NCBI GenBank assembly: GCA_030602565.1
Contig: JAUVZL010000029.1
Span: forward strand, 1 to 34,316
Direction of reading: 5' to 3'
Length of the DNA stretch: 34,316 bases
Origin: Candidatus Stahliibacteriota bacterium
GTDB taxonomy: Bacteria; Hydrothermota; Tepidihabitantia; SM23-42
In this document: piece after piece, positions 1-34,316 of the stretch
Position numbering within the stretch: position 1 is the first letter of the stretch
Layout of the letters: every line of letters starts with the position of its first letter
Made by a program: the position numbers and the translations under genes
Notes under the pieces: model-generated
The model's database searches: none
What the model saw: the letters and a program-made list of their open reading frames with translations, nothing else
Told to the model about the DNA's origin: nothing

Positions 1-123
1 AGGACCGATAAGTGGCGTGAGTATGCATTATTAATGAAACGTATTAATTTACTGAGTCAGCGGATAATAGCTCTATTTCGGCGGTTGGGTAAGGTACAAA
101 TTGATAAAAGCTGGGGGAAGTGA
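1..123 (+). CDS. C-terminal piece of a short helical ORF, open at the left edge
   Basis: A frame open from the first base runs for 40 codons to TGA at 121-123 and overlaps the transposase start (GTGATG at 120-125). The peptide is basic and helical (it contains KWREYALLMKRINLLSQRI). Its codon style (CGT, TTA, CGG) matches the transposase. It could be the real N-terminal part of the same transposase, shifted by one frame at the junction, or a separate small upstream gene. The left end lies outside the window, so neither can be settled. Confidence 0.35.
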   Translation, partial: RTDKWREYALLMKRINLLSQRIIALFRRLGKVQIDKSWGK

Positions 124-1625
124 TGGAAGGCCTGCCTGTCGGCAGACAAGGTAGTGCCAATGTATGGCGGCTATGGGCTCGTTCTGAGGAGGCGGTGCGG
201 GATGCATTTGAGCGTGGTGAAGGATGGGAGATGACGCCGAGTGGTTATGCGGAGAATGATTTTATCTTAGAGTTCTTAATTAGTTCTGGTTTGTGGTCGA
301 TAATAACCGAGATGGTGCCGGATAAATTAAAGAAGGACAATGGCATACCCTGGCGTATTCTTAACCGTTTAGAGGTGGTGCGGGAATTAGCTGGTGTGCA
401 TCGGATTGAGGCCTGTAATAAGGTGATACGGGATACCCGTTTAATGCTTGAGATTGGTTTTAATCCGGAACGGATAAAGCAGCGTCAAGCCGCGGATCGT
501 ACAGTCGTTGATACCGAGACATTAGCGAATCATTTAGCCCGGATTTCGGAGGCGTCATGTCAGAAGACGTTTTATGAGCATGTCCGTTATATGCGTCAGA
601 AGCGTTGGATACGGGGTCGGGTTTATGTTGCCGATGCCCACGAGATTACTATTTCCTATGGTCGTAAGTATGAGAAGATTGGTCGGGTGGGTAAGAAGTA
701 TGGTTATAAATTAGTAATATTATTTAACAATACCGAGGGTCGGGAGCGGATAGTTGGTTTTAAATTTGCGCCTTTACAGACGAGCGAGCGTAAGATGTTA
801 TTAGATATTTTTACTGATTTAGAGTGTCGGGTATGTTCGATTGCGGAGTTAATGGATATTATAATATTAGATCGTGGTTATTGGGGAGCGGAGTATATCA
901 AAGAGCTTAATGAGGATTATGGAATTGATGTGGTGACGCGTGCTCGTGATGAGCATTTAAATATGGTAAAAGAGGATGTTGATGTTTGGCTAAAATCAGG
1001 TGCAGTGAAGTGGCGTTGGTGTGAGGAGGAGCGTTCTCGTTTAGGCAAGATCAAGGTGCAATATGCTGGGTTTAGTGGTATTGAATTATTAGCTAAGAAT
1101 TTAGCGGTTGTGACCGAGGTGAATGTAGTAGTCGCATATGAGTATACATTATCTGGTGAGCGTTTGAAGGATAAGAAGGGGCGTTTACGGCCACGGATGA
1201 TCTATGTGACGACATTACCTTTAGGTAAGAATCCTTATAAGATTCGGCGTTATTATATTGGTCGTTGGAGCATTGAGAATCAGGGTAATCGTGAATTAAC
1301 GCAGCGTTGGGGGATTGATATATTAGTCGGGCATAAATTAAATGCGATGAGAGCACGGCTATGTTTTGTGCTTATGTTATGTAACAGCATGCGGATATTA
1401 GACATGAAACATCCTAAGGAGTGGTGGCAAGAGCGAGATCGATTGAAGAAATGGGGTGATGGTGGATTGATTGGTGGTTTAGGGATTGTCGTATATACGA
1501 CGGATGGTCATTATGGTTTATTTACTGGCCAAGAATATACCAGGATGGTGATTGAAGCTACTGAGGCACGTCTTAAGGCAAAAAAAGCAAGGAAGAGAAA
1601 ACCTCAAGGTATTGATAGCTCCTAA
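120..1625 (+). CDS. IS4-like DDE transposase
   Basis: About 500 aa. The layout is that of DDE_Tnp_1 (IS4-like) transposases, which cut and paste their insertion sequence. Likely catalytic acids are D172 (YVADAHEITISYGRKY), D251 (IILDRGYWGAEYI) and E386 within the family signature Y-x2-R-x3-E-x6-R (YYIGRWSIENQGNRELTQRW). The N-terminal 120 residues are helical and probably bind DNA. GTG 120 and ATG 123 are both possible starts; a GGGGGA stretch at 113-118 is the only Shine-Dalgarno candidate and lies very close. Residues 4-11 read GLPVGRQG and are encoded by a palindromic repeat rather than ancestral coding sequence. No terminal inverted repeats of the element were found in the window, and the left end is outside it. 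The gene is otherwise intact. Confidence 0.85.
   Translation: MMEGLPVGRQGSANVWRLWARSEEAVRDAFERGEGWEMTPSGYAENDFILEFLISSGLWSIITEMVPDKLKKDNGIPWRILNRLEVVRELAGVHRIEACNKVIRDTRLMLEIGFNPERIKQRQAADRTVVDTETLANHLARISEASCQKTFYEHVRYMRQKRWIRGRVYVADAHEITISYGRKYEKIGRVGKKYGYKLVILFNNTEGRERIVGFKFAPLQTSERKMLLDIFTDLECRVCSIAELMDIIILDRGYWGAEYIKELNEDYGIDVVTRARDEHLNMVKEDVDVWLKSGAVKWRWCEEERSRLGKIKVQYAGFSGIELLAKNLAVVTEVNVVVAYEYTLSGERLKDKKGRLRPRMIYVTTLPLGKNPYKIRRYYIGRWSIENQGNRELTQRWGIDILVGHKLNAMRARLCFVLMLCNSMRILDMKHPKEWWQERDRLKKWGDGGLIGGLGIVVYTTDGHYGLFTGQEYTRMVIEATEARLKAKKARKRKPQGIDSS
131..151. repeat. Palindromic repeat inside the transposase reading frame
   Basis: CTGCC (132-136) and GGCAG (141-145) form a stem with a 4-nt loop. 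The flanking CCTGTC and GACAAGG extend it imperfectly. The sequence shares its CGGCAGACA core, and nearby GTGCCAA, with the palindrome at 1660-1699. It encodes the low-complexity peptide LPVGRQ in the transposase frame, as expected for an insertion of a small mobile palindrome. Confidence 0.5.
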
Positions 1626-1659
1626 AGTATCGATGTAACCGTTCTGCCTGTGCGTTGCA

Positions 1660-1699
1660 CCTGTCTGCCGTGCCAACGGCACAGGTAGACGCAGACAGG
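1660..1699. repeat. 40-bp palindromic repeat downstream of the transposase
   Basis: The outer arms CCTGTCTGC (1660-1668) and GCAGACAGG (1691-1699) are perfect inverted copies. The inner arms GTGCC (1670-1674) and GGCAC (1678-1682) close an AAC loop. No T-run follows, so it is not a standard terminator. It resembles small dispersed palindromic elements and is related to the copy at 131-151. Confidence 0.6.
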
Positions 1700-1935
1700 T
1701 TGTATTTAGCGAATTATCTAATTTAGGTTTTTCGATAGTGAAGTAGAACAATGGGAGGATTTTTGGGCTTTTTGAAATCTCTAGTATAAATGCAACACCA
1801 CATATTAGAATGCTGACTCTTTAATACTATTCCGGGAGAACTAATCCAATTTGCTAAGCTATCTACTGCTTGTTTTTTTGACAATATCATTCATTTTTCT
1901 TACTTTCGATTTATCTGTAAGAGCTAACTTCCCTA
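1700..1935. other. Intergenic spacer without a convincing gene
   Basis: AT-rich sequence between the transposase and the recombinase promoter. A 55-codon minus-strand frame (1723-1890) exists but has no ribosome binding site and no recognisable family. No tRNA, hairpin with T-run or repeat was seen here. Confidence 0.4.
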
Positions 1936-1963
1936 TTGACAAAATATAAATTGTGTGTATAAT
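1936..1963 (+). promoter_or_regulatory. Sigma-70-type promoter of the recombinase remnant
   Basis: TTGACA at 1936-1941, 16-bp spacer, TATAAT at 1958-1963. The expected start of transcription (about 1970) lies one or two bases before the ATG at 1972, so the message would be essentially leaderless. Confidence 0.75.
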
Positions 1964-1971
1964 TAGATATA

Positions 1972-2319
1972 ATGAATAACAATAAAGATAAAATAAGCAT
2001 AACTAAAGGGAAAGTTAAAAAAATAATTGGTTATTGTAGGGTAAGCACAGATAATCAAAAAGATGAACGCACGATAGAGATACAAGAAAGGGCATTAAGC
2101 GAATATGCAAAAGCGAATAAGTATGACTTGGTTGAGATTTTCAAAGACGAGGGCGTAAGCGGAGGCCTTGAAAATAGACCAGCATTAGTGGAGCTTTTTG
2201 ATTATATTGAGGGTCACAAGGATATTTATGGAGTGCTGATTTATAAATTAGATATTTTTTATACATTATGTCGTCTATTATTCCAAAATGGGACAAAAAG
2301 CGGCATAGTTCGTCTATGA
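1972..2319 (+). pseudogene. Serine recombinase (resolvase/invertase), N-terminal remnant
   Basis: Residues 22-95 match the catalytic domain of serine recombinases: the YCRVSTDNQ segment with the catalytic serine, then EIFKDEGVSGGLENRPAL and GVLIYKLD. The family normally continues with an RLARD-type motif and a DNA-binding C-terminus. Here the match stops at KLD (about base 2255) and the frame ends 21 residues later after unrelated sequence. Intact members are roughly 180-550 aa, so this 115-aa product lacks the rest of the catalytic core and all DNA-binding parts. It is probably a dead remnant of a mobile element, still downstream of a strong promoter. The integron-type cassette begins 6 bp after its stop codon. 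Confidence 0.75.
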
Positions 2320-2361
2320 ACAAGTTAGGCGGAATTTACACGAAAACGAGGTGATGTAATA

Positions 2362-2604
2362 ATGGAGAGAGAAAAAGAAGTCATCAGAACCATTTATTAT
2401 AAAGATGTTGCCAATTTTTTCGAATCAATAGGATCATCTGGGGAATTAGCGCGAGGTGAGATTCGCTGTAGTATCTGTGGGGAGATAATCACTCCTAACA
2501 ACTTTAGAGCAGTTGTCCGCAAATCAGAGAATTTACTGTTTTGCTGTGACAAGGAATCGTGTATTCATGAACTTGTTTCACATTTAAGGGGTGATAAAGC
2601 ATGA
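2362..2604 (+). CDS. Small cysteine-rich zinc-binding-like protein of the cassette
   Basis: 80 aa, family not recognised. A CxxC pair (C36, C39) followed by C61, C62, C67, H69 and H74 suggests a small zinc-binding fold; the N-terminal 30 residues look helical. A GAGGTGA ribosome binding site at 2350-2356 supports the ATG at 2362. It overlaps the following gene by 4 bp (ATGA), so the two are translationally coupled and probably act together. It may be an adaptor or regulator of the membrane protein encoded next, but that is inferred from gene order only. Confidence 0.6.
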   Translation: MEREKEVIRTIYYKDVANFFESIGSSGELARGEIRCSICGEIITPNNFRAVVRKSENLLFCCDKESCIHELVSHLRGDKA

Positions 2605-3704
2605 TATCATATTTGGCAACATGCATCGAGTTAATATACAAATATAGGGCATGGGGAGTTCTCTTAATTTTTATTGGAATTTTTTATTATCTACTAAGAG
2701 TCATACTTGATGAGGATCGTAGCGCAGCTTGGCGTGCTCGCATTTACAAGGCAGTATACAAAATATCTGGAAAGAGCGAAGCGGAGAAAAAATATATAGA
2801 AAATGACATTAGCAGTCGTATCAATCTTTCCCGTCATAACATGCCTTTTGGGAAAGAATACTTGCCTAAGGCTATAAAAGTAGAGTGGTTTAAGGGCATG
2901 GAAGGGGGAACAGCACAAATCAAAGAAAATGAGATAATTGTGCGTCTGGATTCAGCGGAGTCGCAGGAAAAGAATACAGTACTGCTTGCCGGTGCTTTGG
3001 TTAAACGAACCTCTCTTACCGGAATAAGACATATCCTAAAGGAGCCTCTGGAGCTTTCAATGGACTTAAATCTTATTAAAAACTTGCTTACAGAAATCGG
3101 AGATAGAAGGGTATTGGATTGGTTTTTCCGCAACGAATATCAGCCTAATGTAAATAAATCGGAAGAGATAAAAGAATGGAATGGTAAAATCGTTGAAATT
3201 GATGAAAAAGGACTCTTTACGAGACTTTTACTTGTGGAACTTGACGATTATTCTAAAAGGATAATTGGGAAACCTGGTTCTTCAAAAATGTTCCATGAGA
3301 TAGCGGAATTAGTTGATTTTCTTTACAGGATGTCAACAAAAGCTTATGCCCAAGAGGTACCTTTAGATCTTATAACACAAAACATAAAAATCGGCATTAT
3401 ACTTGTGGGAGAAACAAGCAAGATTCTTTCTGGAATAGAAAACTACCTAACGGCATTCGCATATAATATAGAGAAACAGCTCACCTCAATATATGTAATC
3501 ATCTGGGATAAGGAGTTTTTGGGTAATGTTGACCCGGAAGCTCATAAAAAGTTTGTTGAAATGACTGAAGGTTTAGATAGAGGTATACAAAAAACTTTCC
3601 GAGTTCCTAGGGACTTTGAACTTAAATATACCTGTACCGATCACGAAGGAAACAAACGAAAAGCAAAAATTTCCCATTACATTCCTGAATATGTATCCCT
3701 GTAA
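2601..3704 (+). CDS. Membrane-anchored cassette protein of unknown function
   Basis: 367 aa, family not recognised with confidence. One hydrophobic segment (about residues 13-36, WGVLLIFIGIFYYLLRVIL) anchors it, followed by a charged soluble domain of about 320 residues. Visible blocks are KAIKVEWFKGMEGG, EIIVRLDSAESQEKN, LFTRLLLVELDDYSKR and NIKIGIILVGETSKIL. No Walker, nuclease HNH or protease motif was seen. Translation is coupled to the cysteine-rich gene upstream through ATGA. The stop lies 5 bp before the attC-like site, a typical cassette arrangement. A phage-defence or stress role is possible for a cassette gene, but nothing in the sequence proves it. Confidence 0.7.
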   Translation: MISYLATCIELIYKYRAWGVLLIFIGIFYYLLRVILDEDRSAAWRARIYKAVYKISGKSEAEKKYIENDISSRINLSRHNMPFGKEYLPKAIKVEWFKGMEGGTAQIKENEIIVRLDSAESQEKNTVLLAGALVKRTSLTGIRHILKEPLELSMDLNLIKNLLTEIGDRRVLDWFFRNEYQPNVNKSEEIKEWNGKIVEIDEKGLFTRLLLVELDDYSKRIIGKPGSSKMFHEIAELVDFLYRMSTKAYAQEVPLDLITQNIKIGIILVGETSKILSGIENYLTAFAYNIEKQLTSIYVIIWDKEFLGNVDPEAHKKFVEMTEGLDRGIQKTFRVPRDFELKYTCTDHEGNKRKAKISHYIPEYVSL

Positions 3705-3709
3705 ACTTC

Positions 3710-3804
3710 GCCTAACACAGCATATACGCTGCGGGCTGACGCCCTTGCCCTCCGGGACATCGCTCCCTTCGGTCGCAACATTGTATATGCTGGAAACGTT
3801 ATTT
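3710..3804 (+). other. attC-like recombination site of the cassette
   Basis: An R''-type box GCCTAAC (3710-3716) is followed by CAGCATATAC (3718-3727), which has a perfect inverted partner GTATATGCTG at 3783-3792. Between them are nested GC-rich arms (GGGC/GCCC, CCGGG, CCCTTCGGTCGC). The site closes with AAACGTTA (3794-3801). Length and layout fit attC sites that fold as a single strand for the integron integrase. The R' box reads GTTATTT, which departs from GTTRRRY, as would happen if the right flank came from a non-attC target. Confidence 0.7.
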
Positions 3805-3829
3805 TAACGAAATTAGAGGAGGTAAGTTT

Positions 3830-4048
3830 ATGCCCAAAATAAAAAATACAGATATTATTGAAATAGACGAAATGAAGCTCTATTCAGTCAAGGCGTTATG
3901 CGATATCCTCAAAGTCCATCCTCTAACGATAAGAACTCACATCAAAAAGGGCAGACTGAAAGCAAGACAGATAGGCAGACGTTATTATATCACCGATGAG
4001 CACCTTAAGGAATGGTTGAGTCAGCACGCACCGAAAGGAGTTAAATAA
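3830..4048 (+). CDS. Excisionase-family (HTH_17/MerR-like) DNA-binding protein
   Basis: 72 aa. YSVKALCDILKVHPLTIRTH followed by IKKGRLKARQIGRRYYITDE is the classic layout of the small winged-helix proteins of the excisionase/HTH_17 family: helix-turn-helix, then a basic wing. Such proteins direct excision or regulate mobile elements. A strong AGGAGG sits 9 bp before the ATG. The gene starts just after the cassette end and may belong to the element into which the cassette inserted. The partner recombinase is not visible apart from the truncated serine recombinase upstream. Confidence 0.8.
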   Translation: MPKIKNTDIIEIDEMKLYSVKALCDILKVHPLTIRTHIKKGRLKARQIGRRYYITDEHLKEWLSQHAPKGVK

Positions 4049-4050
4049 AC

Positions 4051-4152
4051 ATGATAAACAGAGTAAACACTGTAAACATAATAAACAACACTTACAGGGG
4101 CGATAAGATTCTGCAACACGTCGCAGAATCTTTAGGTATAGACGAGTTATAA
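4051..4152 (+). CDS. Small hypothetical protein, 33 aa
   Basis: ATG at 4051 follows the HTH gene by 2 bp. AAAGGAG (4034-4040) lies 10 bp upstream, inside the end of the HTH gene. The peptide ends KILQHVAESLGIDEL, which looks helical. The coding sequence contains a perfect 10-bp stem (4105-4132). The family is not recognised; spacing and ribosome binding site argue for translation in an operon with the HTH gene. Confidence 0.4.
   Translation: MINRVNTVNIINNTYRGDKILQHVAESLGIDEL
4105..4132. repeat. Perfect hairpin inside the 33-aa ORF
   Basis: AAGATTCTGC (4105-4114) and GCAGAATCTT (4123-4132) are perfect inverted copies around an 8-nt loop. No T-run follows. It could be an operator-like site or a mobile-element end. 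Confidence 0.5.
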
Positions 4153-4158
4153 ATAATC

Positions 4159-4575
4159 GTGATAAACAATGCAATAACAACGGGTAAACAGCGGATGCGG
4201 TTGAGTCAAAATAGACGGATAAACAGGGATACAAAAGGTCGGTTCGTGGCTGGTAACAGATTCAGATTTCGTCCTGGACAGAGTGGCAATCCTAAGGGCA
4301 GACCTCGCCTAACCGAAAGCGAATTACTACTGAGATTCACCATGCCCACGTTCGATTTCAAAGAGCCAACCCCACACCCGACTATACGGGGTCGGGATAC
4401 AAAGGGGCGGTTCGTTATGGAAAATGAGTTTGGATTCCGGTCCGGCAGGAGCGGCAATCCACGCGGCCGACCGTCATTCTGGAAGCAATTGTGCGCTATG
4501 ATCTACGCAGACCTCGACGACGAATCAGCAATAATGGATGTGAAGGTGCCGTTGAGGACGATCCGCCGTTGGTAG
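4159..4575 (+). CDS. DUF5681-like protein with a duplicated motif
   Basis: 138 aa. Two copies of a motif reading RDTKGRFV-x2-N-x-F-x-FR-x-G-x-SGNP-x-GRP occur near residues 23-49 and 78-105. The FRPGQSGNPKGRP type block is the hallmark of DUF5681, found mostly next to phage and mobile-element packaging genes. One motif per protein is usual, so the internal duplication is odd. The product begins at GTG 4159, just after the 33-aa ORF; ATG 4195 is an alternative. It is probably part of a decayed phage-like element together with the HTH gene. No terminase or other phage structural gene follows. Confidence 0.65.
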   Translation: MINNAITTGKQRMRLSQNRRINRDTKGRFVAGNRFRFRPGQSGNPKGRPRLTESELLLRFTMPTFDFKEPTPHPTIRGRDTKGRFVMENEFGFRSGRSGNPRGRPSFWKQLCAMIYADLDDESAIMDVKVPLRTIRRW

Positions 4576-4644
4576 TGAGAATGTGGGCTTGAATGGCCGT
4601 AAAGGGGCATTGCGGAAATTGAAATTTAGTTTAAAAGGAGACCT

Positions 4645-4710
4645 ATGTTAAACAAACAAGAAGACCTATGGCAAAAAATGGGGTCAACAGGGATAGACCC
4701 GCTTCAGTAG
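4645..4710 (+). CDS. Possible 21-aa leader ORF
   Basis: AAAAGGAG at 4633-4640 precedes ATG 4645; the frame ends at TAG 4710 inside the duplicated leader (4690-4829). The peptide is MLNKQEDLWQ followed by KMGSTGIDPLQ. The second copy of the leader, before 7939, keeps an AAGGAGG and an ATG but stops after two codons. Translation is uncertain. Confidence 0.2.
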   Translation: MLNKQEDLWQKMGSTGIDPLQ

Positions 4711-4829
4711 TACAAAGATATCCTATCAATAAGTTAACAAAGTAAGGAGAAAAAGATGAAAAAGGTGATTGTAGGTGTTATATTGTGTTTATTCTATAGC
4801 ACCTTTTTGTTTGCCCAGGGTCCGGACAC
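4690..4829 (+). repeat. Duplicated leader plus signal-peptide block, copy 1
   Basis: This 140-bp stretch matches 7875-8012 almost base for base. It covers about 65 bp of untranslated leader (GGATAGACC, TTCAGTAG, AAAGATATCCTATCAATAAG, AAGGAGAAAAAG) and the first 25 codons encoding the signal peptide (KVIVGVILCLFYSTFL). Similarity ends after the signal peptidase site. Confidence 0.9.
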
Positions 4830-5109
4830 CCTCTGGACCAGGACCTATGGCGGTACAGGTGGCGACTGTGGAAACTCCGTGCAACAGACAACGGATGGTG
4901 GCTATATTGTTGCCGGGAGTACCAACGTTAGTTCGGGTGACATTGTTGTTTACCCAATTAAGACTAATGATCTTGCCAATTCAATAGTTTATGATTCTGT
5001 TAATCACAATCTTTATGTCGCAGGACCTGCTATTGGTTATAATTATGAGGATTTCACCGTAATATGCCTTGATGCGACACAATTCGATATAGGAGGTGAA
5101 TTATGTTAA
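4756..5109 (+). pseudogene. Truncated, chimeric secreted beta-propeller protein
   Basis: 117 aa. A signal peptide (about residues 1-21, ending FLFAQ) leads into TLWTRTYGGTGGDCGNSVQQ and TTDGGYIVAGST, a repeat typical of long secreted propeller proteins. After residue 60 the text changes to an SBBP-like repeat (NSIVYDSVNHNLYVAG, DFTVICLD) and ends without a C-terminal sorting domain. Proteins of this type normally run to several hundred residues. The 3' end overlaps the next start codon by 7 bp. It is best read as a remnant made by a deletion that joined two secreted genes. It has a good AAGGAG ribosome binding site and may still be expressed. Confidence 0.65.
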
Positions 5110-7751
5110 AACAAAAGCACCTTATAATGATTGTAGGGATAACCCTTGGGCTTCTGTCCGTCACAATGTCAAATGCCCAGTGGCTTGAGACCACAATCTA
5201 TCTTCCCGATTCACTTGGTGGTGTCGGATTGCCGTGGGCCGCCGAATATAACCCCACCAATAATAAGATATATATCGGGGGTGAAAATGGAAGGGATGTG
5301 GTAGTGATTGATGGTGCGACCAATATGAAGATTGCCCGGATTCCTGCTGGTAAGTGGGTTCGCGCCCTTTGTTACAATTCTACCAATAACAAGATCTACG
5401 CCGCTAGTTTTTATGACGATAATTTAACGGTGATTGACGGTGCAAGTGATACCGTGATTACCACAATCTCTGTTGGCAACGGGCCTGATGCTTTGGTTTA
5501 CAATTCAACCAACAACAAGATCTATTGCACTAATCATTACGACGACAATGTGATGGTGATTGACGGTGCGACCGATGCCGTGATTACCACCATACCTGCG
5601 GGTGACCAACCTTATACCCTTGCGTATAATACTACCAATAACAAGATCTATTGCGCTAATAGATCAGACGATAATGTAACGGTGATTGATGGTGCAAGCA
5701 ATTCGGTGATTACCACCATACCTGTGGGTAATTCACCTCGGGCTTTACTCTACTACCCCGAAAAAAACAAGATCTACTGCGCAAATTATTCGAACAATAC
5801 TGTTACAGTGATAAATGGTACCACCAATGCAGTGATTACCACAATAGCCGTAGGTGGTCGCCCTTGCGCCTTCTGCTATAATCTAGACTCTAATTGGGTC
5901 TACGTTGCTAATTACGGATACGGCACTGTCTCAGTGATTAATGGTACCACCAATACAGTGATTACCAACATATTTATACCTGGTTTCCCTGGTGCCTTAG
6001 TCTATAATTCTTATCACAACAAAGTCTACACCGCCAATTTTCATGACGATAATGTTACGATTATCAATGGTGCGACCAATGCCGTGATTACCACAATCAG
6101 TGTTGGCAATGGGCCTGGGGGTGGGCCAGGCAATGACAATCTTCTTCTATACAATCCGTACAATTACGATGTCTACTGCGGTAATTTTTATAGCCATGAT
6201 GTTACAGTAATTAATGGTACAACAAATAACGTGATTACCACAATTGTCCTGGGGGCTGATCCTTATGTCCTTGGCTATAATCCCACCAGAAACACGGTCT
6301 ACTGTGTTAATAACTATGCGGATAATGTGATGGTGGTTGATGGTGAAAGCAATTCGGTGATTACCACAATCGGAGTAGGCGACGCTCCTTGTGACCTTTG
6401 CTATAATTCTACCAATGATAAGATCTACTCCGCTAATCATGACGATGGAAATATGACAGTGATTAATGGTGAGACCAATGCCGTGATTACCACAGTCGAT
6501 CTTGGTGGTAGTTCTGTTCCACATGCGCTTTGTTATAATTCTACCAATAACAAGATCTACTGCGCTGATGGGGATGTTAGGATAATTGATGGTGCCACCG
6601 ATATTGTGATTGGTTCAGTTAATACATCGCATACTTCTCGTGCCCTTTGCTACAATTCCGAGAATAACAAGGTCTACTCCGCTGATTATAGTACTATTTT
6701 GGGCAATACTGTTACAGTGATTGATGGTGAGACCAATGCCGTGATTACGACCATTGCTTTTGCGCTGGAACAGTATCCGTATCTCCTTTGCTACAATGCG
6801 ACCAGCAACAAGGTCTACTGTGTTAATAACTATGCGGATAATGTTACGGTGATTGATGGTGCAAGCAATTCGGTGATTACCACCATACCTGTGGGTAATT
6901 CACCTCAAGCCTTACTCTATAACTCCACCAATAACAAGGTCTACTGTGCTAATAATGGCCCACCTGACTATACTGTTACAGTGATTGATGGTGAGAATGA
7001 TAATGTAATTAAAACCATACCCGTAGGTTATGGTCCCCGTTCTTTTACCTGGAATTCTGTTCAAAATCGAACCTATGTAGCAAATTGGGCGGGTTCAAGT
7101 ATTTCAGTCATTCGTGATACATCAATTGTGAATGTTCCGGTATTTATGGTTACACCCACCAGTATCGATTTTGGTGAGGTATATGTCGATTCAAGCAAAA
7201 TCGACAGCGTCACCGTGACCAATACGGGCAGCGCAATATTGGAGATTACGTCCGTGGAATCAGATAATCCCGAATTCGCGGTGACACCAACGATGGGTAG
7301 TCTTGCACCAGCAGAAAGTATGCAATTCTACATTACCTTTGCTCCGACCAATTTTGGTCCGGAAACGGGTAATATCGTCTTCACCCATAATGCTGCGACC
7401 TCACCTGATACAGTTATCGTAGCCGGAAACGGAATCGTTGGTATCGAAGAAACAGTGGGTGATGTCATTCCTGTTTTTTATGCTTTAGCCCAGAATTGTC
7501 CCAATCCTTTCAAGACAGAGACTGCGATTTACTACCAGTTACCCCAGCCTGGCGTTGTGACAATTGCGATCTATAACGTATCTGGTCAACGCATAAAGAC
7601 TCTGGTTAACGAATCCAAAGATGCTGGTTACTATACTGTTCGCTGGGATGGTCGAAGCCAGGATAATCAAAGAGTCAGCAATGGAGTATATTTCTGCAGG
7701 ATGATGACTGGTGAATATATCTCTGTGAAGAAGATACTTCTAACACGCTAA
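5103..7751 (+). CDS. Secreted YVTN beta-propeller protein with C-terminal sorting domain
   Basis: 882 aa. A signal peptide (residues 1-25, ending SNAQ) is followed by about fifteen repeats of 39-50 residues. They have the pattern ALxYNSTNNKIYCAN, then DDNVTVIDGATNAVITTI, then PVGxxP, the YVTN/SMP-30-like propeller repeat. Fifteen blades suggest two linked seven- or eight-bladed propellers. Then follow a choice-of-anchor-D/ASPM-SPD-2-Hydin-like Ig domain (TPTSIDFGEVYVDSSKIDS to IVAGNG) and a FlgD-like C-terminal domain with NCPNPFKTETAIYYQLPQ, NVSGQRIKTLV, GYYTVRWDGR and GVYFCRMMTG. That last domain is the type A sorting signal of type IX secretion. An AGGAGGTGA at 5091-5099 fixes the start. 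It is probably a surface or released protein; the ligand is unknown. Confidence 0.85.
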   Translation: MLKQKHLIMIVGITLGLLSVTMSNAQWLETTIYLPDSLGGVGLPWAAEYNPTNNKIYIGGENGRDVVVIDGATNMKIARIPAGKWVRALCYNSTNNKIYAASFYDDNLTVIDGASDTVITTISVGNGPDALVYNSTNNKIYCTNHYDDNVMVIDGATDAVITTIPAGDQPYTLAYNTTNNKIYCANRSDDNVTVIDGASNSVITTIPVGNSPRALLYYPEKNKIYCANYSNNTVTVINGTTNAVITTIAVGGRPCAFCYNLDSNWVYVANYGYGTVSVINGTTNTVITNIFIPGFPGALVYNSYHNKVYTANFHDDNVTIINGATNAVITTISVGNGPGGGPGNDNLLLYNPYNYDVYCGNFYSHDVTVINGTTNNVITTIVLGADPYVLGYNPTRNTVYCVNNYADNVMVVDGESNSVITTIGVGDAPCDLCYNSTNDKIYSANHDDGNMTVINGETNAVITTVDLGGSSVPHALCYNSTNNKIYCADGDVRIIDGATDIVIGSVNTSHTSRALCYNSENNKVYSADYSTILGNTVTVIDGETNAVITTIAFALEQYPYLLCYNATSNKVYCVNNYADNVTVIDGASNSVITTIPVGNSPQALLYNSTNNKVYCANNGPPDYTVTVIDGENDNVIKTIPVGYGPRSFTWNSVQNRTYVANWAGSSISVIRDTSIVNVPVFMVTPTSIDFGEVYVDSSKIDSVTVTNTGSAILEITSVESDNPEFAVTPTMGSLAPAESMQFYITFAPTNFGPETGNIVFTHNAATSPDTVIVAGNGIVGIEETVGDVIPVFYALAQNCPNPFKTETAIYYQLPQPGVVTIAIYNVSGQRIKTLVNESKDAGYYTVRWDGRSQDNQRVSNGVYFCRMMTGEYISVKKILLTR

Positions 7752-7758
7752 GGATAAT

Positions 7759-7797
7759 GGAGCCGCTGGGGTTCTCCAAAAGGATTTCAGCGGCTCC
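7759..7797 (+). terminator. Stem-loop after the propeller gene
   Basis: GGAGCCGCTG (7759-7768) and CAGCGGCTCC (7788-7797) form a perfect 10-bp stem with a 19-nt loop, 8 bp after the stop. There is no T-run, so it may stabilise the mRNA end or act as a weak terminator. Confidence 0.5.
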
Positions 7798-7874
7798 TGT
7801 AATGAAGAACTTTGTGAGGAGAATAGAAATCTTAAAAAGGAGGTGATAATGGGATAGATAAAAAATAGGGTTAA

Positions 7875-8012
7875 GGGATAGACCTGGTTCAGTAGTGCAA
7901 AGATATCCTATCAATAAGTTTAAAGCAAGGAGAAAAAGATGAAGAAAGTGATTGTAGGTGTTATATTGTGTTTATTCTATAGCACCTTTTTGCTTGCACA
8001 AGTACCTGACAC
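7875..8012 (+). repeat. Duplicated leader plus signal-peptide block, copy 2
   Basis: Near-identical to 4690-4829. Differences are a few substitutions and one small indel around TTTAAAGCAAGGAG. It supplies the leader, ribosome binding site and signal peptide of the 977-aa protein. Confidence 0.9.
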
Positions 8013-10872
8013 TGGTACCGTTATCAATGCGATTACTGTACCATATCGGGCTGATGGTCTTGCCTGGGATGGTAATTATCTTTGGTGCGGCACGTATGGC
8101 GTACCCGGTAACATAGACACAATCTATAAATTGGATCCCGTTGATGGAACTATTCTCAAAAAAATAACATGGGAATCGGATTATTATGGGTGCTTTGGAT
8201 TGGCCTTTGATCAGGGCGATCTTTGGGTTATTGATCATTTTATCGGTCCGTATGAGACAGATACGATTTTTCGACTCGATACGATCACCGGAGCAAAGAT
8301 TCATCGGATTCCTGCTCACAAAGAGTACATGGCTGGACTTGCCAACGACGGTACGGATCTGTGGGTTTGTACATACTACGAGCCGAATGGACGAGCATAC
8401 AAGATTCAAAAGTCAGACGGCACGGTTTTGGACAGCATGAACATATACGAACTGCCCCAACCCTGGGGTGCAACCTGGGATGGTGAGTATCTCTGGGTAT
8501 GTAATGATGGTTATTTTGGGGGTTCTCATCGTATATATAAGATCGATGTCGTGTTGAAACAGATAGTTGATTCCCTTGATTCACCGGGTAATGCGCCTCA
8601 TGGTTTAGCATGGGATGGCTCTTATCTCTGGGTACTTGCACGTGGCACTTCGCCCACTGGTTACGTGGCATACCAAATCGATCTTGAGGGTGGTGGTACC
8701 CCTGATATCCAGGTGACACCGTCCAGCTATAACTACGGTGTTGTCCCGTTCGATACGACCTTCTCGTTCTGGCTCAATATTGCCAATGTGGGTGATGGTA
8801 TCCTGACGATAGACACGGCCTTTACTCAAAATTCATTGTTCTATGCTACACCGCTGTCTTTTCCGTTCGACATTGCAGTTGGTGAGGACACGAACATCAC
8901 CGTATTTTTTGACCCCGATACATTCTCGTACAATTCATCCAATCTGCTGATCGTGAGTAATGACCCGGTGAATGAAACGACTTATGTTGCATTGAGCGGA
9001 CACGGTGTGTATCCGGATCCGTATCTTGCTCCGCACGCGGCGAGCTATAATTTCGGCAACGTGCGTGTCGACTGTGTTAAGGATTGGGATCTGCAGATAG
9101 TCAATTGTGGCTATCCGATCTTAGTAATCGACAGCGTTACTTACGAGAATGAACATTTTTTCTCCGGGAGTGTAACATTACCGATGTCTGTCCAATGTCT
9201 CGATACTGTTTACATTCAAATGCTTGCCCGGCCAACTGATTTCGGCACGTACAGCGGTCTTGTTGATATCTATTCGAATGATCCTGCCAGTCCAGAGGTC
9301 ATTTCACTCAGTGCGATCGGGGATACTGCTCTTTCCCAGGCTGGTGCGCTGCTCTGGTCGTATGATTTTCCGGGCAAAGTTGTCTGCGTTGCTGGGATAG
9401 CTGACATAAATGCTGACAGCATCATTGATGTCGCGTGTGAAGTACACCAAATAGGCTTGCCAATAGAAAAGCATCTCAATACATTCTGGGGCAACAGTTC
9501 AGGGCATGGTGTGCTACGGTGGGAATTTGGAGATGATACTACGAAGGGCTCTTGGAGCGATGATTGTCTGATCAGAGGTGATGACTACAATGCTGATGGT
9601 GTGGATGATATGATTCTCGGGACGGCGTGGAATGACCGGTCCGTATACGCACTCGATGGTGTGACAGGTGCGATAATTTGGTACTACGATAGCTACTGGT
9701 TTGATGGCGAGGGTGGTTGGGTTTATACAGTAAAACCGATGCCGGACATTAACGGTGATGATGTTAATGAAGTGCTTGCCGGTATTGGTGGCTCCTCAGG
9801 TGGCAATGCTGGTCCACGCAGCATGTACTGTTTTTCGGGCGTTGACGGCCAGATCATCTGGCGTCTGCAAGCTTTAGATGCTATCGGCAGTGTCAATTGG
9901 ATTCCCGATGTCGATGGTGATGATATTCCTGATGCGATATGCGGCGCCTGGGGCAATGGTTTGGATGAAAAAGTTTACTGTGTGAGCGGTGCGTCCAGTG
10001 GCGTGGTGTATTCACCTCTATGGTCCTATGATTGCGGTGGCGATATCCAATCGGTCATTGCCATTCCCGATCAGAACGGAGACGGCAAATACGATGTTAT
10101 CGCCGGGGCATGGAGCGATTCGGTATTTTGCCTGAGCGGCGTGAATGGTGCAAGATTGTGGGCGAGACATGTTCCGGGTTGGGTCATAAAGGTCGTTGAA
10201 ATAAAAGACTTAATAGCGCCGGGTATACCCGGTATTGCCGTTGCTCATGTCGGTTCATCATTTGAAGTGCTGAATGGCGCAACCGGCGAAGTGCACTGGT
10301 CCTATCCCATTGGAAGTCATGTCTGGACCGTGGATGCGATTGAAGATCTGGACGGTGATGGTAAATGTGATGTCGTGACCGGTAATCAGGATCCGGGGAT
10401 TGTCTATTGTTTCAGCGGTGATGATGGAAGCATAATATGGTCATACAATGAGGGCAGATTGATCAGTTCAATACGCGCGGTCGATGACATAAGTTTTGAC
10501 GGGTATCAGGATGTCATTGTCGGAACACAAGCCCCTTCCGGTCTCGGGCATTTTTTTGCGCTGTGCGGCGGTGTGCCGAACCCGGGGATCGCAGAATACA
10601 AAGACCGTGAAACGCTGGACCTGGTGGTATTTCCGAAAATCGGCAGAACGAATTTCAACATAGTCCTGGGTACCACGAAACTCGACGAGATCTGTATATA
10701 TGATGTTGCCGGAAGATTGATCAAACGTTATAGCAATATCGGCACTGATACAGAACGGATTATCTGGCATGCGGAGGATGAAAATGGATGGGCAGTTGCG
10801 CAGGGCGTCTACTTTGTACACAGTATGGGCAAGGAATTCTCGCGTACCGACAAGATAGTAGTTGTCAGGTAA
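7939..10872 (+). CDS. Large secreted protein: propeller, choice-of-anchor-D and FG-GAP repeats
   Basis: 977 aa. The signal peptide (1-21, ending FLLAQ) is followed to about residue 255 by repeats of the LAWDGxYLW type (GLAWDGNYLWCGTYG, GATWDGEYLWVCNDG, GLAWDGSYLWVLARG), a propeller. Two choice-of-anchor-D domains follow at about 255-465 (TPSSYNYGVVPFDTTFSFWL, HAASYNFGNVRVDC). From about 475 to 880 there are FG-GAP/PQQ-like repeats with calcium-type loops (DINADSIIDVACE, DVDGDDIPDAICG, DQNGDGKYDVIAG, DLDGDGKCDVVTG, RLISSIRAVDD). The C-terminus (YDVAGRLIKRYSN, GVYFVHSMGKEF) is a FlgD-like sorting domain. An AAGGAG upstream of 7939 supports the start. It is likely exported to the cell surface; no enzyme motif was seen. 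Confidence 0.85.
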   Translation: MKKVIVGVILCLFYSTFLLAQVPDTGTVINAITVPYRADGLAWDGNYLWCGTYGVPGNIDTIYKLDPVDGTILKKITWESDYYGCFGLAFDQGDLWVIDHFIGPYETDTIFRLDTITGAKIHRIPAHKEYMAGLANDGTDLWVCTYYEPNGRAYKIQKSDGTVLDSMNIYELPQPWGATWDGEYLWVCNDGYFGGSHRIYKIDVVLKQIVDSLDSPGNAPHGLAWDGSYLWVLARGTSPTGYVAYQIDLEGGGTPDIQVTPSSYNYGVVPFDTTFSFWLNIANVGDGILTIDTAFTQNSLFYATPLSFPFDIAVGEDTNITVFFDPDTFSYNSSNLLIVSNDPVNETTYVALSGHGVYPDPYLAPHAASYNFGNVRVDCVKDWDLQIVNCGYPILVIDSVTYENEHFFSGSVTLPMSVQCLDTVYIQMLARPTDFGTYSGLVDIYSNDPASPEVISLSAIGDTALSQAGALLWSYDFPGKVVCVAGIADINADSIIDVACEVHQIGLPIEKHLNTFWGNSSGHGVLRWEFGDDTTKGSWSDDCLIRGDDYNADGVDDMILGTAWNDRSVYALDGVTGAIIWYYDSYWFDGEGGWVYTVKPMPDINGDDVNEVLAGIGGSSGGNAGPRSMYCFSGVDGQIIWRLQALDAIGSVNWIPDVDGDDIPDAICGAWGNGLDEKVYCVSGASSGVVYSPLWSYDCGGDIQSVIAIPDQNGDGKYDVIAGAWSDSVFCLSGVNGARLWARHVPGWVIKVVEIKDLIAPGIPGIAVAHVGSSFEVLNGATGEVHWSYPIGSHVWTVDAIEDLDGDGKCDVVTGNQDPGIVYCFSGDDGSIIWSYNEGRLISSIRAVDDISFDGYQDVIVGTQAPSGLGHFFALCGGVPNPGIAEYKDRETLDLVVFPKIGRTNFNIVLGTTKLDEICIYDVAGRLIKRYSNIGTDTERIIWHAEDENGWAVAQGVYFVHSMGKEFSRTDKIVVVR

Positions 10873-10902
10873 GGCATGTAGCTGTGATGATATCAAGGAA
10901 TA

Positions 10903-10924
10903 TAGGGCGGCTTTCGCCGCCCTA
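10903..10924 (+). terminator. Stem-loop after the 977-aa secreted gene
   Basis: TAGGGCGGC (10903-10911) and GCCGCCCTA (10916-10924) pair perfectly around a TTTC loop. No T-run follows. It separates the secreted gene from the kinase operon and ends 20 bp before the next start. Confidence 0.5.
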
Positions 10925-10944
10925 CTTCCGACGATGGCGGGAAT

Positions 10945-12132
10945 ATGAAAAGAATCGCCATAATCAACCAAAAGGGAGGTACGGGTAAGACAACCTCAAC
11001 AGTAAACATAGGCTCTGGGCTTAATCGCGAACTCAAGAAAGAAGTAGATAGGATCGCCGCTGAGGAAATTGCCTTGCGCAGATACACTGAAAAAATCATC
11101 AGTAGTGTTCCCAGCGGTGTAATTGCCGTTAGCAACGATGGTACGATCACCACGCTCAACCCTGAGGCAGCAAGAGCCTTAGGCTTAAACAAGGCTCAAA
11201 CAATTGGCAAAGATATAAGGAATATAGAACGTCTTGAAGCACTCTGGAAAAAAATGGAGCAGTCGATTGTTTCAGGATCGATCGTACACAGGGATGAAGT
11301 TTCAATATACAATCAAAAAGGCAAATCAATACCCATTGGTTTCTCCATTTCTCCAATAAGCAGTTTGAAAAACAGAATTACTGGGTGTGTAACGATTTTC
11401 AAAGATCTATCAGAGATAAAATCTCTGCAAGAGAAGTTGAAACACGCAGAAAAACTTTCATATCTGGGCAAAATGGCAAGCTGGGTTGCTCATGAAATCA
11501 GAAACCCCTTGGCTGCAATTGACGGTTTTGCCCATTTGATGGTGGATACCAAAAAACAGGAAAAAATCGCTCTATACAGCGCTGAGATATTCAAGGGTGC
11601 CGAAAGAATAAACAATATTATTGAAGATATCCTTGCCTTTGCCAAAACAAAGAGGGAAAAACCGAAATTGGCAGAAATAGACTTAAGGTCTCTGATTGAC
11701 CATATTCTCAGGGATATAAACATCAAAACCACGATAAAACATGGAAAAGCACCTGTAATTGAAGGAGAAACAGAATCCATAAGAAGAGTATTTATAAATT
11801 TGATAACCAATAGTATTGAAGCCATGGATAAAGATGGTCACCTGAAGATAAAATTCGCCTCAAACAAGAAATGGGTCATTACTGAAATTATTGATAATGG
11901 CGCAGGCATACCAAAGAAAGAACTCAAGGATGTGCTTACACCATTTTTTACAACGAAAGAAAGAGGTACTGGTTTGGGTCTTGCAATTGTCCAGAAAATA
12001 ATTGAAGAGCACAACGGTAAGATTGATATCAAAAGTGAGGAAGGCGTCGGTACAAGAGTACGGGTATTTCTACCGAAAAAGGTTCAAAAAGGGTCAAAAA
12101 AGGCAAGAGAAGGCATAGAAGATCATTTTTAG
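10945..12132 (+). CDS. PAS histidine kinase with a ParA N-terminus fused to it
   Basis: 395 aa. Residues 1-26 (MKRIAIINQKGGTGKTTSTV NIGSGL) are the start of a ParA/Soj ATPase including the deviant Walker A motif KGGTGKTT. The rest of ParA, including the DxDPQ motif, is absent. From about residue 30 the protein is an NtrB-like kinase. It has a PAS domain (RYTEKIISSVPSGVIAVSND to about 155), a HisKA H-box with H183 (VAHEIRNPL), an N-box (N285-N289, NLITN), G1 (DNGAGI 317-322), an F-box (PFFTTK) and G2 (GTGLGL 341-346), so it should autophosphorylate. No membrane segment is present: a cytoplasmic sensor. The first codons and start site evidently came from a parA gene. It leads a plus-strand set of response regulators, its likely partners. 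Whether the P-loop has any function is unknown. Confidence 0.85.
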   Translation: MKRIAIINQKGGTGKTTSTVNIGSGLNRELKKEVDRIAAEEIALRRYTEKIISSVPSGVIAVSNDGTITTLNPEAARALGLNKAQTIGKDIRNIERLEALWKKMEQSIVSGSIVHRDEVSIYNQKGKSIPIGFSISPISSLKNRITGCVTIFKDLSEIKSLQEKLKHAEKLSYLGKMASWVAHEIRNPLAAIDGFAHLMVDTKKQEKIALYSAEIFKGAERINNIIEDILAFAKTKREKPKLAEIDLRSLIDHILRDINIKTTIKHGKAPVIEGETESIRRVFINLITNSIEAMDKDGHLKIKFASNKKWVITEIIDNGAGIPKKELKDVLTPFFTTKERGTGLGLAIVQKIIEEHNGKIDIKSEEGVGTRVRVFLPKKVQKGSKKAREGIEDHF

Positions 12133-12179
12133 GTATTTAGGTGTTTGGGAATTTAAGTATTTGTCCTTAAGGGGGCTTT

Positions 12180-12536
12180 ATGAAAAGAATTTTAGTATGT
12201 GATGATGAGAAATCAATAAGGCTCTTACTCAGTGAAATACTATCTGACTATTATGACGTCGTCACGGCGCCAGACGGCAGAACAGCCATAAACTTAATCG
12301 AAAGCGAAGACTTTGACCTACTCATCATTGATATAAAAATGCCTCACATGCACGGCATAGAGGCGATAGAACGAATACGACAACGAAACCAGGAAATCCC
12401 GATAATATTATGCACTGCATACCGCAAAATGCAGGACGACTTCACAGTCAAAAACTCAGATGTCGCTGCATTTATCACAAAACCGATAGATATCAAAGAG
12501 CTGAAAAACAAGATATTTGAACTGATAGGTGCTTAG
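12180..12536 (+). CDS. Single-domain response regulator (CheY-like receiver)
   Basis: 118 aa, one receiver domain and nothing else. The acidic pair is D8-D9, the phosphoacceptor D51 (LLIIDIKMP), the switch threonine T79 (ILCTAY) and the conserved lysine K101 (ITKPID). AGGGGG lies just upstream of the ATG. It follows the PAS kinase by 47 bp of low-complexity spacer (repeats of TATTTAGG) and overlaps the upstream end of the next gene's region. It may shuttle phosphate from the kinase to the HPt protein encoded on the other strand; that is inference from the neighbourhood. Confidence 0.9.
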   Translation: MKRILVCDDEKSIRLLLSEILSDYYDVVTAPDGRTAINLIESEDFDLLIIDIKMPHMHGIEAIERIRQRNQEIPIILCTAYRKMQDDFTVKNSDVAAFITKPIDIKELKNKIFELIGA

Positions 12537-12537
12537 A

Positions 12538-13443
12538 ATGAACATAATAGACCTGGATTCGGACAACCGATTTGAGCCTCAACTGAAAGAGGGCACAATT
12601 AAAAACGTGCTTGTTATTGAGGACAATATCGATGAATTCAATATTATGCAAGAAATGCTTACCGAGGCAATAGAATCATCATTTGAATTGATACGCGCTG
12701 ATTGCTTAGAAAGTGGCTTGGAGAAATTATTAGCGGGTAGTATTGATATAGTCTTACTTGACCTTTCCTTACCTGATTGTCAAATACAAAATACGTTCAG
12801 CAAGCTATACGAGCAAACCCCTGATGTACCGATCATTGTTATGGCTTTGCCAGAAGAAGAATCGCTGGCTGTAAGAGCAACACAATTAGGTGCGGAAGAC
12901 TATATTATTAAGGGTAAAACAGACAGCTTACAACTTAGACATTTAATCAAATATGCTGTCGAGCAACATGAGATACAGCATGAACTCAGCAATCTTGCAC
13001 TCATTGACAAAGTCACTGGTTTGTACAGCCGACAGGCATTTCTTGTCTTGGGACAACACTACCTGAAATTGGCAAATCGTGCTAATAAGGGGATGATATT
13101 CTTCATGCTCAACATTGAGAACCTGAAGAGTATCTCGGATAATTACGATTATAAAGAAAAAGAAAATGCTTTAGTTGATACTGCCAAGATTCTAAAACAG
13201 TCCTTTCGCAGGTCGGACATTATAGCCCGCTATGCAGAAGATTCATTTGCCATTATTGCTCTGGAGGCACGCGAAGACAGTGACAAAATACTAATCAACC
13301 GCTTGCATCAAAATCTCAACGCCCACAAGTTAAAAAGCAAGAAAGCATATACATTAGCTTTGAATATCGGCACAACATACTATGACCCTAAATCCCCGTG
13401 CTCAATTGCCGAACTCATGGCTCGTGCGTGCAAATCCCTTTAG
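12538..13443 (+). CDS. Receiver protein with degenerate GGDEF domain
   Basis: About 301 aa from ATG 12538, which fits the AGGTG at 12527-12531 better than GTG 12529. Residues 20-140 form a receiver domain (VLVIEDN, phosphoacceptor D75 in VLLDLSLPD, GKTDS near the lysine position). Residues 150-301 follow the GGDEF fold (NLALIDKVTGLYSRQAF). The active-site signature is AEDSF (233-237) where GGDEF or GGEEF is expected, and the metal-site context is LNIENLKSISD. Diguanylate cyclase activity is therefore doubtful, and it may instead sense c-di-GMP or GTP or only bind a partner. The start follows the stop of the lone receiver by a single base, so the two are co-translated. Confidence 0.85.
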   Translation: MNIIDLDSDNRFEPQLKEGTIKNVLVIEDNIDEFNIMQEMLTEAIESSFELIRADCLESGLEKLLAGSIDIVLLDLSLPDCQIQNTFSKLYEQTPDVPIIVMALPEEESLAVRATQLGAEDYIIKGKTDSLQLRHLIKYAVEQHEIQHELSNLALIDKVTGLYSRQAFLVLGQHYLKLANRANKGMIFFMLNIENLKSISDNYDYKEKENALVDTAKILKQSFRRSDIIARYAEDSFAIIALEAREDSDKILINRLHQNLNAHKLKSKKAYTLALNIGTTYYDPKSPCSIAELMARACKSL

Positions 13444-13452
13444 GTGTATTAT

Positions 13453-15336
13453 ATGAAAAAAGGGAAAAACAAACCTGTATGTTCTCCCACAATCCTCATT
13501 GTCGAAGACGAAATGATTGTCGCAAAAGACATTGAAAGAACCTTGATGAATTTGGGTTATCAGGTTTCCTCAACTGTATCATCTGGCAAACAAGTAATCA
13601 AAAAAGCAAAGACGGATAAGCCGGATTTGATTCTGATGGATATCGTGCTGAGGGGTGAAATGAATGGCATTGAAGCTGCAGAGCAAATACACACGCGTCT
13701 CAATATTCCTGTAGTGTATCTTACTGCTTATGCAGATAAAAAAACATTGCAGCGCGCAAAGATAACAGAGCCATATGGGTATATTCTTAAACCATTTAGT
13801 GAAAGAGAATTACACTCAACTATAGAGATAGCTCTTCATGAGTGCCAGATGGAAAAGAAGATAAAACACCTCAGTGATGTACTGTGCGCAATCAGAAATG
13901 TTAATCAACTCATCACAAAAGAAAAGAACCGCGATAAATTGCTTAAAGGCATCTGCAAGAAACTCACTGAGACTCGCGGCTACTCTAGCACCTGGATCGC
14001 AGTCATAGACGAATCTGGTAAACCATCAGCTTATGCTGAAACCGGTGTTGGCAGGAATTTTTCACACCTAATCGAATCTCTCAAACAAGGAAACCCACCC
14101 AAATGTTGGAAAAAAATACTGTCAAAACCAGGTGTAGTGGTAATAGAAGACACATCCAAAATCTGTGCTGAATGTCCTTTAGCGCGCAAAAATAGTGGCA
14201 ACAGAATCTTGAGCGCCCGGCTGGAATCCAATAACAAAGTTCACGGTTTGATAATAGTATCCACCGCCGATAATTTCCCCATAGATAAGGATGAGTTGTC
14301 ACTTCTCAATGAAATCGCAGGCGATGTTGGACTTGCACTTCACACCATAAAAATAGGCGAGGAACGAAAACAAGCGTTGAAGCAACTGGAAGAAAGCGAA
14401 GCACGGCTACGGACTATCATAAGCAAAAATGCCGACAGTATAATTATTGTAGATGGAAATGGTATCGTGCGTTTTATCAATCCTGCTGCCGAAAAATTAT
14501 TCGGTTTTGGTAAGAAAAAGATGGTGGGTGAATTGTTTGGGTTTCCGGTCGTCGTTGGTGAAACGACAGAAATTGAAATCATACAAAAAGGAAGAAAAAC
14601 AACTGTAGCGGAAATGCGCATGGTTGGCATAAAGTGGCAGGGAAAGGCTGTACACCTTGCATCGCTACGGGACATCACCGAGCACAAACAGACTGAGCAA
14701 GCCTTGCAGCTAAGTCTTGAGAGATCACAAAGGATCCTGCAAGAAACTGTAAGTGCCTTAGCAATAGCCCTTGAAAAGAGGGACCCATATACAGCAGGAC
14801 ATTCACTGCGCGTAGCGCAGCTCACATTTGAAATAGCCACACAATTAGGGTTTTCAGAGAAACAAATTAGGGGTGTCCATATGGCTGCCTCTATTCATGA
14901 TATCGGAAAGATATACGTTCCTGCTGAGATTCTCAGTAAACCCAATAAATTAACTGAAGGCGAATTTATGCTAATTAAAAGCCATTGTCAGGTTGGTTAT
15001 GATATATTGAAAAATATAGAATTCCCCTGGCCAATTGCAAAGATTGTTCTGCAACATCATGAAAGAATAGATGGTTCTGGTTATCCAATGGGTCTGAAGG
15101 ACAAAAAGATATTGCATGAAGCAAAGATATTGGGTGTCGCCGACGTGGTAGAAGCAATGTGCTCACACCGACCATATAGGCCTGCACCAGGTATAGATAA
15201 AGCATTAGAAGAAATTTTACAAAATAAGGGCGTTCTGTACAATCCAGACGTGGTAGATGCCTGTTTTTATTTATTTAAAGGAAAAGGTTTCACATTTGGT
15301 CCCATAAGTAGGTTTCCTTTTTTAGACAAATCTTAA
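13453..15336 (+). CDS. Receiver-GAF-PAS-HD-GYP response regulator (c-di-GMP phosphodiesterase)
   Basis: About 627 aa from ATG 13453; GTG 13444 directly after the previous stop is the alternative. Numbering from the GTG: receiver 15-130 (EDE 21-23, D66 in LILMDIVL, K116 in LKPF), GAF-like 145-305, PAS 318-415 (NADSIIIVDGNGIVRFINPA), then HD-GYP 430-615 with HDIGK (485-489), H514, HH (538-539) and DGSGYP (542-547). HD-GYP enzymes hydrolyse cyclic di-GMP, and all the metal ligands I can judge are present, so it should be active. It closes the plus-strand signalling cluster. Its stop lies 27 bp from the end of the convergent pilus ATPase gene, whose product carries an MshEN-like domain. Confidence 0.9.
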   Translation: MKKGKNKPVCSPTILIVEDEMIVAKDIERTLMNLGYQVSSTVSSGKQVIKKAKTDKPDLILMDIVLRGEMNGIEAAEQIHTRLNIPVVYLTAYADKKTLQRAKITEPYGYILKPFSERELHSTIEIALHECQMEKKIKHLSDVLCAIRNVNQLITKEKNRDKLLKGICKKLTETRGYSSTWIAVIDESGKPSAYAETGVGRNFSHLIESLKQGNPPKCWKKILSKPGVVVIEDTSKICAECPLARKNSGNRILSARLESNNKVHGLIIVSTADNFPIDKDELSLLNEIAGDVGLALHTIKIGEERKQALKQLEESEARLRTIISKNADSIIIVDGNGIVRFINPAAEKLFGFGKKKMVGELFGFPVVVGETTEIEIIQKGRKTTVAEMRMVGIKWQGKAVHLASLRDITEHKQTEQALQLSLERSQRILQETVSALAIALEKRDPYTAGHSLRVAQLTFEIATQLGFSEKQIRGVHMAASIHDIGKIYVPAEILSKPNKLTEGEFMLIKSHCQVGYDILKNIEFPWPIAKIVLQHHERIDGSGYPMGLKDKKILHEAKILGVADVVEAMCSHRPYRPAPGIDKALEEILQNKGVLYNPDVVDACFYLFKGKGFTFGPISRFPFLDKS

Positions 15337-15363
15337 AAAAGTTGGGTAAACTTTGTTCACTAT

Positions 15364-17508
15364 TCAAGATTTGACCCCCAGAAGTTCCATATCCTCTGCC
15401 AGGACATTCTGATAAACGTCCTCTGGAGCACAAATAAGGCCTTTCACTTTTTCAATGGCGTGATTGCTGATTAGATATATACCCTTTTTTTGGAAGAACT
15501 TCCTGATTTCCACAATAGATTTGCCTGAACGAACCATACGGGCAATACTGGGATCGAATTTCAAAACTTCATATAGACCTTCGCGTCCAAAATACCCGGT
15601 ATTATGGCACTTTGCACAGCCGACTGGATGGGCAACCCGCGCCGGAATATCATCAGTAAAAGGCATGAACATATTCCGTTCATTCGAAGAAATCTCCATT
15701 ACTTTCTTGCAGCATGAGCAAAGTTTCTTGACCAATCTTTGCGCAACTACACAGAGAACTGCATCTGCCATAACGCCGCACCCAATGCCCAATCTTTCAA
15801 GGCGGAAAACAGCTGTCGTCGTATCAGTTGTGTGCAGCGTTGTTAAAGTGAGGTGGCCTGTACTTGCAAAATCCATTGCCATTTTTGCAGAATATTGGTC
15901 TCTGATTTCGCCAAGAAAGATCACATCCGGATCCAATCTCACCACAGATTTGAGTAACGCCTCAAATGTTATACCGGCTTTTTCATTTACCTGCTGCTGA
16001 TTTGCAAAAGGCATAAGATATTCAACCGGGTCTTCAATTGTCACGAGATTTCGCACCTGGCAATTTATGTGTGAGAGTAAGCTATAGATCGTTGTGGTCT
16101 TACCAGACCCTGTTGGTCCAACAACCAAAATCAGACCATGTGTTCGATTGATGACGTCCATCATTGTATCAGCCTGTTCATCAGTCATCCCAAGCTCGTT
16201 CAGTTTTTTTGGTTTGGCATACGGCTGCAACATTCTTATTACGATATTCTCACCCTCTGGTGTTGATGCAGTAGCTAAACGAAGTTTATAATTCTTGTCG
16301 TCAATCACCGCCTCCAATGTACCATCCTGAGGTCTTCGTCGTTCCGCTATATCCATACCGCTAATTGCCTTGAAGCGACCTATTAACATGAAGCCTATTT
16401 TCTTTTCCAGAATAAACATATTTCTCATATCACCATCTATTCTAAAACGAATAATGCAATCGTTTTTCTTTAGCTCAATGTGTATGTCACTTGCTCTTTC
16501 TGATGCAGCCGCGAATAGTAGTTTGTTTGCAATGCCAGAAGTCGATTGACCTTCAGTACCCAGATTGTAAGACGGGGCAGTAGTTTTTGGATCAACCGGC
16601 TCAGCGAGCCCCTCTACTGTATTGATGCTGAAATCCTGGGATCGTACTGTATCATCTTCGCCTTGATCAGTATGTAATATTGATTCAATACTGGCAGGAG
16701 GAGTAACCACGAGCTTCAATCCTTTGTCTTGTGAATAGAATTTCTCCAAAATATCAATGACTTCCAGATTAAAGGGGTTGCTCAATATAAAGGCACATTT
16801 TCTATCTTTTTGCTTTAATGCCACAATAAGATTCGATTTACAGAACGTCACGGGAAGTATGCCCAGCTCAACATCCTCTGGTTTGATCTTAGGTAAAAAA
16901 GGAAGTTTTAGATAATCAGCGATATACACCGACATCCTTGTATTATCAATGCCGATCCCATATGCTGCTGAATAAAGGCTTGCATGCTCCATGGTATCCA
17001 GTTTATATTGTTGCTCAGGCGATAGATTTAGTTTATCAGATAGAAATTCTTTAAATTGAATGAAATTAGATGAAGTAAGACTGACGTCTGACTTAATCGC
17101 ATCTCCCCGGAAATCTTTCCATCGCAGGGCAGTCTTGAGGTGATAACGAACGTTTTCAAGCAAGATGTCTTTCTTTATGGGTTTAATAAGATAACCAACA
17201 GCGCCGAGGGCAAATGCCTTTGCCCTGTCTTTTTCCTCTTTTAAAGCAGTCACAAATACAACCGGGGTGAAGGCGGTTTCTGATTTTTGCTGGAGTTTGT
17301 AGCAGAAGTCATAACCATCCATTTCCGGCATCATAATGTCAAGCAGAATAAGATCGGGCGTGACGTCTCGGAGTATCTCCAAACCCTTGAGCCCGCTTTC
17401 CGCAATCATAACATCATAACCTTCACCGCTCAATAAACTTTTGGTTAGCTTTAGTATATTGCTGTCGTCGTCGACAACCAGAATAAGTGGCTTAGCTGGA
17501 CTATTCAT
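15364..17508 (-). CDS. Receiver-MshEN-like-GspE/PilB assembly ATPase
   Basis: 714 aa. Residues 1-125 are a receiver (DDD 13-15, D57 in LILLDIMMPEMDG, T87, K109). Residues 145-280 resemble the MshEN/GspE N-terminal domain (YIADYLKLPFLPKIKPEDVE, LSNPFNLEVID), a family in which many members bind c-di-GMP. Residues 325-700 are a type II/IV secretion ATPase with SERASDIHIE, Walker A GPTGSGKT (464-471), Asp box (IEDPVEY 491-497), Walker B LDPDVIFLGEIRD (525-537), His box (GHLTLTTLHTTD) and a zinc tetracysteine (C597/C600, C631/C634). It powers pilus assembly or protein secretion at the inner membrane. An N-terminal receiver on a PilB-type motor is unusual and suggests control by phosphorylation. 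The start overlaps the upstream HPt gene by 8 bp. Confidence 0.9.
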   Translation of the reverse strand: MNSPAKPLILVVDDDSNILKLTKSLLSGEGYDVMIAESGLKGLEILRDVTPDLILLDIMMPEMDGYDFCYKLQQKSETAFTPVVFVTALKEEKDRAKAFALGAVGYLIKPIKKDILLENVRYHLKTALRWKDFRGDAIKSDVSLTSSNFIQFKEFLSDKLNLSPEQQYKLDTMEHASLYSAAYGIGIDNTRMSVYIADYLKLPFLPKIKPEDVELGILPVTFCKSNLIVALKQKDRKCAFILSNPFNLEVIDILEKFYSQDKGLKLVVTPPASIESILHTDQGEDDTVRSQDFSINTVEGLAEPVDPKTTAPSYNLGTEGQSTSGIANKLLFAAASERASDIHIELKKNDCIIRFRIDGDMRNMFILEKKIGFMLIGRFKAISGMDIAERRRPQDGTLEAVIDDKNYKLRLATASTPEGENIVIRMLQPYAKPKKLNELGMTDEQADTMMDVINRTHGLILVVGPTGSGKTTTIYSLLSHINCQVRNLVTIEDPVEYLMPFANQQQVNEKAGITFEALLKSVVRLDPDVIFLGEIRDQYSAKMAMDFASTGHLTLTTLHTTDTTTAVFRLERLGIGCGVMADAVLCVVAQRLVKKLCSCCKKVMEISSNERNMFMPFTDDIPARVAHPVGCAKCHNTGYFGREGLYEVLKFDPSIARMVRSGKSIVEIRKFFQKKGIYLISNHAIEKVKGLICAPEDVYQNVLAEDMELLGVKS

Positions 17509-17818
17509 AAATGACCTCTAATCGTTCAAGATAATCCTTCAACTTATCTGCACACTTCCTTATCTGCTCTTCATTTCTTTCTTGTGTTGCTTGTTCAAGA
17601 AATTCGCCGATTGCACTTATCACATCAAATCCATATGCACCACCAGAACCACTCAAACCATGTCCCAATGTTTCGATCCTCGCAAAATCATGCTTCTCTA
17701 ATAAAACTAAAATTACATCGATTTTGTTGTTGATGTCTACAAGATAACCAGGAATCAGATTTTTTATCTCGGCTAAAGCATACACAATTATTTTATTACC
17801 ATTTTCGTGGTTTGGCAT
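17501..17818 (-). CDS. HPt (histidine phosphotransfer) protein
   Basis: 105 aa, all-helical. The H-box is ARIETLGHGLSGSGGAYGF with H53 the likely phosphorylated histidine; the family consensus is H-x-LKG-x2-x2-G. Such proteins relay phosphate between receivers. The gene overlaps the receiver-PilB gene by 8 bp and is translated just before it, so the receiver on the ATPase is the obvious target. No kinase is encoded on this strand; the PAS kinase at 10945 and its lone receiver are candidates for the input. Confidence 0.85.
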   Translation of the reverse strand: MPNHENGNKIIVYALAEIKNLIPGYLVDINNKIDVILVLLEKHDFARIETLGHGLSGSGGAYGFDVISAIGEFLEQATQERNEEQIRKCADKLKDYLERLEVIYE

Positions 17819-17819
17819 A

Positions 17820-17963
17820 TCAATTTTGAGCTAATTGAGTTAATTCATTCACATACTGTAAAAGCTCATTATATTTCTCTTTGTATTCAGCGAGCGGGAA
17901 CTGTTTGAAACATCTCTTGAATTCACTCTTCACGTCTTCATCTTGCTCTACCAGGATAATCAC
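17820..17963 (-). CDS. Small ORF resembling a shortened receiver start, 47 aa
   Basis: GTG at 17963 opens a 47-residue frame that stops 1 bp before the HPt start. The first part (VIILVEQDEDVKSEFKRCF) resembles the beta1-alpha1 part of a receiver domain; the second (EYKEKYNELLQYVNELTQL) is a coiled-coil-like helix. The middle of a receiver, including the phosphoacceptor, is missing. No clear ribosome binding site was seen. It is probably the collapsed remnant of a receiver gene at the head of the HPt/PilB operon, or a small helper peptide. Confidence 0.35.
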   Translation of the reverse strand: MIILVEQDEDVKSEFKRCFKQFPLAEYKEKYNELLQYVNELTQLAQN

Positions 17964-18034
17964 ATATAATTATTAGGTAAAATTAATGAGGCAACAACTA
18001 ACAACAATACGTATTTAGCTGTAGGTAGATTTGC

Positions 18035-18373
18035 CTAATGTCCTCCGACAACTGTATAACCCTCTGCTCTGAGTCTACGCGCAAGACCCTGCTCAGCGAT
18101 TACTGCTTCATCGTATAACAAGGGGTTAAGGTCTTCATATAGCTCGGGCATCAACCGAATGCCGTATTTCTTTACATATCCACTCGCCTTGTAACCGGCT
18201 TTGTGGTTTTCAAAACGTTTTACTGGGTTGATGCCGGTCATACCAACATACACACATGGTTTTCCAGAATCTCGGCGCGGATTCTCATCCTGCACTTTTC
18301 GAAATTTCCTGATACAGTCTTCCAACAATACCACATAGATACTGTAGTGAACTGATTTCTTCTTATTCGACAT
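18035..18373 (-). CDS. GIY-YIG-like small protein
   Basis: 112 aa. The segment SIYVVLLED ... KPCVYVGMTGINPVKRFENH fits the GIY-YIG nuclease superfamily: the YVGMT element, then an arginine-rich helix, and E93 in AEQGLARRLRAEGY as the possible metal-binding glutamate. The first motif (IYVVLL) departs from GIY and has an inserted strand-loop before YVG. Cytoplasmic, with no other domain. A strong promoter lies at 18448-18477 with a leader of about 68 nt. Function could be DNA nicking or repair; activity is unproven. Confidence 0.55.
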   Translation of the reverse strand: MSNKKKSVHYSIYVVLLEDCIRKFRKVQDENPRRDSGKPCVYVGMTGINPVKRFENHKAGYKASGYVKKYGIRLMPELYEDLNPLLYDEAVIAEQGLARRLRAEGYTVVGGH

Positions 18374-18447
18374 TTCTCTGCATCTCAGTTACCCCCATAC
18401 TCCAGCACCCCTTTTCTCCTAGTCTCCGCCTGATCCATTGTCGACAA

Positions 18448-18477
18448 ATTATATAGCGGTCTGCGTTCTAAAGTCAA
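18448..18477 (-). promoter_or_regulatory. Promoter of the GIY-YIG-like gene
   Basis: On the minus strand, TTGACT (18477-18472), 18-bp spacer, TATAAT (18453-18448). Back to back with the plus-strand promoter 15 bp away. Confidence 0.65.
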
Positions 18478-18491
18478 GCACTTTTTCAAGC

Positions 18492-18519
18492 TTGACATCC
18501 AGGAACAATTGGCTATGAT
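18492..18519 (+). promoter_or_regulatory. Promoter of the 354-aa secreted gene
   Basis: TTGACA (18492-18497), 16-bp spacer, TATGAT (18514-18519). The GAGGAGG ribosome binding site (18525-18531) starts at the expected transcription start, leaving a leader of roughly 10 nt. Confidence 0.65.
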
Positions 18520-18535
18520 ATACTGAGGAGGTTAA

Positions 18536-19600
18536 ATGAAATCACTAATATCAATTGTGATATTATCTATTCTTACTAGCGCACCACTCACCGGCCAGAT
18601 TATAATTGACTGGACTGAAATACCACAGAATATAGGCACTCGATTTACCCATAATGGCGTGGATAGCGTGACCGTAAAAATCGGCTCTCAAGGTGGTCCG
18701 CATACATGGCAATTCGTTTCACAACCAACGGGCGAACAGGATACTGATGTGCTCGTCGTCCCTAAGAATTCCACACCTTTTGAAGATTCATTTCCTGGCT
18801 CGAATCTTGTCTATATGATATATGAGGACGCCGATACAATATATGCATACTCCCGACTCACTCCAAGTTTTGCATGTAACCTTGGTCAGGGAAGTGTATC
18901 AGGAGATACGTTTTTCTTCCGCTTTGAGCCGGTAGATACCTCCCCTTTACCAATAGTCTATGGAGCTAGCCGTCACTACCATAACGGTTACACTATGGAG
19001 TTGGCTACTAATGTGGAACTAAGAATTGACAACTATGGATTTGAAACGATTGATGCCTGGGGTATGGTGATAATCCCTTATGATACGTTTGATTGCCTTC
19101 GCTCATGCTCATTTGATACTATAATAACAACGTTATTAGTTAATGGTATTCCTGTTACTGTAGATACAACCACTCACATCATATATGATTTTCTACCTGA
19201 AGACGTTGGTGTAGCTGTTCACGTACTTAGCTATGAAGAAGAAACTAATCCGAATTATAGTAATGCCCTGTTCCTTTCACGGCTCACCTATTTCTCCACC
19301 GGTGTTTATGAATCTAGACGATTTACCGTGAATGATCTATCGCACCAACCAAATCCATTTTCTGATTATGTCACGATCAATTATTGCCTATCAGAAAGGA
19401 GTGCGGTTGAATTGAAGATCTACGACAGTGCCGGGAGATTAGTGAAGACTGCAATTAACACGGTTCAGTCTTCAGGTCAACACACTGTAAAGTGGTACGG
19501 CAGAGATGACCACGGTAAATCACGGTCCGACGGCGTTTATTTCTATTCGCTATATGTGAATGGTTGCCGTTTTACAGGAAAAATGCTATTTACAGAATAG
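18536..19600 (+). CDS. Secreted protein with C-terminal sorting domain
   Basis: 354 aa. The signal peptide is residues 1-20 (SLISIVILSILTSAPLTGQ). The central 240 residues form a beta-rich domain of no recognised family (QGGPHTWQFVSQPTGEQD, LVYMIYEDADTIYAYSRL), reminiscent of uncharacterised exported proteins of Bacteroidetes-like phyla. From about residue 270 a FlgD-like sorting domain is clear: SHQPNPFSDYVTINYCLSE, KIYDSAGRLVKT, QHTVKWYGRDDHGKSRSDG, VYFYSL. GAGGAGG 5 bp before the ATG confirms the start. Likely exported to the surface. Confidence 0.75.
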   Translation: MKSLISIVILSILTSAPLTGQIIIDWTEIPQNIGTRFTHNGVDSVTVKIGSQGGPHTWQFVSQPTGEQDTDVLVVPKNSTPFEDSFPGSNLVYMIYEDADTIYAYSRLTPSFACNLGQGSVSGDTFFFRFEPVDTSPLPIVYGASRHYHNGYTMELATNVELRIDNYGFETIDAWGMVIIPYDTFDCLRSCSFDTIITTLLVNGIPVTVDTTTHIIYDFLPEDVGVAVHVLSYEEETNPNYSNALFLSRLTYFSTGVYESRRFTVNDLSHQPNPFSDYVTINYCLSERSAVELKIYDSAGRLVKTAINTVQSSGQHTVKWYGRDDHGKSRSDGVYFYSLYVNGCRFTGKMLFTE

Positions 19601-19731
19601 GACTTTCCGCCTGTTAGCACTCCCCCTATGTCTCGAATTGGTCTATCCAAATCCCGTGTGGTATCAAGTGATATACGACAGAAATAGGCTAAATAGGTAG
19701 CAAGTCCTCTACGGCCAATGGAATAAACTAT

Positions 19732-20331
19732 CTATTCTCTTGAATAATGTGCAGTGTCCTTGTGTATGAGGTCCTCGATAGTTTTCCATAAATCATCAAC
19801 ATCTGCTGTCATTATCACAAGATTGTGTTTCTTACCATGAAGATCAATTGCTCGGTTCTCTAAAATCTTCTCCTGTTGAAAACCAACAGATTCAAATGCT
19901 TTTATCACTGTATGCTGGTTTTCAACTACCTCTGCAACAAGTCTGTTCATCTTCAAACTAAGTGCAAGATAAAATATCTCTTTAGCCAACAAAGTCCCTA
20001 ATCCGCGGCGGCGAAAGCTCCTGTCCGTCACAATACGAATCTCTCCTACATTTGGTGGCTGGTCAGTCGTTCTTTTATGTAATGTGGCGTCACCTATAAT
20101 CCTGTCATCTAGCTCCGCTAACATTGGAATCACATGTTCGTAATTCAGCTTCTGAGCCCATGATTCAATAACTTTAGGGTCGGTGACATCATTTTTCAAA
20201 AATAACCTATCCTCTTCAGGAAGTCCTAAGAAGAATTTTAGGAGCTTCTGCTCATCTTCCTTGACCATAGGACGGAGAATGACTTTTTCTCCGCTTTTTA
20301 TAGTAACCTCTTTTGGATAATCTCTTAACAT
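19732..20331 (-). CDS. GNAT-family acetyltransferase
   Basis: 199 aa from the second ATG (20331). GNAT hallmarks are VILRPMVKEDEQKLLKFF at the N-terminus, the GEIRIVTDRSFRRRGLGTLL motif A that binds acetyl-CoA pyrophosphate, and ENQHTVIKAFESVGFQQE motif B. It transfers acetyl groups from acetyl-CoA to an unknown amine. The start choice rests on AGGAGG at 20342-20347: it is 1 bp from the ATG at 20340 but 10 bp from the ATG at 20331. It is transcribed alone from the promoter at 20491-20518. Confidence 0.8.
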   Translation of the reverse strand: MLRDYPKEVTIKSGEKVILRPMVKEDEQKLLKFFLGLPEEDRLFLKNDVTDPKVIESWAQKLNYEHVIPMLAELDDRIIGDATLHKRTTDQPPNVGEIRIVTDRSFRRRGLGTLLAKEIFYLALSLKMNRLVAEVVENQHTVIKAFESVGFQQEKILENRAIDLHGKKHNLVIMTADVDDLWKTIEDLIHKDTAHYSRE

Positions 20332-20382
20332 TGATTTCATTCCTCCTTTCTAATAGTTATACGCTCATAATTGAATTGCCCC

Positions 20383-20448
20383 TTACCTTTCCTGAATCAA
20401 CTGCTGGAGGATTTCCTGTACTTCTTTTACATAATCCTCTCTGACCAT
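20383..20448 (-). CDS. Possible 21-aa ORF upstream of the acetyltransferase
   Basis: ATG 20448 to TAA 20383. The peptide ends YVKEVQEILQQLIQER, a well-formed helix, and the in-frame sequence upstream (SFFKTSRL) also looks protein-like. No ribosome binding site is clear. It may be a leader peptide or the tail of a lost gene. Confidence 0.2.
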   Translation of the reverse strand: MVREDYVKEVQEILQQLIQER

Positions 20449-20490
20449 CAATCTGCTGGTCTTGAAAAATGATCGTTTGCTCCACTAACT

Positions 20491-20518
20491 ATTGTAGACA
20501 GCAGAAATAATTTGTCAA
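20491..20518 (-). promoter_or_regulatory. Promoter of the acetyltransferase transcript
   Basis: Minus strand TTGACA (20518-20513), 16-bp spacer, TACAAT (20496-20491). The leader to the acetyltransferase start is about 150 nt. Confidence 0.6.
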
Positions 20519-20627
20519 TGATGGATTTTAATAGGCATCAGATTCCCCGATTCTCAGGCAAGGTCAGACCACAAATCTTCTACTCACACGAGGTCTAAAT
20601 GTCATTCCAAGTAACAATAACAGATTT

Positions 20628-21947
20628 CTATTTTAGCAGCACCATCTTCTTTGTAGCAGAAAAGTTGTCTCCATTCAGTCGACAAAAATAGATTCCTTCA
20701 GGGGCTCTTCTGCCATAGGCATCTGTGCCGTTCCATGTAATACAATAACTACCTGGTTCTACTTCGTTCTTTACCAGTTCTCTTACTACACTACCAGTAA
20801 TGTCGTAGATATATAAAGAGATTCGCGTTTTTCTGGTTACACCGTAATTGATATTCACTCTTCCTGATAGGCTTATGGATGGTTTAATAGTAAATCTGAA
20901 GAACTCAGGTAAAGAGGATGATGTTTCAGTAATACCGGTGGAAGAAACTTTGTAAATCTGCCAGAATGTTGTACCGTCGTATTTCATATAAACAATTTCA
21001 CTACCATCAGGTGACCACTGAGGGTATATGTGATCATAGGAATCACTTGTCAGAGGTATTTCTGTTCCACCTCCTGATGACACCTTGTAAATCTGGTCAA
21101 AGCCCGTTATATCCTGCTTTTGATAAACGATTTCACTGCCGTCAGGTGACCACTGAGCATACCTATGATCATATGTGTCATTGGTCAAAGGTGTCTCTGT
21201 CCCTCCGGTTGATGCAATTTTGTAAATCTGCCAGAAACCCGCTATGTCTTTCTGATATGCAATTTCGTTTCCATTAGGTGACCACTGAGGATACCGGTGA
21301 TCATATGTATCATTGGTGAGTGGCAATTCAGTTCCTCCGCTCGATGAAATCTTATAGATCTGTCGAAAGCCAGTTCCATCCTGCTTGTCATAAGCAATTT
21401 CACTTCCATCAGGTGACCACTCTGGATACCAATGGTCATAACTATCACTGGTCAGAACAAATTCAGAGCCTCCTGCCGAGGGCACAGTATAAATCTGTCT
21501 GAAACCACCAAACAATTTCATATATACGATTTCAACATCATCAGGTGACCATTGGGGATCAAGGTGATCATAGGAATCACTGGTCAGAGGTGTCTCTGCT
21601 CCGCCACTTGATTGAATTTTGTAGACCTGGGAAAATCCCGTTGCATTCCATTTTGTATATGCAATTTCACTGCCGCTAAATGCCCACTCTGCAGTAACAT
21701 GGTGATAGCTATCACTGGTCAGGGGTATTTCAGCTCCTCCACCTGATGCCACTTTATAGATCTGCCGAAAGCCAGTTCCATCCTGCTTGTCATAAGCAAT
21801 TTCACTTCCATCAGGTGACCACTCTGGATCATAATGATCATAGAAATCACTGGTAAGGGGTATCTCCTGTGCCCAAAGAAGACTGGCGAGTAGCATTGTA
21901 CCTATAAGAAGAGTGTGGCAAATCCTTTTTTGAATGAACTTAGTCAT
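20628..21947 (-). CDS. Secreted TolB/PD40-like propeller with C-terminal sorting domain
   Basis: 439 aa. The signal peptide (about 1-26, ending LLWAQ) is followed by seven repeats of about 45 residues of the form IPLTSDSYDHxYPQWSPDG, SEIAYxKxDGTGFxQIYK, VSSGGGTE. These are PD40/WD40-like blades as in TolB, so one complete seven-bladed propeller. The end (KTRISLYIYDITGSVVRELV, GSYCITWNGTDAYGRRAPEG, IYFCRLNG) is the FlgD-like sorting domain. The promoter at 21966-21993 and an AAGGTGGGA just before the start support the call. The blades are very similar to each other at the DNA level, suggesting recent repeat duplication. Confidence 0.85.
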   Translation of the reverse strand: MTKFIQKRICHTLLIGTMLLASLLWAQEIPLTSDFYDHYDPEWSPDGSEIAYDKQDGTGFRQIYKVASGGGAEIPLTSDSYHHVTAEWAFSGSEIAYTKWNATGFSQVYKIQSSGGAETPLTSDSYDHLDPQWSPDDVEIVYMKLFGGFRQIYTVPSAGGSEFVLTSDSYDHWYPEWSPDGSEIAYDKQDGTGFRQIYKISSSGGTELPLTNDTYDHRYPQWSPNGNEIAYQKDIAGFWQIYKIASTGGTETPLTNDTYDHRYAQWSPDGSEIVYQKQDITGFDQIYKVSSGGGTEIPLTSDSYDHIYPQWSPDGSEIVYMKYDGTTFWQIYKVSSTGITETSSSLPEFFRFTIKPSISLSGRVNINYGVTRKTRISLYIYDITGSVVRELVKNEVEPGSYCITWNGTDAYGRRAPEGIYFCRLNGDNFSATKKMVLLK

Positions 21948-21965
21948 ATTCCCACCTTTGTATTA

Positions 21966-21993
21966 ATTATCCAGAATTTTGTGCGGATGTCAA
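21966..21993 (-). promoter_or_regulatory. Promoter of the TolB-like secreted gene
   Basis: Minus strand TTGACA (21993-21988), 16-bp spacer, GATAAT (21971-21966). Transcription would start about 12 nt before the ATG, just ahead of the ribosome binding site. Confidence 0.65.
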
Positions 21994-22026
21994 GGTGAAT
22001 TGTGATGTCCCCGGAATTCCTATTTT

Positions 22027-22473
22027 TTATTCTACTATCACAATTTTGACTACTCTGCTTTCAGAATCCTTCTTAAATACCAGAAAGTATGTCCCCGAAG
22101 ATAAATCGGCTCGGTCAAACTGAATTGTATGAAGACTTTTCGCAACTGCGCAATTCAAAATATCTCTCACCTTCCGGCCTAATGCATCATACAATATCAG
22201 CTGCACCATGCTTGGTTGGGTAAGGTTGAATTGCATCTTAGCCAACGAAAACATGGGGTTAGGTGAAACTAATAGCGTGGACCGAGGTTCAATAGCAACT
22301 GTACCGTCAGGTCTTAACTTCATATAATACAACTGGACTCCAGAGGTCCAGGTCCGGAAAACAATGTGAACACAGGTATCAAGTGTTGCCACAACCCGAA
22401 CATGCGACATAACCGAAATGGTTTCAAGTGTGTCCCAGGTCCAAGTTACGCCATAGTCTTGCGAAATCCCATA
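22027..22473 (-). pseudogene. 3' remnant of a secreted BNR-repeat protein
   Basis: The open frame from ATG 22410 gives 127 aa, but protein-like sequence extends upstream to 22473: ISQDYGVTWTWDTLETISVM contains the S-x-D-x-G-x-TW Asp-box of BNR/sialidase-type propellers. An in-frame TAA (22474-22476) blocks it there. The remainder (LYYMKLRPDGTVAIEP, then SPNPMFSLAKMQFNLTQ, LILYDALGRKVRDIL, GTYFLVFKK) is the end of a propeller plus a sorting domain. The signal peptide and most of the protein are missing. The break coincides with the start of an unrelated plus-strand fragment. Confidence 0.7.
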
Positions 22474-22477
22474 TTAG

Positions 22478-22585
22478 GGTGAGCGACTTGTCAAGGATTA
22501 TGGAAGGGAATTAAATAAAGAACTTCTCGATGCGCTTGGTCTCCCGATAAACTCGAGACAGGTTCGCTCAAAGAGTAGTTATTGA
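22478..22585 (+). pseudogene. Orphan 3' gene fragment of unknown origin
   Basis: Thirty-five codons read as good protein sequence (ERLVKDYGRELNKELLDALG ...) directly after an in-frame stop and without a start codon. The end (LPINSRQVRSKSSY) may be encoded by an imperfect GTCTC/GAGAC repeat near 22540-22563. It abuts the break in the BNR-repeat remnant, so both probably mark one rearrangement junction. Confidence 0.35.
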
Positions 22586-22649
22586 AGATTGCTTCGGTTG
22601 ACTTTCTCTCGTAGATGCAATGACCAAAAACTAAAAAAGGGAGTGGCGG

Positions 22650-22934
22650 TTAATAAACGACAAAAGGATCGCTATTTACTGCCTGGGCAAGCCTTATAAC
22701 ATCGCCGTAATTGCCCGTTGAATCGGTCACATTAACGTGCGGGTAAACCGTGTTCAGATATCCGCATAAACCAAATGCCGTATCCACGACCGCCTCAAGA
22801 TAACCACCTGATTTGTGCTTGAGCACGGAGATTTCTGGCGTCTGCACGAGCTTAACCAATTCGTCATAGTTTTGATAATATATGTTCACGCGTGAAAATG
22901 TTTGTGGGGAGAGGAGAATGTCGTTCTCAATCAC
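22650..22934 (-). CDS. Hypothetical protein coupled to the nitroreductase gene
   Basis: 94 aa, family not recognised. It overlaps the nitroreductase stop by 4 bp (GTGA). The AAGGAG ahead of it directly abuts the GTG at 22934, which is too close, and no later ATG exists; the true start may be a non-standard codon a few triplets on, or the gene may be a remnant. Visible text: VNIYYQNYDELVKLVQTPEI, SGGYLEAVVDTAFGLCGYLN and GDVIRLAQAVNSDPFVVY. No signal peptide or membrane segment. Confidence 0.4.
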   Translation of the reverse strand: MIENDILLSPQTFSRVNIYYQNYDELVKLVQTPEISVLKHKSGGYLEAVVDTAFGLCGYLNTVYPHVNVTDSTGNYGDVIRLAQAVNSDPFVVY

Positions 22935-23560
22935 TCCTTAGATTCATAATGGTTGATATGCAGAATATCTTCAAGTGGCTTTTTGGGAATATGCATTTTA
23001 CCCGAAGCATCACGATATGGTCTGATGCTGTCCGCTGATTCTTCAACAATAGGTTTTTCTGCCGGATAGCCCAAGGCAATGATGGAAAAAATATTTAACC
23101 GTTCAGGTATCTTCAAAATTTTTTTTAATGTCTTTTGATTATTAATGGAACCTATCCAGCAACTGCCAATGCCATAAGACCAAGCAGAAAGGAGTATGTT
23201 CTGACCGCAGGCACCAAGGCCAGCCAGACAAGACCATTCATCACTGTACTTCTTAGACATAAGTAGCACAACGTATGCCACTGGGGTTTTACCATTTTCG
23301 GGTGCGCCGCCAAGCCATTCAAGATGGTCAAAAACATTATTTGTTGATTCCCTGCCATGTATTATTAGAAATTCCCAAGGCTGTAAATTACCCGGACTTG
23401 GCGTAAATCGTGCATCATCGCAGATTTGTTTTAGGATTACCAAAGAAATTTCTTCTTGTTTGTATTTTCGTATCGATCTTCTCGTCTGGATCAACGCATG
23501 GATATCAGTATCTGTAGTGTCTGTGCAGAATAAGAACATTGGTATCAGGAAAAAAATCAC
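22931..23560 (-). CDS. Nitroreductase-family flavoprotein
   Basis: 209 aa. Nitroreductase hallmarks are the FMN-phosphate-binding RRSIRKY near residue 27, DDARFTPSPGNLQPWEFLI, and LLSAWSYGIGSCWIGSI. These enzymes reduce nitro compounds, quinones or other electrophiles with NAD(P)H and FMN. GTG 23560 overlaps the stop of the collapsed secreted gene upstream (GTGA), with a TAG in frame just before it; ATG 23539 is the alternative start. The N-terminus (IFFLIPMFLF) is oddly hydrophobic and may be an artefact of the new junction. No ribosome binding site was seen for either start. Confidence 0.8.
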   Translation of the reverse strand: MIFFLIPMFLFCTDTTDTDIHALIQTRRSIRKYKQEEISLVILKQICDDARFTPSPGNLQPWEFLIIHGRESTNNVFDHLEWLGGAPENGKTPVAYVVLLMSKKYSDEWSCLAGLGACGQNILLSAWSYGIGSCWIGSINNQKTLKKILKIPERLNIFSIIALGYPAEKPIVEESADSIRPYRDASGKMHIPKKPLEDILHINHYESKE

Positions 23561-23755
23561 CTAACTTTTATCACTTTTTGGACAATTCTATTGTCGATAA
23601 ACATCGATATCATTATCCTGGTCTAAATCAATAGCAAATACGCCATATGGTCTGCTGATAGTGGTACTATCTATTACATATCGCGTGAAATCAATCTGGG
23701 CAAAAGCAATTGTTGGAACAAGTATGATTATTGACCAAAAAATAAAGCGTTTCAT
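23557..23755 (-). pseudogene. Collapsed secreted FG-GAP protein: both ends kept, middle deleted
   Basis: A strong GGAGG precedes ATG 23755. The frame encodes a signal peptide (KRFIFWSIIILVPTIAFAQ) and the start of an FG-GAP/VCBS repeat (PYGVFAIDLDQDNDIDV), then stops at 23588 after 55 codons. In the next frame the sequence continues as IVQKVIKVR and a stop at 23557-23559, which is what the last residues of a sorting domain look like. The simplest reading is a large internal deletion with a frame change. A short peptide may still be exported. Confidence 0.65.
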
Positions 23756-23801
23756 AATACCTCCTTTGGTAAATCTGTTAACGTATAGAAATCGGTATGG
23801 A

Positions 23802-24356
23802 TCATTTTGTTTCTTTTCGTATCTTTTTGAAAATACTTGAGAAGTCCTCGTTTAGCGATTTATCAAAAGTTTTCAACCATTTAGTAATGTACCGGATATT
23901 GTAATGGGGGTTTTTTAAAAGAATCGCTATTATATCTTCAATATCTCTGGCTCTGCCAGAGACGACTTTGTGGATGACCACATCTTCGAGCGAAGCAAAT
24001 CGCACCATTGTCTTATCTAACTTCACAATCCGTGCTTTCTTAATGGCCTGTCTTTCGTATGGAGAGAATGAAAATATAAAATCAACTCTAATCCCGTATT
24101 TTTCGTCAATTACAGGTAAGACCATTGTTCTTTTTACAAAATCATCAACGTTATCCACCAAAATCTTAAATTTGAGCCCACCAACCACTTTCATAATCTC
24201 ATCAAGTCCACTGATGCTAATACCGAGCGTAATATCGATATCCCGGGTTAATCGTGGTTCGCCATAAAGAAGGACTGCCTGTCCACCAATCACCATGTAC
24301 GGAATAGAAGCCTTGTCCAGGCTTCGCGCTATTTTTTTAAGCAGGTTTTGAAACAC
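23802..24356 (-). CDS. Nucleotidyltransferase of the AbiEii-like superfamily
   Basis: 184 aa. IPYMVIGGQAVLLYGEPRLT followed by RDIDITLG gives the GG...RxTxDID nucleotidyltransferase core; D in RVDFIFSF may be the third acidic residue. The C-terminal helices (EDVVIHKVVSGRARDIEDII) are typical of DUF6036/AbiEii-like proteins. GTG 24356 lies inside the end of the small upstream gene (20-bp overlap), so the two form an operon. Such pairs are toxin-antitoxin candidates in which the NTase would modify a nucleic acid or protein; the target is unknown. Confidence 0.75.
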   Translation of the reverse strand: MFQNLLKKIARSLDKASIPYMVIGGQAVLLYGEPRLTRDIDITLGISISGLDEIMKVVGGLKFKILVDNVDDFVKRTMVLPVIDEKYGIRVDFIFSFSPYERQAIKKARIVKLDKTMVRFASLEDVVIHKVVSGRARDIEDIIAILLKNPHYNIRYITKWLKTFDKSLNEDFSSIFKKIRKETK

Positions 24357-24546
24357 TATTTACTACCCGTGCGATTCTTATATCAATGTCTATCCCCTCA
24401 AGAGGATTTTTCAATGGTAGTGCACCAAGTGCAATTGCTTCTTCATATAAGGCATTAATAATCTTGAATTTTTGCCTTATATTCAAATTTTCTTGTTCTA
24501 TCATTTTCTTCTCGAAGCTCTGAAATTCCCTGCAGTTTATTATCAT
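24337..24546 (-). CDS. Small partner protein of the nucleotidyltransferase
   Basis: 69 aa. FEKKMIEQENLNIRQKFKII and LYEEAIALGALPLKNPLEGI match, from memory, small proteins commonly found just before this type of nucleotidyltransferase. It could be the antitoxin or a docking subunit. The promoter at 24583-24610 gives a leader of about 30 nt, with only a weak ribosome binding site. Confidence 0.6.
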   Translation of the reverse strand: MIINCREFQSFEKKMIEQENLNIRQKFKIINALYEEAIALGALPLKNPLEGIDIDIRIARVVNSVSKPA

Positions 24547-24582
24547 GTCATAAATCTGATTCTCTTGTTACTCATTATTGTA

Positions 24583-24610
24583 ATTGTATTCATTACTTCA
24601 CTGCTGTCAA
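24583..24610 (-). promoter_or_regulatory. Promoter of the small-protein/NTase pair
   Basis: Minus strand TTGACA (24610-24605), 16-bp spacer, TACAAT (24588-24583). Confidence 0.65.
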
Positions 24611-24669
24611 CACTCGGTTTTCTAAACTCACTTTGTCTAAGTCCTCTTTTTCATAGGTGACCCCATTTC

Positions 24670-25467
24670 CTACCCATACGTCTGTACAAGTTTTTCAATA
24701 ATTGTGGGCGCATTAATTATCAAATTGGCTTCTGCTTCGTCAAATAAAAATGGTCGTAGAATTTCAGCCAGTCTTTTAAGTTCTCCTTTTGAGAAGCTAT
24801 TTGTGCGTTCTACGATTATCGCCAACGGCTTTTGCGTAATACCAAAGCTCTTCAGTATCTTGTGATCGATGGGGAATTTATTTGAAAGCATAAAAATGAT
24901 ATCGAAAAGATGTCGTCCGATCTTCTTTTTGACCAAAGCATCAATTTTATCAGCGAATAGCATACTCTTATTAGTACAAATGCACGGATAGATCTCTCCG
25001 TAACCAGAGATTACTTCGGTTTCAGTTTTTACTTCCCATTTTGGTCTGTTTACTTCAAGTTTTATCAATAGTCCTTGTTTTCGCGTATGCTTTGAAACTA
25101 TACCAAATAAAGGTTCAATATCCGGGAAAGTAAATCTTCCAACAAGTATATTATCCCAGTGAGAAAAATCTATTTTGCTTTCAATGCCGAGCCTTCTGAG
25201 TTCCGTAACAAGTTTTTTGCATAGAACTTCAAACGCTTGTTGCTCTATTTTATTTGAATTAAAATCCAAATCCTCGGAAAACCTTTTGAGATTGTGCACT
25301 AATCTAAGGTAGGTCCCGCCTGTGAAAAACATTTGCTTACCGATATCAGTCTTGTAGAGTTGTTTGAGCATCACGATGTGCAAATATTCCCTCAGAACAC
25401 CACGGTCCTTAGTACAAGGCATACCGCGTAATTTTGCCTGTTCAATCAATGCTTCATAAGTTAGCAT
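24670..25467 (-). CDS. abiEii: AbiEii/DUF1814 nucleotidyltransferase toxin
   Basis: 265 aa from ATG 25467; TTG 25479 is less likely. The catalytic core FFTGGTYLRLVHNLKRFSED LDF has the GG and SxDLD motifs of the DUF1814/AbiEii nucleotidyltransferases, and the later LLIKLEVNR, CTNKSMLFADKIDAL and RHLFDIIFML segments fit the family. AbiEii is the toxin of the type IV AbiE abortive-infection system; homologues modify tRNA acceptor ends. The gene overlaps the upstream antitoxin gene by 14 bp, the usual abiEi-abiEii order. Confidence 0.85.
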   Translation of the reverse strand: MLTYEALIEQAKLRGMPCTKDRGVLREYLHIVMLKQLYKTDIGKQMFFTGGTYLRLVHNLKRFSEDLDFNSNKIEQQAFEVLCKKLVTELRRLGIESKIDFSHWDNILVGRFTFPDIEPLFGIVSKHTRKQGLLIKLEVNRPKWEVKTETEVISGYGEIYPCICTNKSMLFADKIDALVKKKIGRHLFDIIFMLSNKFPIDHKILKSFGITQKPLAIIVERTNSFSKGELKRLAEILRPFLFDEAEANLIINAPTIIEKLVQTYG

Positions 25468-26062
25468 ATATCTCACCAATATCCATATTATATAATGCTG
25501 CGTAGTTTTTTAGTTTTCTCTTCTCCATCCTGGTCACCCGTTTTTTATCAAAACGCTCATTGTCCAGCTGCAATTTCCTTTTACGATAGTTTTTAAAATA
25601 CAAGTAATCGATAAATGCCTTTTCTGGTTCTGCAATAAGGATGCTAAAACCGCGAATTTCCTCCACATAATAACCTGCATATACATCTGGTCTTACGGTT
25701 CGGTACATGAACAAACCATGATTGTTTTTGTATTGTCTAGTGGGTTTTGTACTAATCGAAGTCACGGCCATTGAAACCTCAGGAATTATACTGTAATGAG
25801 ATAAAGCGGTTTCCAGTGAAATATAAGAAGGTTGATACATTTTATTGGCAATATATAGGTCAGGAATATTAAATGCTTTTGGATATACAAGTTCGTACAA
25901 ACCTTTCTTTAAAGAATTAATCCAGCCCTTATGTTTCCATCTATAAATGAGCTTCTTGAGATTCTCATTTGTCTCATCCGGATAAAATAACAACAGATCA
26001 TCAGATGAGAACACAAAAAACTTTTTCGACTCCAAAACCTTATATAAATCCCTGAACTTCAT
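25454..26062 (-). CDS. abiEi: AbiEi-type antitoxin (winged-helix regulator)
   Basis: 202 aa from ATG 26062. The N-terminal winged helix (FRDLYKVLESKKFFVFSSDD, KGWINSLKKGLYEL) is followed by the AbiEi C-terminal domain (YQPSYISLETALSHYSIIPE, SILIAEPEKAFIDYLYFKNY). In the family it binds DNA upstream to autoregulate and counteracts AbiEii. The longer frame to GTG 26110 is rejected because it would start upstream of the transcription start predicted from the promoter at 26100-26127. An AAAGGGG-like ribosome binding site lies about 9 bp before ATG 26062. Confidence 0.85.
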   Translation of the reverse strand: MKFRDLYKVLESKKFFVFSSDDLLLFYPDETNENLKKLIYRWKHKGWINSLKKGLYELVYPKAFNIPDLYIANKMYQPSYISLETALSHYSIIPEVSMAVTSISTKPTRQYKNNHGLFMYRTVRPDVYAGYYVEEIRGFSILIAEPEKAFIDYLYFKNYRKRKLQLDNERFDKKRVTRMEKRKLKNYAALYNMDIGEIYANL

Positions 26063-26099
26063 TTTGCTTGGTACCCCTTTTTGTCCACTAACTGAAATA

Positions 26100-26127
26100 A
26101 TTATATACACTATACCTTAATTGTCAA
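26100..26127 (-). promoter_or_regulatory. Promoter of the abiE operon
   Basis: Minus strand TTGACA (26127-26122), 16-bp spacer, TATAAT (26105-26100). Predicted start near 26093, which decides the abiEi start codon. Confidence 0.75.
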
Positions 26128-26375
26128 GGGAATAATTTATCACCTAACCGAACAAAAGCAGGTAGACTCGAAGGGGAATTTTTTCGCGGAATCATTGACA
26201 GGGCTATTTTTCTTTTTGTTAGTTTTATTCTTGGCAAGAGAAAAATCAACAAGAATTGAAAATTGTGAACTACTAAAAAAATATCTTACGAAATATCGAA
26301 ACTTTTCAGGCATAAAATTCAACAAAGTATAGCAGGTCAGATTCAACTGGATTAGTATAACTCTGCTTTATTATA

Positions 26376-26404
26376 TTGACTCTATTGATAATTTCCAGTA
26401 TAAT
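26376..26404 (+). promoter_or_regulatory. Promoter of the plus-strand NTase pair
   Basis: TTGACT (26376-26381), 17-bp spacer, TATAAT (26399-26404). The predicted start (about 26411) coincides with the GTG start codon at 26410, so the transcript should be leaderless. The 250 bp between this and the abiE promoter holds no convincing gene. Confidence 0.7.
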
Positions 26405-26409
26405 GATAT

Positions 26410-26922
26410 GTGAAAAAAACACTCGCAGTCATCAACGAGATGAAAAAGCAAGGAATTATTGAAGATTATGCAATTGGCGGTGGAATTGCGGCGATATATT
26501 ACATCGAACCGATATTGACCTACGATCTTGATATTTTTGTCATTCTACCTCAGGCAAAGTGCAAAAGGGTTATTGATCTGAGTGTTCTTTTTAATAGTCT
26601 GCGTCAAAAGGGCTATTCATGGGAAAAAGAGCACCTTATTATAGAAGGGGTTCCTGTACAATTTATCCCTGCCGACGAATTGGAGACCGAAGCAATAGGT
26701 AATGCCCCGAACGTAGACTATGAAGGGACCAAAACCAAAGTATTTTCTGCGGAATACCTAATTACGGTACTAGTAAGAGCAGGACGAACCAAGGATATTG
26801 AAAAGGTGGAGAAAATTCTGAAACAATCTACGGTAAAGTATAAGAAACTGAAATCAATACTATCAAAATACAAGTTACTGAGTAAATACAAGCAACATTT
26901 TAAAATCGATGAAAAGAAATAG
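26410..26922 (+). CDS. Nucleotidyltransferase of the AbiEii/DUF6036-like group
   Basis: 170 aa. EDYAIGGGIAAIYYIEPILT followed by YDLDIFVIL is the GGG...T-x-DLDI nucleotidyltransferase core, with a third acidic position possible near PVQFIPADE. The C-terminal half has EYLITVLVRAGRTKDIEKVE, a helix typical of the group. GTG 26410 has no ribosome binding site and sits on the predicted transcription start. The downstream small gene overlaps by 14 bp. Probably one half of a toxin-antitoxin-like pair. Confidence 0.75.
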   Translation: MKKTLAVINEMKKQGIIEDYAIGGGIAAIYYIEPILTYDLDIFVILPQAKCKRVIDLSVLFNSLRQKGYSWEKEHLIIEGVPVQFIPADELETEAIGNAPNVDYEGTKTKVFSAEYLITVLVRAGRTKDIEKVEKILKQSTVKYKKLKSILSKYKLLSKYKQHFKIDEKK

Positions 26923-27106
26923 CAGCAAAAGAAATCAGTTAAAAGGGAACATAAGTGAAGTTCGTAAAAGAATATTTTCCAATAAGGCAACCTTTCACAA
27001 GGAACAAGCTTTATTGTCATTTCCTGAGAAAATAAAGATATTGATCAAGCTGCAAATATTAGCTCGGAATATTAAACATTCAGACCATCCTAGCTGGCAA
27101 ATATAA
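26909..27106 (+). CDS. Small partner protein of the plus-strand NTase
   Basis: 65 aa. The core SNKATFHKEQALLSFPEKIK followed by ILIKLQILARNI recalls the short helical proteins that accompany nucleotidyltransferases of this group (basic start, SFxEKIxILxxLQ). ATG 26909 overlaps the NTase end. It is the reverse gene order from the pair at 23802-24546. An antitoxin or adaptor role is inferred only. Confidence 0.6.
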   Translation: MKRNSSKRNQLKGNISEVRKRIFSNKATFHKEQALLSFPEKIKILIKLQILARNIKHSDHPSWQI

Positions 27107-27215
27107 ATCGAGTCTTAGATATTAAAAACCATGGTTTATTAAATGGTTTATTAAAAAAAGTGGCAGGTCTTGACATTCTACAATTAGTCTCCACATGTTT
27201 TTTTCCTCAAATAAT

Positions 27216-27617
27216 TTAATAATCTCTTTGAAATGTAGAAAACCAGGATTTGAAAGAAGTAGTGTTTTTGGTATTACCGACCCCATATAGAAGAAGCCCA
27301 TGTTCCATAGCCTCTCGCGTAATTCCCCAGTTTTCTTTTATTGAAGAACGAACTTCCTCCAGAGTATAAGGAAATACGTCAACACTCAAACCAATTTTCT
27401 CTGGTATAAATTGGGGGATACGGTCATCAAATCTTTCTTTTGAATCTTTTAAGAGTATAAGAATATCGGCATCACTTGCTGGTGTTGCCTCATTATTTGC
27501 CAATGAGCCAAAAAGAACCACGGCTAATACATTCTTATTACGAGACATATTCTCAGCCCAATGTCTAAGTTTAGCAATAATCTCTTTGCTATTTATCCGA
27601 AATACCTTTACTGACAC
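27216..27617 (-). CDS. MNT-type minimal nucleotidyltransferase (antitoxin of HEPN-MNT)
   Basis: 133 aa. VLAVVLFGSLANNEATPASD followed by ADILILL is the GS-x10-DxD minimal nucleotidyltransferase signature; LSVDVFPYTLEEV carries the third acidic residue. In characterised HEPN-MNT modules the MNT protein neutralises HEPN by AMP transfer. It starts at GTG 27617, 29 bp before the end of the HEPN gene, which is the standard order. Confidence 0.85.
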   Translation of the reverse strand: MSVKVFRINSKEIIAKLRHWAENMSRNKNVLAVVLFGSLANNEATPASDADILILLKDSKERFDDRIPQFIPEKIGLSVDVFPYTLEEVRSSIKENWGITREAMEHGLLLYGVGNTKNTTSFKSWFSTFQRDY

Positions 27618-27984
27618 AGAAATTCATTACCTCCTCGCAAATCTTTATTGCCTGGTCAGCATCTTCTTTCGTATAGAATCTATATGCAGGACCGGAAGGG
27701 TGTGCGTTTGGATATCTTGTTGGTATATAATGCTTATCAAGTATTTTACCCTTTTCCATTAATGCCTTGTCCGGTATTACATCTTCGGGTAGGTTTTCAA
27801 GCAACACAAATACCGAGTGTCCCCAAGCAATGGCATTCTTCTTCATATATAACGATTTCACTGCTTTCTCTGCAGACTGTTGAGCGGCAAAACAAGCCCA
27901 AGCATAATCGCCATCCTTGATACTGTTACGGGCATGTTGTAGATCATATTTTGCTTGTTCAAACCAATCCTTTGATCTATTCAT
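27589..27984 (-). CDS. HEPN-domain protein (toxin of HEPN-MNT)
   Basis: 131 aa from ATG 27984. DWFEQAKYDLQHARNSIKDG, YAWACFAAQQSAEKAVKSLY and GHSVFVLLENL are the helices of PF05168-type HEPN proteins; EDADQAIKICEEVMNFC closes the bundle. The classical R-x4-6-H ribonuclease motif is not obvious. ATG 27993 overlaps the -10 box of the promoter at 27992-28019, so the second ATG (27984), on the expected transcription start, is chosen; the message would be leaderless. Confidence 0.8.
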   Translation of the reverse strand: MNRSKDWFEQAKYDLQHARNSIKDGDYAWACFAAQQSAEKAVKSLYMKKNAIAWGHSVFVLLENLPEDVIPDKALMEKGKILDKHYIPTRYPNAHPSGPAYRFYTKEDADQAIKICEEVMNFCVSKGISDK

Positions 27985-27991
27985 CCACTGC

Positions 27992-28019
27992 ATTATAACG
28001 TATATTCTTTGAATGTCAA
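27992..28019 (-). promoter_or_regulatory. Promoter of the HEPN-MNT operon
   Basis: Minus strand TTGACA (28019-28014), 16-bp spacer, TATAAT (27997-27992). The predicted start, about 27985, sits next to ATG 27984. Confidence 0.75.
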
Positions 28020-28035
28020 TGGAAGTAGCAATAGT

Positions 28036-28150
28036 CTATTCTACAATAATAGGAACCGCAATTGCCGGCTCTTTCGGTAACCCTACTTCGCTTATATCCT
28101 CATTTTCAAAATATAAAGCAATTGCTTCCTTAAAGGAGGAATTGAAGTTG
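28036..28150 (-). pseudogene. C-terminal fragment of a HicB-like antitoxin
   Basis: Minus-strand text SFKEAIALYFENEDISEVGL PKEPAIAVPIIVE then a stop at 28036 matches the end of HicB-type antitoxins (helix EAIELYLE, then the final strand). The frame stays open upstream to about 28270 but has no HicB start and runs under the next promoter. It is probably a remnant of a further toxin-antitoxin module. Confidence 0.4.
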
Positions 28151-28205
28151 CAATAACTATAATTAGATATATGATCCAACGCAGCAGGTATTACTCGATG
28201 AGCTA

Positions 28206-28233
28206 TTGACTTTTTATATGTGTCAATTATAAT
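28206..28233 (+). promoter_or_regulatory. Promoter of the ParE-type toxin-antitoxin pair
   Basis: TTGACT (28206-28211), 16-bp spacer, TATAAT (28228-28233). About 40 nt of leader end in AAGGGAG 8 bp before ATG 28280. Confidence 0.7.
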
Positions 28234-28279
28234 AGAATAGAAATCAATAAAGGAAAAGTGAAATAAGGGAGATAATATA

Positions 28280-28468
28280 ATGGCAAAAATAAAACAGGCG
28301 GTAATTCAAATCATTAAATCTCTTCCCGAAGATGTTACCATTGATGACATTATGGCTGAACTATATTTTAAACTTCAGGTTGATGCTGGATTAAGAGAAC
28401 TGAATGAAGGAAAAGGGATCCCTCACGAACAAGTAGAGAAAAGAATGTCTAAATGGCTTACAAAATAA
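28280..28468 (+). CDS. Antitoxin of a RelE/ParE pair
   Basis: 62 aa. IIKSLPEDVTIDDIMAELYF and GLRELNEGKGIPHEQVEKRM are typical of the small helical antitoxins placed before ParE toxins: no DNA-binding fold is obvious, and the C-terminal helix would wrap the toxin. AAGGGAG gives a good ribosome binding site. It overlaps the toxin gene by 16 bp. Confidence 0.8.
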   Translation: MAKIKQAVIQIIKSLPEDVTIDDIMAELYFKLQVDAGLRELNEGKGIPHEQVEKRMSKWLTK

Positions 28469-28743
28469 TATGGTCACCGCGTGCCGCATCCAATCTTGAA
28501 GATATTTGTGAATATATTGCCAGAGATTCAAAATACTATGCCGCACTTTTCGCCAAGCGAATAATCGCGATTGTTAAGAATATCCCCGAATTTCCGAAAT
28601 CAGGTCGAATCGTACCTGAATATAACAACGAGAATTTGCGAGAAAAAATCTATAAGAACTATAGGATTATTTACCGAGTTAAGCGTGACTTATTTGAAAC
28701 TGTTGCAATATGCCACAGCGCGAAATCATTGGATAATAGGTAG
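28453..28743 (+). CDS. RelE/ParE-family toxin
   Basis: 96 aa. The ParE fold is clear: KIIWSPRAASNLEDICEYIA, SGRIVPEYNNENLREKIYKN and YRIIYRVKRDLFETVAICH. ParE toxins poison DNA gyrase and RelE toxins cleave mRNA; the EKIYKNYRIIYRV arrangement fits the ParE side better. Translation is coupled to the antitoxin through the 16-bp overlap. Confidence 0.85.
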   Translation: MAYKIIWSPRAASNLEDICEYIARDSKYYAALFAKRIIAIVKNIPEFPKSGRIVPEYNNENLREKIYKNYRIIYRVKRDLFETVAICHSAKSLDNR

Positions 28744-28793
28744 AATATTTTTGGGAAGATATGACATGATAGGTGGATGAAAAGGGGAAATAC

Positions 28794-28879
28794 GCCGGGG
28801 TGATGGAATTGGTAGACATAGCGGACTTAAAATCCGCTTCCCATTTATGGGAGTGCCGGTTCAAGTCCGGCCCTCGGCA
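28794..28879 (+). tRNA. tRNA-Leu (anticodon UAA)
   Basis: The acceptor arms GCCGGGG (28794-28800) and CCTCGGC (28872-28878) pair with one G-U. The anticodon stem GCGGA/TCCGC encloses the loop CTTAAAA, with anticodon TAA at 28828-28830. A long variable arm (CCCATTTATGGG) and GGTTCAAGTCC T-loop confirm a leucine tRNA. CCA is not encoded. It could serve as an integration site, but no attachment repeat was seen. Confidence 0.93.
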
Positions 28880-28880
28880 T

Positions 28881-29213
28881 AGATTAGGGAACAGGAAACA
28901 GGAATTAGGGAACAGGGATTATCGAGTAGAGAACAGGGATTAGCGAGCATAGATTAGGAATCAGGGAACAGGGATTAGGATAAAGACGAAATGTATGTGC
29001 GAAGCTGGGAACAAATACCTAAATGCCTAAAGACAAACAAATCCCAAGAACCAAGAACATAATTACTCAATAACTTAGTTACTTAATAACTGCTTTACTC
29101 AATAAATCAGGCGAATACATTGCTTGACGCGGCACCAGCGTAACTTAGTGCGTATGACTGAGTAACTGAGTCGGGGATTGTGTTTATTCTGGTTTTGAAT
29201 TTGTTTAGGTTTT
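28881..29213. repeat. Degenerate short repeats downstream of tRNA-Leu
   Basis: No gene. From 28881 to about 28980 a motif close to GGGAACAGGGATTAG recurs four to five times with varied spacers. From 29010 to 29160 there are TACCTAAATGCCTAAAG and repeated ACTTAATAACT/TTACTCAATAA stretches. The TACCTAAA motif is the complement of the spacer at 12133-12170 (TATTTAGG repeats). Confidence 0.6.
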
Positions 29214-29245
29214 GAAAGGTTTGTTATAACAAACCTTTCTTTTTG
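29214..29245 (+). terminator. Perfect palindrome with T-runs at the convergent junction
   Basis: GAAAGGTTTGTTA (29214-29226) and TAACAAACCTTTC (29227-29239) form a perfect 13-bp palindrome, followed on the plus strand by TTTTTG and a second T-run. It would end plus-strand transcripts from the tRNA. On the minus strand it contains the stop codon of the NtrC-type gene. Confidence 0.6.
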
Positions 29246-30576
29246 TATTTTTTTATCCTATTGAGCAGGGTTTTGTAGGAAACCTTGAGGCGGCGGGCGG
29301 TCTCTGATTTGTTGCCGCCTGTCTCCTCGAGGGTCTTTTTAATGAGGACTGCTTCAGCTTTTTCCTGACCACGATTGCCAGCTTCTTTTAGACTCCTGGC
29401 GCGTTCAACCGACACATCTGCGCTCGTTGTACCTGGCAAAAGCACGTGCTTTGATTGTATAGTGTCTTTTGCAATAATCACGGCTCTTTCAATCGTATTT
29501 TCCAGCTCTCGGATATTGCCAGGCCAGTCATAATCTTGTAGCTTCTGATACGCATTGGCAGAGATTTTTTTTGCAGAATGCAATCTCCGGCTGAGGATGT
29601 AATCAACGAGAATTGGTATATCTTCTTTTCTTTCTCGCAAGTTCGGTATTATAATAGGAAAAACACTCAATCGATAATAGAGGTCTTCGCGAAATCTCTT
29701 TTCCTTAACGAGTTCCAGAAGGTCTTGGTTGCTGGCAGCTATTATTCTCACATCGACTTCTATTGAATAAGTACCGCCCAGCCTTTCAAAGGTTTTCTCC
29801 TGGAGGACACGGAGGATTTTTGCCTGCAGATTCAGGTCGAGATCGCCTATTTCATCGAGGAATACAGTTCCTTTATTGGCAAGCTCGAATTTACCCAATT
29901 TACGTGCTACAGCACCGGTAAACGCCCCCTTTTCAGAACCAAACAACTCATTTTCCAGAAGTTCACGAGGGATGGCAGCACAGTTGAGCGGCACAAAAGG
30001 TTTTTCTTTTCTCGAAGAAAGCATGTGGCAAGTACGGGCAAACAATTCTTTGCCAGTACCGGATTCGCCTAAGAGGAGCACTGTTGTATCAGTGGGCGCT
30101 GCTTTTTTGAGCAGCTCGGTTGTCTTTCTTATCGCCGAGCTTTTACCGATTATCGTAGGCAAACCGTGAATCTTTTCGGCCTCCTCCTTGAGAATGATAT
30201 TCTCGTAAAGGCATCGTCGTTCTCCGATAATACGGGTCAGGAGACTGATGAGTTGTTCAATGTCAAAAGGTTTTGTCAAAAAATCACAAGCGCCGAGCTT
30301 GATGGCTTCAACTGCACGCTCGATCGTACCGAATGCAGTCATTATTATAAACTTTGTGTCGGTGTCAAATTTCTTGAGCTTACGCAGCAGATCCACGCCG
30401 TCTATATCTGGCAATCTGAGGTCGATGAGGGCAATGCCGAACTGTTCTTTTTTGAAAACCTGCAGAGCTTCGCGTCCTTTTCTTGCCAGGGTTGCTGATA
30501 TGCCGGCATCTTCCAGACTGCTACGCAGCATTTCGCCGAAGCTTGCTTTGTCTTCAATGATTAGAACGTCAGGCAT
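29224..30576 (-). CDS. NtrC-family sigma-54-dependent response regulator
   Basis: 450 aa. Receiver 1-120 (D52 in LIDLRLPDIDG, K102 in LTKPFD). AAA+ domain about 140-370 with Walker A GESGTGKE (170-177), the sigma-54-contacting GAFTGA (217-222), Walker B VFLDEIG (238-244) and FREDLYYRLSVFPI. Fis-type HTH at the end (GGNKSETARRLKVSYKTLLN RIKKYKK). It activates sigma-54 promoters after phosphorylation. No -24/-12 site was confidently found in the window. It is the last gene of the GYD-thiC-chemoreceptor operon, separated from the receptor by 124 bp of repeats. Its kinase is not encoded next to it. Confidence 0.92.
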   Translation of the reverse strand: MPDVLIIEDKASFGEMLRSSLEDAGISATLARKGREALQVFKKEQFGIALIDLRLPDIDGVDLLRKLKKFDTDTKFIIMTAFGTIERAVEAIKLGACDFLTKPFDIEQLISLLTRIIGERRCLYENIILKEEAEKIHGLPTIIGKSSAIRKTTELLKKAAPTDTTVLLLGESGTGKELFARTCHMLSSRKEKPFVPLNCAAIPRELLENELFGSEKGAFTGAVARKLGKFELANKGTVFLDEIGDLDLNLQAKILRVLQEKTFERLGGTYSIEVDVRIIAASNQDLLELVKEKRFREDLYYRLSVFPIIIPNLRERKEDIPILVDYILSRRLHSAKKISANAYQKLQDYDWPGNIRELENTIERAVIIAKDTIQSKHVLLPGTTSADVSVERARSLKEAGNRGQEKAEAVLIKKTLEETGGNKSETARRLKVSYKTLLNRIKKYKKKGLL

Positions 30577-30700
30577 GGATTATTTTACCCCTCACCCCCA
30601 TATCAAGTACGGGGCAATCTTTTTTCCTCTCCCCTTGGGGGAGAGGAAAGATAGATTGCCGCGTCGCTACGCTCCTCGCAATGACAAAAGAAATCATGAG
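30577..30700. repeat. Dispersed repeat pair between two operon genes
   Basis: CCTCTCCCC (30626-30634) and GGGGAGAGG (30638-30646) form a hairpin. Next comes ATTGC (30655-30659) ... GCAAT (30678-30682) around GCGTCGCTACGCTCCTCGC. Both resemble repeats common in intergenic regions of many bacterial genomes (established from memory). They may process or attenuate the transcript before the NtrC-type gene. Confidence 0.55.
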
Positions 30701-32302
30701 CTATTCTGGTTTATCTATAGTGTATTTCTGGACCATCTCCTTAAGTTGGTTTGATACGGTAACGAGTTCCTGGCTCGTCGCGGTAAATTCCTGGGCAGCA
30801 GCTGATTGCTCCTGAATTGAAGCAAGTATCTGTTCAGCAGCTGCAGAATTATCCTTTGATATGCTGTGCGAATTTTCTACCTGTTCTATTATGTTAATTA
30901 TCTCTCCCTCTTCTTTTGAAATCATCTCATTGATGGTCTTGATCGCTGAGTTAAGCTCAATCACGTTGTCTGAAATTGCCTTCATAGCATCGGTGGTTGA
31001 TCTTACTACGATACTCCCATCGCTGATTGCTCGGTTGACCTCTTCCGTGCTTGCCGTAACGGTCTTTACGGATTCCATCATTTCTTTAATAATTCTGCCG
31101 ATCTCTGATGCTGATTCCTGCGAACTGTCGGCAAGTTTCTTTATTTCATCAGCAACAATTGAAAAACCACGACCGTATTCACCGGCTCGTGCCGCTTCAA
31201 TGGAAGCATTAAGTGATAGTATATTAATCTTCCCAGCTATAGCGTCTATTGTATTAACTATCTTATTGATGGCTAATGAAATATCCTGAACCTTGGTCAT
31301 AAGAGATGTCAGATAATCGTATCTTTTGCCGATCAAATCAATATTATTAATCACGACCTCGCTCTGACTGATCGCATTGGACGCGCTGTCTGACACACCG
31401 ATCGAAAATTCTTCAATTTTTTTAACATTGCTCACAACTCCGAAACTCACCTCGCTGAGATTCTTTCCAGTGGTGATCGTCTTGTCGAGTTCATTGTACT
31501 GCTCATTAATACCTTCAGTCATCTTCTGGGCAGTATTGACTATCTCTGAGGAAGCACCTGCCATCTCATCAGCTGTCGAGGCAATCTGTTCGCCCATGTC
31601 GATCAGGCTATTGACTATGCGTTTAACAAACCTGATGAGCTCCGCCTCAGACTCAACAATTCGATTGAAACTCTTAGCAAGATACGAAAGCTCATCTTTC
31701 TCTTTATCCGTAACTCGAATGGTAAGGTCGCCTTCTGCAACCTTGGCGGAAGCAATACGCATCGCCTTTATCCTCTGCAATATCTTGTCAAAATCAGCGA
31801 CCAAAATCAAACCAATAAAGGTCAGAAAAACCAGTTTCAGAATTTCCAAATTTATATCTAACCACGGATACTGTGCACTTGTTGCGAGAATCATCACGAG
31901 ATAAGACAAGTCGACGAGGACAACGGCGAAAAGTCCGTTCTTCCTGCCTAAAAACACGGCGGGATGGATTATTATATAGAAGTAAATGAGGAAAAAAGGA
32001 ACTCTGATAGATGGTTCAATATGACCGAGCGCGAAACTGAGGAGCAGTGTGGTAACAGCAGTTATTGAATAAGGCATGACAGGCGAGTATATGTTTCTTC
32101 TGCACAACGCGTAGATTACAAAACCAAAAACAAAAACCAGCAGCGTAATAATTGGTATGATAATAGGAACGACCAGGAATTTGAATAAACATCCTAAGAT
32201 AAGGATTATTTCAAGCAAAAGGCAAAACGCCATTGTCGAAACCGCACCTTTTAAAGAGAAATTCTTACCTTTTAAAATGTATTCTTGTTTTATGATATCC
32301 AT
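30701..32302 (-). CDS. Methyl-accepting chemotaxis protein (multi-TM receptor)
   Basis: 533 aa from ATG 32302; the longer frame to 32356 overlaps thiC needlessly. About six hydrophobic segments fill residues 18-175 without a large periplasmic domain, so the signal may be membrane-borne or cytoplasmic. A HAMP-like linker ([20 protein letters not shown]) leads to the signalling coiled coil with the hairpin tip [20 protein letters not shown] and [17 protein letters not shown]. The receptor should form arrays with CheA/CheW, which are not in the window. Its ATG overlaps the thiC stop (TGATG), with GGGAG upstream: translational coupling to a thiamine gene is odd. Confidence 0.9.
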
Positions 32303-33552
32303 CAAGATCTCCCGATGATCTCTTTCATCTTCTTCATAGCACAAAATTCTCCGCACATTGTACAGGTGAACTTAGATTTAGAACGAGACCGCCTGTAGAT
32401 CTTGCCTGCCTTATCTTTATCCGCAAGCAAACTGAGCATCTTTTGCCAATCGAGCGAGTACCTTGCTTTTGACAATGCAAGGTCAACATCTTTTGCCCCA
32501 GCCACGCCTTTACCGATATCTCCAGCGTGCGCCGCCAATTTTGAAGCTATTACACCTTCCCTTACTTCCTCAACATTAGGCAACCCAAGATGTTCTGAAG
32601 GTGTAACATAGCACAGATAATCCGCGCCAAAATACGCCGCCATAGCGCCGCCAATGGCAGCGACAATGTGATCATAGCCAGCACCGATGTCCGTCACTAA
32701 AGGACCCAATACGTAGAATGGCGCACCATCACAGATATTTTTCTCCAATCGAATGTTCGCTTCAATTTCGTGGATAGGTATGTGGCCTGGCCCCTCAACC
32801 ATAACTGAAACCCCTTGTTCTCTTGCCCATCGCACCAGTTCACCAATCACGATGAGTTCTCTTACCTGATATCTGTCAGTAGAATCGGCGATTGCTCCGG
32901 GTCTGAGACCGTCGCCAAGGCTCAGTGTTGCATTGTACTTTTTGGCTAACCCAAGAAGCCGGTCATAGTACTCGTAAAGCGGGTTTTCTTTTTTGTTATA
33001 AGCCATCCACTCGACCATCATGGAACCACCGCGACTAACCACGCCGCAGATCCTCTTTTTCTTCCGTAAACCTTCAATACTCTGATTTGTCACGCCGCAG
33101 TGCACCGTGATAAAATCGACGCCATCATCCAGATGCTTTTCAATAACTTCGAAGATTTCATTAACTGATGCGTCCAGGAACGCTTTTCTTCTCTTGCGTG
33201 CTTCAATAGCGACCTGGTATATGGGAACCGTGCCGATCGGTACTTTAGACGCCCTAATGATTGAACGTCTGATACGGTTGATATCCCCGCCTGTGGAAAG
33301 ATCCATGACGGTATCAGCACCCACCTTTATTGAAACTGCCAGTTTACGAAGTTCTGACCTCAAATCAGCAAGATCAGGAGATGTACCGATATTTGCGTTG
33401 ACTTTGGTACTCAATCCTTTACCTATTGCGAGTGGTGTAATACGGTGCTTGCGATTTTTTACAAGAACTATGTTGCCTTGCTTAATCCCACGCTTCAAAA
33501 ACTGTATTGAAACGCCCTCTCTTTTGGCAACTGTTTGGAGCAAAGATGGCAT
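32302..33552 (-). CDS. thiC: Phosphomethylpyrimidine synthase (short ThiC)
   Basis: 416 aa, the short form of ThiC. ThiC is the radical-SAM enzyme that turns aminoimidazole ribotide into HMP phosphate for thiamine. Family landmarks are [72 protein letters not shown] and [11 protein letters not shown]. The C-terminal iron-sulfur motif reads CTMCGEFC (C397, C400, C404), CX2CX3C where CX2CX4C is the textbook form. The start overlaps the preceding gene by 1 bp (TAATG). No TPP riboswitch precedes the operon. Confidence 0.93.
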
Positions 33553-33794
33553 TATATCTTCTCCACCAATACACCAACTGATGTCTTGGGTACAGCGACA
33601 GAAACGAATTTCAGGATAAAAGACATTGCCCTTTCTTCATTGGGCGCCTCAAATGTTAGCAGAAAATCAGGTTTGCCAAATAAAGTCAGAAACTCTCTTA
33701 TTTTAATATCTTTTGGTATTTCGAGGTTTCTAATTATCTTATGCAACTCATCGACCCTACCAGGGATTACGTCAAGAGTGGAAACGAAAATCAT
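33552..33794 (-). CDS. Small ferredoxin-fold-like protein heading the thiC operon
   Basis: 80 aa. IFVSTLDVIPGRVDELHKII, EFLTLFGKPDFLLTFEAPNE and SFILKFVSVAVPKTSVGVLV match the alpha-beta pattern of GYD/ABM/AsnC-ligand-domain-like proteins (small ferredoxin-like dimers). Function is unknown; a regulatory or oxygenase-like role is possible. AAGGAGG (33798-33804) and the promoter at 33812-33839 fix the start. The stop overlaps the thiC ATG. Confidence 0.65.
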   Translation of the reverse strand: MIFVSTLDVIPGRVDELHKIIRNLEIPKDIKIREFLTLFGKPDFLLTFEAPNEERAMSFILKFVSVAVPKTSVGVLVEKI

Positions 33795-33811
33795 GAACCT
33801 CCTTACGAATA

Positions 33812-33839
33812 ATTATAACCCAAAATGTTTTCTTGTCAA
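33812..33839 (-). promoter_or_regulatory. Promoter of the GYD-thiC-receptor operon
   Basis: Minus strand TTGACA (33839-33834), 16-bp spacer, TATAAT (33817-33812). The leader is about 11 nt and holds only the ribosome binding site, leaving no room for a riboswitch. Confidence 0.75.
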
Positions 33840-33913
33840 TGAGATGCTTAACATATGTCATTGCCTTCTTGAGCCATTTTTGAGCCCTCTCAAGCCTTCT
33901 CTTCTATACATAC

Positions 33914-33941
33914 TTGATTTTTCTGATTATTCAACTACAAT
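33914..33941 (+). promoter_or_regulatory. Promoter of the cupin gene
   Basis: TTGATT (33914-33919), 16-bp spacer, TACAAT (33936-33941). The predicted start is about 8 nt before ATG 33956 and no ribosome binding site is visible. Confidence 0.55.
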
Positions 33942-33955
33942 AATCTAAATAATCT

Positions 33956-34315
33956 ATGTATATTAAGCATTTAAAGGATTGTCTTGAATTTATTGCGGGT
34001 GATAATTCTCATTTGCGCGAAATACTAAATCCTAAAAAAGAGAACCTTTCCATTCATTATAGCCTTGCCTGGGCATATGTTAAACCTAATGAGAAAACAC
34101 TCGTGCACGAACTCAAGGTGAGTGAAGTTTATTTCATACTCAAGGGTAAAGGCACGATGCATATAGATAATGAGAAACAAAACATTGGTAAAGGCGATAC
34201 TATCTACATACCACTGAATGCGGCTCAGCTCATTGAGAACACTGGTGAAGAAAACCTTGAATTTCTATGCATTGTTGACCCGGCATGGACGCCTGATGCA
34301 GAAAAGATATTATGA
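33956..34315 (+). CDS. Cupin-domain protein
   Basis: 119 aa, complete; the stop is the last codon before the window edge. A single cupin_2 barrel: VHELKVSEVYFILKGKGTMH (motif 1, with H51 and E57 as probable metal ligands), NIGKGDTIYIPLNAAQLIEN (motif 2), LEFLCIVDPAW. Single-domain cupins can be sugar isomerases, sensors or metal-dependent enzymes; nothing here points to one. Transcribed away from the thiC operon. Confidence 0.85.
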   Translation: MYIKHLKDCLEFIAGDNSHLREILNPKKENLSIHYSLAWAYVKPNEKTLVHELKVSEVYFILKGKGTMHIDNEKQNIGKGDTIYIPLNAAQLIENTGEENLEFLCIVDPAWTPDAEKIL

Positions 34316-34316
34316 G

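Follow-up and report, generated by a model that had tools for sequence, protein, structure and literature searches.

The DNA analysed here, a 34,316-nt contig from a Candidatus Stahliibacteriota (WOR-3) bacterium that we call the window, raises the question of whether one of its segments, at 2325 to 3798, is an integron-type gene cassette and, if it is, into what kind of site and by what kind of enzyme it was inserted. The segment is bounded by ...AACAAG(2324)|T(2325)TAGGC on the left and ...GGAAACG(3798)|T(3799)TATTT on the right. A preliminary description had noted that the left junction is the exact complement of an R''-type box near the right end, and that a 10-bp inverted repeat frames an attC-like structure there. 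Both features were found again at the same coordinates (Table 1): the R'' box is GCCTAAC, and the inverted repeat consists of CAGCATATAC and GTATATGCTG. When the cassette was folded as a circle, the R''/R' pairing and the 10-bp stem formed, with z values of -2.7 and -3.7 for the two strands. The cassette ends are also complementary to each other over 24 nt (GTTAGGCGGAATTTACA... versus ...TGTAAACTTCGCCTAAC), and this end complementarity was best, among all candidates in 5 kb, with the R'' box at 3716. The inner stem plays no part in that comparison, yet it selects the same R'' as the covariance model described next.

The model, R1, was built from 17 attC sites with the window site excluded. Further sites in the source genome had been located first by eye and then by cassette-end complementarity, in arrays on contigs C18 and C67. 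In the training set, the stem pairs covaried at 0.468, whereas shuffled columns gave 0.178 and slid partners no more than 0.129. On the window, R1 gave a single match, which is the attC at the 3' end of the cassette (55.7 bits; E = 3.3e-13 under a rough calibration), whereas a search of Rfam gave no match at E ≤ 1. The segment has complementary R''/R' and L''/L' boxes, G|TT bounds, and a 5' end complementary to R''; movement as a unit was seen in cassettes of relatives and not for this cassette itself. We thus confirmed the earlier proposal of an integron-type cassette in a WOR-3-like genome, and one relative with an integrase-attI-cassette locus, described below, is WOR-3 bacterium UBA6260 (G001).

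Table 1. Features of the cassette locus, in window coordinates
Feature	Position	Strand	Description
Truncated serine recombinase/phage integrase	1972..2319	+	N-terminal ~94 residues, then an unrelated frame; occupies the place of the tyrosine integrase in relatives
Orphan attI	2265..2326	+	Two imperfect palindromic repeats around CCAAAATGGG, end TATGAACAAG|TT; crossover between 2324 and 2325
Gene cassette	2325..3798	+	1474 bp; G|TT at both ends, 24-nt end complementarity
ORF, 80 aa	2362..2604	+	Small CxxC...CC zinc-ribbon-like protein; ORF call
ORF, 367 aa	2601..3704	+	Hydrophobic N-terminus, second of gene pair; ORF call
attC	3710..3804	+	R'' 3710-3716, L'' 3718-3727, L' 3783-3792, R' 3798-3804; model R1
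Excisionase-like HTH protein, 72 aa (right flank)	3830..4048	+	PF12728, 1.7e-12; TIGR01764 over cut-off; phrog_1840 excisionase, 3.2e-10

The product of the 80-aa ORF had no Pfam match above the cut-off and none in NCBIfam, PADLOC, or PHROG, and searches for the cassette protein in genome and viral collections, PADLOC, and PHROGs gave no match either. Three other WOR-3 genomes encode distant homologues of the 367-aa protein (E = 7.5e-13 to 9.4e-9), each preceded by a small CxxC ORF or C-terminus. In other WOR-3 genomes (L142, L143, and L144), a module of a CxxC zinc-ribbon protein and a 357- to 395-aa protein with a hydrophobic N-terminus occurs outside cassettes; at L142, the zinc-ribbon part is the C-terminal portion of a longer ORF. 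No attC was found in the short stretches fetched around the homologues. As for the flanks, the serine recombinase fragment matched PF00239 over profile positions 1 to 74 of 145 (2e-16) and the integrase family phrog_95 over 81 to 166 of 651 (2.9e-21). With a truncated phage-type serine integrase on one side and an excisionase-like gene on the other, the unit sits in degraded phage-like DNA. Elsewhere in the window are a DDE transposase (PF01609; 120-1625), upstream of the attI and adjoining a GTCTGCC/GGCAGAC-type repeat, and an AbiEii nucleotidyltransferase of type IV toxin-antitoxin systems (24670-25479; PF08843, 1e-13).

The left boundary turned out to be more than a GTT. An attI profile (nhmmer) made from 12 integrase-adjacent sites, all of them from genomes other than the source genome, matched the 62 bp that end at this boundary with E = 2.2e-8 and 32.1 bits, compared to a best score of 9.9 bits on 60 shuffled windows. 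The sequence preceding G(2324)|TT also resembles the start of several other cassettes. The locus therefore has the attI that an integron platform carries at its first cassette boundary, and, where an adjacent integron integrase gene would be, it has the serine recombinase fragment. Further orphan attI matches lie on contigs C18, C40, C53, C67, C82, and C90 of the same genome.

Nor is the cassette a lone one, as had been proposed, because R1 detected 16 attC sites in the source genome, including a multi-cassette array on C18. Across the 41 genomes searched, the source genome counted and all of them metagenome-assembled (MAGs), 23 had attC. Over the 52 attC matches from all loci, the outer motif is conserved, starting G|TTRRRY-GAAAT and ending ACTTC-RYYYAAC, with a constant A.C mismatch in the pairing. 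Statements about attC shape are descriptive, since the first finder was biased toward perfect or bulge-free stems. R1 gave no match at E ≤ 1 on two class 1 arrays, which means that it is specific to the present attC type and uninformative on class 1 sites. Among the negative controls, the Xer/phage integrase loci L001 to L004 and the non-HARP recombinases L080 and L081, there was no attC at E ≤ 0.1. An integrase elsewhere in the bin had also been envisaged: an intact integron integrase was not found there and no canonical IntI scored over the cut-off, but remnants were present. Contig C82 has a catalytic-domain remnant together with attI, cassette, and attC, and C53 has a 27-residue piece of a HARP-like domain upstream of an orphan attI. 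A REP/Y1-like transposase lies directly upstream of the C82 remnant (L126, 7831-8847).

Intact relatives of the missing enzyme were found in other genomes. Scanning named genomes with the N-terminal domain of the recombinase gave 26 loci, two of which (L112 and L113) look spurious, and HARP-domain loci came from WOR-3/Stahlbacteria, Ratteibacteria, Marinimicrobia, Nitrospirota, Deltaproteobacteria, Atribacteria, Aerophobetes, Omnitrophica, Bacteroidetes, and archaea. A good example is G070, where a tyrosine recombinase gene is followed directly by an attI of the window type and then by two cassettes with attC. The same order was seen in G001, G144, and G143; G145 has the attI-type site, with the sequence 3' of it masked. 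The site downstream of these recombinases has two repeats and ends in AACRAG|TTRRGC or a near variant. It lies just 3' of the integrase stop codon, and the integrase gene is co-directional with the cassettes. R1 matches at integrase loci with E < 1e-4 were all on the + strand and downstream of the recombinase, plus two at G070. An attC was present downstream in 10 of the 10 loci with at least 1.5 kb of downstream sequence (G070, L088, L089, L092, L098, L099, L100, L105, L108, and L109). About 7 of these 10 supplied training sites, and their R1 matches are therefore by construction; the independent ones are L099, L100 (the archaeon Methanolliviera), L101, and the second sites at L088, L098, and L109. 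The linkage of I2-less integrase, attI, and cassettes spans about six bacterial phyla and one archaeon. No HARP integrase was found in viral contigs.

Several of these loci had other features. At L088 (WOR-3 UBA6260; 7004-18936), the integrase is surrounded by ORFs whose sequences read as DNA methyltransferases and restriction-like proteins. Its gene is itself cassette-like in placement, with an attC remnant (9880-9957, E = 0.04) on one side and its own attI on the other; a further attI-like site is found upstream, near 8970. In one Aerophobetes and one Thermoplasmatota MAG, a HARP-like domain is fused to DNA-methylase-like proteins rather than to an integrase (L102, 9947-11545; L107, 9989-11824). 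At L093 and L096, from Deltaproteobacteria and Thermodesulfovibrionia, a HARP-like domain is carried by a canonical IntI that has I2, so that its presence does not mark the I2-less type alone.

The recombinase scored over the cut-off for NF040815. It remained below that for the integron integrase model TIGR02249 (225 of 265 bits), and the match to that model broke into two pieces that leave out the I2 region. Its nearest PDB sequence is VchIntIA (2a3v, 1.7e-43), which is also the nearest fold (2.9e-16) to an AlphaFold model with pLDDT 82 and pTM 0.56. The spacing from the arginine of the catalytic GLR motif to HxxR is 92 in eight HARP integrases and 101 in two, compared to exactly 133 in all six I2-containing IntI checked, including IntI1. 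A spacing of 92 against 133 means that ~41 residues are absent, and in the alignment these form two blocks of 27 and 14. The enzyme is nonetheless a tyrosine recombinase with the R-K-H-R-H-Y set of canonical IntI, and these six residues are invariant across nine I2-less copies; what it does not share with canonical IntI is the I2, or IntI-specific, insert. The N-terminal domain is weakly HARP-like (PF07443 was matched by five of seven members with a best E of 6e-4, the one score shown being below the Pfam cut-off), and a profile search of solved structures with it gave nothing credible. In the tree, IntI and the I2-less proteins together split from Xer at 100/100, the IntI clade has 100/100, and seven I2-less proteins form a clade at 100/99, while all of the HARP-bearing I2-less proteins as a single group have 27/7. 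With Xer as the outgroup, the branching fits a single gain of I2, although a loss is also possible.

Evidence for cassette mobility came from comparison between genomes. A cupin-gene cassette is common to G070 (WOR-3), L092 (labelled Nitrospira), and L111 at 83 to 90% identity; the aligned region begins at GTTA and, in L111, stops at AAC, and in G070 and L092 it extends through the attC. Two cassettes of the C18 array recur in swapped order, with attC sites, in G074, which belongs to a different genus within the family, with identities of 94% and 75%. The homology of the shared cassettes stops at G|TT.

We consider it probable that the window is a relic integron of the I2-less type, with a complete attI, an integrase gene that is gone, and one two-gene cassette captured at the normal G|TT. 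It is just as probable that this type occurs in WOR-3 and several other phyla, and that its integrase, a tyrosine recombinase, belongs to the XerA/IntI branch, has an extra, weakly HARP-like N-terminal domain, and lacks I2. The sites, boundaries, and linkage and the shared and swapped cassettes are observed directly. In integrons in general, the attC that recombines is a folded single strand and the attI is double-stranded DNA, and by its anatomy the I2-less integrase should use its sites likewise. It would pair the attI crossover AACRAG|TT with the attC of a circular cassette, presumably folded as a single strand as in known integrons, and would catalyze the attI × attC exchange. Insertion of the circle would restore G|TT on both sides. 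The window attI would then have lost its integrase gene through a deletion.

Other readings of the left boundary have to be weighed against a relic attI. The bare signature of a stem of at least 10 and matching boxes is expected 0.27 times per Markov-shuffled window, which alone is not beyond chance, and independent tests were needed. Given the match to a model from which this site was held out, and an independent attI match that abuts the other boundary, a chance hairpin with chance repeats can practically be dismissed. The preliminary description had instead suggested capture at a simple GTT site, possibly a secondary one, and in such a reading a canonical integrase would have inserted the cassette. 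A window with a single attC and no adjacent integrase gene would fit this, but the 62-bp left flank matches the profile of integrase-adjacent sites, both palindromic repeats included, and G068 (L071) and G082 (L073) have the same order of orphan attI and attC-bearing cassette, which makes a secondary site very unlikely. It is less far-fetched, though still improbable, that the attI closes an attI-type cassette lying upstream, as its 3' recombination site, and is not the relic of an integrase-attI pair. An attI-like site does end the MNT/HEPN-pair cassette within the C18 array, and DeltaattI-type cassettes are known in class 1 and class 2 integrons (PMC12901181). However, a matching 5' end of such a cassette was not noticed in 1-2264, and pieces of integrase lie upstream of the orphan attI on C53 and C82.

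The identity of the enzyme is a separate matter. The cassettes could be ordinary attC cassettes moved by canonical, I2-containing IntI of other organisms or in trans, with the I2-less recombinase inactive or acting on attI-like double-stranded sites only. Cassette capture reportedly requires the I2 helix (Messier & Roy 2001 and MacDonald 2006, cited in PMC7790495), and because I2 is held to be needed, we infer the attI × attC activity of the I2-less enzyme rather than state it. Furthermore, IntI1 acting in trans is able to insert cassettes that have archaeal attCs (PMC9668308), canonical IntI is also encoded in 4 of 13 other HARP-domain genomes, and many HARP integrase genes are broken (L092, L098, L099, L108, and L109). 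On the other hand, no canonical IntI scored above the cut-off in any of 147 WOR-3 genomes, and 9 of those 13 have none. The attI and cassettes lie directly 3' of the I2-less gene in about six phyla, and the catalytic residues are kept in all nine copies. We therefore doubt that canonical IntI moved these cassettes and retain the I2-less recombinase as the putative cognate enzyme. These systems could well form a separate integron class, a reading that we favor by a little, in which cassettes are captured at attI by a recombinase that has an extra N-terminal domain, lacks the I2 helix, and acts on attC and attI of different build. Such a class may preserve the state from which IntI evolved, with I2 either never acquired or lost.

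A search of the open-access literature found no paper that joins "integron" and "WOR-3" and none connecting insert-less integrases with attI and attC arrays. The ability of integrases to recombine single-stranded attC is credited to the innovation of the I2 helix. For want of intermediates, directed evolution has been used to study how this helix was acquired (PMC7790495). Integrases that naturally lack I2 and are located at attI with attC arrays would supply enzymes for comparison, making the I2 question testable.

The present systems share with chromosomal IntI integrons (class 1; Vibrio VchIntIA, PDB 2a3v) the attI, attC cassettes, G|TT crossover, promiscuous cassette arrays, and integrase fold. 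They differ in that the integrase lacks the ~41-residue I2 insert and has an extra N-terminal domain, and in that attI is 3' of the integrase gene and in the same direction as the cassettes. Their attC may differ too, with a mostly bulge-free inner stem of 11 to 13 bp (from a finder that favored such stems), 1/5-nt spacers, and the outer motif GAAAT/ACTTC. In its account of the integron-like tyrosine recombinase subgroup, PMC8138268 terms the insertion essential for integron function, whereas insert-less members are tied here to attI/attC arrays. As in DeltaattI-type cassettes (PMC12901181), attI is found away from an integrase, but the source genome has many full-length attI copies at scattered positions and no intact integrase among the sequences searched. 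As with CALINs or single attC sites, there are attC cassettes without an integrase gene nearby. A CALIN has at least two attC within less than 4 kb of each other (PMC9668308); the C18 array is one, and the window is not, because it has only one attC, and it also retains an attI. The archaeal integrons are likewise MAG-only, patchy, and mostly CALINs, with attI downstream of intI (PMC9668308). There, IntIs had to match a profile of the IntI-specific domain, so that the present integrases would be missed. Surveys of this kind would score I2-less systems as integrase-free CALINs, and some integrase-less arrays may therefore have a cognate integrase.
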